DNA from: Acidobacteriota bacterium
Lineage (GTDB): Bacteria; Acidobacteriota; Terriglobia; Terriglobales; Acidobacteriaceae
Reading direction: 5' to 3'
Length of the DNA: 64,000 bases
Assembly (NCBI GenBank): GCA_025359885.1
Contig: JANYDG010000024.1
Coordinates: forward strand, 1 to 64,000
Each line of letters opens with the position of its first letter. Positions within the stretch are counted from its first letter, which is position 1. Below are positions 1 to 64,000 of this stretch, in pieces. The translations under genes were made by a program, and so were the position numbers. The notes beneath the pieces are model-generated. The model was not told the origin of the DNA, did no database searches, and saw only the letters and a program-made list of their open reading frames with translations.

Positions 1-177
1 GTTGAGGGTGGCCCGGAACTCCGCCGGGGTTCTGTAGTCGAGCGAGCTGTGGGGCCGCTCGTGGTTGTACTCCTGCTGCCAGTCTGCCAGCTTCTCTCTT
101 ACATCGCCAAGCGTGCGGAACCAGCTTGGGTTGAGGCATTCATCACGCAGCCTGCCGTGGAAGCTCTCGACATGGTA
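1..177 (-). mobile_element. IS3-family transposase (OrfB) C-terminal fragment, cut by the window edge
   Basis: The minus strand reads without a stop from about 180 to 1 and gives the C-terminal end of an IS3-type DDE integrase. The recognisable motifs are ESFHGRLRDECLN (which carries the last catalytic Glu of the DDE triad in this family) and, further on, NHERPHSSLDYRTPAEF. Homology stops abruptly near 170-180: the residues expected before ESFHGR are replaced by unrelated sequence, so the catalytic core is missing on this side. The other end runs off the window. This is most likely an inactive remnant. The next gene starts only 12 bases beyond the break. Confidence 0.85.
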
Positions 178-191
178 GTACAATACTCGGC

Positions 192-701
192 ATGAAACCC
201 TTGCGGCTTTTGTACCTCTTTGTTCTTAGCGGCGCTGTCATTTCTGCGACTGGCTGCGATAGCGACCGGATCAGCAAGCTAGAAAAAGAGAACCAAGAAA
301 TGAAGGCGAAGCTGGAAAAGGGCAACGCCGCTCAAGATTACGAGCTACAAGCGCGGTGTGCAAAAGACACGAGGGTCTGGTTCAACCAAACCTACTCGCC
401 ACAGCCTGACACCGATTTATTGGCCTATACAAACCACTACAACAAGAACCTGAATAAGTGTTTTGCGACGGTCGAAATCCGCTTTCGGACTGTAACGACA
501 TATCCCTTATGGGGGCATATCATAACGCTATGGGACGTGTATGAAAACTCTCACTACGGAACGTATTCGGAACTCCTCACTGATGGTTTAAGACTAAAAG
601 GTGGCACAGCTGACAATCTTCTCCACTGTGAGGTCTACGGATCAAAATGTAAAACGATCGACGAATATAACGGCTTGGTTCAACCCTATTTAAACAATTA
701 G
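192..701 (+). CDS. small predicted lipoprotein with a short coiled coil
   Basis: This 169-residue protein has a lipoprotein signal peptide: a positively charged start, a hydrophobic stretch and the lipobox SATGC, with Cys22 as the likely lipidated residue. Heptad-like charged residues follow (ISKLEKENQEMKAKLEKG), suggesting a short coiled coil. The globular part carries the motif LQARCAKDTRVWF and ends in LVQPYLNN. I recall small lipoproteins of this general layout but know no function for them. The gene is visibly AT-richer than its neighbours and lies directly beside a broken transposase, which suggests acquisition by transfer. Role unknown; location probably envelope. Confidence 0.7.
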   Translation: MKPLRLLYLFVLSGAVISATGCDSDRISKLEKENQEMKAKLEKGNAAQDYELQARCAKDTRVWFNQTYSPQPDTDLLAYTNHYNKNLNKCFATVEIRFRTVTTYPLWGHIITLWDVYENSHYGTYSELLTDGLRLKGGTADNLLHCEVYGSKCKTIDEYNGLVQPYLNN

Positions 702-1333
702 CAAGAGCAAAGATTGCAGTTGCCATCGGCGTCTACGGAGTGCGATCGTGCGGCTGAATGTTCTGGCGGTTATTCCTTGTATTCCTCATAATGCTGAATG
801 TGCTTACACGGCGAGCAGACATCCCATTGCGAATAGTAGAAGGCCCTTTTGAGATGCCTCGTTTCAAAAGGCCCGTGCACTCTGCGCTCCATCTTCCGAC
901 CGCACTTCGGACGATTCTCCCCAATTCCTATAGACATAATTATGGGTCTTAATTTATTTCTTCTCTTAAATCCCTACCTTCATGTTTCGGTGGACACACG
1001 ACTTCCCCACCGATGTTCCTTTCGGAAAATCGGTCGGACCTTTGGTCGCAGGGTTTCTGGCTCGACATTCCTGTATCCAATCTTGTATTTTCGTTTGAAA
1101 GCGCTCCAGATCAATCACCTGTTCTACTTCCACGCGGACAGCCCGGATGCTGGTGGAATCTTCTTCCACGGTCTTTCTCCATGGATTCGCTCACTTCGAG
1201 CACTTTTTGGCAGACCTGGGCAAACCGGAGTTTCAATGGCGCATGCAAGCTGATGATTGGCGTAGTTGGCTAGAAAAAGACGCCGGCCGAACATGGGGCA
1301 TCGGCAATTGCGACAATGACGATGGAGGCATCC
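702..1333. other. gene-poor stretch, possible debris
   Basis: No convincing gene was seen. On the minus strand between about 1250 and 966 two short frames could be joined by one frameshift near 1175: a frame containing CQKVLEVSESMEK continues in another frame as VEEDSTSIRAVRVEVEQVI. This may be the remains of a small gene next to the transposase fragment, but the product is not recognised. The last 20 bases carry the ribosome binding site of the downstream permease. Confidence 0.35.
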
Positions 1334-2842
1334 ATGGCGACACGACCCAGACCGGTAGCAACTGCGAACGATGATTCTCTGCAAGCCCCGGGAGAATTTC
1401 GGAAAGCACTCGGCCTGTTTGATTCCATCATGATCGTGGCAGGCATCATGGTGGGCTCTGGCATCTTCATTGTCAGTGCGGAGATTACGCGGCAGGTCGG
1501 CGCAGCGGGCTGGTTGCTGGTGGTCTGGGCTATTACCGGCGTGCTTACACTCGCGGCCGCCCTCAGCTATGGCGAACTGGCCGCGATGATGCCCCAGGCA
1601 GGCGGCATGTATGTCTATCTGCGTGAAGCCTTTTCTCCTCTGATTGGATTCCTCTATGGATGGACGTTGCTTACGGTCATCCAGACCGGGACTATCGCTG
1701 CGGTTGCCATCGCGTTTGCACGCTTCAGCGGAGTTGCTTTTCCGCAGATCGGGGAGAGCAACTACCTCATCTCTCCGATTCGTCTTCTGCCCGGGTATGC
1801 CGTCTCGCTTTCCACAGCGCAGGCTCTTGCGCTTGGAGTGATTCTGCTGATCACGATTGTCAATTGCCTCGGCGTGCATTGGGGCAAGTGGATCCAGAAT
1901 ATCTTCACCATTGCCAAGCTGACGGGGATGGTGGCTCTGTTGCTTTTGGGCGCGGTAGCCTGGGTACTCCATCCTCAGGTGCTTGCTGCTAATTTTCATC
2001 AGGCGTGGCAACCCCAGTCTGTGGTCAATATCAGCGGGGTAAGCGCACTGACCTCGTTTGGGATGCTGGTTGCGCTCTGCGTCTCGCAGACTGGCTCCTT
2101 GTTTTCCGCGGACTCGTGGCATGACATTACTTTTGTGGCCGGGGAGGTTCGTAATCCTAAACGTAATCTGCCGTTGGCTCTGGGGCTGGGAACCGGACTG
2201 GTTATTGCGCTCTACATGCTGTGCAATCTCTGTTACCTTGCGGTGGTTCCAATGCATGCAATCCAGACCGCGCCCAATGATCGAGTGGCTACGCTGGTTG
2301 TCGATACGGTGCTGCCAAGCTTTGGCAAGCTGGCGATGGGTGTTCTTATTATGGTTTCAACCTTTGGAACGGTGAACGCACTTACCCTGGCTGGGGGCCG
2401 TGCCTGTTACGCAATGGCTCAGGATGGGCTCTTCTTTCGCAGGGCCGGCCAGCTGAACCGGGCGCAGGTGCCGGGCTGGGCGTTGTCGCTGCAGTGCGTC
2501 TGGTCGCTCGTGTTAGTGCTACCGCGCACCTATGACGCGTCTACCGGGCAGTATGGCAACCTCTACAGCAATCTGCTGGACTATGTAATCTCCGCGGCGC
2601 TGTTGTTTTACATCCTTACGGTGTTTGCACTCTTTCGACTGCGCCGTACCCGCCGGGAGGCGCCGCGACCGTATCGTGCATGGGGATATCCGTGGCTGCC
2701 AATCCTCTACATTGCCGGAGCAAGTATCGTACTGGCCATACTGTTCTGTTATCGCACTGCGACCACATGGCCGGGGCTGCTCATCATTGCGAGCGGCCTC
2801 CCGGTATACCTGTGGCTGCGCAAACCGTCTAGCTCGTTGTAG
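1334..2842 (+). CDS. APC-superfamily amino acid permease, candidate hydroxyproline/proline importer
   Basis: An inner-membrane secondary transporter of 502 residues with about twelve hydrophobic segments. The first segment holds the APC signature region (IMVGSGIFIVSAEI), followed by the YGELAAMMPQAGG motif typical of amino-acid permeases after the second segment. I chose ATG 1334 because GGAGG at 1324-1328 stands five bases upstream; an in-frame ATG at 1316 has no such site. It is followed by a decayed GntR regulator and converges on the hydroxyproline operon, so import of hydroxyproline, proline or small peptides is a reasonable guess. The family is broad and the substrate cannot be read from sequence alone. 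Confidence 0.85.
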   Translation: MATRPRPVATANDDSLQAPGEFRKALGLFDSIMIVAGIMVGSGIFIVSAEITRQVGAAGWLLVVWAITGVLTLAAALSYGELAAMMPQAGGMYVYLREAFSPLIGFLYGWTLLTVIQTGTIAAVAIAFARFSGVAFPQIGESNYLISPIRLLPGYAVSLSTAQALALGVILLITIVNCLGVHWGKWIQNIFTIAKLTGMVALLLLGAVAWVLHPQVLAANFHQAWQPQSVVNISGVSALTSFGMLVALCVSQTGSLFSADSWHDITFVAGEVRNPKRNLPLALGLGTGLVIALYMLCNLCYLAVVPMHAIQTAPNDRVATLVVDTVLPSFGKLAMGVLIMVSTFGTVNALTLAGGRACYAMAQDGLFFRRAGQLNRAQVPGWALSLQCVWSLVLVLPRTYDASTGQYGNLYSNLLDYVISAALLFYILTVFALFRLRRTRREAPRPYRAWGYPWLPILYIAGASIVLAILFCYRTATTWPGLLIIASGLPVYLWLRKPSSSL

Positions 2843-3013
2843 AAACCTGCGCAGCATCGGTTTGGGAATGTCATCGATCAGGAGGTCTCGAATGAGCATT
2901 CACATTCGGTTCTGACGGGCTTTTGGGAGTGAATCTCTGCAGGTCTCCTTTGGCTGAGATGACCCAGGCAAGGACAAGTACATTTGAAAATGAAGACATC
3001 AAGCCCGACTGCT

Positions 3014-3273
3014 GAGAGGGACAGGCGCGACAGCAAACGCGATGCCGCCCCGGAAAGAAACGCGCGAAGCCCGATCTTGGGACAAGTCTCCTGACCGAAT
3101 TCGAGGAAATTCGGGAGCTGATTGTTCACGGCAAGATTTTCCCAGGTACCTGGAGCGTGGAGGCAGAACCGGCGGGAAGGCTCAATCTGAGCCTGACTTT
3201 GCTGCGCGCTGCCATCCACGAAGTGCTGCGGATTGCACCGGGTCAAGGTTTGCCGGTCCGAGTCTCTGTCTGA
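3014..3273 (+). pseudogene. GntR-family transcription regulator remnant
   Basis: An open stretch with no ATG encodes a decayed GntR winged-helix DNA-binding domain. The recognisable part runs from LLTEFEEIRELIVHGK (as in the usual helix 1 and GxLxPG turn, here KIFPG) through VEAEPAGRLNLS to LLRAAIHEVLRI, which matches the recognition-helix region of the family. A stop follows at 3271-3273 just after GQGLPVRVSV. There is no ligand-binding domain, and the reading frame closes upstream at a TGA near 3011. The 3' end overlaps the end of the convergent dehydrogenase gene by about 30 bases. GntR/FCD proteins often control hydroxyproline and proline-racemase operons, so this is plausibly the lost local regulator. 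Confidence 0.6.
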
Positions 3274-4868
3274 CTGGCGTCCCCGTTCCAGGCACCATTC
3301 CACATGCGTAAAAGGCCGAGCGGATTCTCATCCTTCAGTGCCTCAGGCAGCGCCGATTGAGGCAATCCCTGGTACGCAACCGGCCTGGCGAAGCGGAAGA
3401 TGGCCTGGCTGCCGACGGAAGTTGATCGACCGTCTGAGGTTGCAGGAAACGGGCCGCCGTGCACCATGGCATGGCACACCTCGACACCCGTGGGAAAAGC
3501 ATTGAAGATCAGGCGGCCTACTTTGCTCTCCAATACGCGCAACAGATCACGGTACTCCGCCAGATCTGCCTCAGTGCCGAGAATCGTGGCTGTCAGGTGC
3601 CCTTCGAGTGCGCGCGCAGCCTGGATCATCTCTGGTTTGCCCTCAAGGTGAACGAGCAGCGTTGTTGGTCCAAATACCTCTTCTGCCAAATGAGGCTCGG
3701 CGTCGAGGCCCGCAAATGTCGTTTCCAGCAACACCGTCCTGGCTCCCCAGCCTGCGCTTGCTTCCGCTCCTGCGGCGGTCTGCAGGTGCGCCCGCGCAGC
3801 GACGGACCTCTCGTACACGGCAGCAATCCCACTGGTGAGCAGCGAAAAAGCTGGTCCTGCATCCGTCAGTTGCCGCAGCCGCTCGACAAATGGTGAAGAG
3901 ACACCGACAGGCGCAAACACCAGTCCCGGCTTGGTACAAAACTGTCCGCCCCCCAGCGTGAAGGAGCCGTGCAATCCCGTCGCCAATTGCTCTGCGCGTT
4001 CTGCCAAAGCCCCTGGCAGAATGAATACCGGGTTCACGCTTCCCATTTCGGCATAGACAGGAATCGGCCGCGGACGCTTTGCAGCCAGGTCCATCAGGGC
4101 CTTTCCTCCGCGCAGCGAGCCGGTAAAGCCCACGGCGCAGATTTCAGGATGCATGACCAGCGCTGAGCCAACCGCATGACCCTCATCAAAGAGAAGAGAA
4201 AAGACTCCCGTGGGCAGCCCGCATGCCTGGACTGCATCGGCGACAATCCGACCCGCTACCTCACTGGTGGCCGGATGCGCCGGATGCGCTTTTACAATCA
4301 CAGGATTGCCAGCGGCCAGCGCCGAAGCCGTGTCTCCGCCACAAACGGAAAAGGCGAGCGGAAAATTGCTTGCGCCGAAGACAGCGACGGGCCCCAGTGG
4401 ACGCAACATCGACCGCACATCCGGCTTGGGCGGTGTTCGGTCAGGATTACCGGTGTCAATCCGCGCCATTACCCACGAACCTTCTTCCACCACGCCTGCA
4501 AAGTGGCGCAACTGGCCGCTGGTGCGGGCCACTTCCCCGGTCAGCCTCGGTCGAGGCAGGGCCGTCTCGGCATGGGCATGCTCGATGAGGCAGCCCGCCG
4601 CTGCATCGAGCCCATCGGCAATGCGCCGCAGAAACTGCCCGCGCGCCTGACCGCTGAGCGCACCGTACTCGGGTGCAGCAGAAACGGCCGCTTGAACGGC
4701 TGCATCTACTTCTTGGGCAGTGGCTGAGTAAAAGATCGGCGGCAAAACTGAGCCCTCGACGGGGTTGAATCCATGAAAAGCGCGACCAACCTGCGCCCGC
4801 GGGGCATCTGTCTGCCCAGCAATCAGCGATCTGCCTTGAACTTCAAACAAAGTATTCAAACCTGTCAT
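3243..4868 (-). CDS. 2-oxoglutarate semialdehyde dehydrogenase (aldehyde dehydrogenase family), last hydroxyproline step
   Basis: A cytoplasmic NAD(P)-dependent aldehyde dehydrogenase of 541 residues that would oxidise 2-oxoglutarate semialdehyde to 2-oxoglutarate. The fold landmarks are all present: GASNFPLAFS with Asn168, general-base Glu274 in VYAEMGSVNP, and catalytic Cys311 in GGGQFCTKPG. These variants of the ALDH motifs (SNFPLAFS, FCTKPG) resemble the KGSADH group linked to hydroxyproline and sugar-acid operons. It is the last gene of the operon, 17 bases after the deaminase. The C-terminus is about 20 residues longer than I would expect and overlaps the GntR remnant on the other strand. 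Confidence 0.88.
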   Translation of the reverse strand: MTGLNTLFEVQGRSLIAGQTDAPRAQVGRAFHGFNPVEGSVLPPIFYSATAQEVDAAVQAAVSAAPEYGALSGQARGQFLRRIADGLDAAAGCLIEHAHAETALPRPRLTGEVARTSGQLRHFAGVVEEGSWVMARIDTGNPDRTPPKPDVRSMLRPLGPVAVFGASNFPLAFSVCGGDTASALAAGNPVIVKAHPAHPATSEVAGRIVADAVQACGLPTGVFSLLFDEGHAVGSALVMHPEICAVGFTGSLRGGKALMDLAAKRPRPIPVYAEMGSVNPVFILPGALAERAEQLATGLHGSFTLGGGQFCTKPGLVFAPVGVSSPFVERLRQLTDAGPAFSLLTSGIAAVYERSVAARAHLQTAAGAEASAGWGARTVLLETTFAGLDAEPHLAEEVFGPTTLLVHLEGKPEMIQAARALEGHLTATILGTEADLAEYRDLLRVLESKVGRLIFNAFPTGVEVCHAMVHGGPFPATSDGRSTSVGSQAIFRFARPVAYQGLPQSALPEALKDENPLGLLRMWNGAWNGDASQTETRTGKP

Positions 4869-4885
4869 CGACGGGACTACCTTTT

Positions 4886-5818
4886 CTAAGCGGTTAGGCT
4901 CGCCCTATATTCGGCAAACGGCTTTTCGTTGAGAGGCGCACGGTTGCCAAGCGCGATGGCCAGGGTCGCCTGCGCCTCTGCCAGATCTTTGCCCGCAAGC
5001 TCCAGACGCGGTCCACGAACCCGGGCCGATCCGACCCCCACTTGTTCCTGCACCCATTTAATCAGTTGGACGAACTTCGGCACGGTGTCCATGCGCAGCA
5101 GCGGCAGGAACCAGCGATAGAGAGCAAACGCCTGGTCCCGCTTGCCTTCCCGGGCAAGGTTGAAAAGCGCCACTGACTCTGCCGGATATGCATTGACGAG
5201 TCCGGCAATCCAGCCTACGGCCCCAGCCTGTATGCCTTCCACTACGACGTCGTCGACGCCCACGAAGATACTCAGCCGATCGCCGAGCAAAACGCGAATC
5301 GATGCAACCCGGCGGACATCGGTGCTGGACTCCTTGACCGCGTGCAGATTTGGGTGCTCTGCAGCCAACTCGGCAATCTGGTCTGGTAAGAAATCGGTCT
5401 TGTAGGCCACTGGATTGTTGTACAGCATGCAGGAGAGCGGTGTCGCGGCGATGACGGCCGATACATGACGCTTTATCTCGTACCAGTCCGACACATAGAC
5501 ATAGGGCGGCAACACCATGAGAGCCTTACAGCCAACTGCCTCAGCCTCCCTGGCCAGTTGGACGGCCTGGGCGGTCGAAAGTGCTGAGATTGCAGCTACC
5601 ACCGGGGCGCCCCCGGCCACCGCAACAGCAGTCCTGAGAATGGCTATCTTCTCAGCGTACTCGAGTGTGGCACCTTCTCCGAGGGAGCCGAGCATCACCA
5701 GGCCAGTGCAGCCATTGCCCAGCAGCCAGGCTGCATGTTGCGCTAGAAAAGCGTGATCGACGGCAAGATTTTCGTCAAATGGAGTTGTCATTGCGGGCAT
5801 TACGCCAGACCAGTTCAT
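4886..5818 (-). CDS. DapA-family deaminase, probable 1-pyrroline-4-hydroxy-2-carboxylate deaminase
   Basis: A 310-residue TIM-barrel protein of the dihydrodipicolinate synthase/N-acetylneuraminate lyase family. The Schiff-base lysine is Lys162 in AVKESSTDVRR and the conserved tyrosine is Tyr133 in YNNPVAYK. In this operon the family member would convert 1-pyrroline-4-hydroxy-2-carboxylate into 2-oxoglutarate semialdehyde and ammonia. The ATG overlaps the stop of the preceding oxidoreductase as ATGA (5818-5815), which points to translational coupling. Other activities are possible for this family (aldolases, dehydratases); the assignment rests mainly on the complete set of neighbours. Confidence 0.82.
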   Translation of the reverse strand: MNWSGVMPAMTTPFDENLAVDHAFLAQHAAWLLGNGCTGLVMLGSLGEGATLEYAEKIAILRTAVAVAGGAPVVAAISALSTAQAVQLAREAEAVGCKALMVLPPYVYVSDWYEIKRHVSAVIAATPLSCMLYNNPVAYKTDFLPDQIAELAAEHPNLHAVKESSTDVRRVASIRVLLGDRLSIFVGVDDVVVEGIQAGAVGWIAGLVNAYPAESVALFNLAREGKRDQAFALYRWFLPLLRMDTVPKFVQLIKWVQEQVGVGSARVRGPRLELAGKDLAEAQATLAIALGNRAPLNEKPFAEYRASLTA

Positions 5819-7146
5819 AGGTGCTCCTTCAAACTCACGGGTTGTAATCCAGGATAGACGAGGGCGGAAACGGGTACAGGCATCAGCGGGGGCCGCACCG
5901 AGGTCTGCTTCCAGCCAAATAATGTCTCAGTTGCCGCGCCGCAGATACGGCCCTGGCACGGGCCCATGCCACAGCGTGTTTGCAGCTTGGCATCGATCCA
6001 GCCGCTGCGTTTTTCGAGAGCCGCGTAAGGAATATCTTCGCAACGGCAAACCAGCGTATCCGGCCGCGCTAATGATCGTAGCTCGGGACGAATACGAAAC
6101 GCAGCCTCAAGCTTCAGGGCAAATTTCCGTTCCGCCAGCCTGCGGCCCTGCAGGCTGTCTGTAGGCTTCCCGGCACTCGCCAGGCCAGCAATCTCGCCCT
6201 GGACGAGGGCAGCGCCCAAGCCGCCGATGCCAGTGGGCTCTCCGGCGCAGTAGACATGGGCGAGTGAGGTTCGCTGCTGGTGGTCGACCTTCACAAAGCC
6301 ATCCTGGATTGCGCAGCCGAGTAAAGAGGCCAGTTCGATATTCGGAACCAGATGGAAGCCGCAGGCGAGCAGATCGCAGTGCTGGGTCCAGGTTCTTTTG
6401 CCGTTCGTCAGCCGCACGCCGGTCAACTTACCGCTAACTTCGTCGGCAAGCGCCGCCACCGGCCAGCAACCGAGGTGAAACGGCGCAGTTCCGAGAGCGG
6501 CCCGGTACTGAATCCCTTGCAGAATCCTGGCCGGATGCGACCACAGACTGGCTGCAAACGGCAGCATCTTCGCGAGCGGGGCCTGCTCCGCGACACAGAC
6601 TACATTCGCCCCATATCCGCGCAAATGGGCGGCGACGGCCAGTAGCAGCGGACCCGATCCGGCGACTACAATTCGCTGGCCCGCGACATTGAATCCGCCT
6701 TTGACCAAGGCCTGCAAGCCACCGGGACCGAATACTCCCGGAAGAGTCCAGCCAGGAAATGGCAGAAAGCGCTCCCTTGCTCCAGTGGCCAGGATGAGCT
6801 TTTCATAGCGCAAGCCCACTATATGCGGATCGCCTGGGACAGGACCAGCGGCCGCCTCACCCGATTCGCAGATGGCGCGCAGTTCCCCGGCAGAGGGCGC
6901 ATCGTACACGCTGTAACCAAAGAGGCAACTGGCTCCGCAGGCGCACAGCCGAGCAATAGCCTGGTTTTTGGCAGTTTGCCCTTCGGCTTGTCCCTTTGGC
7001 ATGGGCTGACCAACGCGCCAGATCTGTCCTCCCGGGGCAGGATTTTCATCAAGCAGCAGGACTCGGCGACCGGAAATCGCAGCGGCAGTTGCCGCGGCTA
7101 TGCCCGCTGGACCGGCACCAACAACGAGCACGTCGCACTGGGTCAT
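5815..7146 (-). CDS. FAD/NAD-binding subunit of a D-hydroxyproline dehydrogenase complex, with BFD-like [2Fe-2S] tail
   Basis: This 443-residue pyridine-nucleotide-disulfide-type flavoprotein starts with a dinucleotide fold (VLVVGAGPAGIAAATAA) followed by DENPAPGGQIW, and has a second Rossmann element (IVVAGSGPLLLAVA). Its C-terminal 80 residues carry CRCED and then CGMGPCQGRICG, the cysteine pattern of BFD-like [2Fe-2S] domains. This matches the alpha-type subunit of heteromeric D-proline/D-hydroxyproline and octopine dehydrogenases (HcnB/OoxA-like). I start it at ATG 7146 rather than at the frame opening at 7230: ATGA at 7146-7143 overlaps the end of the small ferredoxin-like subunit, and the flavin fold follows immediately. 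Confidence 0.85.
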   Translation of the reverse strand: MTQCDVLVVGAGPAGIAAATAAAISGRRVLLLDENPAPGGQIWRVGQPMPKGQAEGQTAKNQAIARLCACGASCLFGYSVYDAPSAGELRAICESGEAAAGPVPGDPHIVGLRYEKLILATGARERFLPFPGWTLPGVFGPGGLQALVKGGFNVAGQRIVVAGSGPLLLAVAAHLRGYGANVVCVAEQAPLAKMLPFAASLWSHPARILQGIQYRAALGTAPFHLGCWPVAALADEVSGKLTGVRLTNGKRTWTQHCDLLACGFHLVPNIELASLLGCAIQDGFVKVDHQQRTSLAHVYCAGEPTGIGGLGAALVQGEIAGLASAGKPTDSLQGRRLAERKFALKLEAAFRIRPELRSLARPDTLVCRCEDIPYAALEKRSGWIDAKLQTRCGMGPCQGRICGAATETLFGWKQTSVRPPLMPVPVSALVYPGLQPVSLKEHL

Positions 7147-7391
7147 CGCTGGGTCTCCACTACCATGCCGTCGCGGACCACCACCTGACAGGAGCGCCGA
7201 TGGGCCCGGCCATCGATCAGAGCGCGACATTCAAAGCAGATTCCCATTCCGCACAGTGCAGTTCGCACTTCTCCTGTCACAGAAATCCGGCAGGGCTGTC
7301 CCGCATTCCACATCGCCGCTGCAACCGTCGATCCGGCTGACACGACAACTGAAGCACCATTCAGGAAAACCATGACTGTGCCGTCAGACAT
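7143..7391 (-). CDS. small [2Fe-2S] subunit of the D-hydroxyproline dehydrogenase
   Basis: An 82-residue plant-ferredoxin-type protein with cysteines at 47, 52, 55 and 68 (CGMGICFEC then RRSC), spaced as in SoxA/HcnA-like small subunits. It would carry electrons between the two flavoproteins encoded on either side. ATG 7391 overlaps the preceding gene in the eight bases ATGTCTGA, and its stop overlaps the next start by four bases, so the three dehydrogenase subunits form one tightly coupled unit. An upstream in-frame ATG at 7412 would lie deep inside the preceding gene and is less likely. Confidence 0.85.
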   Translation of the reverse strand: MSDGTVMVFLNGASVVVSAGSTVAAAMWNAGQPCRISVTGEVRTALCGMGICFECRALIDGRAHRRSCQVVVRDGMVVETQR

Positions 7392-8526
7392 AAACCGTTT
7401 CCTGCGCCACAAACCGATTTGGCAAAAAAGGCTCTGGATCGATCATGGAAATTCGGCCCAGCAACTGATCGGCCATCAGCCGGGCGGCGCCCGGGGCATT
7501 GGTAATCCCCAGCCCCTCAAACCCCGCTGCCAGCCACAAAGACGGATCTGCAACCTCCCCCGTCAACCTGCCTGCTGGGCCAATCAGCGGCAACTTGTCC
7601 GGCGTTGCCGCGCGAAATCCCGTCCATAACCGCAGGCCAGAGAGCTGACCAAGACCGGGCATGTAGGCAAGCGCACGCTGCAGCATCTGCCTCACAATTT
7701 TCTCGTCGGTCGCTGCATCGTTGTTATCAAACTGTCGCGATGAACCAATCAGCATCTGGCCTGTGCGACGGGGCTGCACGTTGAATGCAACCGAATCGGC
7801 TTCGGTCGAGTGAGCGCTTTTCAAGTACCCCAGCTCGACGAGTTGATGCCTTAGGAAACCCGGATACCGATCGGTAATCAGCAGATGCCCTTTGCGCCGG
7901 CGGATGGGCAAACCCGGCAGCAGCGAACAGTCCGCACCTGGAGACAGCAGAATCCTGTCTGCCGTCAGCGTCGTTCCATTCGCCAGGCGTACCAGTCCTT
8001 GTGAGGCGAAGACGGCATCAGAACCCTGTAGAAATTCTGCTCCGGCCTGAACCGCCTGCTGCAGGAAGAAACCGGCCGCAGCCGGCGGATACACGACGCC
8101 ATCGTCCGGCACCAAGAGTCCTCCAGCCAGCCCGTCGCGCAACCGAGGCTCGGCATTGGCCAGTTGAGCAGGACTCAGGACTTCTGCCTGCACGCCAGCA
8201 GAAGCACAAATCCGGGACTTCGCGTAAACCTCCACCATTTCTTCTTCATCGGCAGCCACCCAAATCGTCCCGCAGGCTTGATATTCGACGCTTGCGGGCA
8301 GCTGGGCCATCAGCTCGCGCCAGATACTGCGAGAGTATTGAGTGAGCGCCAGTTGCGCTGGCGAATCGTCCATCACCACCAGATGACCCATGCCTGCGGC
8401 GGTCGCACCCGATGCCATGGAATTACCCTCGACTACGCCAACCCGCAGACCAGCCAGCGAAAGTTCACGTGCGCAGGCGCAACCGACAATTCCTGCCCCG
8501 ATGATGACTACATCCAGACTTTTCAT
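7384..8526 (-). CDS. DAO-family FAD subunit (catalytic) of the D-hydroxyproline dehydrogenase
   Basis: A 380-residue flavoprotein of the D-amino-acid oxidase/glycine oxidase family. The N-terminus has the FAD-binding fold (VVIIGAGIVGCACAREL), and the C-terminal part contains LWTGFRAATPDKLPLIG and a final GFEGLGITNAPGAA, both typical of DAO proteins. With the two neighbouring subunits it would oxidise cis-4-hydroxy-D-proline to 1-pyrroline-4-hydroxy-2-carboxylate. Its ATG overlaps the epimerase stop by four bases (ATGA, 8526-8523). Sarcosine oxidase beta subunits share the architecture, but the epimerase and deaminase neighbours favour hydroxyproline. Confidence 0.86.
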   Translation of the reverse strand: MKSLDVVIIGAGIVGCACARELSLAGLRVGVVEGNSMASGATAAGMGHLVVMDDSPAQLALTQYSRSIWRELMAQLPASVEYQACGTIWVAADEEEMVEVYAKSRICASAGVQAEVLSPAQLANAEPRLRDGLAGGLLVPDDGVVYPPAAAGFFLQQAVQAGAEFLQGSDAVFASQGLVRLANGTTLTADRILLSPGADCSLLPGLPIRRRKGHLLITDRYPGFLRHQLVELGYLKSAHSTEADSVAFNVQPRRTGQMLIGSSRQFDNNDAATDEKIVRQMLQRALAYMPGLGQLSGLRLWTGFRAATPDKLPLIGPAGRLTGEVADPSLWLAAGFEGLGITNAPGAARLMADQLLGRISMIDPEPFLPNRFVAQETVYV

Positions 8527-9479
8527 GGAAATACGATGCCGCCTGCGAATGGGTCTGCTGGATCAAAGCGCAGCGTGGACTCTGCCGTAATCCACGCGCG
8601 GCCCGTAATCACCGGATGAATCCGGCCATTGGCCGCACTGGCAATTCTCGCATCAAATGAGGTCCCCAGAATCCCCTCCTGGACCCAGAGTTCCCCTGGC
8701 TCGAGCTTTCCTTCGGCGAAGAGACAGGCCATCTTGGCACTGGTCCCGGTGCCGCAGGGCGAACGATCAAACGAAGCTCCCGGGCACAGTACAAAATTCC
8801 GCGAAGAGCCTCGCGAGGTTTGTGGGGCTGCAAAAAACTCAATGTGGTCGATGACGCCGCTATTTTCACCCGTAATCTGCTGCCGGATCAGAGCCAGACG
8901 AGTCGCTGTCGCCGCGGCCACCAGCTGCCGCCGGTTCGCTATGTCCACTGAAAATGGGTGCTCACCAACTAGAAAAAACCAGTTTCCGGCCCACGCAATG
9001 TCGCCAACCAGAACCCCATACCCTGGCACATCGACCGGGACAGAGGCCTGATAACGATAGCTGGGAACATTTGCCACCGATACCTTTCCATCTGAATGCA
9101 GTTCTGCCGAAACTGTACCTACAGGCGTCTCGATGCGGTGATGGCCCGGCCCAATTCTGCCCAGATGCGCCAAAGTCGTCACCAGGCCGATCGTTCCATG
9201 GCCGCACATGCCCAGCAGACCGACATCGTTGAAGAATATGACACCAGCGGCAGAGGAATCATCCACCGGCTTGCAAAGCAGAGCGCCTACCACGACATCA
9301 GAGCCTCTTGGTTCGCAGATCACCCCAGAGCGAAACGAGTCGAAGTCGTTTACCAAGCGATCCGCACGGGCGCGAAGATCTCCGCTTCCAAGATCCGGTC
9401 CGCCGGTTACCACTACCCGGGTGGGCTCTCCTTCGGTGTGAGAATCCACAACCGTTACCGCGCCAAAAGCGAGTGTCAT
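8523..9479 (-). CDS. 4-hydroxyproline 2-epimerase (proline racemase family)
   Basis: A 318-residue proline-racemase-family enzyme that would interconvert trans-4-hydroxy-L-proline and cis-4-hydroxy-D-proline, the first step of the pathway. Both catalytic cysteines are present, Cys92 in GMCGHGT and Cys242 in DRSPCGTGTSAKMA. Two cysteines mean an epimerase or racemase; the related trans-3-hydroxyproline dehydratases have a Thr in place of the second one. It is the first gene of the six-gene operon. About 390 bases of non-coding DNA precede it, the likely site of the operon promoter. Proline racemase is the main alternative, but the neighbours make hydroxyproline much more likely. Confidence 0.88.
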   Translation of the reverse strand: MTLAFGAVTVVDSHTEGEPTRVVVTGGPDLGSGDLRARADRLVNDFDSFRSGVICEPRGSDVVVGALLCKPVDDSSAAGVIFFNDVGLLGMCGHGTIGLVTTLAHLGRIGPGHHRIETPVGTVSAELHSDGKVSVANVPSYRYQASVPVDVPGYGVLVGDIAWAGNWFFLVGEHPFSVDIANRRQLVAAATATRLALIRQQITGENSGVIDHIEFFAAPQTSRGSSRNFVLCPGASFDRSPCGTGTSAKMACLFAEGKLEPGELWVQEGILGTSFDARIASAANGRIHPVITGRAWITAESTLRFDPADPFAGGIVFP

Positions 9480-9866
9480 GTTGCGTATTCTATCGCTTGC
9501 TGTCGACGATTATGGATACAACAAATCCTTTTCGTATTCATTGGGGTTTTTTGTTTTCCGCAAACCAAATCGCTTATGCTCAGAAGCGCTTGGCCGCACT
9601 CGGCTTCCCTGTTTCCTTGAAAAGCCTTGCTGTCATTTGGGCAAATATGGCAGCGCCTCTGCATCATCCGAGTGACATGCAAACGACACCAGCGGGAGTG
9701 CGCATCCTTTCATCACTCGGGTTCGTGTTGCAGGTTTCGTCATCGATCGGCGCATTTTGCCGAACCCGGAACCCGATAACTCCGCCTCATTGAAGCTTGG
9801 TTTTGAGCAAAGGGCCATTGATCATTCAAAATTTGTCAGGAACAATGCGGTCATTCGCGTTCCCTT
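9480..9866. other. upstream region of the hydroxyproline operon
   Basis: No gene was seen here. The stretch lies between the stop of the arabinofuranosidase gene and the epimerase start, both on the minus strand, and must carry the hydroxyproline operon promoter if the operon is transcribed on its own. Just upstream of the epimerase start (about 9505-9525, minus strand) is TTGTATCCATAATC, which has the TTGTA...-type half-site seen in GntR/FCD operators; this is only suggestive. Confidence 0.35.
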
Positions 9867-11453
9867 TCATGGTTTCAACGAAATAACCGTGACTGAACCG
9901 GGCGCAAGCTTCAGTTCCAGCCTGCCATCTTTTACGCTTGCAGATGCGGGCCGGGGCACCACCGCATTGGGTACTTCAAATGTATTGACGCTGTCAACGG
10001 CGGGCGCAGTCAGCATCTCGCCCTTGGCTGATTTGAGCATGATGCCGGTGATGTCGGCTTCAATTTCCACCGTCTTGCCGGGATCCAGATTTGTGATTTC
10101 GAGCCACAGGTTTCCCGACACATCTTTTGCAGCAACGGCATCCAACTGCGGCAGAAGAGTCGTGCCCTGCTTGTACGTACCTGCATCGAAAGCAACTGGG
10201 ACAAACGTTGCGTCCTGGAAGGGTAAGTACATTTTGAACAGGTAGTAGGTCGGAGTAAGGACCATTTTTTCCTTGTCCGTCAGGATCATCGCCTGCAGAA
10301 CGTTGATCATCTGGGCGATATTTGCCATGCGGACGCGGTCCGCGTGTCGCGCGAAGATGTTGAGGTTCAGCGATGCAAGAATCGCGTCTCTGAGGCTGTT
10401 CTGCTGCACTAGAAAACTAGGATTGGAGCCGGGCAGTGGTGCATGCCACGCACCCCATTCGTCCACGACGAGCGCGATCTTTTTCTGAGGGTCATATTGA
10501 TCCATAACGGTCTCCTGCTTACGCAGGAACTCCTCCATGAAGAGAGTGGCCTTCAGCGATTTGCTGTAATCCTCCAGGCCGAAGCCGGTTGAGGACGTCG
10601 AAGGCGGCCAACCATTGGGCACTGTATACCAATGCACAGAAAGGCCGTCGATATTCCAGCTCCAGCTGTGATGCTGCCACGCTTTCATGATCGTCTCGGT
10701 CCATTCCGTTGTTGGAGTCCCTGGGCCTACGGCGATCTTCAGCATTTGGTTTGTGGATTTCTGGGAGGGATTGTCATTCTCTACAAAACGGCTGTAGATC
10801 TTGAGTTGGCTCAGGTAGAACTCTGCGGACATGTTGCCGCCGCAGTCCCAACTTTCATTGCCGATGCCGAGAAAACCGACCGTGTACGGAGCTGGATGGC
10901 CGTTGGCTGTGCGTTCCTTCTCGAGTTCAGTGGGAGCGGCCGCCGTCATATATTCCATCCATTCGGCAGCTTCCTGTGGCGAACCAGAGCCGACATTGGC
11001 GGATACGTAGGCCTGGCTGCCGATCTGCTGAATGAAGTCCATGAATTCGTCGGTTCCAAAAGCGTTCGTGTCGACCACACCACCCCATGCGGAGTTCAGA
11101 GTTGCCGGTCGCTGCGCGGCTGGGCCAATGCCTTTCCGCCAGTGGTACTGGTCGGCGAAGCATCCTCCCGGCCAGCGGACATTGGGAACCTTCAGGGCTT
11201 GAAGCGCGGAAACGACGTCCTTGCGGATCCCGCGGATGTTTGGAATGGGCGAGTCGGGCCCGACCCATATGCCTTCGTAGAGTCCGTGCCCTAGATTCTC
11301 AGCGAATTGGCCGAAAAGATTGCGGTCAATCTTCGCGCCCGGTTTCGACGCGTCGATGGTCAGATGAACGGGCTTTTGCGCCATCAGCGGAGGGACCGAC
11401 ACCGATAGCAGAACGGAGACGGTAAAGAACAAGCGAATGTGGCCTAGACTCAT
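9867..11453 (-). CDS. secreted alpha-L-arabinofuranosidase, GH51
   Basis: A glycoside hydrolase of 528 residues that would remove terminal alpha-L-arabinofuranose from arabinans, arabinoxylans or arabinosylated glycoproteins. It has a signal peptide ending near PPLMAQ, so it is exported. The GH51 catalytic residues are clear: acid/base Glu200 in GIGNESWDCGG and nucleophile Glu332 in VVDEWGAWH. The early GRIxxNLFGxFxE-like segment is DRNLFGQFAENLG, and VRWPGGCFADQYHW follows. I start it at ATG 11453 because GGGAG lies six bases upstream and the signal peptide follows directly; the frame opens earlier at 11498. A near-perfect palindrome lies about 160 bases upstream. It is the gene upstream of the hydroxyproline operon on the same strand. 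Confidence 0.9.
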   Translation of the reverse strand: MSLGHIRLFFTVSVLLSVSVPPLMAQKPVHLTIDASKPGAKIDRNLFGQFAENLGHGLYEGIWVGPDSPIPNIRGIRKDVVSALQALKVPNVRWPGGCFADQYHWRKGIGPAAQRPATLNSAWGGVVDTNAFGTDEFMDFIQQIGSQAYVSANVGSGSPQEAAEWMEYMTAAAPTELEKERTANGHPAPYTVGFLGIGNESWDCGGNMSAEFYLSQLKIYSRFVENDNPSQKSTNQMLKIAVGPGTPTTEWTETIMKAWQHHSWSWNIDGLSVHWYTVPNGWPPSTSSTGFGLEDYSKSLKATLFMEEFLRKQETVMDQYDPQKKIALVVDEWGAWHAPLPGSNPSFLVQQNSLRDAILASLNLNIFARHADRVRMANIAQMINVLQAMILTDKEKMVLTPTYYLFKMYLPFQDATFVPVAFDAGTYKQGTTLLPQLDAVAAKDVSGNLWLEITNLDPGKTVEIEADITGIMLKSAKGEMLTAPAVDSVNTFEVPNAVVPRPASASVKDGRLELKLAPGSVTVISLKP

Positions 11454-11613
11454 GTGCACTCCCAGAAAAAGAGCCGGGTATCGTGATCGAAAAATCATCG
11501 TAGCCTCGAATTGCGAGGACAGGATATTGAGATCTTCGATTTGCGAAATCGACCTCTGAACCCCGGACTATACAGAACGATTCCGCTTGCCTGCAAGTCA
11601 AATCACAATTCCG

Positions 11614-11629
11614 AATAAATCGGTTTATT
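11614..11629. promoter_or_regulatory. palindromic operator candidate upstream of the GH51 gene
   Basis: AATAAATCGGTTTATT is a 16-base palindrome with one mismatched pair (positions 7 and 10). The adjacent AATCGATTTTG (11632-11642) repeats the AATCG core about 18 bases on. AT-flanked CG-centred palindromes are common operators of LacI-type sugar regulators, so substrate-dependent control of the arabinofuranosidase is plausible. No regulator gene of that type is in the window. Confidence 0.35.
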
Positions 11630-11966
11630 TCAATCGATTTTGTTGACAGGACTCTTCGCCCCAGGGCGCGGACTGACAGCTGACTGTAAGACTGCCGGCG
11701 GGGACTATGCAAGAGTCATCGATGGCCGAAGTCGCTTTGTGAACGCGACCAGAGAATGAATGAAGAACAGCATTGTCGTGGTTGAGAAAGATATCCTCGC
11801 CAATCGCTCGCTTGAACTGGCGCTGGAGATTCGTTTTACGGAAGCGGACCCGATCCGACCGACGAGCCTCTTGCCGTATCTAACCGACGGTAGTTGCGAA
11901 TCTGCCAGGTGCTTTCGAACAAATCCTGGCCTGGACGAATTTAGCGGAACGGGGTCTCGTGAGCTA

Positions 11967-12078
11967 AGGCATTTTCAGGAATTCTGTAAAGTCTCTCGCT
12001 TGGGTGAGGTTGTATTTTTCTTGATGAAAAATCCAGTGAGCAAAGCTTCTTCGGTCTACACCATTCCTAGAAATGCTC
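11967..12078. repeat. MITE-like element, copy 1 (112 bp)
   Basis: The element begins AGGCATTTTCAGGAAT and ends ATTCCTAGAAATGCTC, an imperfect terminal inverted repeat of about 16-18 bases. A central hairpin has arms ATTTTTC and GAAAAAT around TTGAT. A TA dinucleotide stands immediately outside each end (11965-11966 and 12079-12080), as expected for insertion by an IS630/Tc1-mariner type transposase. Copy 2 at 61852-61964 is clearly homologous over the whole length, with roughly three bases in four identical by eye. It contains no coding sequence. Confidence 0.8.
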
Positions 12079-12143
12079 TAGTCGTTCAATCCTGGTGCAC
12101 CATAGACACATGCCTTCGATCAAATTCGGCACTACTGGACCTC

Positions 12144-13352
12144 TCATGCGGTGAGCAGCCTCACCAGGTCTGCAAGATTCAATTCAGAATTGGAGACGGT
12201 GCCCCTGGGCATGCTTGGTCCAATCGCAACTGCCTGCCCATGACCTTCGAACCAGACCAGGAACGAAGATTGATCTGCGCCCGGCAAGCGCTGCTGATTG
12301 AGCCACTGGTAGTATGAGCCCATATCGGCATCAACCAGGGAACCGAGGGGATCAATTTCCGGGTTAGGGTGGGAGTTGGCAAGGAGTTCGTTCATGGGCC
12401 GCGGGCGTTGCCGGGGAGCGAAGCGCACTAGCAAGGTAAGGGCCTGAGCACGACGCAGGACTTCGCGGGCCGTCCATTGGGCAAAAGTAGTGCTGAAGAT
12501 TTGTGTCCCAGACCCCTCAGTGAAGAGCCTGACCTGAAAGCGGCTGAGAACGGCGTCCTGCGATTTGTCAGCTCCGAGTTCAGACGGCGACAACCTGGCA
12601 AGATTCGTGCGCAATTCTTCTGGACCCATGCCAGGGCGCTGAATTTCTGAATTCATGTATTTAAGAATGCTGGCCCGCACCGGCTCCAGCGCTTTGTACG
12701 AAACGGATGTGAGAGTGGCACTGTGGTCGGCGGACTGACCGCCGTCAACATACCAGTGGGCGTAGGGGATTGGGTGATCGTTGGCTCGGGCTGCGATTGC
12801 AGCCAGCAAATGCCCAAGGCCATTTTCGGGGTTGACTTTACTGAAGTATGTGCCGTGCTGCCGCAGGTAACGGAACAGCAGCTGATCATACGAATCGACG
12901 CCCTGGCCAATCACAGCGATCCCGAGGCGCTTGGCCGGGAGCGCCTGAGGAGGTGCTGCAATCTGTAAACGGTCACCATACTCCGTGGCCGCCTTGCGAA
13001 AGGTATCCAACTGATGAGTGGACCAAAGATAGGCTGCCTGCTGTTCGACGAATTGAGCGGGCAGGTTGATCCAATCAAAGCTTTCCAGCCTGGCATTGAG
13101 AGACAGCCTGGAAAATTCCTGGAACCATTCTTTGGTTTGAGCCGGTGTGAGAGAGCTTAAATTTGCTAGCTCCCTATCCGCAGAGGTGCGTTCAGCCGGA
13201 AACTTGAAATCGTAGTCAATGATCTGACGAAGCAAGCTTGGCAGGAAACTGAGTGGCAATCGCTGCATTGCAACAAGGTGGGCAGAGACGAGACTTTTTG
13301 CCTCGGGAGGATAGGCCGCGAAGAGTTCGATTTTGAGATCAATTGGGAGCAT
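12144..13352 (-). CDS. protein of unknown function, partner of the DUF1501-like gene
   Basis: A 402-residue protein I do not recognise. It has no clear signal peptide or membrane segment. Notable segments are LGIAVIGQGVDSYDQLLFRYLRQHG in outline (a possible nucleotide or loop region), AHWYVDGGQSADH and, near the end, SSFLVWFEGHGQAVAIGPSMPRG. It starts five bases after the stop of the Tat-exported phosphatase-fold protein, so the two are almost certainly co-transcribed and probably work together. The C-terminal part is transcribed close to the MITE-like element. Function unknown. Confidence 0.75.
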   Translation of the reverse strand: MLPIDLKIELFAAYPPEAKSLVSAHLVAMQRLPLSFLPSLLRQIIDYDFKFPAERTSADRELANLSSLTPAQTKEWFQEFSRLSLNARLESFDWINLPAQFVEQQAAYLWSTHQLDTFRKAATEYGDRLQIAAPPQALPAKRLGIAVIGQGVDSYDQLLFRYLRQHGTYFSKVNPENGLGHLLAAIAARANDHPIPYAHWYVDGGQSADHSATLTSVSYKALEPVRASILKYMNSEIQRPGMGPEELRTNLARLSPSELGADKSQDAVLSRFQVRLFTEGSGTQIFSTTFAQWTAREVLRRAQALTLLVRFAPRQRPRPMNELLANSHPNPEIDPLGSLVDADMGSYYQWLNQQRLPGADQSSFLVWFEGHGQAVAIGPSMPRGTVSNSELNLADLVRLLTA

Positions 13353-13357
13353 AAGGT

Positions 13358-14566
13358 TTACAACAACTCACGAATCAGCGAGCCTTGGGAGATTCCAGTT
13401 GAGAATCCCATCATGGCCCCGAGGCTGGGGACAAGGTCAATGGATTGCACTGGGCGGTCGTAAACGACACCCTGGCGGACGCCAGCACCCATCGCCATCA
13501 TCCAGGTGGTACGGGCAGCCGGGTCGCCGGTGCGGTGGTGCTGGAAGCCGTTGCCACCGGCATCCTCATCAGCATCGCGGCCAAAGTCGGGAAGGATGAA
13601 AAGAGTCGTATTGCCTGCATATTCAGGTTCACTCTGCACTGCACTCCAGAGTTCGGCGCACAAACGGTCGGTCCGTCGAATTGCATCCACGTAGAGGGAG
13701 TAAGTACCGGAGTGAGCGATGTCGATATCGTGCATCGTTATCCACAGCAAACTTGGAGATTCTTGCTTCATTAAACGCTTTGCAATGAACATTGACAGCT
13801 CATCTGGGCTGGAGACAGTGCGGGCGTGGGCCATGAAATCGTCCACGGAAAGCTTCAGGATCATTTCCAGTTGTTGTAGCTCAAATTCGCCGCCGCCAAT
13901 TTGTGGGGTATAGAGAGGCGTTTCGTAATTGTCGCGGAGCAAGTGGTCAAAATCAGTTGCAGGTCCGGATTTAGCTGCGTTCAGTAGATGCTTGGGCAAA
14001 ACGACACGCGCCCCCAGGCCGGGTCCGTAGTTGCGAACATTGCTCTCACCAATGCGGTTGAAGCCGTTGCTCGGGGCTACAACCCAGGCGTCAGAAGGAG
14101 GACGTTTGAGATCCTTACGGAAGTACTCAAAGACAGTCGGATGCTCGGGCGGAATCGCCGAAAAGTTATTGAGGGTTTCGTAGACGCCCGTGGCTAGACT
14201 GGCTGTTGCTACGTAGTGTCCGAGAATTCCCTGATTGGTAACCTGGGTGAAAAAGCTCGATTGTGGGATGAGCTCTTTCATCATGAAGGGTATATTTTCC
14301 TGACCTTCAGGAGCAAATGTCTCCTGGTCGCGAGCCCCACCGCCAAAGGTGATGACGATCGTTTTTCTCTTTTTGGCCGCGGCTTCACCATGAAGCAGAG
14401 GGCTGGCACCCAACAGAGACGTTCCCAGTGCAACCCCCGCCGCATCGCGGAGAAAATCGCGTCTACTTCGTCCGAGTCTATTGGCGATTTCATGAGCGTG
14501 CGAAGCCCATGTTGCAGACTGGGCTACGGTGAGATCTTTACGGAGTGACGAATATGAATAAGTCAA
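13358..14566 (-). CDS. Tat-exported alkaline-phosphatase-fold protein (DUF1501-like)
   Basis: A 402-residue protein with a twin-arginine signal (SRRDFLRDAAG, residues 34-44, followed by a hydrophobic stretch), so it is probably folded before export. The mature part has features of the sulfatase/alkaline-phosphatase superfamily as found in DUF1501 proteins: TIVITFGGGARDQETF near the start, TLFILPDFGRD and GFQHHRTGDPAARTTWMM near the end, with metal-ligand type Asp and His. The start is probably TTG 14566; GAGG lies about nine bases upstream and no ATG precedes the Tat motif. It is the first gene of a two-gene unit with the 402-residue unknown protein. Substrate unknown. Confidence 0.7.
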   Translation of the reverse strand: MTYSYSSLRKDLTVAQSATWASHAHEIANRLGRSRRDFLRDAAGVALGTSLLGASPLLHGEAAAKKRKTIVITFGGGARDQETFAPEGQENIPFMMKELIPQSSFFTQVTNQGILGHYVATASLATGVYETLNNFSAIPPEHPTVFEYFRKDLKRPPSDAWVVAPSNGFNRIGESNVRNYGPGLGARVVLPKHLLNAAKSGPATDFDHLLRDNYETPLYTPQIGGGEFELQQLEMILKLSVDDFMAHARTVSSPDELSMFIAKRLMKQESPSLLWITMHDIDIAHSGTYSLYVDAIRRTDRLCAELWSAVQSEPEYAGNTTLFILPDFGRDADEDAGGNGFQHHRTGDPAARTTWMMAMGAGVRQGVVYDRPVQSIDLVPSLGAMMGFSTGISQGSLIRELL

Positions 14567-14671
14567 CTTAGGTTTGCCTCTTCGATGCTAGCTGATCTTT
14601 GGAACATCCCGAATAAGTGAGTTGATTGATGCAATTGTCCCGCTGCTGGTCACTCGTTACGGGAGGCCGGG

Positions 14672-16090
14672 TTATGGTTTCGCTGTTGACGTCGACCTTG
14701 CTGCGTAAACAAACTGCTGGACATCAGCTTTCTCTTTGTCGATTTGAGCCAAGTGCTCGGCGCGCAGCCTTTGGTATACGTCGAATTCACTTTGCGCCTG
14801 CTCTTTCTGGCCAAGGTGCACGTAATCCTGACCGAGGCGATAATGGGCGTCGGGGAGGTTTGGATTCAATTCAAGCGCCCGCTTATATTCAGGTAGCGAT
14901 TTGGCGAACAGCCGCTGATCAGCATAGAGGTTTCCCAGCTCCACGTGTGGCTCAGCAATTGTGCCATCCAGTTCGATCGCCCGTTGGAGCAGTGACTCCA
15001 CCGTATGTAGATCGAGCCCAGCTTCCTGACCGCGCTTTCCCTTCCACAAACTCATGGCGTAATAATACTGTGCCAGGGCGGAATCGGGCTTGAGCGCAGC
15101 ATAGCGATGAAAGCGCTGAATTACGTCTTCAGCCTGAGTGGGAGAGCTATCGAAGGCCTTTGAGAGATAGAGGTAGCAGCGGGGATCTGACGGGTCGAGA
15201 TCGGCGGCAGCAAGCAATGCTTTGACGGCTTCATCATACTTGCCGAGCAGATCCAGAGCCATACCGAAGCCGGTCATAAGCCGGGGTGACGTTGGATAGC
15301 GCCTGGTAGCCTCTTTGAAGATGTCAATTGCTGGCTCGTAGGTGCGATGGAGCATGAGTTCGCTGCCCCAGTCAAAGAGATTGTCTTCGCTGGGGTCGAG
15401 GTGGGCTGCGACTTCGAATTCATTGGCGGCTGCGACATATTTGCCGTCCTTCTCATCGATCTGGCCAAGCAGGTTGTGCAGTTCTCCTGTGTTTTTTTGC
15501 TGCAGCATGCTTTGAACGACGGTTCGAGCCTGGGAAAGGAGCCCGGCGAGGAAGTCAGCAAGGGCGAGGTCGTAACCGTTGTCGTAAGAGGAGGGCTGAA
15601 GGAGTTGTGCCTTTTCGAGAAGAGGCAAAGCGTCTTTGATCTTTCCAGATTGAATATAGAACTCGCCAAGATTGTGGTTGGCGTCGTATTCCTGAGGAGC
15701 GAGGGAGAGAGCCTTGCGGAAATGTTCAGCGGCAAGTTCGGCTTTGCCAGCATGGACAAGACTTGCGGCAAGGTTGGTATGCGCTGCGGCTGAATCAGGT
15801 TTGAGGCGAACGGCGATTTCCAACTGTGGGAGCGCCTTGGCGTCCTGCGACTGGGACGCGTAGCAGATGCCTAGCAGTTCGTGAATCTCGAAGGTGGTCT
15901 TTGCGTAGGGAAGTAGTGTCTCCAGTTGGGCTGCTGCCTCTGCAAAGTGGCCAGCATCGTAGGAGGCTACGGCAGACTGAAACTGGCGGTCGAGCTTCTG
16001 TTCCTGGGGATCTTGACTGAACGATGGTGACGCAGAGAACGCGAGTGGAAACAGTATCGAGAGTGTGTATAGAAAACGCCTGCCCACCAT
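14672..16090 (-). CDS. secreted TPR-repeat protein, partner of the TonB receptor
   Basis: A 472-residue protein with a signal peptide (RRFLYTLSILFPLAFSASPSFSQ) followed by a chain of about ten tetratricopeptide repeats, for example HTNLAASLVHAGKAELAAEH and AHYRLGQDYVHLGQKEQAQS. The start is ATG 16090, with GGAG a few bases upstream; the frame remains open to 16180. It lies 113 bases after the stop of the TonB receptor on the same strand, with a strong hairpin in between. A central block starting DWGSELMLHR is shared with the TPR protein at 20515-22317 on the other side of the receptor, so the two are paralogues. Probably a periplasmic scaffold or partner for the receptor's cargo (inference). 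Confidence 0.82.
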   Translation of the reverse strand: MVGRRFLYTLSILFPLAFSASPSFSQDPQEQKLDRQFQSAVASYDAGHFAEAAAQLETLLPYAKTTFEIHELLGICYASQSQDAKALPQLEIAVRLKPDSAAAHTNLAASLVHAGKAELAAEHFRKALSLAPQEYDANHNLGEFYIQSGKIKDALPLLEKAQLLQPSSYDNGYDLALADFLAGLLSQARTVVQSMLQQKNTGELHNLLGQIDEKDGKYVAAANEFEVAAHLDPSEDNLFDWGSELMLHRTYEPAIDIFKEATRRYPTSPRLMTGFGMALDLLGKYDEAVKALLAAADLDPSDPRCYLYLSKAFDSSPTQAEDVIQRFHRYAALKPDSALAQYYYAMSLWKGKRGQEAGLDLHTVESLLQRAIELDGTIAEPHVELGNLYADQRLFAKSLPEYKRALELNPNLPDAHYRLGQDYVHLGQKEQAQSEFDVYQRLRAEHLAQIDKEKADVQQFVYAARSTSTAKP

Positions 16091-16137
16091 CATTCTCCAT
16101 TGTTGCCGCGTGAGCAAACTGCTACGCAGAAACACCT

Positions 16138-16168
16138 TGGCAAGGCAGCCAACGGGCCTGCCTTGCCA
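16138..16168 (-). terminator. strong hairpin between the TonB receptor and TPR genes
   Basis: Perfect 11-base arms (TGGCAAGGCAG at 16138-16148 and its complement at 16158-16168) enclose a nine-base loop. There is no T-run after it in the direction of transcription. It could reduce read-through into the TPR gene, or protect the 3' end of the receptor message so that receptor and partner are made in different amounts. Confidence 0.6.
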
Positions 16169-16202
16169 GGGTGGTTTCATCTTACCTCAGTCTTACAGCG
16201 GC

Positions 16203-19200
16203 TTAGTAGTACAGCTTCAGAGCGAACTGAATCTGCCGGGGATCGTTTGGATTATCCCTGGTGGATCCAACTTCGCCGAAGTGAGGATCGGTGATGTTGC
16301 CCGATCCGCCGATAGCTACTACGCCGTTGCCGCCGAAGTTCGGCGAATTGAAGTTTGCATGGTTGAGAACGTTGAAGAACTCAGAGCGGAACTCAACATT
16401 GAACCGCTCGTTGATCTTGAAGTTCTTGAACATCGAGAAGTCCAGTTTGTGGAATCCGGGTCCTGCAACCTGACCAGGCTTGCTGCCGAGAGCTGCTGCG
16501 CCGGTAACCGGGATGCAACCCTTGGGAGAGTCGATGATCGGCACTGGTGCATCGGGAGTTCCACCCAACTGGCAAGGCTGATTGAAGGCTGCAGCATTGT
16601 TGATCCAGAAAGGATGCTTCCCACCGTCGATGGTCTTGATCTTGATACCCAAGCCTGGGCTCTGTCCCTTGACCAGGACTGTATTGCAGCTGGTTCCTGA
16701 GGTTGTTCCCGAGGGGCAACCGAAATTGAGTGGCTGACCGCCCTGGAGCGTAGCGATCCAGTTCACAGCCCATCCGCCGAGAATTGCATCGGAGATGCCA
16801 CCGTGATTGAGGAATCGCTTGTCCTTGCCAATCGGAAGTTGATAACCGCCGCTGATGTGGACGACCTGACGAATGTCAAAGTTCGCGAGAGCCATGTCAA
16901 ACTTCGGCCCAAGTCCCGGAACTCCGTAGGCGCGCAACCCGCCGGTGGTGCCACCGTTGAGCAAATCGCCTGCATCCGACAGTGTCTTGGAGAAGGTGTA
17001 GGTTACGAGGTAGGTGAGGCCATTTGAGAACTGCTGTTCAAGCTTGGTCTGCAGTCCGTGATAGTGGCTTTCTCCGTACGTAGCCTGGTAGCTGCCGCCG
17101 CCGAAATCGGGGAACGGGGTGTAGGGATTGGTGCTGATGCCGGAAGGAAGAATCTTCGCGACGTTCTTGTAGCCTACGCCGCCTTGCAGATTCGCGCCCT
17201 TGGTGTAGACGTACCCTGCCTGGAGAGACATGGTGCGGGTGAGCGAGTACTGCATGGTCAGGTTGGCACTGTAGGTGCGAGGTGTGCTGTAGTCGAACTG
17301 GAGTCCCTGCAGTCCGAGTCCCTTGGCGTTCAATGCACCTGGCGTGAGCGGGATGCAGGAGAAGCCAGACTCAAACGATGCAGTGCCACCAGGGCCGGCT
17401 GTCGGGCAGGTTGCGTACGGTGAGTTGTACTGAATCGGCGCGACTTGACCGCTGATGCCAGACGGAGCGTTCGGGAAGTACGACAGGTTGAAGACGAAGG
17501 GATAGTTTTCACCGATGTTTGGTCCGTATCCCTGATTCTCGAAGGAGTTGTAGAAGAGGCCAAAGCCGCCGCGTGTGACGAGCTTCGGAGTGACCTGATA
17601 GGCAAAGCCGACACGAGGAGCGAAGTTCGCCTTCTGTGTCCGCAACAGGCCCTTGCCATACTTGTCGGTCTGGAGCAGGGTGATACCGTCCTGTGCCAGC
17701 AAGTCAACGAAGCCGCTGCAATTGATGCCGGAGCAGGTTGAGTTTGTGGAAAGGGTGCGGTTGTCCTTGCCGTGCGCAGGGATGATGAACTCAGGCTTGC
17801 CGTCTGGTGCGCCGCCGGGAACAAAGTTCGCCTGGCCACCGTTTGACTCGCCGATAGGTCCAAAGTAGTCCCAACGCAGTCCGAGGTTGATTGTCAACTT
17901 AGGATTGACCTTGAAGTCATCCTGAAGGTAGGTGGCAAAGTAGGTGCGCTCGTCGTAGGTTTTGTTGATGTTCGAGGCAAACACACCGTCCGAACCGCCG
18001 GAATAGCTGAAGCCGTTGGGGTTAGGATTGTCGCCAATGCTTGTGGGAGCAGCAGTTGGAGGCAGGAGGAACTGCGCAAGGCCGCCACCGGTCGAACTCT
18101 GGTTCGGAATGTCGGTAAAGCCGCCGCCGTAGTTGAACTGACCGCGTGACCAGCCGGGCTGCAGGGTCGAGAACTTGACATGCTGGTATTCGACGCCAGC
18201 CTTGAAGCTGTGCTTACCGTAGATCTTGGTGAAGTCATCGGTGAGCTGCAGAGTCTGGCTGATTTCGTCCGAAGGCAGGAAGCTGTTGCTGCCCAGTGTC
18301 GCGAGGTTACCGATACCGAAGGCTGGCAGACCGCCGTTTTCGTTGCCCTGTGGGATGCCAGAAATACCGTACTGCTCAGGAACACCCGAGACATTACCGT
18401 CCGGCCCGAAACGGGTGGTGTGAAGGTGGGCAAAGCCAGCGCGCGCCTGGTTGACTGTGCTGGGATTGAAGGTGAGGGTATAGCCGGCAACCATCTGGGA
18501 TGATTTCGCGGTCTGGAGACCCTGGTTGAAGCTGCCACCGTCTGCAACGCCGCCGAAGATGCCCGGAATGAAGATCGGGTCATCAGCATAGCTGAAACGG
18601 AAGAAGATCTGGTTTTTGTCGTTGGGATTGAAATCTTCACGCGTATCGAACGTGTTCGAGTGCTCGTAGAGACCTGGGCTCACCGCATAGGTCTGCGTCC
18701 CGGAGTTCGGAGCGGGAAACAGACCCAATAGTTTGATTGCATTTTGATCAAGGCGGATCGCAGGAAGCTGGTTGAGATCGGAGCAAGCTGCAAGTGTGAA
18801 TGTGGTCTTTTCTGGTCCACACTTGTTGCTGAACGGATCACGTACGTACCCATCTGCACTGGTTGAGTTGGTCAAACCAGAGACAGGGTCCTGGGCTCCG
18901 GCAGCAACCAGTCGGCTTGTGGCTGGATCGAGGATTGTGCCCTTCTGGATATTACGACCGAGGATGTCGGTTCTCGTCGTTCCGTCATTGAGTGCGAGAA
19001 TATCGGTCAGGTTGGTGAAGTTGCTGCTCCGTTCCAATGCTGTAGGAACGTTGCCGTTTTCAGAGGAGCCCTGAACGCGACGCTTGCCTTCGTAATCGCC
19101 GAAGAAAAAGAGCCGGTTCTTGAGGATTGGGCCGCCGCCGGAAGCGCCAAACTGATTCAGGCGAAGTTTGCCTTTTTTGACACCGTTGTTGTCTTCGAAC

Positions 19201-20045
19201 CAATCAGCTGCATCCAGCTTATCGTTTCGGAAAAACTCCCAAACGGTGCCGTGGATGCTGTTGGTACCCGACTTGATGGTTGCGTTGAGAACCGCGCCAG
19301 CGGAACGACCCAACTGAGCGCTGAAGTCGCCGGTCTGCACCTTGAATTCGGAGATCGCGTCCACGGGAGGCAGAATGACGAAGTTGGTGCCGTTCAGGAA
19401 GTCGACTGCGTTCGAGTTGTTGTCGATACCGTCGAGCAGGTAGTTGTTCTGCGAGGGGCGGAGGCCGTTTGCAGAGAACGCACCGGAGGCTGCGTTACCG
19501 CGAGTATCTGCCTGGGGTGTATTGACACCTGCGCCGAGCTGCGCGAGGAAGGTGAAATTACGGCCGTTGAGCGGAAGTGCGTTGACGGACTGTTCGGTGA
19601 CGGTTTGTCCCAGAGAGGCGTCTTCGGTCTGCAGTTGTGGAGGAGCGTCAGTGACTTCGACCGTTTCAGTCGCGGCACCGGGCTTGAGCTGCACATTGAC
19701 CTGCAAATTCTGCGAGACGGCGACAGTAAGATTGGTCTGGGTCGTCTTGGAGAAGCCGGTTGCGGTCACAGAGATTACGTAGTGGCCGGTTCTGACGGGA
19801 GAGAACGAGTATCCGCCGCTGGCGCTGGAGTTTGTCTCCAACGAGATGCCTTGGTCGGTGTTGAGGAGAGTGACGTGGGCCTTGGGTACAACTGCACCCG
19901 AGGTATCCAGCACGGTACCTGTAATGGATCCTTCATCGACCTGGCCAAATGCGGACTGGCTTTGAACCAGAACGAGGCAAATGCCGACGAGGGTTAAGTA
20001 GCCGATCGATCTAAACCAGCTGACGAATTTGCGTTCAAGGCTCAT
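16203..20045 (-). CDS. TonB-dependent receptor, Oar-like, with N-terminal carboxypeptidase-regulatory-like domain
   Basis: An outer-membrane receptor of 1280 residues. After a signal peptide (ending near QSAFGQ) comes a CarboxypepD_reg-like beta-sandwich (about residues 40-125: GSITGTVLDTSGAVVPKAHV), then a plug (about 130-250, with NALPLNGRNFTFLAQLGAG and LDGIDNNSNAVDFLNG) and a very long beta-barrel ending in an aromatic residue (ALKLYY). ATG 20045 was chosen because GGAGG lies eight bases upstream, inside the open frame that starts at 20066. Such receptors are greatly expanded in Terriglobia; cargo may be glycans, peptides or secreted proteins. The receptor is flanked by paralogous TPR genes, one downstream and one divergent. 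Confidence 0.92.
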   Translation of the reverse strand: MSLERKFVSWFRSIGYLTLVGICLVLVQSQSAFGQVDEGSITGTVLDTSGAVVPKAHVTLLNTDQGISLETNSSASGGYSFSPVRTGHYVISVTATGFSKTTQTNLTVAVSQNLQVNVQLKPGAATETVEVTDAPPQLQTEDASLGQTVTEQSVNALPLNGRNFTFLAQLGAGVNTPQADTRGNAASGAFSANGLRPSQNNYLLDGIDNNSNAVDFLNGTNFVILPPVDAISEFKVQTGDFSAQLGRSAGAVLNATIKSGTNSIHGTVWEFFRNDKLDAADWFEDNNGVKKGKLRLNQFGASGGGPILKNRLFFFGDYEGKRRVQGSSENGNVPTALERSSNFTNLTDILALNDGTTRTDILGRNIQKGTILDPATSRLVAAGAQDPVSGLTNSTSADGYVRDPFSNKCGPEKTTFTLAACSDLNQLPAIRLDQNAIKLLGLFPAPNSGTQTYAVSPGLYEHSNTFDTREDFNPNDKNQIFFRFSYADDPIFIPGIFGGVADGGSFNQGLQTAKSSQMVAGYTLTFNPSTVNQARAGFAHLHTTRFGPDGNVSGVPEQYGISGIPQGNENGGLPAFGIGNLATLGSNSFLPSDEISQTLQLTDDFTKIYGKHSFKAGVEYQHVKFSTLQPGWSRGQFNYGGGFTDIPNQSSTGGGLAQFLLPPTAAPTSIGDNPNPNGFSYSGGSDGVFASNINKTYDERTYFATYLQDDFKVNPKLTINLGLRWDYFGPIGESNGGQANFVPGGAPDGKPEFIIPAHGKDNRTLSTNSTCSGINCSGFVDLLAQDGITLLQTDKYGKGLLRTQKANFAPRVGFAYQVTPKLVTRGGFGLFYNSFENQGYGPNIGENYPFVFNLSYFPNAPSGISGQVAPIQYNSPYATCPTAGPGGTASFESGFSCIPLTPGALNAKGLGLQGLQFDYSTPRTYSANLTMQYSLTRTMSLQAGYVYTKGANLQGGVGYKNVAKILPSGISTNPYTPFPDFGGGSYQATYGESHYHGLQTKLEQQFSNGLTYLVTYTFSKTLSDAGDLLNGGTTGGLRAYGVPGLGPKFDMALANFDIRQVVHISGGYQLPIGKDKRFLNHGGISDAILGGWAVNWIATLQGGQPLNFGCPSGTTSGTSCNTVLVKGQSPGLGIKIKTIDGGKHPFWINNAAAFNQPCQLGGTPDAPVPIIDSPKGCIPVTGAAALGSKPGQVAGPGFHKLDFSMFKNFKINERFNVEFRSEFFNVLNHANFNSPNFGGNGVVAIGGSGNITDPHFGEVGSTRDNPNDPRQIQFALKLYY

Positions 20046-20514
20046 CCGAAAAACCTCCACTTTCATAATTCATGGACCGTATACCATGCTCCGGGGATCG
20101 AAACCGGCAACGACGACGGGATGTCGTAAACGCTTACATCCAGTCGCGAGCAAAACTAATACAGCGGAACAACCTTTGTCAACCGATAGTTGGAGATTAT
20201 CGGAGTTCCCTGAAAAGTGGGCATTTTGGCACAGCAAATCGTGGAGATCCGTGAAGGAAGGGGGGTATAGTTCCCAAGAAACTTTCGCTGCTTTGAGTTG
20301 AGAGTGTCGGCTGGATTGGACTCTCGTGCGCCTTATTCGCAAAAGCGGTAAGCATCGAAATGATTGTGCGGAACTGATGTCAGTGCCAGCGAAACCAGAG
20401 GCGGTAGTACAATCGGGTTTTCCTTCCAGGCAGACGAAAGCCGTTCCACTGGCTGACCTGCATGCTGAGGGCGGTTCCTGGGGTAAGGCTCCAAAGTGGG
20501 ATATTGAGGTCGTG
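20046..20514. other. divergent control region between TonB receptor and second TPR gene
   Basis: This stretch separates two divergent genes and holds the receptor promoter candidate. The plus-strand TPR frame is already open from 20326, but the sequence before 20515 encodes no recognisable signal or domain, so I treat it as leader. Confidence 0.5.
20156..20182 (-). promoter_or_regulatory. candidate promoter of the TonB receptor
   Basis: On the minus strand TTGACA (20182-20177) is followed after 15 bases by TATTAG (20161-20156), about 110 bases upstream of the receptor start. The -35 match is perfect, the -10 match is four of six and the spacing is short, so this is only a candidate. Confidence 0.4.
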
Positions 20515-22317
20515 ATGCCTGGTTTTATGGGGAAGCTTTTTACAAGGATGCATCTCTTGCGACGTTTTGTGGCGCTGACAGAGGGCACGGAGTCACGAAA
20601 CTCGAGACCTGGGCTTGGCTCGGTCAGTCTCTTCGGCCTGGCTACGGTCGCGTCGGCTCTCTTCACAATGGCCGTGGCTTCCGGAGTGGCTGAGGCACAG
20701 CTCTCCGCTCCGCTGCAGGCGGGACAGGCGCCAGTTGCAGGCCTGAATATTCGTGGAACGGTAGCGACCGTATCGGGCAGTCCACTTGCGGGTGCAGTTG
20801 TGAAACTGGAAAATGGGGGGGGTCGCGAGCGAATGGGAGCTTCTGAAGCGGTTGAAACGAAATCGGATGCGGCGGGAAATTTTGCATTTACTGGATTGCA
20901 TGCGGGTATCTACGTTATCCACGCGGAGGACCAGGCCCAGCGTAGCGCTTCGACGGCCGTGAAGATTTCGGGCGACGAGGTCATGACACCAGTCGTGTTG
21001 CGAATCGAGGTGCCCAAAGCACTTGCGGAATTGGGACCCAGGAATGCCTCGGATGCTTCTCACTCGGCAAATCAGGTGATGGAATTCGCCGATCAGCCAA
21101 ATTTTACGGTGGCAGGTGTGACCGATTGGACGGCGGTAGGTGGCCACGGATCGGATGCCATCCTGCGTACCAGCGAGACGCTGGCGCGTGACGCAGTGAC
21201 GCTCAAGGCTGCGAATTCACCGGCAAGTGCGACGAGCGCAGATAGCGCGGTCGAAGACCAACTGAAAGTGAAGCTTGCCAGCACGCCCGGGGATTTTGAA
21301 ACGAATCATCAATTGGGCGAACTTTATCTGCGCCTTGGCAGGTACGCCGAGTCGATTCCGTTCCTGGAGACTGCTTACAGGTCCGATCCGAGTGCATTTG
21401 GGAACGAGTATGACCTGGCCATGGCCCAGAAGGGTTTTGGCACGCCCAGGGAAGCTCTGGCGCATGTGAGAAGGTTGCTTACTTCCCATCCGAATGGGGA
21501 TGTACATCGCCTTGCGGGCGACCTTGAAGAGCAGATTGGGGATCCATTGGCGGCGGTACGCGAGTACGAGCAGGCGGTTCGTATGGATGCGAGCGAGCAG
21601 AACGAACTTGCGTGGGGATCGGAGTTGCTGTTGCATCGTGCGGTTTGGCAGGCGCAGGAGATATTCAAGCGGGGAACGAAGGAGTATCCGAAATCCGCTC
21701 GGATGCTGGCTGCTCTGGGCTCGGCGCTGTTTGCCGGCGCCCTTTACGATGAGGCAGCGACTCGGCTCTGCGAGGCATCGGATCTGAATCCATTGGATCC
21801 TTTGCCTTACGACTTCATGGGCAAGATTGAGTTGGCGGCACCGACGACTTTGCCTTGTATCGAGCAAAAGCTGGAGCGATTTGCCAAGGATAATCCAGAG
21901 AACTCGGCGGCCCAGTACCTGTATGCCATGGCAATCTGGAAGCGCCAGGCTCAGCCAGCGGACGCGCGTGACCTGGAGCAGGTCGAGTCGCTTTTAATCA
22001 GGGCCGTTCAGATGGATCGCCGATGCGGCGAGGGATTCCTGCAGCTGGGCGTGATTCGCACAGCTCAGCATAAACCGGACGAAGCAATCGGCTTTTTTCG
22101 CAAGGCGATTGAAGCAAATCCACAACTAGGCGAAGCGCACTACAGGCTGGGCGTGGCGTATGATCGCATGGGCGAATCGGCAAAGGCCAAGGAACAGTTT
22201 CAACTCCATGATGAGATTGAAAAGGCCGAGGCGGACGCCATTGAACAGCAAAGGCGCGAGGTCAAGCAATTTCTGGTTGTGCTGCAAGGTCAGAATGGTT
22301 CAGGGCAGGCTAATTGA
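20515..22317 (+). CDS. TPR protein with N-terminal carboxypeptidase-regulatory-like domain
   Basis: A 600-residue envelope protein. A hydrophobic signal or anchor segment (SVSLFGLATVASALFTMAVA) is followed by a CarboxypepD_reg-like domain (NIRGTVATVSGSPLAGAVV, about residues 60-140), the same fold that begins the neighbouring TonB receptor. The C-terminal half is a TPR solenoid that shares the WGSELLLHR...IFKRGTKEYPKSARML block with the TPR protein at 14672-16090. I start it at ATG 20515, where GAGG precedes by five bases; earlier starts at 20326 or 20377 remain possible. It is divergent from the receptor and 31 bases upstream of the HbpS-like gene, so the two plus-strand genes likely form an operon. 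Confidence 0.78.
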   Translation: MPGFMGKLFTRMHLLRRFVALTEGTESRNSRPGLGSVSLFGLATVASALFTMAVASGVAEAQLSAPLQAGQAPVAGLNIRGTVATVSGSPLAGAVVKLENGGGRERMGASEAVETKSDAAGNFAFTGLHAGIYVIHAEDQAQRSASTAVKISGDEVMTPVVLRIEVPKALAELGPRNASDASHSANQVMEFADQPNFTVAGVTDWTAVGGHGSDAILRTSETLARDAVTLKAANSPASATSADSAVEDQLKVKLASTPGDFETNHQLGELYLRLGRYAESIPFLETAYRSDPSAFGNEYDLAMAQKGFGTPREALAHVRRLLTSHPNGDVHRLAGDLEEQIGDPLAAVREYEQAVRMDASEQNELAWGSELLLHRAVWQAQEIFKRGTKEYPKSARMLAALGSALFAGALYDEAATRLCEASDLNPLDPLPYDFMGKIELAAPTTLPCIEQKLERFAKDNPENSAAQYLYAMAIWKRQAQPADARDLEQVESLLIRAVQMDRRCGEGFLQLGVIRTAQHKPDEAIGFFRKAIEANPQLGEAHYRLGVAYDRMGESAKAKEQFQLHDEIEKAEADAIEQQRREVKQFLVVLQGQNGSGQAN

Positions 22318-22348
22318 GGTTCAAGCAAATAATTTGAGGGGGAATGGA

Positions 22349-22819
22349 ATGGTGAAGGGATTCGTGGCAGTACTGGTGCTTGCTCTGACGATGCAGGCCC
22401 GGACGCAAGATTTGCCGAGCAAGCCGTATCTGGATCTCGCGGCAGTGAAGACGATGGTTGCGGCTTCGGAGGCGAAGGCCAAGGAGCTGAAGGTGAGCGT
22501 GTCGATCTGCGTGGTGGACGAGAGCGGCAACCTGATCTTTTTTGAACTGGGGCAGGGGTCTCCGCTGAACACAATTCAGTTCGCGCAGAAGAAGGCGCGC
22601 CATGCGGCTTTCTACGGTAGTCCCTCTAAGGATGGCCAGGATGCGGCGAAGAAGGGTGCTATCGAAGTCCTGGCGTTCCCTGAGTTCTTCCCCAACCAGG
22701 GCGGCGTGCCGATCAAGATCGGGGACCACATTCTCGGAGGCATCTCGGCGAGTGGAGCGAAGTCGGAGATTGACGAGCAGATTGCCCAGGCCGGCGCGGA
22801 CGCTCTGTTGAGAAAGTAG
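22349..22819 (+). CDS. exported HbpS/GlcG-family (DUF336) protein
   Basis: A 156-residue protein with a signal peptide (MVKGFVAVLVLALTMQART) and the GlcG/HbpS fold: VSVSICVVDESGNLIFFELG, then AQKKARHAAFYGSPS, and near the end GVPIKIGDHILGGISASGA. Family members bind haem or corrinoids, or are accessory to glycolate use. The start at 22349 has a strong GAGGGGG ribosome site; the frame is open earlier without one. It follows the TPR gene by 31 bases. Its stop lies inside a hairpin shared with the convergent CRTAC1 gene. Confidence 0.82.
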   Translation: MVKGFVAVLVLALTMQARTQDLPSKPYLDLAAVKTMVAASEAKAKELKVSVSICVVDESGNLIFFELGQGSPLNTIQFAQKKARHAAFYGSPSKDGQDAAKKGAIEVLAFPEFFPNQGGVPIKIGDHILGGISASGAKSEIDEQIAQAGADALLRK

Positions 22820-22829
22820 AGCGTCCGCG
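22795..22829. terminator. hairpin between convergent genes, spanning the HbpS-like stop codon
   Basis: Perfect 11-base arms, CGCGGACGCTC (22795-22805) and its complement (22819-22829), enclose a 13-base loop containing the last codons of the HbpS-like gene. The stop codon (22817-22819) ends on the first base of the right arm. The convergent CRTAC1 gene stops at 22833. There is no T-run, but the position suggests a two-way transcript end. Confidence 0.6.
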
Positions 22830-22832
22830 ACC

Positions 22833-24635
22833 CTATGCGGGCTTCGGCTTGTAGGTGTTGACGATGCCGTCGCCCTCGCGAATGGTGAGGATCTGGTTGG
22901 CCTTGACTTGCTTGAAGACTTCTGTCTTTTGCGTGGTCGGCCAGGTTACTTCGATAAGGTCGGCAGTTTCTGCTTTTCCCAAGCCAAAGTGCAAGCGCAG
23001 ATCTCCCTGAGACATGACACTGGTGCCGCTGTGGACTTCGTCCATCTGAACGTGTTTTCCCGTGGTCACCCTTGCGCGGGCACCAATGGCCGTGCGATTG
23101 GACTTTGTACCGACGAGTTTAAGTTTGATCCAGTTCTGCTTATTCCCGCCATCATTGCGTAAGAGCGAGGGTGGGTCGTTGAGATTGAGCACCAGGACGT
23201 CGATGTCGCCATCGTTGTCGTAGTCTCCAAAGGCTGCACCGCGGCTGGAGTATCGCTCACTGATCCCAGGCCCCATGTCGGCTGAAACGTCCTTGAAGTG
23301 TCCATTCCCCTGGTTCTTATAAACGAGCCTTGGATTCTTGTAAGTCTGCCCGAAGTTGTAGTTGTCGATCTCAGGGTAGACATGGCCGTTGATCTGGATG
23401 ATGTCTTGCCAACCATCATTGTCATAATCGACAAAGCCGCAACCCCAGGCGACATAGCGATTGTTGACGCCAACGCCCGTGGGAAATGTCAAGTCGCTGA
23501 AGGTACCATCACCGTTGTTGTGGTACAGGTTGCTGGTGTCGTCGGCAAAGTTTGTCTTGAAGATATCGAACCAGCCGTCGCAATCGTAGTCGGCCACGGC
23601 GACGCCCATGCCTGCCTGTTCATGGCCATTGTCACTGTAGGCGCAGCCAGCCATTACTGCAACATCTGTGAATGTACCGTCGTGATTGTTTTTGAACAGG
23701 ATGCTTGGTTCCGAATCGACGGCGACATAGATATCCGGCCATCCGTCATTATCGAAGTCGTAAGAAACGGCAGTAATCGAGTAACGGGGACCAGGCTTGA
23801 GAATGCCCGCCTTCTGAGACACGTCGGTGAATGTGCCGTCGCCGTTGTTGTGATAGAGAATGTTTGTGTCGCCGGGAAGCCCGCGAGGGCCACACATGGT
23901 GGGGACGCCCTTCCACTGGCAAAAATTGGTGTCGTCGGGTTTGGGAATATTGCCGGGGTCCAGCTTGATGTAGTTGCAGATGAAGAGGTCAAGGTGGCTA
24001 TCCCGGTCGTAATCGAGGAATGTGCATCCGGCACCCCAGCGGACTTGCTCCGAGAAGAGTCCCGCCTTCTGCGTCACATCAGTGAATGTACCGTTGCCGT
24101 TGTTATGAAACAGGATATTGTGTCCCCAGAAGCAACAGAAGAGGTCGTCCCAACCGTCATTGTCGTAGTCACCGACGCAAACTCCTGTCTGCCATCCGGT
24201 ACGCCCGAGGCCTGACTTTTCAGTAACGTCTGTAAATGTGCCGTCGCGATTGTTCTTGTAGAGATGCGAGGTGGGAGCCTTGCCTGCTGGCCATTGAGCG
24301 TCTAGCCGGTCGCCGTTGGTGAAGTAGATGTCTAGCCAACCATCGTTGTCGTAGTCAAAGAAGGCCAGGCCGCTCCCCTTCGCCTCGATGATCGAGCGCT
24401 TATGGTCAATACCACCCCAGACATTTGGGATAGTCAGACCGGCCTGCTGCGCCACGTCGACAAACTGCACGGATGACGCGGCCGTCGGCGCTGGCGGCAC
24501 AACTGTGTTCGAAAGCGCCGTCTGGAGCAGCGCTGGGTCGCGCCATTTCCAGAGCGGCGTGGCAAGCGCCTCGGTGAGCGAGCTGCCGAGCAGAAACAGG
24601 GAGGAGCCGAGAAAGCGACGACGAGGGACATTCAT
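22833..24635 (-). CDS. CRTAC1-family FG-GAP/VCBS protein with ASPIC/UnbV C-terminus (1)
   Basis: An exported protein of 600 residues with a twin-arginine-like start (PRRRFLGSSLFLLGSS). From about residue 55 to 470 it has repeated calcium-binding-type blades (FFDYDNDGWLDIYFTNGD and similar DYDNDGW units), each ending in a TFTDVTEKSGL-type linker, forming an FG-GAP/VCBS propeller. Residues about 500-590 make an ASPIC/UnbV domain (HSGTSVMSQGDLRLHFGLG). This architecture is called CRTAC1 in bacteria; the role is unknown, with extracellular binding usually assumed. It is the last of four same-strand genes and lies 86 bases after the next CRTAC1 gene. Confidence 0.9.
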   Translation of the reverse strand: MNVPRRRFLGSSLFLLGSSLTEALATPLWKWRDPALLQTALSNTVVPPAPTAASSVQFVDVAQQAGLTIPNVWGGIDHKRSIIEAKGSGLAFFDYDNDGWLDIYFTNGDRLDAQWPAGKAPTSHLYKNNRDGTFTDVTEKSGLGRTGWQTGVCVGDYDNDGWDDLFCCFWGHNILFHNNGNGTFTDVTQKAGLFSEQVRWGAGCTFLDYDRDSHLDLFICNYIKLDPGNIPKPDDTNFCQWKGVPTMCGPRGLPGDTNILYHNNGDGTFTDVSQKAGILKPGPRYSITAVSYDFDNDGWPDIYVAVDSEPSILFKNNHDGTFTDVAVMAGCAYSDNGHEQAGMGVAVADYDCDGWFDIFKTNFADDTSNLYHNNGDGTFSDLTFPTGVGVNNRYVAWGCGFVDYDNDGWQDIIQINGHVYPEIDNYNFGQTYKNPRLVYKNQGNGHFKDVSADMGPGISERYSSRGAAFGDYDNDGDIDVLVLNLNDPPSLLRNDGGNKQNWIKLKLVGTKSNRTAIGARARVTTGKHVQMDEVHSGTSVMSQGDLRLHFGLGKAETADLIEVTWPTTQKTEVFKQVKANQILTIREGDGIVNTYKPKPA

Positions 24636-24671
24636 AAGTTGGGACCATTATAGAGATTTGAATGCGCCTTG

Positions 24672-24695
24672 GCCGAGCAGGCTCGCCTGCACGGC
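24672..24695 (-). terminator. hairpin between the two CRTAC1 genes
   Basis: GCCG-A-GCAGG, loop CTCG, CCTGC-A-CGGC gives nine base pairs with one A/A mismatch. It follows the stop of the 24722-26464 gene on the minus strand. No T-run follows; it may be a weak terminator or a processing stem. Confidence 0.4.
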
Positions 24696-24721
24696 AAACT
24701 CGCGCCTGCTGAGAACTGATA

Positions 24722-26464
24722 TCACTTGCTAGGTACTCTTGGGAATGGACGTGGGATGATCCCTACGCCCTCTTTCACGGCGATGATCTGGTCCAGGGGC
24801 GGGTTGGTCAGTTTTTCGACCAGACCGCTCGGCCAGGTAATGATGAGCGAGTCGATCCTGGCGCGCTTTTCGAGCCCAAAATGAATGCGCGGATCACTGG
24901 CGGACATGTAGCTGGTGCCACCCATTGCCTGCGCCGTCTGAGTAAAACCCTCCGCGGTGAGCTTGAGCAGGGCACCGGTACCGTCCCGGTTAGATTTGGT
25001 GCCAATGAGTTGGACAGTAAGCCAGTGGTTCGCATTGCCGCCATCGTTGCGGAGCAACTCTGGCACTTCGTCGCGGCTGTTTACGGCGATATCGATGTCG
25101 CCGTCATTGTCAAAGTCGGCGGTGGCCAGACCGCGACCTGCGACCGGGCGGATGAAGTCAGGTCCCAGCGATTCAGAGACTTTCTCAAAATGTCCCTTGC
25201 CAACATTGCGATACATCAACATCGGCTCTTTATAGAAAATTTCGCTATGGAAGAGGTTGACGTTTTCGAGCATTGCGCCGTTTAACTGCAAGATGTCGGG
25301 CCAACCGTCGTTGTCGTAGTCAACGAACTTGGTGGCGATACCACTGAAAAGCATGGCCTTGTTGCCGATGCCTGAGGCGTAGGTGTCATCGACAAACGAG
25401 CCGTCGCCGTTGTTCAAATAAAGGCGGTTCAGTTCAAGATCCAGATGGGTGATGTAGACATCGAGTGAACCGTCGCCATCGACGTCGGCGGCGTCAATGC
25501 CCATTCCGGCCTCATAGCGGCCGTCTTCACTGGCGGCTAGACCTGAGACAAGCGACACATCCTTGAAGGTGCCGTCGTGGTTATTCAGGAAAAGGAAGTT
25601 GGGCCAGGTATCGTTGGCAATGGCGATGTCGGGCCAGCCGTCATTATCGAAATCGGCAAGGACGACGCCCATCCCTTTGGATTCTGGCAGGCCAACGCCA
25701 GACTTTTCGCTGACGTCTGTAAACGTGCCGTCGTGATTGTTGTGGTAGAGCTTGGTCTTTTGCCCTTTGTAGTTGCCGGGGTTGCAATAGGAGCGGTAGC
25801 CTGGCTTCTGTTCGCCGCAGAAGAGATTGGCCTTGGGCGTCCAGTCGATGTAGTTGGTGACGACGAGGTCAAGGTAGCCATCCTTGTCGTAGTCAAACCA
25901 GCCAGCGCTGGTAGACCATCCACCCTCGTCGGCGACGCCTGCCTTGGCGGTTACGTCGGTGAAAGTACCGTCATGATTGTTGTGGTAGAGGATTGCATGG
26001 CCGTATCCGGTGACATATAGATCAGGGTAGCCGTCATTATCAAAATCGCCTACCGCAACACCCTGGCCGTAGTGCCCTTCCCCGCCGACGCCAGCTTTGG
26101 CCGTCACATCGGTAAAAGTACCGTCGCCGTTGTTGTGATAGAGGGCAGAGCGCAGGGGCGCTGGCGGCTTGTAAACATCGGTGGCTGCAGTTTGGACAAA
26201 GTAGAGATCCATGAGTCCATCCTGATCGTAATCCAGCCAGGCAACGCCCGTTCCCATGGTTTCCAGATAGTACTTTTGATCGCTTTGGGTGCCATCCTGG
26301 AGGAATGTAATGCCCGCGGCCTTATGGATATCTGTAAAACGGACGGCGATGGGAGTCGCGGGTGGTTCAGCCTTGGCCGGCTTTTGCGCCATTGCTTTCC
26401 AATTGCAGCCAGCACCTGAAAGAAGCAGAAGCAGAAGAATTGGCTGGCAGACGGCCAAGTTCAT
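24722..26464 (-). CDS. CRTAC1-family lipoprotein, FG-GAP/VCBS plus ASPIC/UnbV (2)
   Basis: A 580-residue predicted lipoprotein: signal peptide with lipobox LSGAGC about 20 residues in. It has a VCBS/FG-GAP propeller (units such as WLDYDQDGLMDLYFVQ and VGDFDNDGYPDLYVTG) and a C-terminal ASPIC/UnbV domain (MGGTSYMSASDPRIHFGL). ATG 26464 places the lipoprotein signal at the N-terminus; ATG 26485, two bases after the stop of the upstream TPR gene, is an alternative. The near-contact with the TPR gene shows co-transcription. It is likely anchored in a membrane as a surface or periplasmic binding protein, with unknown ligand. Confidence 0.88.
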   Translation of the reverse strand: MNLAVCQPILLLLLLSGAGCNWKAMAQKPAKAEPPATPIAVRFTDIHKAAGITFLQDGTQSDQKYYLETMGTGVAWLDYDQDGLMDLYFVQTAATDVYKPPAPLRSALYHNNGDGTFTDVTAKAGVGGEGHYGQGVAVGDFDNDGYPDLYVTGYGHAILYHNNHDGTFTDVTAKAGVADEGGWSTSAGWFDYDKDGYLDLVVTNYIDWTPKANLFCGEQKPGYRSYCNPGNYKGQKTKLYHNNHDGTFTDVSEKSGVGLPESKGMGVVLADFDNDGWPDIAIANDTWPNFLFLNNHDGTFKDVSLVSGLAASEDGRYEAGMGIDAADVDGDGSLDVYITHLDLELNRLYLNNGDGSFVDDTYASGIGNKAMLFSGIATKFVDYDNDGWPDILQLNGAMLENVNLFHSEIFYKEPMLMYRNVGKGHFEKVSESLGPDFIRPVAGRGLATADFDNDGDIDIAVNSRDEVPELLRNDGGNANHWLTVQLIGTKSNRDGTGALLKLTAEGFTQTAQAMGGTSYMSASDPRIHFGLEKRARIDSLIITWPSGLVEKLTNPPLDQIIAVKEGVGIIPRPFPRVPSK

Positions 26465-26487
26465 GCGAGCACGAAGCAGCGACATGG

Positions 26488-29019
26488 CTAAAGCGTCCTA
26501 TCGGCGAGGGACAGCGCGAGTTGGAGAAGCTGAGTTTGCTTTGCCGCGGTCATTGGCTCGTTGAGCGTCGAAGAAGTTGCCGGAGCCTGCGCGAGTACCT
26601 GTTCGATGCGGGTGATATCAAGTCCACCCACGGCGCTGCTGTTTTTGAACCGATTGAGGACTTCCTGAGCCTTGGCAATCTGCCCCGTCTGAAAATAAAA
26701 GACGCCGAGGGTCGAATAACTGCCTGGCCACTCGGGAAGCAGATCAACAGCGCGCTCCAACTCATCCGCAGCTTTTGCCGTATTTCCTTCCAAAATGGAA
26801 GTGAGGCCGAGGCCCCAAAGGATCTTGCCTGAGCCGGGAATGCGAGCCTGCCCTTTGAGGAGGGTCTGCTTGGCTGCCGCGACATTGTTCTGGCGAAACT
26901 GGAGCAGTGCCATCGTCAAATAGTCCTGATCGTTATCAGGGTTACGGTTGATCACATCGAGGAAGATTACTTCTGCGCCGGCGGTATCGCCCAGATGAGC
27001 GTAGATATCGCCCAGCAAAGACAAATAAGCATCGTCTTTACGGCCCGCCTCTGAAACCCGGTCGGCTGCGGCGAGAGCTTCAGTGAATTGTCGTCTGCGG
27101 AAATAGGCGTTGGCCAGGTCGAACTTGACCTCATCGGAATCTGGGTTGGCGACTAATGACAACTGAAAGTGCTGGATTGCTTCATCGTAAAGGTGATAGC
27201 GAGCGAGCAGAACACCCACGCCTGTCAGGGTGCGGAAGTCAGAAGCGCTCAGTTTGTCCAAGTCTGCAATGGTGCTGCGCGCGTCGTCAAACTTGCCGGA
27301 TTTCAGGTAAGCCTCGGCAAGCATATAGAGGTTTTCGGGCTGGTCGGGATGCTTCTTGATCTCATTATTGAGCTCGGCGAGGTCAAGCTGATTACGGGCT
27401 CCCTGGTCAAGTTTAGAGCGGGTATCGAGGTAGTCAAACAGGTGCTCGAAAGGATACGGCCCGGTCGAAACGTCTTTTGACAGAGTCTGGAAAACGCTCA
27501 GGTCGCGGTCAGCTGCCGCCGTCTGATGCAGACTGCGCTCGACCATTGCGAGCTTGTAGTAGCCGGTCGAGGGATTGTGGCTCACCTTGACGTATTTGCG
27601 GAGCAGATCAGCAGCTTCGGCAAAGTTTTTCTGTGCAATGCGCAGATTGGCCAGCTCTAACAGAGCATCGGGGAATTCAGGACTGCTCTTGAGAATCTCA
27701 ACAAATTTGGCTTCGGCGACTGTGTTGTCTCCTTGCCGTTCGGCGATGAGGCCGGAGTTAAACAGGCAGGAATTGTTGTGGGGATCGAGTTTGAGTCCCT
27801 GCTGAAAGAACTTCTTTGCCTCATCGAATCGCCCCAGATACAGATACGGCAGACCGAGGAACGCATAAGACCGCGCTGACGGTTCAATATCCACCAGTTT
27901 GGTGAAGGCCTCGATGGCTTTGTTGACCTTGCCCGACATGAAGTAGCTTTCGCCAAGAGTGGCCAGAAGATCAGTGCGCCTGGGAGCCAACTCCAGGCCG
28001 GATTCGAGGAGTGGAATCGCGTCTTCGTAATAGTTCTGCGAAATGCTGACCTGGGCCATCAGATAGATGACGTCGATATTTTCAGGGACAATTTTATGTG
28101 CGCGAACAAGCAGGTCGAGGGCGTCGAGTGGGCGGGATTCCTTCTCGTAAACCTGGGCAAGCAGGTAGAGCACATCCGGTGTCTCCGGCTTGAGCTTGAG
28201 AGCGCGCCCAAGGGCGAGCTCAGCCTTTGGAAATTCGTTATTGCGCAGGAAAGTCTGACCGAGGTTGTAGAGAATCTCGAAGGTACCAGGCTGCAGTGCG
28301 TCAGCCTGCTCCAGCTCCGCCTGGGCCTGCTGGTATTGCTTTGCTGATGCCAGCATGCTGCCAAGTGAGAAATGCACCTGGACATCGGCCTTATTCTGAT
28401 TAGAAAGATCGGTGGCAAGGTGCAAAGCTTCTGCGGTCCGATTGGTTTGGAAATAGGCCTGGATAAGGTTGATCGTTGTAGCAATGTTCGCGGGACGGAC
28501 GCGGATAAAATGCGTTATTGCTTCGGCTGGCAGTCCTCTAGCCATGAGCAGAATTCCCAGGTTGTAGTTGGCATCCTGATTCGCAGGTTCGATGCGCAGA
28601 GCGGTTCGGAACTCTTTATCTGCTGGGTCTGCCTGCTTCTGGGCCATGTAGAAATTTCCCAGATTGACATGCGTTTTAACAGACGAAGGCGCCAGGCGAA
28701 TTGCATTCCGAAATGCCGATTCTGCTGCTGCGTAGTCGTGCCGGTTCATCTCGATGATGCCGAGAAGATTCAAGCCTTCGACGCTTGCCGGCGTCCGCTG
28801 GAGCTGTTCGAGCACCTGCGAACGGGCCTCATCGAGGTGACCTTGCTGAACCAACTCTTTGATTTTCTGGAATTCAGGAGACAGCCTGGCGTCGGATTTC
28901 CTGACAGCGGGCGCGTGAGGAGGAGTCTGAGCTGACGACACCTGCTGGAGGTTCAGTGAGGCGCTGAGCACGAAGAAGGGCAGCAGGATAGAGCCAATCC
29001 CTGAGGTTCTCCGTGCCAT
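26488..29019 (-). CDS. large secreted TPR protein
   Basis: An 843-residue protein with a signal peptide (SILLPFFVLSASLNLQQVSSAQ) followed by TPR units along almost its full length (at least fifteen by eye, for example VHFSLGSMLASAKQYQQAQA and DLLATLGESYFMSGKVNKAIE). The start is set at ATG 29019 because the signal peptide follows at once; the frame opens with a TTG at 29073. It lies between two CRTAC1 genes on the same strand, 76 bases from the upstream one and two to 23 bases from the downstream one. Probably a periplasmic scaffold for the neighbouring CRTAC1 proteins (inference). Confidence 0.85.
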   Translation of the reverse strand: MARRTSGIGSILLPFFVLSASLNLQQVSSAQTPPHAPAVRKSDARLSPEFQKIKELVQQGHLDEARSQVLEQLQRTPASVEGLNLLGIIEMNRHDYAAAESAFRNAIRLAPSSVKTHVNLGNFYMAQKQADPADKEFRTALRIEPANQDANYNLGILLMARGLPAEAITHFIRVRPANIATTINLIQAYFQTNRTAEALHLATDLSNQNKADVQVHFSLGSMLASAKQYQQAQAELEQADALQPGTFEILYNLGQTFLRNNEFPKAELALGRALKLKPETPDVLYLLAQVYEKESRPLDALDLLVRAHKIVPENIDVIYLMAQVSISQNYYEDAIPLLESGLELAPRRTDLLATLGESYFMSGKVNKAIEAFTKLVDIEPSARSYAFLGLPYLYLGRFDEAKKFFQQGLKLDPHNNSCLFNSGLIAERQGDNTVAEAKFVEILKSSPEFPDALLELANLRIAQKNFAEAADLLRKYVKVSHNPSTGYYKLAMVERSLHQTAAADRDLSVFQTLSKDVSTGPYPFEHLFDYLDTRSKLDQGARNQLDLAELNNEIKKHPDQPENLYMLAEAYLKSGKFDDARSTIADLDKLSASDFRTLTGVGVLLARYHLYDEAIQHFQLSLVANPDSDEVKFDLANAYFRRRQFTEALAAADRVSEAGRKDDAYLSLLGDIYAHLGDTAGAEVIFLDVINRNPDNDQDYLTMALLQFRQNNVAAAKQTLLKGQARIPGSGKILWGLGLTSILEGNTAKAADELERAVDLLPEWPGSYSTLGVFYFQTGQIAKAQEVLNRFKNSSAVGGLDITRIEQVLAQAPATSSTLNEPMTAAKQTQLLQLALSLADRTL

Positions 29020-29094
29020 GATGGACCTACCATGGAGTTGTCTTTTGGCGCGGATCATCATTCCTTGAAACAAATCGAAGTGCCCTCAAGGCGC

Positions 29095-32000
29095 TCATTG
29101 TAGCATTTTCAAGGCTTGGCTTGCGTTGGGGTTTTGGGGCTGTAAAGCCAGCAGTTGCTGCAAAATATCGATGGCCTTTTGCTTGTTCTGTTGAATGGCA
29201 TAGAGGCGTGCGAGATTGAGATAGGACTGGTCAAAGTTGGGAATGAGCCGGATGGCGGTCTTGAACTGCTCCTCAGCCTGCGCATAGTCCTGGGAGCGGA
29301 CAAAAAGAACGCCCAGGTTATTGAGAGCCTCCGGGTAGTCGGGACGAAGCTCAATAGCCTTGTGCAGGAAGTCGGCTGCACGGGGCAACTGGCCCTGTTG
29401 GGCGTACATCATGCCGAGGCTGTAGGTCACTTCCGGATCATCGGGTTGAAGTTCGAGGGCTTGATTCAGGGACTCTGAGGCCTTTGTGAAGTTCCCCTGT
29501 CGGCGATAAACATTTCCCAGGTTGAGGAGCGCGATCGCGTAACTTGGACGCAGTTGCAGAGACTGCTCGAAATTCTGGATTGCCTGGTCTGGATGACCTT
29601 CCTGGGCAGCCATCATGCCCAGGTTATTCCATGCCTCTGGATAGTCCGATTTGAGCTGCAAGGTTTTTTCGAGGTACAGGCGCGCCTTGGCAAAGTCATT
29701 TCGGCGCAGACTGAGAGTGCCTAGATTATAAAAAGCTTCGGGATCGTTCGGCTTGGTGGCGACCACTTGCTGGAAAGACTCTGCAGCCTGGTCGAAATAG
29801 CCGTGCTGAAAAAGAGCAACACCATAAGTAAAGTCGTTGCGCTGGAACGCCCCTTGGTAAAGGATGCCACCGAGCGGCAGCGCCTTTTCGAGACGGGCGG
29901 TGGTCGTGGCGGGAATTGCCTTTGCATCTTCCGCCAGGCGCTGGGGATCGACCGCGCCCTGATACACCTTGACGATCATGCCGCTTTTGTCCAACAGGAA
30001 GGAGACCGGAAAAGGGAGATCTCGACGGCGATCAAAAAGATAGCGATAGATGATGTTGTAGATACCGGCCGTCTCTTCAGAGGCAAAGAGCACAGGAAAA
30101 CCAAGCTTTTCCCGCTCGGCAAATGACCTGGCAGTGGCGAGTTTGCCAGGCTCATCGAGATTGCCAGGCTCATCGAGGTTGACAGCTACGACCTGAACAG
30201 AACTCTCGGCAAGAAGTGACCGGCGCTGGTGAAAAGCCCGCAACTGATCGCAAGCAACCGAAGACTCTGTCACCCAAAAATTGAGCACAACACAGGTCCC
30301 CTGAAATGCTCGAAGGGCGCGCTCATTTCCTGCCAGGTCAGTCAGCGAAAATTCTGGCGCCTTAAGGGGTTCGATCAGCCAGGTCTCAGCTTTCGCAGGC
30401 AGCAGTTCGAACTGCGAGACAGCAGAGGACTGCACAAAGGGTGTGGGAGAAAAAGGCTTCGCGCCGAAGCTGGGCGAGCCTTCTTCTATGTGGATACGGT
30501 GATTCGCTGGCAGATCTTCAAATGTCTGCCTGAGTCCGTTTGGCCATTGCACTGTGACGCGAACTTTGCCTTGCGGATTGCCGAGTCCGAAAAACAATTC
30601 TTTGGAATGCTGGCTGAGGAATCCAGAGCCAGCCTGAAGTTGGCGTGTCTGGCGGAGGCTGCCCACTTCGACAGTGATTGCAGTGCCGATCGCATCGCGG
30701 TTGCTTGCATGCCCCCGGAGACGGAATGCAATTGAGTCTCCGATATCCTCCATCGCATTGCGCAGGATGCGTAGTTGAGGGGAGTTACGGTTTTTGAGGA
30801 TGACTTCGAGGCGGCCGTCGTGGTCAATATCCCCGAGAGCGAAGGAGCGGCTGTCCTGGGGAAAATCCAGTCCCAACACGCCGGATACCTCGGAGAACGT
30901 TCCGTTGCGGTTGTTGGCAAACATAACGTTGCGCTCGAAGCCATTCCACGAGGAGTCGGACCGAATGAGTTCATTGAGGGCACTCCAGCCATGCTCGTAG
31001 GCTAGCGATGGAGTTGAGTCTTCCGGTGATTTGGCGACCACTTGCCGCCAGAAAAAGCTGCCCAGATCACTCTTGTTCTGCCCTGCCTGATCTGGTGCCG
31101 AAATGTATCCGTTCGCGATGTAAATGTCAGGGAAGCCGTCATGATCAAAATCCCAGAAATCTGAGCACCACGACCAGCGACCCATTTCGACACCGGCAGG
31201 TTGGCAGACGTTCTGGAACTTCCCTTCACCGAGGTTGCGATACAGGGCGTTCCCTCGAGCATGCTGGCGATAGTAGCTGCGAATGGTTTCAGGCGCTTTT
31301 TCGTGGAACTGCTTTTGCGCGGAGACTCTCTGGCCCGCTCCAGACCACATGTTTGCGACGTAGATATCGGGTTTGCCGTCGTTGTCGTAGTCAGACCAAC
31401 TGGCGCTCATGCCGGCGCCGGGGTCGCCGATGTGCGCGGTCTGGGAGACGGCTGTGAAAGTACCGTCGCCATTGTTGCGGTAGAGATTTCCTCGGCCAAA
31501 GTCGTTGGCCACGGTGAGGTCTGGCCAGCCGTCGCCATCGAAGTCTCCCCAGGCACATGCGAAGCTATAGCGATCGTTTTCGGCACTGAGACCGGCGGTT
31601 TCGGTGCGGTCGACAAAGTGACCGTTTCCTTCGTTATGCAGGAGGAAGTTGGCAGGGCCGTTGCGCGCATCAAAGTACGGAGCCGGGTAGTGATATTGGT
31701 CGAGGCCGACGTAGTAGGAGTAGGTGCAGAGGTAAATATCGAGCCGTCCGTCCCGGTCATAATCAGCCAGAGCAGCGTGGGTGAAGGTTCCTTGAGGCGG
31801 TTGGGCGAACTGCAGAGCGTCACGCTGGATGGCGAAAGTTCCATTGCCCTGGTTGCGGAAGAATAACGGGCCGCTGCCACAGACAACGAGCAGGTCCTGA
31901 AGTCCACGATTATCAAAGTCCGCAAAGAGCGCGCAGGCTGTGCCATCGAGGATGCCGAGACCGGACTTTTCGGTGACGTCTTCGAATGAGCCGTCGCCTC

Positions 32001-32967
32001 GGTTGCGGTAGAGGCGATTGGGCAGGCCAGCGGGCTGGCAGACGTACAGGTCATCGAAGCCATCGTTGTCGAAATCTCCGACAGCTACGCCGTTGTTGCC
32101 ATACACATCGATTCCACTGGCTCCGTCGAGAACGGTGCGCCAGTAATCGACACCGTGCAACAACTGGCTGTTGTAGGAGTCAGTTGCTCCGAGCGCCTGG
32201 GCTGTGACGTCGATGAATCCTGGCCCTTTCGATTGACTGACGGTTTCTTCGCTGGCCTTCCACTCGTGGACGACCCAGGTTTGTGATGAGCTTTGAGTCC
32301 ATGCGGTATGCCAGTTGCCGACGCGCTCTTGCCGTTGCTGGTCATTGCCCGAGCCTTGGCTGAGGACAAAGTCGTAGCGAATTTCCAAGCTGATGGTCAA
32401 AGGAGCAGATGAGATTTCTTCAATGCCGATGAGCTCAAACTCTGCGATTTCGACACGTGACGCTACTCCGAGCCAGGCTTTGAGCGCTTCGAGGAACTTT
32501 TCGCGGCCTGAACCCTGGTCCGGCGAGAACTGACGGTGAACGACGGTGATTCCCTGGCCCGAGCGGACGGGAGATTCTTTGCCGACGGAAAGGGTGGAAG
32601 CCTGAATTGAGAGGTCGATCGATTCGGCAATGGGTGCTAGATCGCGCGGAGACGATTTCAGGGCTTCGCTCCAGCGGCGGAGGACGGCGGCAATTTCGAA
32701 TGCGTATCTCTCAGTGATGTAGCTATCTGAGCCGGGAGCGACGAGGCGCAGGACGTCGGCTAGCGGCGATTTCGCGGGGTAATGCGGTTTCAGACGAATG
32801 TCAGCAAACGGGAAAGAGGGGTTTGCGTTGGCAGGGGCACCTGGAGAACCGAGGAAAAGCGGCGAGCCAAAGAATGGGGCGGCGCGAAAAGCCAGCGGGG
32901 CGAGGCCCATGCCTTTAAGGAGCGCCCGCCTGGAGAGAAGTGAAGCCGAGTGTTTGCTGCGCGCCAT
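29095..32967 (-). CDS. three-part fusion: CRTAC1 (VCBS plus ASPIC/UnbV), redoxin, TPR
   Basis: A 1290-residue exported protein with a twin-arginine-like signal (SRRALLKGMGLAPLAF). Residues about 60-270 are an unassigned beta-rich region. About 280-730 form a VCBS/FG-GAP propeller (VGDFDNDGFDDLYVCQ and similar), and about 750-830 an ASPIC/UnbV domain. Then comes a thioredoxin-fold redoxin (about 870-1025, FSLTDLAGNERALRAFQGTCVV). Its TlpA-type CxxC site is changed: in NFWVTESSVACDQL the first cysteine is replaced by Ser-type residues and only one Cys remains. The last 230 residues are about seven TPRs. It is the first gene of the four-gene cluster; GGAAAG precedes the ATG. Confidence 0.88.
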   Translation of the reverse strand: MARSKHSASLLSRRALLKGMGLAPLAFRAAPFFGSPLFLGSPGAPANANPSFPFADIRLKPHYPAKSPLADVLRLVAPGSDSYITERYAFEIAAVLRRWSEALKSSPRDLAPIAESIDLSIQASTLSVGKESPVRSGQGITVVHRQFSPDQGSGREKFLEALKAWLGVASRVEIAEFELIGIEEISSAPLTISLEIRYDFVLSQGSGNDQQRQERVGNWHTAWTQSSSQTWVVHEWKASEETVSQSKGPGFIDVTAQALGATDSYNSQLLHGVDYWRTVLDGASGIDVYGNNGVAVGDFDNDGFDDLYVCQPAGLPNRLYRNRGDGSFEDVTEKSGLGILDGTACALFADFDNRGLQDLLVVCGSGPLFFRNQGNGTFAIQRDALQFAQPPQGTFTHAALADYDRDGRLDIYLCTYSYYVGLDQYHYPAPYFDARNGPANFLLHNEGNGHFVDRTETAGLSAENDRYSFACAWGDFDGDGWPDLTVANDFGRGNLYRNNGDGTFTAVSQTAHIGDPGAGMSASWSDYDNDGKPDIYVANMWSGAGQRVSAQKQFHEKAPETIRSYYRQHARGNALYRNLGEGKFQNVCQPAGVEMGRWSWCSDFWDFDHDGFPDIYIANGYISAPDQAGQNKSDLGSFFWRQVVAKSPEDSTPSLAYEHGWSALNELIRSDSSWNGFERNVMFANNRNGTFSEVSGVLGLDFPQDSRSFALGDIDHDGRLEVILKNRNSPQLRILRNAMEDIGDSIAFRLRGHASNRDAIGTAITVEVGSLRQTRQLQAGSGFLSQHSKELFFGLGNPQGKVRVTVQWPNGLRQTFEDLPANHRIHIEEGSPSFGAKPFSPTPFVQSSAVSQFELLPAKAETWLIEPLKAPEFSLTDLAGNERALRAFQGTCVVLNFWVTESSVACDQLRAFHQRRSLLAESSVQVVAVNLDEPGNLDEPGKLATARSFAEREKLGFPVLFASEETAGIYNIIYRYLFDRRRDLPFPVSFLLDKSGMIVKVYQGAVDPQRLAEDAKAIPATTTARLEKALPLGGILYQGAFQRNDFTYGVALFQHGYFDQAAESFQQVVATKPNDPEAFYNLGTLSLRRNDFAKARLYLEKTLQLKSDYPEAWNNLGMMAAQEGHPDQAIQNFEQSLQLRPSYAIALLNLGNVYRRQGNFTKASESLNQALELQPDDPEVTYSLGMMYAQQGQLPRAADFLHKAIELRPDYPEALNNLGVLFVRSQDYAQAEEQFKTAIRLIPNFDQSYLNLARLYAIQQNKQKAIDILQQLLALQPQNPNASQALKMLQ
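30145..30180. repeat. 18-bp tandem duplication inside the redoxin domain
   Basis: GCCAGGCTCATCGAGATT and GCCAGGCTCATCGAGGTT stand side by side and differ at one base. They encode the doubled peptide NLDEPGNLDEPG on the minus strand. The frame is kept, so the redoxin carries a six-residue insertion of recent look. Confidence 0.85.
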
Positions 32968-33402
32968 GATTTCGCTTTCCGGGATGCAATTCTATGACCG
33001 CAGGATAGCATCCGGGCATTTTGGAGGGGAAATCTGCGGCTAACTGACTTATTTCGAACGGCTACTGAAGGTGGAATGAAAAATGGCCAATTTGACCATT
33101 CCTGGGGGGGGGAGGGGGGGGGTAACGATTTTCTCGACCCTCGATTGCAGATTGCGATATTTTGCGCCCGCTTTCAGTGCGGCTTAGGTGTTTTCCGGTA
33201 TCAACCGGGCGTATGGTTGGCATAACAGACCGGGGACATATCTGCTGCTGGGCCCGTTTCATGGGCAGGTCAGGGGGCAGGTGAGGGGGCAGGCGATTGC
33301 ATCGGATTTGTGTGTTGATGCGAATCCTGTATCTCTGGAATGATTCTGCGCGTTTTGGTAGTAATGATCGGCAAGACAACTGATTGGAGAATGGGGTGAG
33401 CG
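32968..33402. other. divergent intergenic region with G-rich tracts
   Basis: No gene was seen. It separates the CRTAC1 cluster (minus) from cutC (plus). It holds two nine-base G runs split by one A (33104-33122) and a 12-base G-rich tandem repeat (33263-33295, GGGCAGGTCAGG-type, two and a half copies). Confidence 0.5.
33104..33122 (+). repeat. paired poly-G tract, G9-A-G9
   Basis: Two runs of nine G separated by a single A. Such tracts can form quadruplex structure and are prone to slippage. They lie about 140 bases upstream of the CRTAC1 fusion start and 280 upstream of cutC. Confidence 0.8.
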
Positions 33403-34149
33403 TTGGCGTTTGAGATGTGCGTGGAGGGTGTGGAGCAGGCGCGGATTGCGGAACAGGGTGGCGCGGACCGGGTGGAGCTTTGCAGCGAGTTGAGGATTGG
33501 CGGTGTGACTCCGGCGATGGAGTTGGTCTGCGCGACGCTGGAGGCGGTTTCGATTCCAGTGCATGTACTGGTGAGGCCACGGGGCGGGGATTTTGTGTAT
33601 TCAAAAGCGGAGTTTGACTTGCTTTGCCGGCAGACGCGGGAGGTAGGGGCTGCCGGGGCTGCCGGGGTAGTCATTGGCGTGCTGCATGAGGACCGAAGCG
33701 TTGACGTGGGACGAACGCGGGAGGTTGCGGAACTGGCTGCGCCGCTGCGGGTGACGTTTCACCGCGCGTTTGATGAGACACGGTCGCAGGAGGAGGCACT
33801 CGAGGCTGTGATTGAGGCGGGAGCTGATTTTGTGCTCACTTCGGGCGGCGAGGCGGATGTACTGACGGGGGCTGAACGGATTGCTTTGCTGCGTCGGCAG
33901 GCGAAGGGGCGGATACGGGTGATGGCCGGCGGCAGCCTGACTTTGCAAAATGCTGCGGAGGTGGCCCGGCGGACCGGGATCGCGGATTTTCACGGTTCGC
34001 TGATTCGGAAGGAGTATCGTTCGCAGAGCTGGGTACCGGGAGAGAGGACGGCTGAAAGCTCAGATCAAGCGCCGATGGGACCGGTTCATCCTGAGGATGT
34101 TGAGGAGATGGTTCGCTTGCTGCGAGGCATTACTGACGAGGTCGGTTGA
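33403..34149 (+). CDS. cutC: CutC-family protein
   Basis: A 248-residue TIM-barrel protein of the CutC family, historically linked to copper tolerance, with a true biochemical role still unclear. Family motifs: EQGGADRVELCSEL near the start, PVHVLVRPRGGDF, VTFHRAFDE, LTSGG and GGSLTLQNAAE. The start is probably TTG 33403: a stop lies two codons upstream and the family N-terminus (xxEVCVxS-like, here AFEMCVEG) begins there. ATG 33415 would remove the first strand. A GlmS-like SIS gene follows 100 bases later, suggesting a sugar-phosphate setting more than a metal one. Confidence 0.88.
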   Translation: MAFEMCVEGVEQARIAEQGGADRVELCSELRIGGVTPAMELVCATLEAVSIPVHVLVRPRGGDFVYSKAEFDLLCRQTREVGAAGAAGVVIGVLHEDRSVDVGRTREVAELAAPLRVTFHRAFDETRSQEEALEAVIEAGADFVLTSGGEADVLTGAERIALLRRQAKGRIRVMAGGSLTLQNAAEVARRTGIADFHGSLIRKEYRSQSWVPGERTAESSDQAPMGPVHPEDVEEMVRLLRGITDEVG

Positions 34150-34250
34150 CGCGCGCCAAAATGCCGACAAGCCATGAAGCTTATCGGCTTAGTATGATCG
34201 GGAACTGGAAACTGTTTTGAGAGTCTGGGAAAGCTGGAGGCCAACCGGGG

Positions 34251-35369
34251 ATGCGTGAGTTTGTCCATGCCATGTTGAGAGAAATCCATGAGCAACCGGA
34301 GGCTATCCGCCGGACTGTGGATATGTATGTCGAGAGCGGGCGTCTCAATGAGCCACGGTGGTCGGGGCTGGATGCCTGGTCGAGCGCAGATGGCGAGGTG
34401 TTGATCGCCGCGAGCGGTTCGAGTCGGCACAGTGGCCTGTATGCGGAGGTGGTGCTTGAAGACCTGTGCGGATTGGCAGTGGACGTGGAGTATGCCAGCG
34501 AATACAGTTGCCGGGGCAACGAGGAGAGCAGGCGACCGTCTGTGATTGTGATTTCGCAGTCGGGCGAGACCTCGGATACGCTTGCCGCCTTGCGTGAGGC
34601 GCATGGCCGGGGGCAGCGGACACTGGCGATTACGAATGTTTCTGATTCGACGATGGCACAGGAGGCGACCGCTTCGTTGACCTTGGGAGCCGGTCGGGAA
34701 TTGGCGATTCCGGCGACCAAGAGCTTTTCGTGCCAACTGACGGTGCTTTACCTGCTTGCACTTTACGAGGGAAAGCGGCGGAAGACCCTGAGCGACGCAG
34801 AAATTGAAGGGCGTCTGGAGGAACTGAATCGGTTGCCGGGACTGCTGGAAGCGCAACTGGACAGTTGGGAGAGGCGGATGGACGAACTGGCGACGAAGTA
34901 TCGCGACGCCTCGACTTTTCTTTACCTGGGTCGGGGCGTGCACTACCCGATTGCGCGGGAAGGTGCGCTGAAGCTGAAGGAAGCCTCGTATGTGCATGCG
35001 GAGGGCTACCCCTCGGGCGAGTTGAAGCATGGCCCGAATGCGCTGGTGAGTGACCGGGTACCGGTGGTGATTTTGGCGACGGTGGACCGGACGCAGCCTG
35101 CTTCGCGGGGGCGTTATGAGAAGACGCTGCAATTGCTGGCGGATCTCAAGGCGCAGGGGGCGACGGTGATTGCGATCGCCAATGCAGGAGACGCGGAGGT
35201 TGCGCAGCTGGTTTCAGACTGCGTCTTTGTTGAGCCACTTTCAGAGCATCTTTTGCCGATTGCCGAGGTAGTGCCGCTGCAGTTTTTTTCTTATTTCATG
35301 GCACTGGAGCATGGGGTCGATGTGGACCGGCCACGGAACCTGGCAAAGGCGGTGATTGAAGTTGGGTGA
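34251..35369 (+). CDS. SIS-domain protein, GlmS isomerase half without the amidotransferase domain
   Basis: A 372-residue cytoplasmic protein matching the C-terminal isomerase half of glucosamine-6-phosphate synthase: MLREIHEQPEAIRRT, AASGSSRHSGLYAE, VISQSGETSDTL in the first SIS domain, then YPSGELKHGPNAL and the end DVDRPRNLAKAVIEVG. The glutaminase half is absent, so it is probably a glucosamine-6-phosphate deaminase (NagB-II/AgaS-like) or another aldose-ketose isomerase of amino-sugar phosphates. It lies between cutC and a sugar porter, which fits amino-sugar or sugar use. Confidence 0.86.
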   Translation: MREFVHAMLREIHEQPEAIRRTVDMYVESGRLNEPRWSGLDAWSSADGEVLIAASGSSRHSGLYAEVVLEDLCGLAVDVEYASEYSCRGNEESRRPSVIVISQSGETSDTLAALREAHGRGQRTLAITNVSDSTMAQEATASLTLGAGRELAIPATKSFSCQLTVLYLLALYEGKRRKTLSDAEIEGRLEELNRLPGLLEAQLDSWERRMDELATKYRDASTFLYLGRGVHYPIAREGALKLKEASYVHAEGYPSGELKHGPNALVSDRVPVVILATVDRTQPASRGRYEKTLQLLADLKAQGATVIAIANAGDAEVAQLVSDCVFVEPLSEHLLPIAEVVPLQFFSYFMALEHGVDVDRPRNLAKAVIEVG

Positions 35370-35550
35370 AGCGAACAAGAGATGCGCGATTTTTACCTGA
35401 TTCAATGACGGGGTCAGTTGCAGGAATTCAAATGCGCCTGCCTGGGGCTCGTGGCAGGAATGCCGGGCGGTCTGATTTTTTGACCTATACTTCTCACACA
35501 CTTTAACTTCACTCAAGGCTGGGAATCGATTTCCCGGTGGAGGGCAATGC

Positions 35551-37230
35551 ATGTTTTCGCGCTCGGCAAATACGGTGGTTTACGGACGATTTCTGTTGCT
35601 TATCGCGGGATTGGGCGGTCTGTTGTACGGCATTGACGTGGGTGTGATCGCGGCTGCTTTGCTTTACCTGAGCAAGACGATTGACCTGACGGTGCAGCAG
35701 ACGTCGCTGATTGTAGCTGCGGTGCTGGGCGGAGGCATGGTTTCGTCTCTGGTGGCCGGGGTGCTTGCAGACTGGTTTGGCCGCAAGACGATGATGATCG
35801 TGAGTGGTTTGATGTTTGTGCTGAGCGTGGGGCTGATCGTTATTTCACAGGGGTTTATACCGCTTTTGCTGGGGCGGCTCTTGCAGGGCATGAGCGGCGG
35901 CGTGATTGCGGTGGTGGTGCCGCTGTACCTGGCGGAGTGCCTGAGCGCGAAGCATCGAGGCCAGGGAACCGCGATTTTTCAATTCATGCTGACGTTTGGA
36001 ATTGTGGTTGCGGCGCTGACGGGCTTTTACTTTACGCAGCAGGCGGAGACGGCAATTGCAGCGGCGGCCGGCAACCCGGAACTCATCAAGCTGGCACAGA
36101 ATCACGCGTGGCGGGGGATGTTTCTTGCAGTGATTTATCCGGGACTGCTGTTTTTTGGGGGCAGCTTCTTTTTAAGTGAGACGCCACGTTGGCTGGTTCG
36201 AAAAGGGCGCATCGAAGCGGCCAAGGGAGCTTTGCTGCGTTTGGTAAGCGTGGAGGAAGCCGATTCTGAACTGCGGGAGATGCAGGCGCTGGCACTTGAA
36301 AACAAGAGTCAGGCAGCGTCAGGAACGCTTTTGAAGAGGAAATACGTGGTGCCGTTTGTGCTGGCATGCATTGTGCTTTCGCTGAACCAGTCGACCGGGA
36401 TCAACTCGATTCTGGGCTACCTGGTGATCATTTTGAAGCAAGCGGGGATGACGGCGAGCCATGCGACGCAGGGCGATGTGGCGGTGAAGGTGCTGAACTG
36501 CCTGATGACGATTGTGGCGGTGATGCTGGTGGACCGGAAGGGGCGGCGGTTTCTGCTGAACCTGGGGACGGGGGGGATTGTGCTTTCGCTGGTGGCGGGC
36601 GGGCTGGTTTTTCACAGCTTTGAGTCGGAGCGGAAAGATGTGCTGAGCCGAGTGCAGAGCGCGATGGTTGGGGGATCGCTGGCGCTGCCGGTGAATGAGC
36701 AGACGCTTGGGCCAGCGGTGGGTGGGCGTCCGATGGCGCTGACGGTGCTGTATTCGACGGGTGAGGGAGACAAGGTCATCACGGTGCTGAGCAACGATGC
36801 TGACCCGGTGGCACGGATTGCACAGGAAACGCCTGGTAAAACTCTCACGGTGAAACGGGCACAGTATGGGCCGGTGCCGACGGAGGCGACGGGCTGGCTG
36901 ATTACACTGTGCCTGGGGCTGTTTATCGCTTCCTACTCGGTGGGGCCTGGGGTGGTGGTGTGGTTGATGCTTTCGGAGCTGATGCCGACGCGGATTCGGG
37001 CGATGGGGATGGGGATTGCGCTGCTGCTGAACCAGGGGATTTCGACGCTGATAGCAGCTGTTTTTCTGCCGGTTGTGGGGAACTACGGCATTTTTGCGAT
37101 GTTCTTTTTCTGGGCGGGGTGCACGGTGCTTTATTTTCTGACGTCGGCGGTGCTGCTGCCGGAGACCAAGGGCCGCTCCCTGGAAGAGATCGAGGTGTAC
37201 TTTGACAAGGGAGCGGCGGTGAAGGGCTAA
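35551..37230 (+). CDS. MFS sugar porter with a large insertion before the tenth helix
   Basis: A 559-residue inner-membrane transporter of the sugar porter family. Signatures: GGLLYGIDVGVI in helix 1, LADWFGRKTMM after helix 2, LNQSTGINSILGY in helix 7 and PETKGRSLEEIE at the C-terminus. Between helices 9 and 10 (about residues 355-440) there is an unusual hydrophilic insertion of some 85 residues containing LYSTGEGDKVITVLSNDADP; by the usual topology it faces the periplasm. It follows the SIS gene by 180 bases and overlaps the convergent SBBP gene at the stop codons. Substrate unknown, probably a hexose, pentose or amino sugar. Confidence 0.88.
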   Translation: MFSRSANTVVYGRFLLLIAGLGGLLYGIDVGVIAAALLYLSKTIDLTVQQTSLIVAAVLGGGMVSSLVAGVLADWFGRKTMMIVSGLMFVLSVGLIVISQGFIPLLLGRLLQGMSGGVIAVVVPLYLAECLSAKHRGQGTAIFQFMLTFGIVVAALTGFYFTQQAETAIAAAAGNPELIKLAQNHAWRGMFLAVIYPGLLFFGGSFFLSETPRWLVRKGRIEAAKGALLRLVSVEEADSELREMQALALENKSQAASGTLLKRKYVVPFVLACIVLSLNQSTGINSILGYLVIILKQAGMTASHATQGDVAVKVLNCLMTIVAVMLVDRKGRRFLLNLGTGGIVLSLVAGGLVFHSFESERKDVLSRVQSAMVGGSLALPVNEQTLGPAVGGRPMALTVLYSTGEGDKVITVLSNDADPVARIAQETPGKTLTVKRAQYGPVPTEATGWLITLCLGLFIASYSVGPGVVVWLMLSELMPTRIRAMGMGIALLLNQGISTLIAAVFLPVVGNYGIFAMFFFWAGCTVLYFLTSAVLLPETKGRSLEEIEVYFDKGAAVKG

Positions 37231-40200
37231 TTGGTGGCAAAGCTGAGCACGGGGCCGGTGGTGATGCCGCCGGGGGTGGTGACGACGACCCTGAAGTAGT
37301 AGGTGGTTTTGGACTTGAGGGTGGTGAGGTTGGCGGTGGCGGCGACCCGGGTATTGGCTGCTGCGAGTGCAGATGCCGGTGTGCTGACGGTGAGTGCGGT
37401 GGCGCTGGTTCCGTATTGGAAGACGCAGGAGCCTGCCAGACCGAGTGTGTTGACGAATGCATTCAAGGTGGCATTGGTTGCGTTCAGTGCGTTGGCGGGC
37501 GCTGCCAGGACCAGCGGCGAACCGATGATGTTGTAGGCGGAGGATGCCTGGACGCTGTCTGCCGAGTTTGCGGAGACGGCGACGGCTTTGATGGTTCTGG
37601 CGTAGTTGACGGTAATCGGGCCGGTATAGGCGGTGCCGAAGCGCGAGGGAATTGAGCCATCAAGCGTGAAGTAGAGCGCTGCGCCTGGGGTGGGGTTGGA
37701 GATGGTGACGGTCTGCTGGGAGGTGTAGGTTCCGGCGGGTGGGGAGATGACTGGTATGAGAGGCGCGACGAATTCGTTGAGGCCGTCGCCGCTGGTGGCG
37801 AAGCTGGAGCTGCCACTGTAGCTGGCGAGGATGTAATGTTCCCCGGCGGGCAGGCTGGCGGTGGAGTAGGAGACGACGCCCTGGCTGCTTGGTGTGAGGA
37901 CTGCGACTGTAACTTCATCGATTGCGATGGTGATCTTGCCGGTGGGCACGCCGGTGCCGGAGGCTGGAGCAACGACGGCGGTGAACGTAATTTTGGTACC
38001 CGGATTGACGGGGTTGGCGCTGGCGGTGAGGGTGGTGACGGTATCGAGGGTGGTGGGTGCTGTGCCGAGATCAAAGGCGGCGAGGAATCCCGTGTTCTGC
38101 TGGGTTTTGTACTTGGTCTTGAAAGCGCCGGCGCTGACGGGGAAGTTGGCTGAAGAGGTAAAGCCGACGATGAAGGCCGAGCCGTGGGGCCCAAGGGCGA
38201 TGTCATAGGCGGAGTCCCCGGAGGCACCGGGGCCGAGCGGATTCTGGGTTCCTGCGCCGCCGAGATAGGTGGAGTAGACCAGGGCGGTTGCGGTGGGATT
38301 GACCTCGGTGAGGAAGGCGTTGCTGGCGTAGGCAGTGTAGTCGCAGCAGTGGGTGGCGCCGTGATTTTTGGGCTGGAAGGCGTTTGCGGTTACAGGGAAA
38401 TCGGCGGACATGGCGCTTCCGGCCAGGTAGGCGTTGCCTGAGGTGTCGAGGGCGAGGCCGTAGATCTGGTCTCCGCCCCAGGGCCCGGTGGTGCCGCCGA
38501 GGTAGGTTGAGTAGACGAGCGCTTTGCCGGTTGGATTGATTTTGGTGAGGAAGCCGTTTTCATTGGAGAAGATCGAGTAGGTTGTGTTTCTGCCGGCCTT
38601 ATTTACGGTCTGGAAGGCGCCGGTGGTGACGGGAAAATCTGTCTCGTCGGTGTAGCCGGCCACGTAGGCATTGCCTGCGCTATCGACGGCAAGCCCCTCG
38701 CAGATGGCGCCGAATGAGCCGCTGAGGCTGCCTCCGAGATAGGTGGAGTAGAGAAGCGCAGTCGCGGTGGGGTTGAGTTTGGACACGGTGACGGCAAGTG
38801 GGCCGGATGCGGAGGTCTGGAAAGCGCCGGGGGTGACGGGGAAGTTGCCAGAAGAAGTGAAGCCAGCGACGTAGGCGTTGCCGGACTTATCGACGACAAT
38901 TGGGTTGGTCCAGTAGATGCTGCCGAGGGCTGAACCGCTGCTCTGTGCGCCGCCGAGATAGGTTGAGTAGATGAGTGCGCTGCCGGTTGGGTTGAGCTTG
39001 GTGATCACGGAGTTGTAACCGTTTTGCGCGAACGAGTTGTTGACGGTTTGCAGAACACCAGCGGTGGTGGGGTAGTTCGACGAGAAGGAAATACCAGAGA
39101 TGAAGGCGTCTCCGGCCGCATCGATGGCGATGCCACTGAGTTCGTCGAGGGTGTTGCCGCCGAGGTACGTGGAGTAAACCAATCCGGTGCCGCTGGGGTT
39201 GAGCTTGGTGACGAACCCTGTGGCCAGGGCGATGGAAGCGGCTTGATTGCCTTTCTGAAAAGCTCCGCTGGTGATGGGGAAATCGCTGGAATAGGTGTAG
39301 CCGGTGATGTAGGCGTTGCCTGCGGAGTCGACCGCGATTGCTTTGCCGTAGTCGCCCTGTGCGTGGAGTGTATTGGGGATTGCGATTCCACCGAGGTAGG
39401 TGGAATAGAGCAGCGCAGTGCCAGAGGGATTGAACTTGCTGATGAATGCGGTGCTGACGGCATTGGACGGGGTAGCAAAGTCTACCGCCTGGAATGCGCC
39501 CGCAGTGAGGGGGAAGTCTTCAGAGATCGTGAGGCCGGTTACAAAGGCATTGCCGGAGGAATCGGCGGTAACGGCGACGACAAATTCTGCGCTGGAACCG
39601 CCGAAGTAGGTGGAGTAGGCGAGGATGGGGTCGATGATGAGTGGCTTGGAGTGGTCGTAGTGGCCGAGGGTGAATCCTACGGAGTTGTCGGCGAGTAAAC
39701 GGAAGGCACCGGTGATGGCGTGACGCGAGCCATTAACCGTCTGATACACCTGCGGCTGTTGGAAAGCGATGGAGCCGTCTTCTGCGGCAATGGTGAGACT
39801 GCCGCTGTGCTCGAGTTTGAGGCTGGTGGCACCAGCGAAGTGAAGCTGGATGGGTCGGGGATCTGCACCGGGGGCCACCACAAAGTCATATTCGAGCTGA
39901 CGCTGGCGGCCGTAATAGACGAGATCGACGCCGGGGTAGACGCCGGGGTAGCGAACTTTCTGGAAGTTTGCGATGGCAGAGTGCCACTGGGCGGGGTCAT
40001 TGCCGCGAAAGTAGTTGGTTGTGCCGGGCATGATTTCTTCGCCAACGGGATTGGACTCTGGGTTGGCACCGGCAAGCTGCATGCGCAGGACGTCCACTTT
40101 TGAAGAGGGCTGGACCGGGTCCGGGGTCGCATTTGTGCCCGACTCCAAACCTCCAGGGGGGGGAGGCGCACCGGGCCCGGGGGCGACACCGTGGCTGCTG

Positions 40201-40541
40201 AGGAGGCGATGATAGAGCGGGTTGGCGTTGCGGGTGGATTTACGGAGCGCGAGGACGGCTTCGCTGCCGGTCAAAAAGAGGCCGTAGCCATTGCCATGGG
40301 CGAGGAATCGGACCTGCTTGTCTGCCTGGCCCTGATTGGCCTCAAAACTCAGGGGAAGAGTGCCGTAGTTCTGTATGACGCGGGCGGCGGAGAGGGGCTG
40401 GGCTGGCTGGACTGATTCGACTGGTTGGGGAGTTGGCGCAGAGCTGTTGGCCGCCGTAGTCACGGATGCGATGAACAGACCAAGGCATATTCCCGAGGTG
40501 ATGCGCCTGTGGTTCGTTGTTCGCTGAGTCTTGTTGAACAT
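37227..40541 (-). CDS. secreted SBBP-repeat beta-propeller protein with Ig-like and chitobiase-like C-terminal domains
   Basis: A 1104-residue exported protein. It opens with the YGTLPLSFEANQGQ segment found before SBBP propellers, then has many SBBP repeats (ALLYSTYLGG, AYITGYTYSSDFP) at about residues 300-800. An Ig-like domain follows (TLTASANPVNPGTKITFTAV), then a chitobiase/FN3-CHB_HEX-like domain (GAALYFTLDGSIPS) and a last FN3-like domain. The start ATG 40541 has AGGAG seven bases upstream. It is downstream of and homologous to the C-terminal part of the S53 fusion. Its stop (TAG, 37229-37227) overlaps the stop of the convergent porter gene. Role probably surface binding of polymers. 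Confidence 0.86.
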   Translation of the reverse strand: MFNKTQRTTNHRRITSGICLGLFIASVTTAANSSAPTPQPVESVQPAQPLSAARVIQNYGTLPLSFEANQGQADKQVRFLAHGNGYGLFLTGSEAVLALRKSTRNANPLYHRLLSSHGVAPGPGAPPPPGGLESGTNATPDPVQPSSKVDVLRMQLAGANPESNPVGEEIMPGTTNYFRGNDPAQWHSAIANFQKVRYPGVYPGVDLVYYGRQRQLEYDFVVAPGADPRPIQLHFAGATSLKLEHSGSLTIAAEDGSIAFQQPQVYQTVNGSRHAITGAFRLLADNSVGFTLGHYDHSKPLIIDPILAYSTYFGGSSAEFVVAVTADSSGNAFVTGLTISEDFPLTAGAFQAVDFATPSNAVSTAFISKFNPSGTALLYSTYLGGIAIPNTLHAQGDYGKAIAVDSAGNAYITGYTYSSDFPITSGAFQKGNQAASIALATGFVTKLNPSGTGLVYSTYLGGNTLDELSGIAIDAAGDAFISGISFSSNYPTTAGVLQTVNNSFAQNGYNSVITKLNPTGSALIYSTYLGGAQSSGSALGSIYWTNPIVVDKSGNAYVAGFTSSGNFPVTPGAFQTSASGPLAVTVSKLNPTATALLYSTYLGGSLSGSFGAICEGLAVDSAGNAYVAGYTDETDFPVTTGAFQTVNKAGRNTTYSIFSNENGFLTKINPTGKALVYSTYLGGTTGPWGGDQIYGLALDTSGNAYLAGSAMSADFPVTANAFQPKNHGATHCCDYTAYASNAFLTEVNPTATALVYSTYLGGAGTQNPLGPGASGDSAYDIALGPHGSAFIVGFTSSANFPVSAGAFKTKYKTQQNTGFLAAFDLGTAPTTLDTVTTLTASANPVNPGTKITFTAVVAPASGTGVPTGKITIAIDEVTVAVLTPSSQGVVSYSTASLPAGEHYILASYSGSSSFATSGDGLNEFVAPLIPVISPPAGTYTSQQTVTISNPTPGAALYFTLDGSIPSRFGTAYTGPITVNYARTIKAVAVSANSADSVQASSAYNIIGSPLVLAAPANALNATNATLNAFVNTLGLAGSCVFQYGTSATALTVSTPASALAAANTRVAATANLTTLKSKTTYYFRVVVTTPGGITTGPVLSFATN

Positions 40542-40593
40542 GCTCTTCTCCTGCATAGGCCGCCCCTTGGAGGGCTGGCGTGACCGCATTCGC

Positions 40594-43500
40594 TTAGTTG
40601 GTGGTGAAGCTGAGGACCTGGCCGGAACTGGTACCCGCTACCGTCGTGATGACAACCTGGTAGTAGTACGTGGTTTTCGATTTCAAGCCCGTCAAGGGGG
40701 CGCTGACCGGAACGGGGATGAAGGACAAGCGATTGCCGAGAATTGAACCGCCGAGCGCGGTTTTGGGTGTGCTGGAGGTCAAAGCGGCTGCGCTGGTGCC
40801 GTATTGAAAGGAATAGGTGCCAACCAAACCCAGCGGATTGACGAGGCCGTTGATGGTGGCGGTCGTCGTGCCCAGAGTGGTGGCTGGAACGGCCAAGGCG
40901 GTAGGTGCGCCGACCAGTTTGTAGGATGCATAGGCAACGGCACTGGCTGGAACCCCAGGACTAACCGCGATGGCCTGCAGGAATGAGGAATTGCTGATGA
41001 GTAGAGGTGTGGTGAATTTGGGGGATGTAGCGGTGGGGACTGTTCCGTCGAGGGTGTAGTAGACGGAAGTACCGGGGGTAGCGTCTGAAATTGTGACGAG
41101 TTGGGCAGCCGAGTAGACGCCGGTAGCGGGCTTGATGACAGGAGCCAGGGGGGTGATGCTTTCGGTCAGCCCGCCGCCACTGGAGGAGAATGTCGTGTTT
41201 CCGGCATAGCTTGCAAGGATGGCGTGCTGGCCGAGTGCGAATGCGGATGGCGTTGTATAGGTGGCGATTCCGCTGCTGTTGAGGGCAACGGTGGCGACGT
41301 TGGCCAGGTCGACGTTAAAGACGACGTTGCCGGTGGGTATGGCGGTCCCTGTGGAAGGGGAAACAACGGCCGTAAATGTGAGTTTGGTCCCAGCGACGGT
41401 GGGGTTGGTGCTGGAGAGCAGGGTGGTGGTGGTGGGAATGGTCGCGGGTGCGGAGCCGAGGAGGAATTCGGCAAGGAACCCGGTGGTGAAGTTTGAGGAA
41501 TTGAAACTGGTCTTGTATGCGCCTGAGGTGACGGGGAAATCCTTGGCTCCCGTGGTTCCCGCCAGGTAGATGGCTCCGTTGCTGCCAAGGGCGATGCCGT
41601 ATCCAGTGTCTGCGTAGGAGTAGTTGCCACCCATGTAGGTGGAGTAGAGCAAGGCTGTGGCAGTTGGATTGAATTCTGTCAGGAAGACGACTGCACCGTT
41701 GTTGAAGGATGCGGCGTTGGTCGCCTGGAAGGCGTTTTTGGTCACGGGAAAGTCAGATGAGCCGGTGGAGCCGGTGACGTAAACGTCGCCTGCGCTATCG
41801 ATGGTGAGGCCAAACGCACGGTCGCCGGAGACGCCTCCCGTGCCTCCGAGGTAGGTGGAGTAAACGAGGGCGCTTCCGGTGGGGTTTAACTTGGAGACGA
41901 AGCCCTGGGATTTGCCGCTGGCACCCGTGTTGTTTGTGGTTTGAAATGCACCCGAGGTTACCGGGAAGTTGGTTTCATGGGTGGTGCCGCTGAGGTAGGC
42001 GTTTCCGGCGCTATCGACGGCCAGTCCGCCGGCTACATCGTCTCCGTAGGGACTGCTGCTACCACCGAGGTAGGTGGCGTAGAGCAGCTTGGTGCCGGAG
42101 GAGTTGAGCCTGGCCAGGGTCATGTTGCCGCGCCCGGTTGCGTTGTTGGTCTTTTGAAATGCTGTCGCGGTTACGGGGAAATCTTTCGAAAGAACGGTGG
42201 AGCTTACAAAGGCTTCGCCTGCGGAGTCGATGGCGACGCGGATGCCGCTGGGCGAGCCATAATCTCCGCTGCCGCCGATGTAGGTTGCGTAGGCAAGAGC
42301 TGTTCCAGTGGGGTTGAGTTTGGCAACGTATTCGTTCCATCCGAAACTTGCGCCGGAGTTGTTCTTGGTTTGGAAAGCGCCGGTGGTGGTGGGAAAGTCA
42401 GAGGAGTATGCAGATCCGGCAATGAACGCATTTCCGGCGGAGTCGAGGGCCAGGGATGCTGCATTGTCCGTTTTAGTGCCGCCGAGATAGGTGGAGTACA
42501 CAAGTGCGGTACCGGCAGGATTGATTTTTGACACAAACCCGGTGGAGCTTTTGGAGTTATTGGTGGCTTGAAAAGCGCCGCTGGTTACGGGGAAGTTGGT
42601 TGAATACGTCGAGCCGGTGACGTAGGCATTGCCCTTGGAATCGACGGCAATCGAGAGGCCGTTATCGCCTCCGGAGGAGCTGCCGCTGCCGCCGAGGAAA
42701 GTCGAATAGACGAGCGCGGTTCCGGATGAATTGAGCTTGGTGACGAAGGCGGTGCTGAAGGTACTCTGCAAGCCACCGGGCGTGACTGGATAGTCGGTCG
42801 AAGCTGTTGTGCCGGTGACGTAGGCAGCACCGCTGGAATCGACAGCGATGGCGACGATTGAGTCTGAGTTGCTGCCGCCGAGGAACGTGGCGTAGACGAG
42901 GGTTGGATCGATGACCAGAGGGCTGGAGTGATCGTAGGGGCCTAAAGCAAAAGCGGCGGAGTTGTCGGCGAGGAGTTGAAAGCTGGCCTCGACCGGGTGA
43001 CGCTGGCCCTCGATTTGCTGGTAAGCGACGGGCTTGTGAAAGGCGATCTGGCCGTTGGGTGCCTCGATGACGAGGTTGCTCAGGGCGTCGAGCTTGAGGG
43101 AGTGCGCTCCGGCAAAATGCAGATGAATGCAGGATGCATTGGCCTGTGGCGCGACGACGAAATCGTATTCCAACTGCTGCTGATTCCCGTAATAGACGAG
43201 ATCGATGCCGGGATAAACCTGGGGATACTGCACTTTAGCAAAGCTGGGAACGCCGGTATGCCAGCGGCTTGGGTCATTGCCGAGGAGATAGTTGGATGTT
43301 CCGGGGAGCTGATCGAGACCCATGGGCGCTGCCTGGGGATTTGCCCCGGCAAGCTGCATCCGGAGCACATCGGGGCGAGGCTGCCCGTGTGGGGTCTTTC
43401 CGGAGACAAATCTGCCGAGGGTGAGGATTGCTTCCTGGCTATTCAGGGAGAGGGCGTAGCCGCTGCCTCGCGCTACATACCTGGCGGATTGGATTGCCTG

Positions 43501-46500
43501 GCCTTGATTGGCTTCGAATCGCAGCGGGAGCCTGCCGTAGTTTGCCGCTACCTGGGCCCTGACGGCGTCGTTGTTTTCTGATGCAGCGATGGCTTTCCTT
43601 GGAGGTAGCCGGACCGAGGTTGCGCTTCCCGTGCCGCTGAGAGCTACTTTTTGCGGCGAACCGCTGGCATTGTCGGCGACTGTGAGCGCGGCAGTGAGGG
43701 AGCCGACGACTGTGGGCTTGAAGGTGACCGTAATCCCGCAGGAGGCACCGACGGCGAGGGTGGTGCCACAGGTGTTGGTTTGCGAGAAGGATGTGGCGTT
43801 GGTTCCGGCGATGGTGATGCTGGAGACGGAAAGCGCGCCTGATCCAGGATTAGAAAGCGTGATTTTGGGTGCAGAGAAGGAGGTGCCAACCTTGGTTGCG
43901 GAAAAGCTCAGGGAGTTTGCGGAAAGGACGGCAGCCGGTTTCGGGGCGGTTCCTGTGCCGCTGAGGGAAACGGATTGGGGCGACCCGTAGGCGTTATCGC
44001 CGATGCGTATGGAGGCGGACAAGAGGCCGACTGCAGCCGGTTTGAAGGTGACGGTGATGGCGCAGGACGCAGCCGCAGCGAGGCTGGTGCCACAGGTATT
44101 GGTCTGGAGAAAGGAAGTGTAGTTGGTCCCGACGATGCTGATTCCCTGCCCCGTCGCGTTGAGGGACAGCGCTGATTTGCCCGTATTTTTAAGCGCAACG
44201 ACCTGGCTTGCGCTTGAGGCACCCTGCACGGTTGCCGTGAAAGCAAGGCTGGAGGCAGACAGGGAGACGACGGGGAGAGCCGTCGACGTTGGCCAGTTGT
44301 TGACGATGTTTGCGACATTCAACGAGCCGAGGCCGGTAGCCCGGTCGTAGCCTACCCCGGCCGGGTAACCGCCGAGAACTCCGACGGCATCCTGGGGGTT
44401 AAGCACACTGCATCCGGGTGCTCCGTTAATGCAGGCCATGGCATTGGTACCGATGTTGACGTCATTGAAGACGCAGGTGCTGGACGCTTTGACGGTTTTT
44501 GCAGTGCAATTTGCGTAGGTTTGCTCAGAGGCGAGCGTGTAGAGAAGGCTGTTGGGATTCCCCTGAGCCTTGCCGGATTTCTGATTGATGAGGGCCATGA
44601 CTCCGGCCATGGCTGGAGAGCCAACCGAGGTGCCACCAACTTCCTGCGCGGTAGGCTGGGAGGTTGCGGAGTAGGTGCAGGGGCTACCGCCGGCAGAGAC
44701 ACAGATGAGGTAGGAACTGCCGAGGAAGCCGTTTGAGGCGAAAAAGGAAACGTCGGGGATGTCGCGACGACTGTCAGCGGGAATTCCGGTGACTCCCTTT
44801 TGCCAGGCTGGCTTGGCATACCCTCCTGCGCAGGTTGAAACGTAGCCGGAATTGCTGGTGGTGCAGGCACTGACACCGCCGCCGCCACCGATGGTGTCGA
44901 GCAGACCGCGTAGTTCGACTCCGTAGTTTGTGTAGATTGACTTGCCGTAGTTCAGGATGAAGTTACAGGCTGATTCGGCGTCAGTGACGGCTGGGGCACC
45001 GAGATAGGCGGCGTCGCTTGCTAACGGAGGCAGAGCCAGGGGATTGATGCAGGTGGAGTTCCAGGGTACTTCTGGGATATACCCGAGGGCGCTGGCGTGG
45101 GTGGTGGAGTTATTCGTTGCGTTCCAGTAGGGGGCTGCCTTGGTGCCCCAGTTGAAATCAGTTCCGCCGACAGAGGTGTTGTAGGGAGTGGATGTAATTC
45201 CGCTGACCTGCAAACCGAACTGGGCGGCATAAGGAATTCCATTGACGGCATCAAATCCCTGATCGCAGGCAGGTGAGCCGGCATCTCCGGAGGCAACGAC
45301 GACGGCGATTCCCTCGGCTGCAGCGGTCTGCCAGAGGTTGTTGTAGGCGATGTTGCCGGCGGTGCCGAGGGCCAGTTCGCATTGGCCATAACTTACGTTC
45401 ATGACCGGGGCGGTCTTGTGCTGGACGATGTAGTTTTCAGACAGAAAAAGAGCATCGGTGGTGGCAGTGGGAGCGCTGGAGGTGACGAGAACGATGTTGG
45501 CCCCCTTTGCGACGGCACCGGCCCACTCCACATCGAGGGAGTTTTCAACCAGCGCGCCAAAGCAGGAGCTGTTGGCGTTGGGACAGTTGCCGGGGTTGCT
45601 GTTGGTGATGATGACCGAGGGAGCCTTGACGGGCAGGCCGAAGGCACTGCGAAATGCGGCAATATCGGCTGGATTGATATTGCTGGTTCCAGCGATTGCG
45701 ACAGCCTGGCCTGTTCCATCAATCGGGGTCGCGGCCTGCCAGAGGGGCAGCACGTTGTAGATTGTCGCGAAGTCGTAGGGTGCGACGTCTTCGATGAGGT
45801 CGCCGTAGCCGTCGATGGTGCCAAAAAACGGGCGGGGACGGGCTGCAATTGCGGGCCCGGTTGACGCGGAAACTGGCTGTGGCGGTAGACTGCGGGCCCA
45901 ATTTCCTGTTTCAGGATTGAGGGTGACCTGGCCCCCGAGGCGATGGAGGGGCTGGGGGAAAAAGTTATGCAAGGCTTTGACGCCAACGACGACGGGGAGC
46001 AGTGCGGCAGGGATTTTCGGATCAGCCATGTTGGCAATGAAACTCTGCGGCGCAGTGGAGGAATTGTGGATTTCCAGGTGGTGCAACTCGGTGTGAAAGC
46101 AGGACTCAACCTGGGCGACGGTGCCGCTGAAGCGGATGGTGAGGCGGTCGGGGCTGACTTCTTCGATGGAGAAGCCTTTGCTCAGGAGCCAGTTGGAGAC
46201 GGCATTTACGTCAGATGAAGTTGGGCCGAATTGATCGCCGACCTCTTTGGCCGAGAGCCACTCATGGTAGTGCGGAGAGGTGGTGTCATACTGCTCCGCG
46301 ACAAGACTGTCGAACGCTGCCTGAGCTTCAGGACTGCGGCGCAGGATGAGGAACAGGTCTCCCGCGGGCAAGGCAGGGCTGACGCGGCCGCGGTCAAACT
46401 CGACCCTGGCACGAGGGTGCGTGTTGCCGGCAAGTATGGCAAGTCGATTGTCGTCAATCGCCTCGACGATCCGCGTAGCGGTGACAACTGGATTGTTGGG

Positions 46501-46602
46501 ACCTGGTGCGCCTGCCTGGGCCAGGAGGATAGAAGGGGCCAGGGCCGAGCAGACCAGGGCGGCGGCGAAAACGCTCGTGGAGAAAAAACAGGATTGACCC
46601 AT
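40594..46602 (-). CDS. giant secreted fusion: kumamolisin-like S53 protease plus ASH-like repeats plus SBBP propeller
   Basis: A 2002-residue exported protein. After a signal peptide comes a pro-kumamolisin activation domain (about residues 60-220) and an S53 sedolisin domain (about 255-770). The catalytic set is visible: Glu353 and Asp357 in ENSLDVEWA, oxyanion Asp440 in VVASGDAGS and Ser659 in GGTSVGSPA. Two or three ASH/HYDIN-like beta-sandwiches follow (SLSGTGTAPKP linkers), then an SBBP propeller that opens with YGRLPLRFEANQGQ, an Ig-like, a chitobiase-like and an FN3-like domain. Sedolisins act at acid pH, in keeping with an acidophilic soil bacterium. ATG 46602 with AAGG upstream is preferred to 46659. 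It is 53 bases upstream of the SBBP paralogue. Confidence 0.9.
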   Translation of the reverse strand: MGQSCFFSTSVFAAALVCSALAPSILLAQAGAPGPNNPVVTATRIVEAIDDNRLAILAGNTHPRARVEFDRGRVSPALPAGDLFLILRRSPEAQAAFDSLVAEQYDTTSPHYHEWLSAKEVGDQFGPTSSDVNAVSNWLLSKGFSIEEVSPDRLTIRFSGTVAQVESCFHTELHHLEIHNSSTAPQSFIANMADPKIPAALLPVVVGVKALHNFFPQPLHRLGGQVTLNPETGNWARSLPPQPVSASTGPAIAARPRPFFGTIDGYGDLIEDVAPYDFATIYNVLPLWQAATPIDGTGQAVAIAGTSNINPADIAAFRSAFGLPVKAPSVIITNSNPGNCPNANSSCFGALVENSLDVEWAGAVAKGANIVLVTSSAPTATTDALFLSENYIVQHKTAPVMNVSYGQCELALGTAGNIAYNNLWQTAAAEGIAVVVASGDAGSPACDQGFDAVNGIPYAAQFGLQVSGITSTPYNTSVGGTDFNWGTKAAPYWNATNNSTTHASALGYIPEVPWNSTCINPLALPPLASDAAYLGAPAVTDAESACNFILNYGKSIYTNYGVELRGLLDTIGGGGGVSACTTSNSGYVSTCAGGYAKPAWQKGVTGIPADSRRDIPDVSFFASNGFLGSSYLICVSAGGSPCTYSATSQPTAQEVGGTSVGSPAMAGVMALINQKSGKAQGNPNSLLYTLASEQTYANCTAKTVKASSTCVFNDVNIGTNAMACINGAPGCSVLNPQDAVGVLGGYPAGVGYDRATGLGSLNVANIVNNWPTSTALPVVSLSASSLAFTATVQGASSASQVVALKNTGKSALSLNATGQGISIVGTNYTSFLQTNTCGTSLAAAASCAITVTFKPAAVGLLSASIRIGDNAYGSPQSVSLSGTGTAPKPAAVLSANSLSFSATKVGTSFSAPKITLSNPGSGALSVSSITIAGTNATSFSQTNTCGTTLAVGASCGITVTFKPTVVGSLTAALTVADNASGSPQKVALSGTGSATSVRLPPRKAIAASENNDAVRAQVAANYGRLPLRFEANQGQAIQSARYVARGSGYALSLNSQEAILTLGRFVSGKTPHGQPRPDVLRMQLAGANPQAAPMGLDQLPGTSNYLLGNDPSRWHTGVPSFAKVQYPQVYPGIDLVYYGNQQQLEYDFVVAPQANASCIHLHFAGAHSLKLDALSNLVIEAPNGQIAFHKPVAYQQIEGQRHPVEASFQLLADNSAAFALGPYDHSSPLVIDPTLVYATFLGGSNSDSIVAIAVDSSGAAYVTGTTASTDYPVTPGGLQSTFSTAFVTKLNSSGTALVYSTFLGGSGSSSGGDNGLSIAVDSKGNAYVTGSTYSTNFPVTSGAFQATNNSKSSTGFVSKINPAGTALVYSTYLGGTKTDNAASLALDSAGNAFIAGSAYSSDFPTTTGAFQTKNNSGASFGWNEYVAKLNPTGTALAYATYIGGSGDYGSPSGIRVAIDSAGEAFVSSTVLSKDFPVTATAFQKTNNATGRGNMTLARLNSSGTKLLYATYLGGSSSPYGDDVAGGLAVDSAGNAYLSGTTHETNFPVTSGAFQTTNNTGASGKSQGFVSKLNPTGSALVYSTYLGGTGGVSGDRAFGLTIDSAGDVYVTGSTGSSDFPVTKNAFQATNAASFNNGAVVFLTEFNPTATALLYSTYMGGNYSYADTGYGIALGSNGAIYLAGTTGAKDFPVTSGAYKTSFNSSNFTTGFLAEFLLGSAPATIPTTTTLLSSTNPTVAGTKLTFTAVVSPSTGTAIPTGNVVFNVDLANVATVALNSSGIATYTTPSAFALGQHAILASYAGNTTFSSSGGGLTESITPLAPVIKPATGVYSAAQLVTISDATPGTSVYYTLDGTVPTATSPKFTTPLLISNSSFLQAIAVSPGVPASAVAYASYKLVGAPTALAVPATTLGTTTATINGLVNPLGLVGTYSFQYGTSAAALTSSTPKTALGGSILGNRLSFIPVPVSAPLTGLKSKTTYYYQVVITTVAGTSSGQVLSFTTN

Positions 46603-47273
46603 GGCGGCCTTCGAGTTTCCTTTCAATAGTAAGGACGTTGCACTCAATGAATTATCCAACGCCCGGCATCGTTTTTGCGCGGCATTCTTTGGGAATCAAA
46701 GCTGGATAGATGCGGATTGCAGAAGGAGTTTGCAACCCGATGTAACTCTTCCCAACAATGAGCCTTCCGGGTTGCGGCTGGCAAGCTTGATGAGTACTTG
46801 AATTGTTCATCAGGAAAACAATCAGGTTGCCGCTGAGGTTTGCATACAGATTGCGGACAACCTAACCGGCGGTAGACCAAAGAATTCTGAACAACTCATG
46901 CTTCATTTTGTACTGCGCAATTCGTTGAGGAATCCCCTCATGGGCGATGGACGGGTATGTACCACACGGCGAACCTGCCCCTGGCAACCGTGCCTAACCA
47001 AGACTCAAAGAGGTTGGATGGATCGTCAAACACGAGCGAATTGAGAGTGGTTTGGGTAGGACGCAGTTCAGATTCCCAATAGAGGCCGCGCTTTCCTCAA
47101 AGCGGAAAGCTGCTGCCTTGCAAGCTTCGGATGTACCTGGCGCGCATTGATTCGACTCTACTGTTTTGCCGATGTTCTGCTCAAGTGCGCCCCGTCAGCT
47201 CTTTCCCAAGACCAGACCTGGCGTGCAATGTGGCCGAAAGACTGAACTGGGTCGGGCTTGGAGGATGTGCAGG
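46603..47273. other. divergent intergenic region
   Basis: No convincing gene. It separates the S53 fusion (minus) from the porin (plus) and should hold both promoters. A small hairpin is visible at 47090-47110 (arms GCTTTCC and GGAAAGC, loop of seven). The porin frame is open from 47166, but that part encodes no signal peptide. Confidence 0.5.
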
Positions 47274-48734
47274 ATGAGAAGTGATCGGAAAATCCGAAAC
47301 GCTGCCCTTTATGTGCTTGTCGCCTGCCTGGTTTGCACTGGGTGCGACGCCGCGGCTCAGCAGGCTGCAGGAGAACCAACCGAGTTACAGCAACTCAGGA
47401 GCGAACTGAAGCGTATCGAGTTGCGGATTGACGCACTGGAAGCCGCCCAACCAGCAACTCCAAAGGCGTCTTTAACCGCCGTTGTGAAGCCAGAGTGGGG
47501 GCCGACCGAACCGGAGTCGAAGGCTGCGACCGGGCCTGAAGCTGTAAAGGAAGCCGAAGACAAAGGCATGGACACCATGGATGCTGGCATGGGCGGGGAA
47601 ACGATCAAGATTCCGATCATTCCTGCGCTCAAAATTCGTGGATTTGGCGATGTTCGCTTTTTGGCCGCTAACCAGAATCTTGCCGTGATCCATAACACTC
47701 CTGGGTCGCCGTTGCTCTCAAGCCAGGCAGGCCGGGATACCTTCAGCCTTGGCCTGATGGATCTCTTCATTACGTCAAAGATATCTGAGCACTTCTCTTA
47801 CCTGACGGAGATTGGTTTTGAAGCCGATCAGGCAACGAATGGCATTGGGGTTGACTTGGAGCGAGCTCAGATCAGTTACATGCCGAGCGATAAATTCAGC
47901 ATGAATATTGGGCGGTCCCATGCGATGCTGGGGTACTATAACACGGCCTTTCATCATGGCACCTGGTTTCAAACAACGATTGATCGACCGCGTATGTTTC
48001 AATTTGAAGATTCGGGCGGGCCACTGCCGATTCATAACATCGGGGTCGAGGCGATGGGTAAGATTCCGGGTGACAAACTGGGCCTGCACTGGTTTGCCGA
48101 GGTCGGTAACGGAAAGCAAACATATACCCTGCAGTCCACGGTCACACCTGCCATTGTGCTTGCAGATCACACGGGCAAATCGACGAATGTTGGCATGTAT
48201 CTGCGACCGAGTGCAATCAGCGGTTTGCAGGCTGGCTTTAACTGGTACCAGGCGAGTCTCGTACCCATTTTGAGTCAACTGCCGAGCTACGGTACACCGG
48301 TTTATCCCTTTCCGAATGCGCGGGGATATTACAGGCAGAACATCTTCATTGCGCATGCGGTGTATATCACGCCGAGCATTGAATTGATGGTTGAAGATGC
48401 GGAGATACGCGATGTAGGTCGAGGGACGACGCAGGCACTCTACACTTCAGGCGGCTATGCTCAGGTTTCAAGGGCATTTGGCGAGTATCGACCGTATGTG
48501 CGCTACCAATGGCTGAATCCGAATTTCCATGATCCGAACAATGCCTGGGTAGGTCGGTGGGTTGGGCCGGACGTAGGAGTTCGGTGGGATATGAACCCAT
48601 TTATCGCGCTTAAAACTGAATTTTCGCACTATGACTGGAAGAACTTCAGCCAGGACGCGAATGGCAATCAGCAACTGCCGATTCTGCATAAGACGATCAA
48701 CCAATTGGGCATGCAGATCACTTACACCTTCTGA
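47274..48734 (+). CDS. outer-membrane porin, OprP/phosphate-porin-like
   Basis: A 486-residue outer-membrane protein. A signal peptide (NAALYVLVACLVCTGCDAAAQQ, in part) is followed by a short coiled coil (ELQQLRSELKRIELRIDALE) of the kind that anchors trimeric porins, and by amphipathic beta-strands ending in an aromatic residue (QLGMQITYTF). Blocks such as IKIPIIPALKIRGFGDVRF and MPSDKFSMNIGRSH look like the start of a porin barrel. ATG 47274 sits before the signal peptide; the signal contains LVCTGC, so a lipoprotein form is not excluded. The PstS-like gene starts 16 bases after its stop, suggesting uptake of phosphate or another anion. Confidence 0.78.
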   Translation: MRSDRKIRNAALYVLVACLVCTGCDAAAQQAAGEPTELQQLRSELKRIELRIDALEAAQPATPKASLTAVVKPEWGPTEPESKAATGPEAVKEAEDKGMDTMDAGMGGETIKIPIIPALKIRGFGDVRFLAANQNLAVIHNTPGSPLLSSQAGRDTFSLGLMDLFITSKISEHFSYLTEIGFEADQATNGIGVDLERAQISYMPSDKFSMNIGRSHAMLGYYNTAFHHGTWFQTTIDRPRMFQFEDSGGPLPIHNIGVEAMGKIPGDKLGLHWFAEVGNGKQTYTLQSTVTPAIVLADHTGKSTNVGMYLRPSAISGLQAGFNWYQASLVPILSQLPSYGTPVYPFPNARGYYRQNIFIAHAVYITPSIELMVEDAEIRDVGRGTTQALYTSGGYAQVSRAFGEYRPYVRYQWLNPNFHDPNNAWVGRWVGPDVGVRWDMNPFIALKTEFSHYDWKNFSQDANGNQQLPILHKTINQLGMQITYTF

Positions 48735-48750
48735 AGGGAGCAACAGGAAA

Positions 48751-49212
48751 ATGCGAAGAACGTTGCGATGGCTGTTCGCTCTGATTTTGTGCGTGGGGTG
48801 CTTGAATACCGCGCGTGAGTCTGCGGTGTTTGCACAGGACAATGACGATCTGGTAATGGTCGTGAACAAGGGAAACACGGCCGCAGTGGGGATGAACCTG
48901 AGTGAGGCCCGAAAGTTGCTGCTGGGGGAGATCAGCGGCTGGCGTACGGGAGCGAAAGTTGTGGTGGTGCTGAAGCCAGCCGGGAGTCCAGACCGGACTG
49001 CGATTCTCAAGAAGGTATGCGGCATGACGGAAGCGGCCTACACGCGCTACCAAATGCAGGCCAGTTTCACGGGGCAGACTGCAGCGACGGTGCATGAAGC
49101 TACTTCGGATGCGGTGGTGAAGGGAGTCGTGAAAGCGAATCCCGGGGCTGTCGGCTTTTTGCATAAGAGCGAGGTCGACGACTCGGTAAAGAGTGTGCTC
49201 GAACTGAACTAG
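48751..49212 (+). CDS. small PstS-like (PBP-fold) periplasmic phosphate-binding-type protein
   Basis: A 153-residue exported protein (signal MRRTLRWLFALILCVGCLN). The mature part matches the first half of PstS-like solute binders used without an ABC transporter: VNKGNTAAVGMNLSEARKLLLGE (in part), WRTGAKVVVVLKP and GAVGFLHKSEVDDSVK near the end. It is far shorter than classical PstS (over 300 residues). It lies 16 bases after the porin and probably helps bind anions on the periplasmic side of the pore. The stop codon is inside an 11-base tandem repeat. Confidence 0.78.
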   Translation: MRRTLRWLFALILCVGCLNTARESAVFAQDNDDLVMVVNKGNTAAVGMNLSEARKLLLGEISGWRTGAKVVVVLKPAGSPDRTAILKKVCGMTEAAYTRYQMQASFTGQTAATVHEATSDAVVKGVVKANPGAVGFLHKSEVDDSVKSVLELN

Positions 49213-49233
49213 AACTGAACTAGAACTGAACTA
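49201..49233. repeat. 11-bp tandem repeat (three copies) spanning a stop codon
   Basis: GAACTGAACTA is repeated three times without interruption. The first copy encodes the last residues of the PstS-like protein and the stop codon TAG (49210-49212) straddles copies one and two. Confidence 0.9.
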
Positions 49234-49268
49234 ATTGGCCTTGGGATGCAGCCATCTTTTCAGCGGAG

Positions 49269-49847
49269 TTATAGCCGGGCTTTCCAGAGCAGGTAGAGGC
49301 CCCAGGCTGCGAGGGTGCAACTATCGCTGATCTTGCCGGAAAGCATCATCGCCTCGAATTCGGCAACGGGTACTGAGTGTGCGACGAGATCGTGCTCTTC
49401 GGGGTCTGGCTCTTTTTCTGTAGGGGTAAGGCCGGTGGCGAGGAAGACATGCTGCTTCTGGTTGGCAAAGCCATAGGCGATCCAGACCGTTCCAAGATGG
49501 GACATGCTGGCGGCGTGGAGGCCCAATTCCTCTTTGAGTTCGCCACGGGCCAGTTCTTCCGGATCAACTTCGCTCAGTTCCCAGCCGCCCTGAGGAAGCT
49601 CAAGACATCGTTCCTGGATGGTGTAGCGGAATTGTTCGACCAGCCAGACATGCTGTTTCCCTGCAGCATCTGAATCGAGGGGGATGATGATGGCGCAGTC
49701 ATCCTTGTCAATGACGCCGTAAATGCCGGGCTTGCCGTTGGAACGGAGAATTTCATCTTCGCGGAGACGGAGCCAGGGATTGCGATAGACTTCGCGGCTA
49801 TTGAGGGTGGTGATGCTTTTGGGGTGGAACGGAATTTCCTGACTCAT
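49269..49847 (-). CDS. Nudix hydrolase, ADP-ribose/nucleotide-sugar pyrophosphatase type
   Basis: A 192-residue cytoplasmic Nudix enzyme. The Nudix box is LPQGGWELSEVDPEELARGELKEELGL in outline: the EELG-type metal-binding glutamates are present, but the Arg normally before ELxEE is Gly. Layout around the box (VEQFRYTIQERCLELP) resembles ADP-ribose or nucleoside-diphosphate-sugar pyrophosphatases. ATG 49847 overlaps the stop of the GT2 gene by four bases (ATGA), so it belongs to a three-gene unit and may act on nucleotide sugars. Confidence 0.85.
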   Translation of the reverse strand: MSQEIPFHPKSITTLNSREVYRNPWLRLREDEILRSNGKPGIYGVIDKDDCAIIIPLDSDAAGKQHVWLVEQFRYTIQERCLELPQGGWELSEVDPEELARGELKEELGLHAASMSHLGTVWIAYGFANQKQHVFLATGLTPTEKEPDPEEHDLVAHSVPVAEFEAMMLSGKISDSCTLAAWGLYLLWKARL

Positions 49848-50905
49848 GGACGTGGGGTCTCGATCTTTTCCGGGCTGGGCGTGACGTCTTTGTACTCCAT
49901 CAGCGCCTTGTTTCCATTGCGCATGAACTGCAACTGACCGAGGTAGATTGGAATTTGTTGAAGATGGGAGTGTAGCCCGTACAGGAAGAGGGTCGTCCGG
50001 GGCGCAGGCTTCCATCGATATTGCCATGCCGTGCGGGCTGCCATTGCAAGAAGAAACAGGAACCAAAGCGTGAAGGGCCACAACGAGGTAAGAGCGATAG
50101 AGGATGCAAGGGCCATGAAAGGCGTAAGCAGCCAGAAGAGCCCACGCTGGCGGTTTCGGCTCGCTTCGTCGGACCAGAAAGGATCTGAGGTTGAGCGAAA
50201 GCGGGCTGAAACTGCGGCAAAGGCAAAGCCCGCCCTTTGGGAGCGTCGCCAGTACTGGGAAAATCGGGTGATCGCCAGATCATGAAGAGTCATGGGAACG
50301 TCGATGTGCTGGATGCGCCAACCGAGGTTTCTCATACGGCGGCACAACTCGGGCTCCTCGCCGGCGATCAGAGTTTCATCGAAGCCGTTTACATCTTCAA
50401 GTGCGGCGCGCCGAACGAGCACGTCGCCGCCAAAGAAGAGTGTTTCCCCTGGGTGATAGACCCAATCGAGGTCCAGGACGCGCACGTAGATCGACAGGCA
50501 AGGGCAAAGCTCGCGACGATGTCCCCAGGCGGCCGCGTTTTTGGGATCTCTGTGCAACTCGGCGAGGGCGGCCAGTGGAAACTCTGGCAAGAGGATGGTG
50601 TCGCCGTCGAGGAAGAGAACGAGCGAACCGGCAGCTTGCCGCCAGCCAAAATTCCGGGCGCGGGCAGCCGTGAAAGGTCCAGGCGGGAGGGGCAAGACAG
50701 TGGCCCCTAGTTTCGAGGCGAGCGAGAGGCTGCCATCGGTAGAGCCTGAATCCACATAGAGAATTTCATCCGGCACCCAGCCTTCAATCGCTTGAGCGGA
50801 GAGAATGCATCGCTCGAGTCTTTCGCCTTCATTGCGCCCAATGATGACGATTGAGAGCCGGGGCAGTTCTGGATTACCCACCGAGAAATCGTGAGTCGCT
50901 GTCAT
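49844..50905 (-). CDS. family 2 glycosyltransferase, membrane-associated
   Basis: A 353-residue GT-A fold enzyme. The nucleotide-sugar site is clear: SIVIIGRNEGERLERCI, YVDSGSTDGS and LFLDGDT (DxD-type). A likely acceptor and catalytic region contains FDETLIAGEEPELCRRMR. One or two hydrophobic segments near residues 255-300 (LASSIALTSLWPFTLWFLFL) suggest membrane association. ATG 50905 overlaps the stop of the acyltransferase gene as ATGA. It presumably adds a sugar to a lipid-linked glycan of the surrounding exopolysaccharide cluster. Confidence 0.86.
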   Translation of the reverse strand: MTATHDFSVGNPELPRLSIVIIGRNEGERLERCILSAQAIEGWVPDEILYVDSGSTDGSLSLASKLGATVLPLPPGPFTAARARNFGWRQAAGSLVLFLDGDTILLPEFPLAALAELHRDPKNAAAWGHRRELCPCLSIYVRVLDLDWVYHPGETLFFGGDVLVRRAALEDVNGFDETLIAGEEPELCRRMRNLGWRIQHIDVPMTLHDLAITRFSQYWRRSQRAGFAFAAVSARFRSTSDPFWSDEASRNRQRGLFWLLTPFMALASSIALTSLWPFTLWFLFLLAMAARTAWQYRWKPAPRTTLFLYGLHSHLQQIPIYLGQLQFMRNGNKALMEYKDVTPSPEKIETPRP

Positions 50906-51516
50906 GCCTGATTCTCCGTTGGCCCAGGGGACCTTTTTGCGATAGGGATTGCCGGGACTCCTGCAACGACGGCACCTGGAGGAACATTGCGGGTAACGAC
51001 AGCGTTGGCTCCGACCGTGGCTCCGTCGCCGATGGTGACGCCACTTAGTATGGCAACGCCGCGACCGATCCATACTTCGCTTCCGATGATTATCGGTTTG
51101 GCAACATGGCTGGAGTCGCGCAGGGTTCGGCCGTCTTCGCGCGTATGGTTCGCGTCGCGGATGCTGGTGTACTCGCCGATCATCGTTCCCTTCCCTATAT
51201 AGATGCCGGCATAGGCGACCATGTGAACGCCGCTCGATAGTACAACGCCGTCTCCCAGGACGATTTCACCGTCGCCGTGAGTCTCCATATATTGACCTGG
51301 ATAGATCAAGAGCCCTTCGCCGCATCTGATACGTCCAGTACCGTAGACGTTTGCCCTGCCGAGTATCACCGTACTGCTGGGTAATGGAACGCACAACCTT
51401 GCCCGCAAAGTGGCAAAGGCGCTCATGCGCCGCCACGCCTTCAAGGCAAAAGCCATCCTCCGATGGAAGAGAACCAATGGCGCTGCCAGGGCTGATTTCA
51501 GGCGCTTTGAGGGCAT
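50902..51516 (-). CDS. hexapeptide-repeat acyltransferase (WcaF/LacA-like)
   Basis: A 204-residue left-handed beta-helix protein with hexapeptide repeats (IYIGKGTMIGEYTSI, IIIGSEVWIGRGVAILSGV in part, VTIGDGATVGANAVV) and the acetyltransferase tail PPGAVVAGVPAIPI. The catalytic His is probably in the DANHTRED segment. It would O- or N-acylate a sugar of the glycan. GGAAG lies five bases before the ATG. It is the first of three genes that overlap by four bases each. Confidence 0.86.
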   Translation of the reverse strand: MPSKRLKSALAAPLVLFHRRMAFALKAWRRMSAFATLRARLCVPLPSSTVILGRANVYGTGRIRCGEGLLIYPGQYMETHGDGEIVLGDGVVLSSGVHMVAYAGIYIGKGTMIGEYTSIRDANHTREDGRTLRDSSHVAKPIIIGSEVWIGRGVAILSGVTIGDGATVGANAVVTRNVPPGAVVAGVPAIPIAKRSPGPTENQA

Positions 51517-51600
51517 TCGTGCTTCCCTTCGTTCAATTATTTGTCAATGTGACGCGATTGCATCCGCGGTGAAAAACGGTCTTATGCCCAGCCTATCGTA

Positions 51601-51616
51601 TTGGCAGGTACTTCGC
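51601..51616 (+). promoter_or_regulatory. sigma-54-like promoter motif without an evident target gene
   Basis: TTGGCAGGTACTTCGCTT begins at 51601 and has the GG-N10-GC spacing and most consensus bases of a -24/-12 promoter. It points to the plus strand, where no gene is seen downstream; the next gene is on the minus strand. It might drive a small RNA or antisense transcript, or be chance. Confidence 0.25.
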
Positions 51617-51764
51617 TTGAGTTTCCCAAATACCGTTGGCCATGGAAATCCATTTTTCTGGAACGAGCAAACCTCGAGGCGCCTGGAAATGAGTCTCGCT
51701 CGGTCAATCCCAACGGACTTTGCCGCAGAATTGTGAGGATCGCGCGCAGCAGGCAAGATGACTT

Positions 51765-53000
51765 TCAGATGGAAGTGTCTTCGCGTAAAAGTCTGCGCGA
51801 CCAGGTTTCAGCCAGCGTATCAAGGTTGGTTGCCAGATTGTATTGCGCGTCGGCGGTCGCGCGAGCCTTGATTCCCATCAGGCGACGAGATTCCGAGTCG
51901 AGCACCATACGCTCCAGAGCGGACCGAAGTGCGGGGACATTGGCGGGGGGAACAAGGAGCCCGTTCTCCTGGTTTTGGATCAATTCTGGAATCGCCGCGA
52001 TGGTGGTGCTGATGCACGGTACACCAAGTGCCATTGCCTCCATCAAGGCGACGGGGAGCCCCTCAGCAAAGCTGGCGAGGACGAAAACGTCCGCTCGGGA
52101 GACCTCTTCAATGGTAGCCTGATGGGCCAGTGCACCGAGAAAGCGAACTTGCGGGGAAATGCCCAGACGTCGACATTCACCCTCCAGGAAAGGCCGTTCA
52201 GGACCATCTCCAATGAGAGTGCAGGTGATCGCAATGCCAGCATTCAGCAACGGTGCGAGAGCCTGAATGAGGATTCGATGACCCTTGGCCGCGACCATGC
52301 GCCCTGTGCAAACCAGATGCACGGATGAGGTAGGAGTCTGCTCTGATTTGACGGGTTGAAGGGCCTTGCAATCAACGCCAAGGCGCACCACCTCGGTACG
52401 GCTTTCGGGCAGCTCGGGGACGATGCGCAAGACCTGGCTCCGACAAAAATCGCTGATGCAGATGACAAAGCTGGCTGATTCGATTTTCCGGCGGAGGTAA
52501 AACGCCTCCTGGTCAAAGAACTCATCGGGGCCGTGGAGAGTGATTGACCAGGGCAAACGCCATGACCGCGCGGTGAGCATTCCAACTGTGGCAACTGGCC
52601 CACCGAAGTGTACATGGAGGTGGGTGAGTGCATTGCGTTGCATCCATCTGCCCACCAGAAGGGCCTCGGCCAGGTAGAAAAACGCGAAAGCGCGAGCCTT
52701 GAGGTCTAACTCGCCGAGGGCGAGCGCAGCACGGAGGCCGCGCAAGGCCACGAATGGGTTTGCGGCGGCGACCGCGATCACCTGGAGAGCGACCGAAACC
52801 ATGCCTCCACTTTTGATGTAGTAAGTTGTCGCCGCCTCGGCTGCTTCTATCGGGGGCAGGTCCTTCCGGCTCCGGTCGGGAGGGTTGATCGAAGCGACGT
52901 CAACTCTTAGCCCACGCTCACGCATCCCCAGGACCTCTTTCAGGAAGAAAGTATGGGAAATGGCGGGGTATCGGCTGAGCAGGTAGGCGACCCTCGGCAT
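51765..53000 (-). CDS. family 4 glycosyltransferase
   Basis: A 411-residue GT-B fold enzyme of the GT4 type. N-terminal domain: PRVAYLLSRYPAISHTFFLKEV and HLHVHFGGPVATVGML (acceptor side). C-terminal donor site: CTGRMVAAKGH, IGDGPERPFLEG, then FVLASFAEGLPVALMEAMALG (the EX7E-type motif) and GLLVPPANV. ATG 53000 begins the conserved domain; the open frame extends upstream to 53264, but that part has no family similarity. It lies 248 bases upstream of the acyltransferase gene on the same strand and presumably extends the same glycan. Confidence 0.88.
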   Translation of the reverse strand: MPRVAYLLSRYPAISHTFFLKEVLGMRERGLRVDVASINPPDRSRKDLPPIEAAEAATTYYIKSGGMVSVALQVIAVAAANPFVALRGLRAALALGELDLKARAFAFFYLAEALLVGRWMQRNALTHLHVHFGGPVATVGMLTARSWRLPWSITLHGPDEFFDQEAFYLRRKIESASFVICISDFCRSQVLRIVPELPESRTEVVRLGVDCKALQPVKSEQTPTSSVHLVCTGRMVAAKGHRILIQALAPLLNAGIAITCTLIGDGPERPFLEGECRRLGISPQVRFLGALAHQATIEEVSRADVFVLASFAEGLPVALMEAMALGVPCISTTIAAIPELIQNQENGLLVPPANVPALRSALERMVLDSESRRLMGIKARATADAQYNLATNLDTLAETWSRRLLREDTSI

Positions 53001-54038
53001 CCTGGATTGAGGGAGCGCGGACGGGTTGGAGGAAAGACTGGACAACGTAGCTTCAGTATAAGGGGAGCTCCGGGCACAGGTACTCGGTTGATTTGAAGCA
53101 ATTTGGGTGCATGGTAGAAGTTGCGGAGCCGTAAGCGAACTCTGGTCCAGGTCCGATTTCGGAAGTTTTGCCGGGAAAGAGCCATGCTGATCGCGCCTGG
53201 CTCGTGTTAACCAAAGAAATTTGTGAGCTTTTCTTACCCCTGCGCTCTCCCGCAGCGACAACAAGCGTTCAATTTTGAGGGTCAGCCTGAAGTCCAGGCC
53301 TCAAATGCGCGAGGACCTGAGTCAGGATGGGACCCTGGCATCAAAACGAAAGTAACCTTTTTTAGGAATTTCAATCCTTGGTACTGATATCCGTGAAAAT
53401 TGGCACCCTACGTCGTTTCAACTCATTGTTGAGACTCTGATTTCAGGCCGATACTAGCTCCAATGAGGAGCAAACAGCAAATTCTATTGAGGTTTTGTCT
53501 CTCGCGACTTCTTGGGGGTCCAGCAGAATCAGTTTTGAAGCGCAATTCAGATCAATCGATCCATCCCGGTTAGATTGCAAAATTGAAGAGTCTCTTTTCG
53601 AGTCATCAGAATATCTGGATTCTCCACGAAAGATGGTCGCGATTGCAGTACCAGCAAGTTGCAAAACAGTAATCTCTTTGGGTTACCTTCTCAGGGAATC
53701 TTAAGTACTGAATGGCCATGAATAGGGGCAGGTAACGCCCACCTTTTCGCCATTGTTTAGAAGACAATGGACTTATAGCCTGAAGAAGTTGAAGGAGAGG
53801 TTCAGCGGTTGCCATACAGACCGTGACGAAATAGTACCCTCCGACGGAAATGACAGAAGTTGAAATCAGCCGGACAACCGACACAGTTCGCCTGGAACCG
53901 CGAGAGAATCAGCGCAACTGGACCGCAAGAGACGCCGAAACGACGACGCCAGCGGCACAAAACGGTAAGGTGTAGCGAAACAAATGCGTTGCAATGACCA
54001 CCATGCTATTGAAGGTTTTTGGGGAGAGGCAGACGAGT
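53001..54038. other. long divergent non-coding region of the glycan cluster
   Basis: About one kilobase between the GT4 gene (minus) and the WecG-STAS gene (plus) with no recognisable gene. A minus-strand TATACT lies near 53055, a possible -10 for the GT4 gene. TTGGCACC near 53400 resembles a sigma-54 -24 element, but GC is not at the right distance. Such a long leader could carry regulatory RNA; no clear structure was recognised. Confidence 0.45.
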
Positions 54039-55226
54039 ATGAACAAGGAATCACAGCACACAATTGCAGTAATGGGGTTGCCCTTGGCGAATGTGTCCGC
54101 GGATGAAGCTGTTGACGAGATTGAGAAACTGATCTTGTCTGGCGGCACCCATCAGGTTGCGACTGCAAATCTAGATTTCTGGCTCAATTCTCTGAACGAC
54201 GTGCATCTGCACCGGATTATTGCGGGATGCAGCCTGGTACTTCCGGATGGTATGCCCCTGGTGTGGATCTCGAAGCTTCTTGGCAATCCTCTGAAAGAGC
54301 GTGTTTCCGGCGTTGACATGGTTCCGATGCTGGCCCGACTCTCTGCCAAGAAGGGCTACGGGATCTATTTGTTGGGAGGGCGCCCTGGCGTGGCCGAACG
54401 GGCAACCAAAGTACTTGAAGCACAGTATCCAGGTGTGAAGATCGTAGGCCACCATGCACCACCTCTCGCCGACCTGGAACGAATGGATCATGGCGATGCA
54501 CTCGATAGAATTCGCGCGGCAAAACCGGACATTTTGCTCGTGGCGTTTGGGAATCCAAAGCAGGAAAAGTGGATCAGGATGCATGCGCGGCGGTCCGGAG
54601 TGCCAGTCTCGATCGGGATTGGTGGCAGCATGGACATGCTTGTTGGTGACGTGCATCGAGCACCGACCTGGATGCAGAGGAGCGGCTTTGAGTGGCTTGG
54701 CCGATGCTTGCAGGAACCGACACGACTGCTTCCTCGCTATGCACGCAATTTTGCGGGGCTTGCCTCCCGGTTGCCCCTCGCGATGATGGCTTCTCTCCTT
54801 CAACGCCCACATCACGGACCTTCCACAGTTCACAGAACCAGCGATGCAGGAATCGTCCACTTGCATGTGCGAGGGAACCTCGAGGCCGCAACCGCTAAAT
54901 CACTCGACCGCACTGTAACGAGTTGCATCGCCGGCGGACAACTTTTGGTCATACATCTGGACCAACTGTCGTACGCAAGCCCCGAGGGGCTTGGTGCACT
55001 GTTGACGGCAAGGCAGCGTATGCTCTCGTCCGGGCTCTCTCTCTCTCTCTCCGGAGTTCCTGCGCGACTCAGGATGCTGCTGTCCGCTTGGTGCCTTGAA
55101 CCACTCTTTGATGAATTCCGCATGGGGCGGGATCGATTTGCTCTCGGAAACGGCATCTCTCCGACAGCGGCATTCGTGGGTCTCGTTCGTAAAGAAGGAA
55201 CCGTTGCAGCAAAGAGTCAAAGCTAA
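54039..55226 (+). CDS. WecG/TagA/CpsF glycosyltransferase (GT26) fused to a STAS domain
   Basis: A 395-residue fusion. Residues about 8-245 are a GT26 enzyme with ATANLDF, LVLPDGMPLV, RVSGVDM, AFGNPKQEKW and GIGGSMDMLVGDVHRAP; such enzymes add a sugar to undecaprenyl-linked precursors. Residues about 265-360 look like a STAS domain (VHLHVRGNLEAATAK, LVIHLDQLSYASPEGLGALL), the fold of anti-anti-sigma factors. ATG 54039 follows a GGGAGAGG-type ribosome site; 53994 is an earlier option. The STAS part contains a (CT)8 run. It is the first plus-strand gene of the glycan block. Confidence 0.88.
   Translation: MNKESQHTIAVMGLPLANVSADEAVDEIEKLILSGGTHQVATANLDFWLNSLNDVHLHRIIAGCSLVLPDGMPLVWISKLLGNPLKERVSGVDMVPMLARLSAKKGYGIYLLGGRPGVAERATKVLEAQYPGVKIVGHHAPPLADLERMDHGDALDRIRAAKPDILLVAFGNPKQEKWIRMHARRSGVPVSIGIGGSMDMLVGDVHRAPTWMQRSGFEWLGRCLQEPTRLLPRYARNFAGLASRLPLAMMASLLQRPHHGPSTVHRTSDAGIVHLHVRGNLEAATAKSLDRTVTSCIAGGQLLVIHLDQLSYASPEGLGALLTARQRMLSSGLSLSLSGVPARLRMLLSAWCLEPLFDEFRMGRDRFALGNGISPTAAFVGLVRKEGTVAAKSQS
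55035..55050 (+). repeat. (CT)8 dinucleotide repeat inside the STAS coding part
   Basis: Eight CT units in a row encode the peptide LSLSLS. Gain or loss of one unit would shift the frame within the STAS domain and leave the glycosyltransferase domain intact. Confidence 0.9.
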
Positions 55227-55589
55227 GAACACCAGAGCGCAGGGAGGCGCCAAGGCCTCGTCTGCATCTATTGTGGGATGCTGGCAGGCGCAAGAAAGGG
55301 AGTTCGGCTAGCCCAACTTGGTGTATTCTGACGAAGAAAATGTCGGGCTTTGGACATCTCCAGCTCAAAAAGCACGTCTAAAAGAACTCAACCGCTACAA
55401 CATTGCAGCCAAAGTTGAACTTCTATGGGCGCAGCTTACCTGGATCCAACTTGATACGGATCAACACATGAACAACTTGTTGATCATTGCCAGTACCCCG
55501 CTCAGGAGATTTCCTGTAACGCTTAAGCCCAGATGCCCGGGCTCGAATACAAGGGCAGTCAATCGATAAGGGGCGAAAGGAGAAATCAT
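55227..55589. other. intergenic region, no gene seen
   Basis: About 360 bases between WecG-STAS and the first JmjC-like gene. Only a ribosome binding site (AAAGGAG before 55590) is evident. Confidence 0.5.
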
Positions 55590-56579
55590 ATGAATGCAGT
55601 GCAGGAAGCACCCAGTTCTGTTACGGCCGAGGCCCCGAGGATTATTTCGGTCCCCAAGATCCACTCTCGGGATCTGCCCTATGAGGTCTTCCTGAGAGAT
55701 TATGTGGCGACTAACCGGCCTGTTGTCATCCAGGACGCCGCACCCGGATGGGCCGCTCTGGAAACCTGGACACCGGAATACTTCAAGAATACGTTTGGAT
55801 CCCAGGTGGTTGAAGTTACCTATGGAGTTAAACAGAAGCTTGCCGAAGTCATGGACGGTGTGCTTGCATCTACTGCGGAAAAGCCAGGACCGTACCTGCA
55901 CAAAGTCATTATCCATCAGCATATGCCTGCCTTGCTGCCGGCGCTGTCACCCGAAAATATATATGCATTCCCGCAGAGATATTGCAGCCCGCTGATGCCA
56001 AGGCGCTTTCGCAGGCCAGATGGCTATCTCAAGCTGCTGATTGGCGGAGTTGGTGGGAAATTTCCATTGATGCATTTTGACTCAGACAATGCGCACGCAA
56101 TCATCACGGAGATATACGGAGACAAGGAATTTGTCCTCTTTGCCCCGGGAGATACTGACTACGTCTATCCTCATGAGAACTCACCCGGGACTTCGCAGAT
56201 CGATGATTTGGACCACGTTGATCTAAATCGCTTCCCGGAGTTTCCGAAAGCTACTCAATACCGGGTCGTGATTGGCCCCGGCGAATCAGTTTTTGTTCCG
56301 TCTCGCTGGTGGCATTCGGCGCGGGTTGTGACGACCTCGGTCTCAGTTTGCACGAATATCATGTACTCGACTAACTGGGCCGGTTTCATTGATATCTCGT
56401 GCGAGAACCCCGTTGGTGGTTTCAAGCCATCGCTGCTGGCGAAAAGGCTCTACCTTCTCACCGCCGGAGTGATTATGGGCTTAATCGAATCAGTCCAGAA
56501 GAATCTGCCGGGAAGCTTCCCCGCACGTGCCCTCGGCTATCTTTCCCCCATATCACCCGATGCCCGGCGCAAACCTTAG
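55590..56579 (+). CDS. JmjC-like cupin (probable Fe(II)/2-oxoglutarate hydroxylase) 1
   Basis: A 329-residue cytoplasmic protein of the cupin-8/JmjC type. It opens with the substrate-side motif DYVATNRPVVIQDAAPGW, and the iron ligands are His162 and Asp164 (MHFDSDNAH) and His242 (PSRWWHSARV). FIH-like enzymes hydroxylate Asn, Asp, His or similar side chains; small-molecule or glycan-linked amino acid substrates are possible. The C-terminal 60 residues contain a hydrophobic stretch (LYLLTAGVIMGLI). AAAGGAG before ATG 55590 decides the start. It precedes an ABC exporter by 269 bases, and a second JmjC-like protein lies 4 kb further on. Confidence 0.82.
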   Translation: MNAVQEAPSSVTAEAPRIISVPKIHSRDLPYEVFLRDYVATNRPVVIQDAAPGWAALETWTPEYFKNTFGSQVVEVTYGVKQKLAEVMDGVLASTAEKPGPYLHKVIIHQHMPALLPALSPENIYAFPQRYCSPLMPRRFRRPDGYLKLLIGGVGGKFPLMHFDSDNAHAIITEIYGDKEFVLFAPGDTDYVYPHENSPGTSQIDDLDHVDLNRFPEFPKATQYRVVIGPGESVFVPSRWWHSARVVTTSVSVCTNIMYSTNWAGFIDISCENPVGGFKPSLLAKRLYLLTAGVIMGLIESVQKNLPGSFPARALGYLSPISPDARRKP

Positions 56580-56848
56580 TTGCGAACAAGACTCTCGCAT
56601 TTCGAGAATTCAGTTCGGCGTGCCCATAGTGCATGTAAGTGATGCGTTCAGCTTGACGGCTCTGATTCGGTCTTCCCTTCATCTAACTCTATTTAGCCAT
56701 GCCTGGAACCAAGAGTGCAGGGTTCTCTCGGAGTAGTGCTCCTGTACAATCAAGGAACCAAAGGGAGAAGATCGAGCAGTTTAAGTAGCTTTGGTCTGCA
56801 GATCAGTAAGTGCTCTTTTAGGTTGCTTGAAGCCCGAAGGTATCATTC

Positions 56849-58840
56849 GTGCTTGGTTATTTCAGGAAACAGCTCGAAAACAGGGGATTACGTGTGGCAA
56901 TGAAAGACGTCAGTTCGAACGCAGCACCAAACGCTGATAGCCCAAAGTCAGCGGACGTGAAACAGGCTGCAAAGAGCCCGAAAGCTCGGCCAAAACTCGC
57001 TGGCGTCTGGTCCGAAGTGTGGACAATGATCTACCCGCGGCGGTGGATCATGTTCGGCGGGCTCATGCTGCTGATCGTGAATCGCGTCGCTGCGCTTGCC
57101 CTTCCGGCATCTACAAAGTTTTTGATTGATGATGTGATCGTAAAGCATCACGGCTATCTGCTGTTGCCCCTTGTGGGTATTGTCATGGGCTCCACTCTAG
57201 TGCAGGCAGGAACCACATTTGCCCTGACACAGATGATGTCCAAATCGGCATGGGTACTAATTACGGAATTAAGAATTAAAGTGCAGTCACGAATTGCCCG
57301 ATTGCCTATCAGCTACTACGATGCCAATCGCACAGGGACTCTCGTATCAAGGATCATGTCTGACGTGGAGGGTATTCGCAACCTTGTTGGAACAGGATTG
57401 ATGGAGTTTGTTGGAAGTTTGCTCACGGCGCTACTTTCTTTCGTCATTCTTATGCGAATCAGCCCTAAGATGACACTTCTATCTTTCGGCATTCTTGGTT
57501 TGTTCTCGCTTGCGCTCCGCAGAGTTTTTGCGATGCAGCGGGTTATTTACCATGAACGCTCCGTAACATTTGCGGAGATTACGGGGCGGCTCACCGAGTC
57601 GCTTGCAGGGGCGCGGGTGGTCAAGGGGTATCGTGCAGAGGCGCGCGAGTCGGCCCAGTTCGCAACCAGCGTGCGCAAGCTTCTGAAGAGCTACATGCAG
57701 TCCATCACCGCTACGTCCACGATGAGCTTATGTTCAACGGCCGTGGTTGGAATTGTCGGCTCCCTGGTCATGTATCTTGGCGCTCGCCAGATGTTAGGCG
57801 GGAAACTCACGCTGGGCAATTATGTCACTTACAATGTCTTTCTTGCGTATCTAATCGCTCCGGCATTTCAACTCGTGTCGCTCGGGACGCAAATCTCCGA
57901 GGCAATTGCCGGTGTAGACCGAACGCGGGAGGTACTGGCAGAGGCCGAGGAAGATAGCGACCCGCGAAGGATATTTGAGCTGAAGGATCGAGACCTGGCC
58001 GGCGATATTGCATTCAACGGAGTGAGCTTTGCTTATGAAGCTGACAAGCCTGTTCTTAATAACATTTCGTTTGACGCCGCTCCAGGAACTGTGACCGCCC
58101 TGGTTGGTCCTTCGGGGTCAGGGAAGTCAACGATTATCAGCCTGGTCAGCGCATTCCACAATCCAGTTTCAGGCATGATTACAGTGGACGGCGTCGACCT
58201 GACAACGGTTGCACTTGGAAGTTACCGGCGCCATCTTGGGTTAGTTCTCCAGGAGTCGTTCCTCTTTGACGGATCGATTCATGACAATGTGGCCTTTGCC
58301 CGGCCAGACGCCAGCTTTGAAGAGGTGCTTGAAGCAAGCCGGATTGCACGCGTGGATGAATTTGCGCAGCGCTTCCCTGATGGATACAGCACGATCGTGG
58401 GTGAACGCGGCGTGAAGTTATCCGGGGGACAGCGGCAACGCATTTCAATTGCTCGCGCGATTCTCGCGGATCCGAAAATACTCATTCTCGATGAAGCAAC
58501 CTCCAGTCTGGACTCGGAATCTGAAGCGCTGATTCAAGAGGGTTTGTCATACCTGATGCGCGGACGAACGACGTTTGTGATTGCTCATCGGCTATCAACA
58601 ATTCGGCGAGCGGACCAGATCCTGGTAATTGAAGAGGGCAGGATTTGCGAGCGCGGCACTCACCCCGAGTTGCTCTTGAAGCAGGGGCGTTACTACGACC
58701 TATACACGCGACAGCATGCTTTTGAGAGTAACCTCTTCCTGGCACCAGGCGAGGGAGGAATGTCGGAAGATGAGGCGACGGTATCCCAGGGAAGTGGCCC
58801 GAGGCTGAGCTTCTCGAAAGCACTCCGCGGCCTGCAATAG
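56849..58840 (+). CDS. MsbA-like ABC exporter (membrane and ATPase domains in one chain)
   Basis: A 663-residue half-transporter. Six membrane helices (about residues 65-345) are followed by an ATPase domain with Walker A GPSGSGKST (about residue 419), Q-loop LQESFLFDG, signature LSGGQRQR (about 523), Walker B ILILDEATSSLD (about 545) and the H-loop AHRLST. As a homodimer it would export a lipid-linked glycan, lipid or peptide. I start it at GTG 56849, with GAAGG eight bases upstream; ATG 56900 is an alternative but lacks a site. The first 45 residues are polar and Lys-rich. Neighbours suggest a lipid-linked glycan or modified peptide as cargo. Confidence 0.9.
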   Translation: MLGYFRKQLENRGLRVAMKDVSSNAAPNADSPKSADVKQAAKSPKARPKLAGVWSEVWTMIYPRRWIMFGGLMLLIVNRVAALALPASTKFLIDDVIVKHHGYLLLPLVGIVMGSTLVQAGTTFALTQMMSKSAWVLITELRIKVQSRIARLPISYYDANRTGTLVSRIMSDVEGIRNLVGTGLMEFVGSLLTALLSFVILMRISPKMTLLSFGILGLFSLALRRVFAMQRVIYHERSVTFAEITGRLTESLAGARVVKGYRAEARESAQFATSVRKLLKSYMQSITATSTMSLCSTAVVGIVGSLVMYLGARQMLGGKLTLGNYVTYNVFLAYLIAPAFQLVSLGTQISEAIAGVDRTREVLAEAEEDSDPRRIFELKDRDLAGDIAFNGVSFAYEADKPVLNNISFDAAPGTVTALVGPSGSGKSTIISLVSAFHNPVSGMITVDGVDLTTVALGSYRRHLGLVLQESFLFDGSIHDNVAFARPDASFEEVLEASRIARVDEFAQRFPDGYSTIVGERGVKLSGGQRQRISIARAILADPKILILDEATSSLDSESEALIQEGLSYLMRGRTTFVIAHRLSTIRRADQILVIEEGRICERGTHPELLLKQGRYYDLYTRQHAFESNLFLAPGEGGMSEDEATVSQGSGPRLSFSKALRGLQ

Positions 58841-59252
58841 CGAAGCGGGAGACTGTGCTCAGTTGGATGCAAATCAAAGTCAACTGCGAATTTAGACCTG
58901 TGTTTGAATGCCCCTTCCCGATGGATCGGTCAACGGGGAGGGCATTGCATTGAACCATAAATGAAAGTATGCTCAGGCTTCCTGGGGTGACCAATTTAGA
59001 TTCGGGTCTGGAACCGGTACGCGACGAACAATGTAATCTGTTGGTTGGCCTCCATCAGGCATTCATGCCGGACGGCGATGGAAAGACTACGGTTGGGACC
59101 ACGAGGATGGCAACTTCCACTTGCGAGGCTCATATAGAGGCGAGGATGCAGGCTTGTGTCTTGAAATGAGATAGATGTTCAATTTTTGCCGAACGAAATC
59201 AAGGGTTCACAAGCTATCGAATGGGTCATGTTAGCCTTGGTGAAACTCTAGT
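58841..59252. other. intergenic region, no convincing gene
   Basis: Lies between the ABC exporter and ATP-grasp genes. A 66-codon frame from 58969 has no ribosome site; because it stands between an exporter and an ATP-grasp gene, a precursor peptide was considered but is not supported. Confidence 0.4.
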
Positions 59253-60536
59253 ATGATTTGGACGCAAACAGATGCGCTGCAAACGGAAGAGTGGAGCAGA
59301 TTGAAGGAACGTTCACGACCAAAGGTGCTGTTGTGCGCAACGATGTGGTGGCCTTTGGGGGCTCGACTTGCCATGGCGTTTCTGCGTCACGGATGCGCCG
59401 TTTCAGCAGTGTGCCCGCCGGGGCACCCGCTGCGATTTGTATCGGACATTGCAGGGGTCTACCCATATCAGGGTTTGAATTCGATTGAATCTCTTAAGTC
59501 GGCAATCCGGACATGCAAACCGGATCTTATCGTACCGTGCGATGACGGCGTGGTGTGGCAGTTACATGAGCTTCACATAAAAGTCCCTGATTTGCGGCCA
59601 TTGATTGAACATTCCCTTGGTGCGCCAGAGGCTTACCCTACGATTCGGAGTCGTGGAGCTTTTCTGCAGGTCGCGGTAGATCTGGGTATTCGTGTACCCC
59701 TTACACAGGCTCTCAACTCTACCAGCGAACTCGATGCGATGGATATTGCCGCCGGTGCGGTTTTGAAGCTGGATGGGACCTGGGGGGGAACTGGCGTAGC
59801 GATTGTTCGATCAATCGCCGAAGCGACGCGGGCCCTTCTGGAACTTTCGCGACCGATGGGAGCGGGCGTGGCCTGGAAAAGGTGGTTGATCAATCATGAC
59901 CCCCTGGCGCTTTGGTCCTGGCGTCGGCGAGAAACACCCCGAGTGACCCTTCAGGAATTTGTGCCTGGGCGCCCAGCAAACGCGATGATTGCGTGTTGGA
60001 AAGGTGAGGTGCTGGGGATCGTCATCGTCGAAGTCATGACAGCGCAGGGTCCAACAGGCGCGGCCACGGTGGTCAAACTCGTGGAGAATGCAGAGATCAA
60101 AGAGGCAGCTCGGTTACTCGCCAGACGTCTGGGACTGACTGGCTTTCACGGCCTCGACTTCATGCTCGAGAGGCAGAGCGGAACCGCATATCTGATCGAG
60201 TTGAACCCTCGGTGCACGCAGCTGGGCCATTTGCTTCTCGCAGGAAAGGGAAACCTGGCGGGGACATTGAGTGCGCAAATGCGCAATGAAGAGGTCGTGG
60301 TCCCGGGGAATGAAGAATGCATTCCAGGGACAACTGTGGCGTTCTTTCCGCAGGCTCTGAACTGGAATCCCGGGAGCCCTTATTTGCGGCGCGGCTACCA
60401 TGATGTTCCATGGGAAGAGCCCAGGCTGTTACGAGAACTGCTGCGTCCTTCATGGCCTGAGCGACAGTGGATGAGCCGGATTTATCACTATTTCCGCGTG
60501 ACAAAGCGGCCAGGAGTTGTGGACTTTGCGGAGTAA
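59253..60536 (+). CDS. ATP-grasp enzyme, carboxylate-amine ligase type
   Basis: A 427-residue protein. The N-terminal Rossmann-like pre-grasp domain (PKVLLCATMWWPLGARLAMAF in part) is followed by ATP-grasp elements: AVLKLDGTWGGTGVAIV (ATP-binding loop), VTLQEFVPGRPANAM and the metal site GLDFMLE...AYLIELNPRCTQLGH. Such enzymes join a carboxylate to an amine through an acyl-phosphate. It does not look like a graspetide or D-Ala ligase. In this cluster it could attach an amino acid or amine to a uronic acid or to a lipid-linked precursor. It faces JmjC-like gene 2 with a terminator hairpin between them. Confidence 0.84.
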   Translation: MIWTQTDALQTEEWSRLKERSRPKVLLCATMWWPLGARLAMAFLRHGCAVSAVCPPGHPLRFVSDIAGVYPYQGLNSIESLKSAIRTCKPDLIVPCDDGVVWQLHELHIKVPDLRPLIEHSLGAPEAYPTIRSRGAFLQVAVDLGIRVPLTQALNSTSELDAMDIAAGAVLKLDGTWGGTGVAIVRSIAEATRALLELSRPMGAGVAWKRWLINHDPLALWSWRRRETPRVTLQEFVPGRPANAMIACWKGEVLGIVIVEVMTAQGPTGAATVVKLVENAEIKEAARLLARRLGLTGFHGLDFMLERQSGTAYLIELNPRCTQLGHLLLAGKGNLAGTLSAQMRNEEVVVPGNEECIPGTTVAFFPQALNWNPGSPYLRRGYHDVPWEEPRLLRELLRPSWPERQWMSRIYHYFRVTKRPGVVDFAE

Positions 60537-60554
60537 AGTGCCTGGGCATAAGGA

Positions 60555-60585
60555 GCGGGCACTTGGGATGCCCGCAAGTGCCCGC
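60555..60585. terminator. two-way terminator hairpin between the ATP-grasp and JmjC-like genes
   Basis: Perfect 11-base arms, GCGGGCACTTG (60555-60565) and its complement (60575-60585), enclose a nine-base loop. It lies between the stops of two convergent genes (60536 and 60596). No T-run is present. Confidence 0.65.
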
Positions 60586-60595
60586 ATGAAAGAGC

Positions 60596-61507
60596 TTACT
60601 TCCCTTTGAATTTCTTGATCAGATTCTTGCCGGCAAATCCCACCGAGACTGCTGCACGCTTGGTGTTATCAAGCAGTTCAGACCGGCCTGGGGGCGTGGG
60701 GTTCAATCCCATCTTACGCAGGTAATAGTTCGCCTGGTATACATGTTTCCGGCGAGAGTCTTTGTACTGGTAGCTGATGCTGAAGGAGATTGAGACGTTG
60801 TCAGGAGTCTTGAGCCAGTGCGGGGAATTCACAGGAATATGGACGCCGGTGCCTGGAGTCATCTGGTAGACGAAAGCCCGGTCTTGAAACTGTGGCTTAT
60901 ACATACCCGCATTGTTATCTTTTGACCAGAAGGTTTCCAGTTCTGTCTCGGGCGTTACGTCGCGGTCATTGCGGTCAAAGATATTCATTTCCTTGTTGCC
61001 GCTGACCTGCATGAGGAAGTTGCATTCCCTATCAATATGATAGGCGGTGATGCGATTGGGCGAAGTAAAGAAGATGATAGCTTCCTGGCTTTTCTTGTCC
61101 TCGTCAATCTGGCGTCCCGTCAGAAGTTTGACTTCATTGAGGCACTGCTCAAGCAGTTCGTTGTATTCGGGATCCTTTTCAAGATGGCGCAGCATCATCC
61201 AGCCGCTGGCGACGTCGATGTTATCGAAGACTTCTTTCGATGAAAGCTTCCGCTCTGGGAGCTGCTGCCACCGCTGCCCGATGATGATAGGGCCATGATC
61301 GTAGTAGGCGTGATGCATCAGAACCGGATGTTCGAGAATCTGCCGGATACGAGGCAGCTGGAACATTGGGTGATCTGCGGTGAAGCAGTGATTGAACTGG
61401 AACGGCATTTCATCAAAATCAGTATGGAAGCCGGGATTGGATGGGTCAAAAATCGATGCCTGTGCGGGGGGCTTTACAGCTACTTCAGCAACGGCTGTGG
61501 CGTGCAT
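60596..61507 (-). CDS. JmjC-like cupin (probable Fe(II)/2-oxoglutarate enzyme) 2
   Basis: A 303-residue protein with a double-stranded beta-helix core. Iron ligands are probably His157 and Asp159 (AYHIDRECNFLMQV) and His230 (VNSPHWLKT). The N-terminal 140 residues are helical and include DHPMFQLPRIRQILEHP. It is distantly like JmjC-like 1 but not a recent duplicate. The start ATG 61507 has a strong AGGAGG four bases upstream; the open frame reaches 61681 without a site. It is a single-gene unit, convergent with the ATP-grasp gene. Substrate unknown. Confidence 0.8.
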   Translation of the reverse strand: MHATAVAEVAVKPPAQASIFDPSNPGFHTDFDEMPFQFNHCFTADHPMFQLPRIRQILEHPVLMHHAYYDHGPIIIGQRWQQLPERKLSSKEVFDNIDVASGWMMLRHLEKDPEYNELLEQCLNEVKLLTGRQIDEDKKSQEAIIFFTSPNRITAYHIDRECNFLMQVSGNKEMNIFDRNDRDVTPETELETFWSKDNNAGMYKPQFQDRAFVYQMTPGTGVHIPVNSPHWLKTPDNVSISFSISYQYKDSRRKHVYQANYYLRKMGLNPTPPGRSELLDNTKRAAVSVGFAGKNLIKKFKGK

Positions 61508-61851
61508 ATATCCTCCTAGAATTCCGGGGATACGAGTAATGTATCGTAGCGCTCCGGCAGTAGACAAACAGTATTTGGGGTAAGGCTTCCTATTCAGGCT
61601 AGCATAGGGGGAACTGCGATGTAGGCTCTGCAGGCGCAACCAATGTATCACCCTATCTGCACCAAAAGTGGGCTTTGGCATCGGGCTTTTGTCCCATTTG
61701 CCCGTCCCGCCAGTAGAAACTTCGTGGCAAATTCCGGCGCCTCAGCGTTGCCCCCCTGGAAAGAATGCTGCATCTGGCAGGCAAAAGGTCGTGGGAGATC
61801 GTTGAGGGATGGACACTACCCTTGCACAGAGATAACGGGGATACCGGTCTA
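61508..61851. other. intergenic region left of MITE-like copy 2
   Basis: No gene was seen. It is upstream of the second JmjC-like gene and should hold its promoter; the ribosome binding site AGGAGG is at 61512-61517. Confidence 0.5.
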
Positions 61852-61964
61852 GAGCATTTCCAGGAATACGGTGAAGTGTCTAGCTTTCGCGAGGATGGAT
61901 TTTTCTTGATGAAAAAATCCAGTCAGCGGTGCGGCCTGCCTTCATACCATTCCTGAAAATGCTT
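61852..61964. repeat. MITE-like element, copy 2 (113 bp), inserted at a stop codon
   Basis: The element begins GAGCATTTCCAGGAAT and ends ATTCCTGAAAATGCTT, an inverted repeat of about 16 bases with two mismatches. Inside is a hairpin with arms GGATTTTTC and GAAAAAATCC around TTGAT. TA stands immediately outside both ends (61850-61851 and 61965-61966). The right TA supplies the first two bases of the stop codon of the minus-strand esterase gene, and the element supplies the third. Homologous to 11967-12078. Confidence 0.82.
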
Positions 61965-63409
61965 TAGCGTGACACCGGAGAAGTTGTTGGCGCTGCTTGC
62001 GACTGCCAGGATTGAAAGCGCACGACCTCGGGGAATGGTTGCTGCGGATTGGCGAGTAGAGGCTGGGGCTGGGCCTTCAACGTCTGGAGGAAAAACGCGA
62101 CGACATAGGCATTGATAATGGTAGCGGCTCGGGATTGAGGGAGCGTCCCGATTCCAGACAGCGAGTGAAAGGGCGAGAAGAAGCCCTTGTCGCTAAAATT
62201 TTCATGGTCGATGCCGCGAATGACGACCTGGTATCCTCCGAATTTTCGAAAAGAAGCGGCCAGGGCAGTTTCGCCGAGGATGCTCATCTGCGCATGTACG
62301 CGGGTGCTCTGGATCGGTGAGAGTTCGCTGCCCGGGGGCATCTCCGGGGCTTCCGCCTGAATGCGGAAGAGGGGCTTTGGCAAGCCGATCTCAGCGACTG
62401 GACCGTGCAGTACGCCGTCGAGCACGATTGCGGAGACGACTCGCTGGTCTTCACTGGCCAATTCTGCCGAGACAGAACCACCAAACGAGTGCCCAAATGC
62501 TCCGACGTGGGTCAGATCCAGATGACCAGCCAGCGGGTCGGTGGCTGAATGATCGATCGCAGTGAACTCGTTCAGGACAAATTTATCGTCATCGGTTTGA
62601 ATCCGCAACTCGTTGTGGGCGAGATTCAATCGCTGTTCCAGGGTGAGGGTGGGCTTGGAATAGAAATCCCCCAGATCAACCTGGGTGCGACCGTCGGCCC
62701 TGCTGCCATCATGAAGCTCGACGATGGCGGCGTTGTAAGGGTGCGAAACACCGACGACGATAAAGCCCTGGCTGGCCAACTCCTGCAGAATGTAGCTGCT
62801 TCGATTGCGAAATCCGCGCCAGGCGTGATTGAAGAGGATGACCGGGAACCGGCCTGGGGCTATGGGAGCGTCCAGAATGGCGTCGGTTTTGAGAACGGCC
62901 TGATAGGTAGAGCGGAAGTCGGTTTCCTTCCACTGTCGATAAAACGCGTGGGGGCCGGTGCGGGTCGCGGATGGGTACCAGACCTGGACGACAACTTCGC
63001 GATTATGGTGAGGCGTGTGGGGATGCGTCTCCTGGCGATTTGGATCGACGAAATAGAGCGTTCTGGTGGCGATCGGGAAGGGTCCAGTGGGGCTGAGGAC
63101 GTGAAACATAGGAAGTGTGTAGCAGAAAGCCAATCCGCACACGAGCAGGGTCATTGAAACGGTTGCGGTGTAAAGCACTGACCTACCACTCCAGGTGGGT
63201 CGCATGAACGGAAGAAGCAGGAGAAGAATCGCCAGATAAATGGGAATCATCTGCCAGTGAGCGCCTTCGAGCCACGCATGGACTGGGAGCATGAGCAGGG
63301 CGGCGAGAGTCGCGAGGCGAATCCAAAATGGCCATATCCGTCGAGCAAGGAGGGTCCAACCCAACGCGGGGAGACTCAAGACCACCATCAACCACTCAAA
63401 TGTTCGCAT
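61964..63409 (-). CDS. membrane-anchored alpha/beta hydrolase, PAF-acetylhydrolase-like
   Basis: A 481-residue protein. The first 120 residues form about four membrane helices (FEWLMVVLSLPALGWTLL and similar). An exported or periplasm-facing alpha/beta hydrolase follows, with nucleophile Ser in GAFGHSFGGSVSAE, the oxyanion region VILFNHAWRGFR, and His in RGIDHENFSD; the order and spacing resemble platelet-activating-factor acetylhydrolase proteins. It could cleave an ester on a lipid or glycan. ATG 63409 follows AGAGGA; the open frame reaches 63661. Its stop codon is partly made by the MITE-like insertion. Confidence 0.82.
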   Translation of the reverse strand: MRTFEWLMVVLSLPALGWTLLARRIWPFWIRLATLAALLMLPVHAWLEGAHWQMIPIYLAILLLLLPFMRPTWSGRSVLYTATVSMTLLVCGLAFCYTLPMFHVLSPTGPFPIATRTLYFVDPNRQETHPHTPHHNREVVVQVWYPSATRTGPHAFYRQWKETDFRSTYQAVLKTDAILDAPIAPGRFPVILFNHAWRGFRNRSSYILQELASQGFIVVGVSHPYNAAIVELHDGSRADGRTQVDLGDFYSKPTLTLEQRLNLAHNELRIQTDDDKFVLNEFTAIDHSATDPLAGHLDLTHVGAFGHSFGGSVSAELASEDQRVVSAIVLDGVLHGPVAEIGLPKPLFRIQAEAPEMPPGSELSPIQSTRVHAQMSILGETALAASFRKFGGYQVVIRGIDHENFSDKGFFSPFHSLSGIGTLPQSRAATIINAYVVAFFLQTLKAQPQPLLANPQQPFPEVVRFQSWQSQAAPTTSPVSR

Positions 63410-63751
63410 CCGATTCCTCTGACCTGACTTTGTGGTGAGGTTAGCATAAGGCTGGTCATTGCGCCCGGCGCAGCGGATGCAATGAAGCGGAATGCTGGTA
63501 CAACTTCTGCGGCAGGATACGGTTTTGGCAAACCATGCACGGCTATACTTTGATGGTTGGGCATCAACGTCTCCGAAAACGCCAGCAAAGCAGTTTGGCC
63601 TACAGATTATCAATGCGCTCGTTTTCATGTGTCGTCCAGTAAAGTCTTTGCCGATCATCAAACAGGAGCGCCAATTTTTCCAACCAGATGTGACAAACCA
63701 AATGCTGATTGATTTGCTTCAGCCGAGTGAATTCAGCCATGACGACCCACT
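63410..63751. other. divergent intergenic region before the flippase gene
   Basis: No convincing gene; a plus-strand frame of 87 codons at 63492-63755 shows no domain. It separates divergent genes. TATACT at 63543-63548 is a possible plus-strand -10 element, but no good -35 is seen. Confidence 0.4.
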
Positions 63752-64000
63752 ATGACGATTGATACTGAAGTACCGCCGATTCTTCTTGAGGAACAGCCCG
63801 AAGCAGGGGCGAAGCCGCCTGGCCGATCGCTGGAGTCGCGGGCGCTTAAAGGTACCTACATCGTTGTCGCCTTCTACGGCGCTGCTTCTGCACTGCGCAT
63901 GGTCAGCAGTGTGGTTCTCACGCGGTTTTTTCTCCCAGAGATGTTTGGCCTGATGGCACTGCTGACGACGGTAATCGTTGGCTTGAATCTCTTCAGCCAC
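63752..64000 (+). CDS. Wzx-like polysaccharide flippase, N-terminal part (cut by the window edge)
   Basis: The first 83 codons of a membrane protein. After a polar start of about 30 residues comes ALKGTYIVVAFYGAASALRM and LTRFFLPEMFGLMALLTTVI, the opening of the MATE/polysaccharide-transport (Wzx, RfbX) family: the first two helices with the R-x-L-xPE-x-FG motif. It would flip undecaprenyl-linked repeat units across the inner membrane. An ATG at 63739 gives a frame that stops at once; 63752 begins the real one. The rest lies outside. Confidence 0.78.
   Translation, partial: MTIDTEVPPILLEEQPEAGAKPPGRSLESRALKGTYIVVAFYGAASALRMVSSVVLTRFFLPEMFGLMALLTTVIVGLNLFSH

Follow-up and report, generated by a model that had tools for sequence, protein, structure and literature searches.

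In the SusC/SusD uptake loci of Bacteroidota, the gene for a TonB-dependent receptor is followed by the gene for SusD, a helical TPR-type protein, and carbohydrate genes lie near. The locus described here has a similar look, with a receptor gene, a TPR gene (TPR_A) behind it and a second TPR gene (TPR_B) on its other side. PG1058, which we take to be PorE, has WD40 and OmpA parts that are absent from the Pfam hits of TPR_B. It belongs to the type IX secretion system, and the words tetratricopeptide and carboxypeptidase regulatory, which name the two parts of TPR_B, both occur in PMC5053529. Oar of Myxococcus xanthus is needed for secretion of PopC and resembles our receptor in its CarboxypepD_reg N-terminus, plug and barrel (PMC6434023), but the main text of that paper, when searched for the words "TPR", "tetratricopeptide" and "operon", contained none of them, and no protease cargo was identified at the acidobacterial locus. 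TonB-dependent carbohydrate utilisation (CUT) loci, for example those of Verrucomicrobia, likewise place a receptor within carbohydrate-use gene clusters, but the available portion of PMC5615132 describes neither the gene order reported here nor an FG-GAP/ASPIC group. Among the titles and abstract openings listed in searches of one literature collection, none concerned this gene group, and these searches turned up no described partner for Oar-like receptors.

The window, by which we mean the whole stretch of 64,000 nucleotides that was analysed, comes from an Acidobacteriota genome with about 29 Oar-like receptor genes. Our tentative reading, in which we place slightly less than even confidence, is that it contains a TonB-receptor operon conserved in acidobacteria (receptor - TPR_A - DUF1501-like - P0005) with a putative periplasmic TPR scaffold, lying beside a second conserved group. 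The features are as follows.

12144..13352, minus strand: P0005, directly after the DUF1501-like gene; residues 136-402 have a predicted alkaline-phosphatase-like fold
13358..14566, minus strand: DUF1501-like protein (P0004), with a Tat-type N-terminus and weak alkaline-phosphatase superfamily profile matches
14672..16090, minus strand: TPR_A (P0001), a putatively exported, predicted TPR superhelix directly 3' of the receptor; signal peptide judged by eye
16203..20066, minus strand: Oar-like TonB-dependent receptor (P0003), with CarboxypepD_reg, plug and OMP_b-brl_4 barrel
20515..22317, plus strand: TPR_B (P0002), with a CarboxypepD_reg domain, a conserved linker and a predicted TPR superhelix
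22349..22819, plus strand: HbpS-like gene after TPR_B (PF03928, E 6e-28); start picked by eye within ORF 22160-22819
22833..24635, minus strand: CRTAC1, FG-GAP_3 and UnbV_ASPIC (Pfam); adjoins TPR_B in relatives
24722..26485, minus strand: CRTAC2, FG-GAP_3 and UnbV_ASPIC (Pfam)
26488..29073, minus strand: TPR_C, a long TPR protein (Pfam)
29095..32967, minus strand: CRTAC_TPR, FG-GAP, UnbV_ASPIC, AhpC/TSA and TPR; divergent from the receptor in syntenic relatives
20326..32967, no strand assigned: apparently inverted block of 12.6 kb, its orientation flipped relative to the receptor operon

A sequence-only reading had placed the two TPR genes at 14672-16090 and 20515-22317, one downstream of the receptor and one divergent from it, and in this window both the starts and the geometry are as it described. 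The ORF of TPR_A spans 14672-16180 (minus), with the ATG at 16090 as codon 31, and that of TPR_B spans 20326-22317 (plus), with the ATG at 20515 as codon 64. The receptor matches PF25183 (640.6 bits), PF13620 (69.7) and PF07715 (24.6), all above the Pfam cut-offs; a search of solved structures with it returned no match at E 0.01.

A TPR gene behind an Oar-like receptor

As a rule TPR_A comes straight after the receptor. Among loci of the TPR_A clade whose upstream sequence extends for 1.5 kb or more, a receptor on the same strand ends within 1 kb upstream in 50 of 52, a count in which TPR_A orthologs are over-represented, as the locus set consists of the best 77 of 143 relatives picked by their match to TPR_A. 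The adjacency is also seen in both of the two loci where the ORF caller had missed the TPR frame. Culturable relatives that have the locus include Terriglobus roseus DSM 18391 and an Edaphobacter lichenicola strain. Of 31 more distant family members (at most 48% identity), 15 have a receptor no more than 1 kb away. The expectation is roughly 5%, a figure that takes its receptor density from the window's genome alone and uses an estimated gene number of 3,700 for that genome. This excess would have a P of about 2e-12 if the matches were independent, but they are not: nine are TPR_B orthologs, and near-duplicate genomes occur among them (G094/G163 and G241/G281). The distant set derives from a survey that scored five candidates per genome and found the family in at least 28 of 297 genomes. 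The proximity test took 39 of its 47 matches, leaving out the two window genes, the G023 C17 end fragment, G163 at 2721873, G188:C438, G086 at 34573, G172 and G242:C549, and the distant members are the 31 at or below 48% identity; one of the 39 (G023:C60) is without upstream sequence, and receptors near distant members were recognised with 24 reference receptors. The family does adjoin receptors above chance, then, both in the TPR_A clade and among these distant, non-independent members.

Seen from the receptor, in a survey that scored 21 candidates per genome, the association is looser. TPR_A lies alongside 9 of 11 close receptor orthologs (at least 59% identity), the two without it being G225 and G281; in G112 TPR_A carries an in-frame stop. 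Receptors at 36-48% identity have a TPR_A-family neighbour in 3 of 17 cases and none in the other 14. Because two of the 11 close orthologs are without it, TPR_A is not obligatory; we read it as a common accessory of the receptor operon, and the earlier description of a "dedicated" partner class goes too far. Since other TPR genes also lie directly behind receptors in the window's genome (4 of 31, in a list that may be incomplete, as 150 of 251 candidates were scored), the position beside a receptor is to some extent common to TPR genes at large, and among orthologs it in part reflects inherited gene order.

One might go further and suppose that inherited gene order is the whole explanation, such that there is no physical partnership and TPR_A works for the DUF1501-like/P0005 pair or in some other step. 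The distances of TPR_A do track those of P0005 (r 0.83) and CRTAC_TPR (0.81) more closely than those of the receptor (0.68), and receptor orthologs without TPR_A still have the pair. But receptor-TPR units without the pair also occur in a 20 kb view (L061 and L064, for example), and distant family members, too, are found beside receptors; we consider this explanation unlikely. It is also conceivable, if distinctly improbable in our judgement, that TPR_A acts in the assembly or quality control of this receptor class and plays no part in transport itself. Envelope assembly often involves periplasmic TPR proteins, and TPR_A is inherited with the receptor, but it is absent at 14 receptors (32-39% blastp identity) and at two orthologs.

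The sequence-only reading had also proposed that the parts co-evolved. We do not see receptor/TPR_A co-evolution beyond common descent: across 21 loci and the window, receptor distances correlate no better with TPR_A (0.677) than with the DUF1501-like protein (0.676) or CRTAC_TPR (0.673), and the partial r for receptor and TPR_A is 0.21.

Paralogous TPR proteins and an inverted block

Judged by their sequences, TPR_A and TPR_B are true paralogues, aligning at 35% identity over 369 amino acids with 226 bits, far above generic TPR character; the next-best TPR gene in the same genome reaches 39 bits. The blocks that had been quoted as common to both are present, as WGSELMLHR in TPR_A and WGSELLLHR in TPR_B, IFKEATRRYPTSPRLM and IFKRGTKEYPKSARML, YDEA in each, and DLDPSDP and DLNPLDP, except that the quoted "S.RM" reads S.RL in TPR_A. 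Positions conserved in both proteins include the WGSEL-LHR repeat and a C-terminal Q-F motif. The AF2 model of TPR_A (pLDDT 90.6) predicts 12 helix pairs in a continuous TPR superhelix.

Such a protein could do in acidobacteria what SusD does in Bacteroidota, its TPR fold capping or feeding the receptor from the cell exterior. The modelled superhelix would suit this role, the gene order is that of susC-susD, and an arabinofuranosidase and a sugar transporter are encoded near the receptor locus. We nevertheless think it quite unlikely: no lipoprotein cysteine was seen by eye at the N-terminus of TPR_A or of the close orthologs inspected, the structures that best match the TPR_A model belong to canonical TPR superhelices, OGT among them, and TPR_A is missing beside some receptor orthologs. 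SusD itself appears neither among the 25 listed of the window's 26 Pfam hits nor among the 50 structural matches listed for TPR_A, results that exclude nothing.

TPR_B keeps different company. It lies directly downstream of a receptor in 0 of 15 loci and has any receptor within 5 kb in 2 of 11, so that of the proposed partner class only the TPR_A side stands. TPR_B usually travels with CRTAC1, an FG-GAP/ASPIC gene found among its next two genes in 10 of 14 loci, as part of the second conserved group (CRTAC_TPR, TPR_C, CRTAC2, CRTAC1, TPR_B); an HbpS gene is also 3' of TPR_B in loci L169 and L173. In all nine syntenic relatives it is CRTAC_TPR, not TPR_B, that is divergent from the receptor. 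TPR_B meets the receptor in this window apparently because the 12.6 kb block has been inverted, with block ends at about 20.1-20.3 kb and 33.0-33.4 kb. No inverted repeats of at least 16 bases joining both block ends were found. As this case illustrates, an inversion can produce a misleading "flanking pair". Other arrangements exist, with TPR_C or CRTAC_TPR on the receptor's strand in L147, L149, L151, L152 and L163.

The CarboxypepD_reg domain is indeed present in both TPR_B (E 8e-10) and the receptor (E 3e-19). An exchange of parts between the two is not supported, because the TPR_B domain matches three other receptors of the genome slightly better (28.9-32.0 bits) than the neighbouring one, which ranks fourth at 28.1 bits, though these differences are small.

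The Oar domain architecture of the receptor and the neighbouring FG-GAP proteins, which have export-type N-termini (by eye), raise another possibility, that the receptor exports proteins in the manner of Oar and PopC, with TPR_A as a periplasmic cargo adaptor, perhaps for FG-GAP/ASPIC proteins. We hold this to be very unlikely. The architecture predicts little, as it accounts for 28% of the receptors tallied in PMC6434023, no cargo signal was identified, and in G281 the receptor is retained in an 18 kb locus where no FG-GAP gene was called.

The DUF1501-like and P0005 pair

The genes that follow TPR_A form a nearly fixed pair. P0005-like genes come right after a DUF1501-like gene in 23 of 24 cases across 31 genomes, and the two are kept in all 11 close receptor orthologs (once across a contig break), including the G225 and G281 loci where TPR_A is absent. 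P0004 scores 16.8 bits (E 0.004) against DUF1501 (PF07394), short of the curated cut-off of 27; with E values up to 0.1, 11 of 31 DUF1501-like members scanned match DUF1501 and 12 match TAT_signal. Another weak profile match is to sulfatase S1_8A, at E 0.0094.

No Pfam family was found for the P0005 of the window, and a Pfam scan of 29 relatives yielded nothing beyond sporadic hits to families with unlikely names, each in at most 6 of the 29. Its predicted model (pLDDT 84.5) points to an alkaline-phosphatase-like fold in residues 136-402, which align with PafA (5tj3) at Z 13.9 and rmsd 3.5 over 213 residues; 339 chains reach a Z of at least 8. Foldseek gave a weaker signal, a single match at E no higher than 0.001 (best E 1.8e-4, TM 0.36). 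In the alkaline-phosphatase superfamily, a D-H usually follows a late core strand, and P0005 has an invariant R314-Q315-R316 in its place (by eye).

How might these parts work together? In our preferred reading, the conserved receptor operon with its TPR scaffold, TPR_A would leave the cytoplasm by means of a type I signal peptide and act as a scaffold in the periplasm, where its conserved helix-A positions could line a groove for a partner's peptide or domain. The simplest partner would be either the periplasmic end of the receptor or the DUF1501-like protein exported by Tat, and binding in the groove might link transit through the barrel with processing, while TPR_B may use a similar groove inside the FG-GAP/ASPIC group. 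The sugar genes nearby suggest that the ligand may be a glycan or glycopeptide. We are also tempted to speculate, though we rate it very unlikely, that the products of all four operon genes, with the DUF1501-like protein exported by Tat, make up one acidobacterial envelope machine. TPR_A would be the dock that ties the enzyme to the receptor on its periplasmic face, and P0005, with a predicted alkaline-phosphatase fold but by eye neither the usual metal ligands nor an export signal of its own, might rely on its partner for export or regulation; TPR_B would be a duplicated dock rewired to FG-GAP/ASPIC proteins. A receptor subfamily with such recurrent gene company offers a testable entry point to the periplasmic protein it uses, its cargo and the role of the DUF1501-like/P0005 pair.

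Sequence homology between the DUF1501-like protein and P0005 was not seen (hhalign probability 0.2%, a weak comparison given the shallow A4 profile). As a separate observation, each of the two leans on its own toward the alkaline-phosphatase superfamily. L111 and L178 have a further DUF1501-like/P0005 pair, placed between the receptor and CRTAC_TPR.

Receptor operon and the P0005 family

The Oar-like TonB-dependent receptor and its neighbours lie in the window as follows.

12144-13352, minus: P0005
13358-14566, minus: DUF1501-like protein (P0004), with a Tat-type N-terminus
14672-16180, minus: TPR protein TPR_A (P0001), start probably at 16090
16203-20066, minus: receptor (P0003)
20326/20515-22317, plus: TPR protein TPR_B (P0002), with a CarboxypepD_reg domain, divergent from the receptor
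beside TPR_B, plus: HbpS-like gene, divergent from the receptor
beyond TPR_B and the HbpS-like gene, up to 32967, minus: CRTAC1, CRTAC2, TPR_C and CRTAC_TPR

A domain search of the window places FG-GAP repeats and UnbV_ASPIC domains in CRTAC1, CRTAC2 and CRTAC_TPR, and TPRs in TPR_C and CRTAC_TPR.

The more notable finding is that the receptor operon, P0005 family included, is conserved. With the receptor as query against 31 genomes of the family we obtained 28 matches. The DUF1501-like/P0005 pair accompanies the orthologous receptor (at least 59% identity) in 11/11 cases and is its more constant company than TPR_A, which follows in 9 of the 11, counting one locus split across two contigs (G023) and one copy with an in-frame stop (G112); in G225 and G281 the receptor is followed directly by the DUF1501-like gene and P0005. 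Among receptors at 36-48% identity, 3/17 (G171, G130, G147) have a member of the TPR_A/TPR_B family and 14 do not. The stopped copy (G112:C42:32557-34005) carries a TAG, has a called ORF of 322 aa and is possibly decaying; the G103 match holds one TAA, yet an ORF of 474 aa remains.

Across the 31 genomes, a P0005-like gene lies behind a DUF1501-like gene in 23 of 24 cases (the exception is G195), one of these genes, on C4 of G155, being broken. The pair is itself mobile, and in one case (L201) the 19 kb that include it yielded no receptor call. The P0005 family has a mean column identity of 72% over 29 members; searches with the window member and its relatives found no Pfam family, and no export signal was seen in P0005 by eye. 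The P0005 model (pLDDT 84.5) is predicted to have an alkaline-phosphatase-like fold over residues 136-402, which align with PafA (5tj3) at Z 13.9 and rmsd 3.5 over 213 positions; Foldseek alone gave one match at E ≤0.001, with TM 0.36. The DUF1501-like protein also leans to the alkaline-phosphatase superfamily, by weak profile matches.

Paralogous TPR proteins and their gene order

The sequence-only reading had taken the TPR proteins flanking the receptor for a related pair, and we confirm this: TPR_A and TPR_B share 35% identity over 369 aligned residues (226 bits), against 39 bits for the next TPR gene matching TPR_A in the whole genome. When a 16-member profile of this family, which we call WGSEL after a shared sequence block, was run against ORFs from the window plus 28 receptor regions, the two scored 549 and 505 bits; TPR_C ranks next with 173 bits over several pieces (best piece 85), and the remaining TPR proteins reach at most 124. 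The same reading saw in the CarboxypepD_reg-like domain common to TPR_B and the receptor a sign that the parts look exchanged or co-evolved; domain exchange is not supported. The linker between the CarboxypepD and TPR parts of TPR_B (window 21079-21219; ..F.VAGVTDWTAVGGHGSD..LRTSE..) is conserved at 43-84% in 11 genomes besides the window's own, with a single match in each; in all, 12 of 26 genomes searched have it.

WGSEL-family matches at E 1e-20 occur in at least 28 of 297 genomes of the phylum, a lower bound since five candidates were scored per genome. Nine relatives (G217, G049, G094, G233, G112, G103, G163, G023, G225) share the neighbourhood, in the order TPR_B (plus), CRTAC1 (minus), optionally CRTAC2 and TPR_C, CRTAC_TPR (minus), receptor (plus), followed by TPR_A (in eight of them), then the DUF1501-like gene and P0005; G225 is the one without TPR_A, and the G023 locus runs on into a second contig. 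In all nine the gene divergent from the receptor is CRTAC_TPR, while TPR_B sits at the far end; relative to them, the window's TPR_B-CRTAC_TPR block (about 12.6 kb, 20326-32967) is inverted. A search for inverted repeats linking the ends of this block turned up none of at least 16 bases. The usual arrangement is kept on contig JABCZC010000007 (L109/L169), which carries this gene set with HbpS among it; further, differing orders were seen among the loci compared, and in L114 and L120 TPR_B is relocated behind P0005 with CRTAC1 still adjoining it.

Association with receptors

A scan for WGSEL-like patterns in one genome per species gave 154 stretches, 143 of them encoding relatives, and 77 loci were kept, judged by record title to be Acidobacteriota apart from two bins labelled Nitrospirae (L176) and Rhodanobacteraceae (L135). 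We classed 57 as TPR_A and 18 as TPR_B and left two unassigned, their ORF being called in another frame; both of the latter also have the receptor. The proposal of a dedicated partner class holds in part: TPR_A is a frequent companion, since at 50 of 52 loci with at least 1.5 kb of upstream sequence a receptor on its strand ends no more than 1 kb away (exceptions L161, receptor at 2.6 kb, and L156, none found). It is not supported for TPR_B, which is directly downstream of a receptor at 0/15 loci. Any receptor lies within 5 kb of TPR_B at 2 of 11 loci with 5 kb on both sides, and CRTAC1 is among the next two genes at 10/14.

Of 31 distant family matches tested (at most 48% identity), 15 have a receptor no more than 1 kb away, whatever its orientation, where about 5% is expected from 29 receptors in the 4.2 Mb of the window's genome (P ~2e-12 if independent, which they are not, nine being TPR_B orthologs and some genomes near-duplicates). 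Among 31 other TPR genes of the window's genome, four come immediately after a receptor (expected ~0.8%, P 1e-4). Together these counts indicate that TPR genes generally favour the site by a receptor, the WGSEL family more so. At L083, L088, L089 and L093 of that genome a receptor other than the window's is followed directly by a TPR gene matching the family as generic repeats only. At L085, L088, L092 and L098, likewise receptors outside the window, there are FG-GAP/ASPIC genes a few kb away at most.

Predicted structure and candidate substrate

The TPR_A model (pLDDT 90.6) forms 12 helix pairs in one continuous superhelix; the structures that match it best are canonical TPR superhelices, among them the TPR domain of OGT (Z 28.4, rmsd 6.5, 386 aligned). 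In 47 TPR_A and 11 TPR_B sequences, the positions conserved at 90% or above cluster most tightly in repeat 7, on helix A (E, N, F, W, S, E, L, L, H); next come repeat 10 (A, Y, Y, A, W, K), repeat 12 (A, H, Y, R, L, G) and a Q-F at the C-terminus. Several of these presumably fall outside the TPR consensus, which suggests a putative binding groove shared by TPR_A and TPR_B. We consider a periplasmic scaffold the most likely role of TPR_A, above a SusD-like, export or assembly-factor role or that of a bystander, readings that partly overlap.

An arabinofuranosidase (9867-11498) and a sugar transporter lie nearby in the window, and sugar-enzyme and LacI-type genes recur, by eye, around other loci, which points to uptake of a putative glycan or glycopeptide substrate. 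Window 3243-9479 encodes in a row an aldehyde dehydrogenase, a DHDPS family protein, two FAD-type oxidoreductases and a proline racemase family protein, which look like genes for 4-hydroxyproline catabolism; beside the arabinofuranosidase, this row possibly reflects use of plant hydroxyproline-rich glycoproteins. Elsewhere in the window, a 1120 aa protein (37227-40589) with DUF7948, SBBP propeller repeats and a chitobiase C-terminal domain is followed by an ORF of 2021 aa (40594-46659).

Follow-up and report, generated by a model that had tools for sequence, protein, structure and literature searches.

An IS630-type MITE family with a hairpin fold of fixed length in the Acidobacteriaceae

Two related elements in the window and their copies in the genome

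The 64,000-nucleotide stretch of Acidobacteriaceae DNA analyzed here (the window) contains two short, related repeats flanked by TA (Table 1). The initial annotation had proposed that segments 11967-12078 and 61852-61964 align over their full length, carry terminal inverted repeats (TIRs) and a central hairpin around TTGAT, and have TA flanks, all of which was borne out; the coordinates 61852-61964 correspond to the element without its TAs. End-to-end alignment of the two copies gave approximately 75-77% identity, their TIRs are 25-28 nt long and 76-79% complementary, and the central hairpin GGATTTTTC-TTGAT-GAAAAATCC is present in both. With the flanking TAs, the 12-kb copy measures 116 bp and the 61.8-kb copy 117 bp, the difference being one extra A in the core. 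Homology does not run well past the TA borders, an outcome the annotation had also considered, but instead ends at them in both copies. Folded as single-stranded DNA, the 61.8-kb copy had a z score of -4 relative to shuffled sequences.

Table 1. Positions of the two window elements, their parts, and the Y1 transposase genes of the same genome
Feature	Position	Strand	Remarks
MITE copy, main subfamily	61850-61966	+	includes TA on each side; element proper 61852-61964; 92-95% identity to many other copies in the genome
Left TA of 61.8-kb copy	61850-61851	.	presumed to be half of the target duplication; surrounding bases C-TA-G, in agreement with the YTA/TAR border consensus
Left TIR of 61.8-kb copy	61852-61876	+	GAGCATTTCCAGGAATACGGTGAAG
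Apical core hairpin of 61.8-kb copy	61896-61921	+	TGGATTTTT / AAAAATCCA with TTGAT loop; apical stem conserved across relatives
Right TIR of 61.8-kb copy	61940-61964	+	reverse complement starts AAGCATTTTCAGGAATGGTATGAAG
Right TA of 61.8-kb copy	61965-61966	.	with base 61964, forms on the minus strand the TAA stop codon of ORF 61964-63661(-)
MITE copy, second subfamily	11965-12080	+	includes TA on each side; core GTATTTTTC; 15 copies of the subfamily analyzed
Apical core hairpin of 12-kb copy	12011-12035	+	
Y1 (RAYT-like) transposase gene (L184), G000	C62:8741-9064		
Y1 (RAYT-like) transposase gene (L185), G000	C5:91335-91607		
Y1 (RAYT-like) transposase gene (L186), G000	C26:1419-1709		

The repeat is abundant in the 4.2-Mb genome far beyond chance. 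A BLAST search with the 61.8-kb copy returned at least 40 scored copies of 84-100% identity among 79 candidate places, and an 18-nt end pattern matched 113 times (58 + 55), compared to 4 times (2 + 2) for the reversed control pattern. In all, 56 distinct copies were extracted and analyzed; 41 belong to the main subfamily, and the remaining 15 group with the 12-kb copy. The earlier suggestion that two copies point to more in the genome was an understatement. In the fetched loci, full-length matches with TIRs far outnumbered partial ones (162 versus 9), the 9 partials being the only truncated or internally replaced versions, and no hidden transposase was noticed. The element is thus short (approximately 116 bp), multi-copy, and devoid of a transposase gene, as expected of a MITE. 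At two loci, partial or second, diverged copies lie within approximately 150 bp of a full copy (L008:1444-1478 and L013:1360-1453), which suggests repeated insertion at one spot; in another genome (G200), two elements of the hairpin family are located approximately 400 bp apart (L269:994-1109 and 1501-1615).

The ORF that takes its TAA from the 61.8-kb copy encodes a PAF-acetylhydrolase-like protein. In 51 of 120 elements (42%), an end coincides exactly with the stop codon of an ORF that is 100 codons or longer. Because the element usually begins with TAR at both ends, it can restore a stop codon, and approximately 30% of YTAR sites in the same DNA overlap the stops of such ORFs. Stop-codon targeting was rejected on this background: tolerance suffices to explain most of the 42%, and little or no targeting need be assumed. 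An element at or just behind the stop of apparently the same gene was seen in this genome (L203) and in LL6.bin61 (L081), the two insertions being apparently independent.

Target sites and IS630 transposases with matching ends

Searches of the genome and its relatives yielded many copies with clean borders, most of them with TA on both sides. In a set of 122 elements drawn from this genome and its relatives, the left TA is preceded by a pyrimidine (C or T) in 113 cases, and a purine (G or A) follows the right TA in 108; beyond these YTA/TAR borders there is a weak preference only, and homology ends. Joined flanks of 28 loci were compared with related genomes for unoccupied sites, which by the initial reading should retain a single TA. 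This was seen cleanly for two insertions, L086, whose site is unoccupied in two relatives (the short left flank alone aligned), and L114, unoccupied in one. The relative has AA at the TA position of the L051 site, with the junction length unchanged, and TGA where the filled strain has TA at the L129 site, while at the L113, L090, and L032 sites divergence is too great for the junction to be read. The unoccupied sites, with clean cases for two insertions and ambiguous ones for the others, appear to fit a 2-bp TA duplication, i.e., a single dinucleotide before insertion.

An IS630-type transposase with matching ends, as anticipated by the initial annotation, was found in relatives but not in this genome. 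In its assembly, which is 94.8% complete, the NCBIfam IS630 profile detected no IS630 transposase at E ≤ 0.01, so that the copies in this genome look orphaned; an autonomous copy was likewise rejected, given this result and the lack of any pair approximately 1 kb apart among the unpaired end matches listed. IS630 matches occur in 50 of 120 genomes of Acidobacteriaceae. The fetched IS630 loci include eight copies (L229, L230, L233, L237, L241, L277, L285, and L288), 1012-1058 bp long and distributed over seven related genomes, that carry TAGAGCATTT-like terminal repeats; one of them, L277, resides in a member of the window bacterium's own genus (G007). The 66 MITE ends of 33 elements served to train a position matrix; when applied to these loci, the matrix ranked the true termini first and second among the 126-236 TA sites per locus in all eight, compared to ranks of 8 to 186 for IS630s with other ends, none of which (0 of 10) ranked first and second. 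Most ends of the eight show the YTA/TAR context, and several reproduce the left/right asymmetry of the MITE, with CTGT or a similar sequence on one side and GGTGT on the other.

The transposases of these eight elements match one another with 86-321 bits, whereas the ten differently ended IS630s match them with at most 53 bits or not at all; that of L229 contains the Pfam domains DDE_3 and HTH_Tnp_IS630. In seven related loci (L234, L287, L231, L299, L291, L296, and L307), both ends were not assignable with confidence. This TAGAGC-ended IS630 subgroup of the Acidobacteriaceae shares with the MITE the end layout TA-RAGCATTTYY-N5-A-GGTGTA and a mostly YTA/TAR target context. It differs in its size of 1.01-1.06 kb, compared to approximately 116 bp, and in its transposase encoded in overlapping frames, and the MITE-type core hairpin was not found in the four copies scanned. 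No autonomous copy with an exactly identical 26-nt end was found; by letter count, the best pair of ends, the right end of L288 and that of the L032-type MITE, shares approximately 19 of 26 letters. A variant of at least 126 bp in JOPF046 (L071, L073, L103, and L118) has an extra small hairpin in its left arm and an end, TAGAGCATTTCTCC, similar to that of the IS630 element L288.

The genome also contains three Y1_Tnp genes, as a REP/RAYT system moved by a Y1 transposase would have. The loci fetched around these genes contain no match to the core or the ends of the element; short GGCTAAAGCC-type palindromes are found there instead, and TA borders and long TIRs are unlike those of REPs, making such an origin extremely improbable. 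At least two of the genes (L185 and L186) lie among these palindromes, a REP-like system in its own right alongside the MITE. The copies, TA borders, empty sites, and shared IS630 ends altogether support the initial proposal of a non-autonomous element mobilized by IS630/Tc1-mariner enzymes, and we regard it as highly likely that one particular subgroup of the IS630-family (Tc1/mariner-like, DDE) transposases mobilizes this MITE of approximately 116 bp in trans. We infer from sequence comparison both that transposition actually took place and which enzyme moved the copies of this genome.

Distribution, fold, and covariation of the family

Sixteen diverse elements were used to build a covariance model, which found matches in 40 of 150 Acidobacteriaceae genomes, representing 19 of 79 genera, with at least 20 matches in several genomes; as 24 candidates were scored in each, the per-genome counts are lower bounds. 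In a phylum survey of 247 genomes, all matching genomes but one belonged to the Acidobacteriaceae, and the sole match outside the family (G430; E value of 8e-4, 31 bits) was weak and taken as chance. The element is therefore an Acidobacteriaceae-wide family with essentially no members outside. Elements of the same length with the same GCATTTTC ends and an apparently different central sequence, of the GGGAACGGCG type, were observed in G047.

In an alignment of 16 sequences, whose loci were mostly fetched by core sequence, 88.8% of pair cells are standard pairs, compared to 73.1% (sd 1.2) in shuffles and at most 52.8% with slid partners; both-sided changes occur in 21 of 34 pairs, and RNAalifold agrees. 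Among elements found by, and fitted to, the covariance model at 34 loci (one per locus, nearly all from different genomes), 91% of pairs are standard, and exchanges among G-C, C-G, and A-T preserve the apical stem as well. Length is equally constrained, at 114-119 bp in all 33 full model-found elements and in 117 of 122 elements measured with lengths of 111-143 allowed. An ends-only search, which used a set length range and neither core nor structure, recovered elements with differing self-complementary cores, including GGCTTTTC/GAAAAGCC and GGCGTTTTC/GAAAACGCC, with 0 hits in the control. The apparent invariance of the core GGATTTTTC...GAAAAATCC is thus partly an artifact of core-based fetching; since the letters of the core vary, it is the stem that is kept. 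Altogether, the hairpin shape and the length are fixed family-wide while the sequence changes by paired substitutions in the arms and core.

Strong covariation across genera, together with the many copies at the 3′ ends of ORFs, would also be expected if the element were chiefly a functional RNA or regulatory hairpin, such as a terminator or an mRNA-processing site, with selection on the inserted copies and mobility incidental. Within this genome, however, stem changes are almost all one-sided, 139 (87 of them pair-breaking) compared to 2 compensatory; an RNA role has no need of IS630-type ends and TA borders, and no Rfam match was obtained in gathering or E-value mode. We consider this explanation quite improbable. 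Inserted copies seem to decay freely, and because individual copies decay one-sidedly, any selection probably acts on spreading. Divergence between copies of the main subfamily is 2.8% in the ends and 3.1% in the core, compared to 6.6-9.6% between them, and the ranking is the same in the second subfamily, with ends and core lowest; the constraint on these parts is probably exerted during spreading.

By itself, covariation of the arms does not prove selection on folding, because both transposon ends bind the same enzyme; the apical stem, which is not part of the TIR, is the stronger argument. Paired changes might also arise by mutation. Template switching during replication corrects quasi-palindromes, and a long imperfect palindrome, as this element is, represents a classic substrate. 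The element would still be an IS630-moved MITE, and template switching, by letting one arm copy the other, would concern only the cause of the covariation, keeping the hairpin perfect as its sequence drifts; spreading copies could be those that had just been corrected. Yet the genome still contains many one-sided changes that have escaped correction, neither the constant overall length nor the conservation of unpaired loops, internal and apical, is accounted for, and the TIR constraint would change both ends together anyway. We judge this origin of the paired changes unlikely. Tentative, and short of probable, is the proposal that selection targets the folded hairpin itself, beyond the TIR sequence, since an extruded or single-stranded hairpin would be the required substrate for transposition, as the length-locked fold of approximately 116 nt, the compensatory changes in arms and apical stem, and the family-wide persistence may suggest.

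Proposed mechanism and relation to known repeats

In the mechanism we propose, the transposase would recognize a TIR composed of TA-NN-GC-A, a variable stretch, and then GGTGTA or CTGTGA approximately 20 bp in; it would excise the element and reinsert it at a TA, preferably within YTAR, leaving a TA on each side. As a whole, the element is an irregular hairpin, and pairing in its arms and apical stem persists while the letters differ from genus to genus. Since the hairpin is not maintained in individual copies once inserted, it may help spreading, e.g., by end pairing or by cruciform or lagging-strand extrusion, and we infer that the fold itself matters for transposition. In this genome, the enzyme would now be missing or unassembled, and the copies are probably immobile and decaying.

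Two results go beyond the initial annotation: relatives harbor a transposase subgroup with matching ends, and the hairpin covaries and is locked in length throughout the family. Because one family combines many naturally diverged variants of fixed length and covarying stems with a transposase subgroup that matches them, and because some genomes have the enzyme and others do not, the role of the hairpin in transposition is directly testable; the repeat is also useful for annotating Acidobacteriaceae genomes. In line with the initial statement that no described family with this end sequence was known, neither a family with these ends nor such elements in Acidobacteriaceae were found in the open-access literature searched; a survey of Acidobacteria genomes refers to IS elements in general terms, and its main text is silent on MITEs and IS630 (PMC5900883).

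Among the nearest known repeats, RUP of pneumococcus is a 107-bp element of approximately 108-110 copies with a TA target and IS630-Spn1-like TIRs that pair in the fold (PMC2229807, PMC3049150). RUP and IS630-Spn1 resemble the present MITE in size, copy abundance, TA target, IS630-type TIRs, and their pairing, while sequence and host are different, and the present family spans many genera, has covarying arms, and lacks its partner IS630 in this genome. RUP is the one bacterial repeat element that a 2007 review names as having ends matched to an IS (PMC2229807). ERIC (also IRU or RU-1) is a 127-bp palindromic repeat with terminal TA, present in many genera of related families in variable copy number (PMC2229807, PMC3049150, PMC10969869), traits shared by the present MITE; the passages on ERIC consulted in these sources name no transposase for it, whereas the present MITE has TIR-matched IS630s, and the sequences are unrelated. 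Correia or NEMIS elements, of approximately 107 or 155 bp with terminal TA, a 24-bp TIR, and a long stem-loop (PMC2229807), are similar in their short size, TA ends, TIR, and stem-loop, with a Neisseria sequence unrelated to that of the MITE. The element found here is a new IS630-type MITE family of the RUP, Correia, and ERIC kind.
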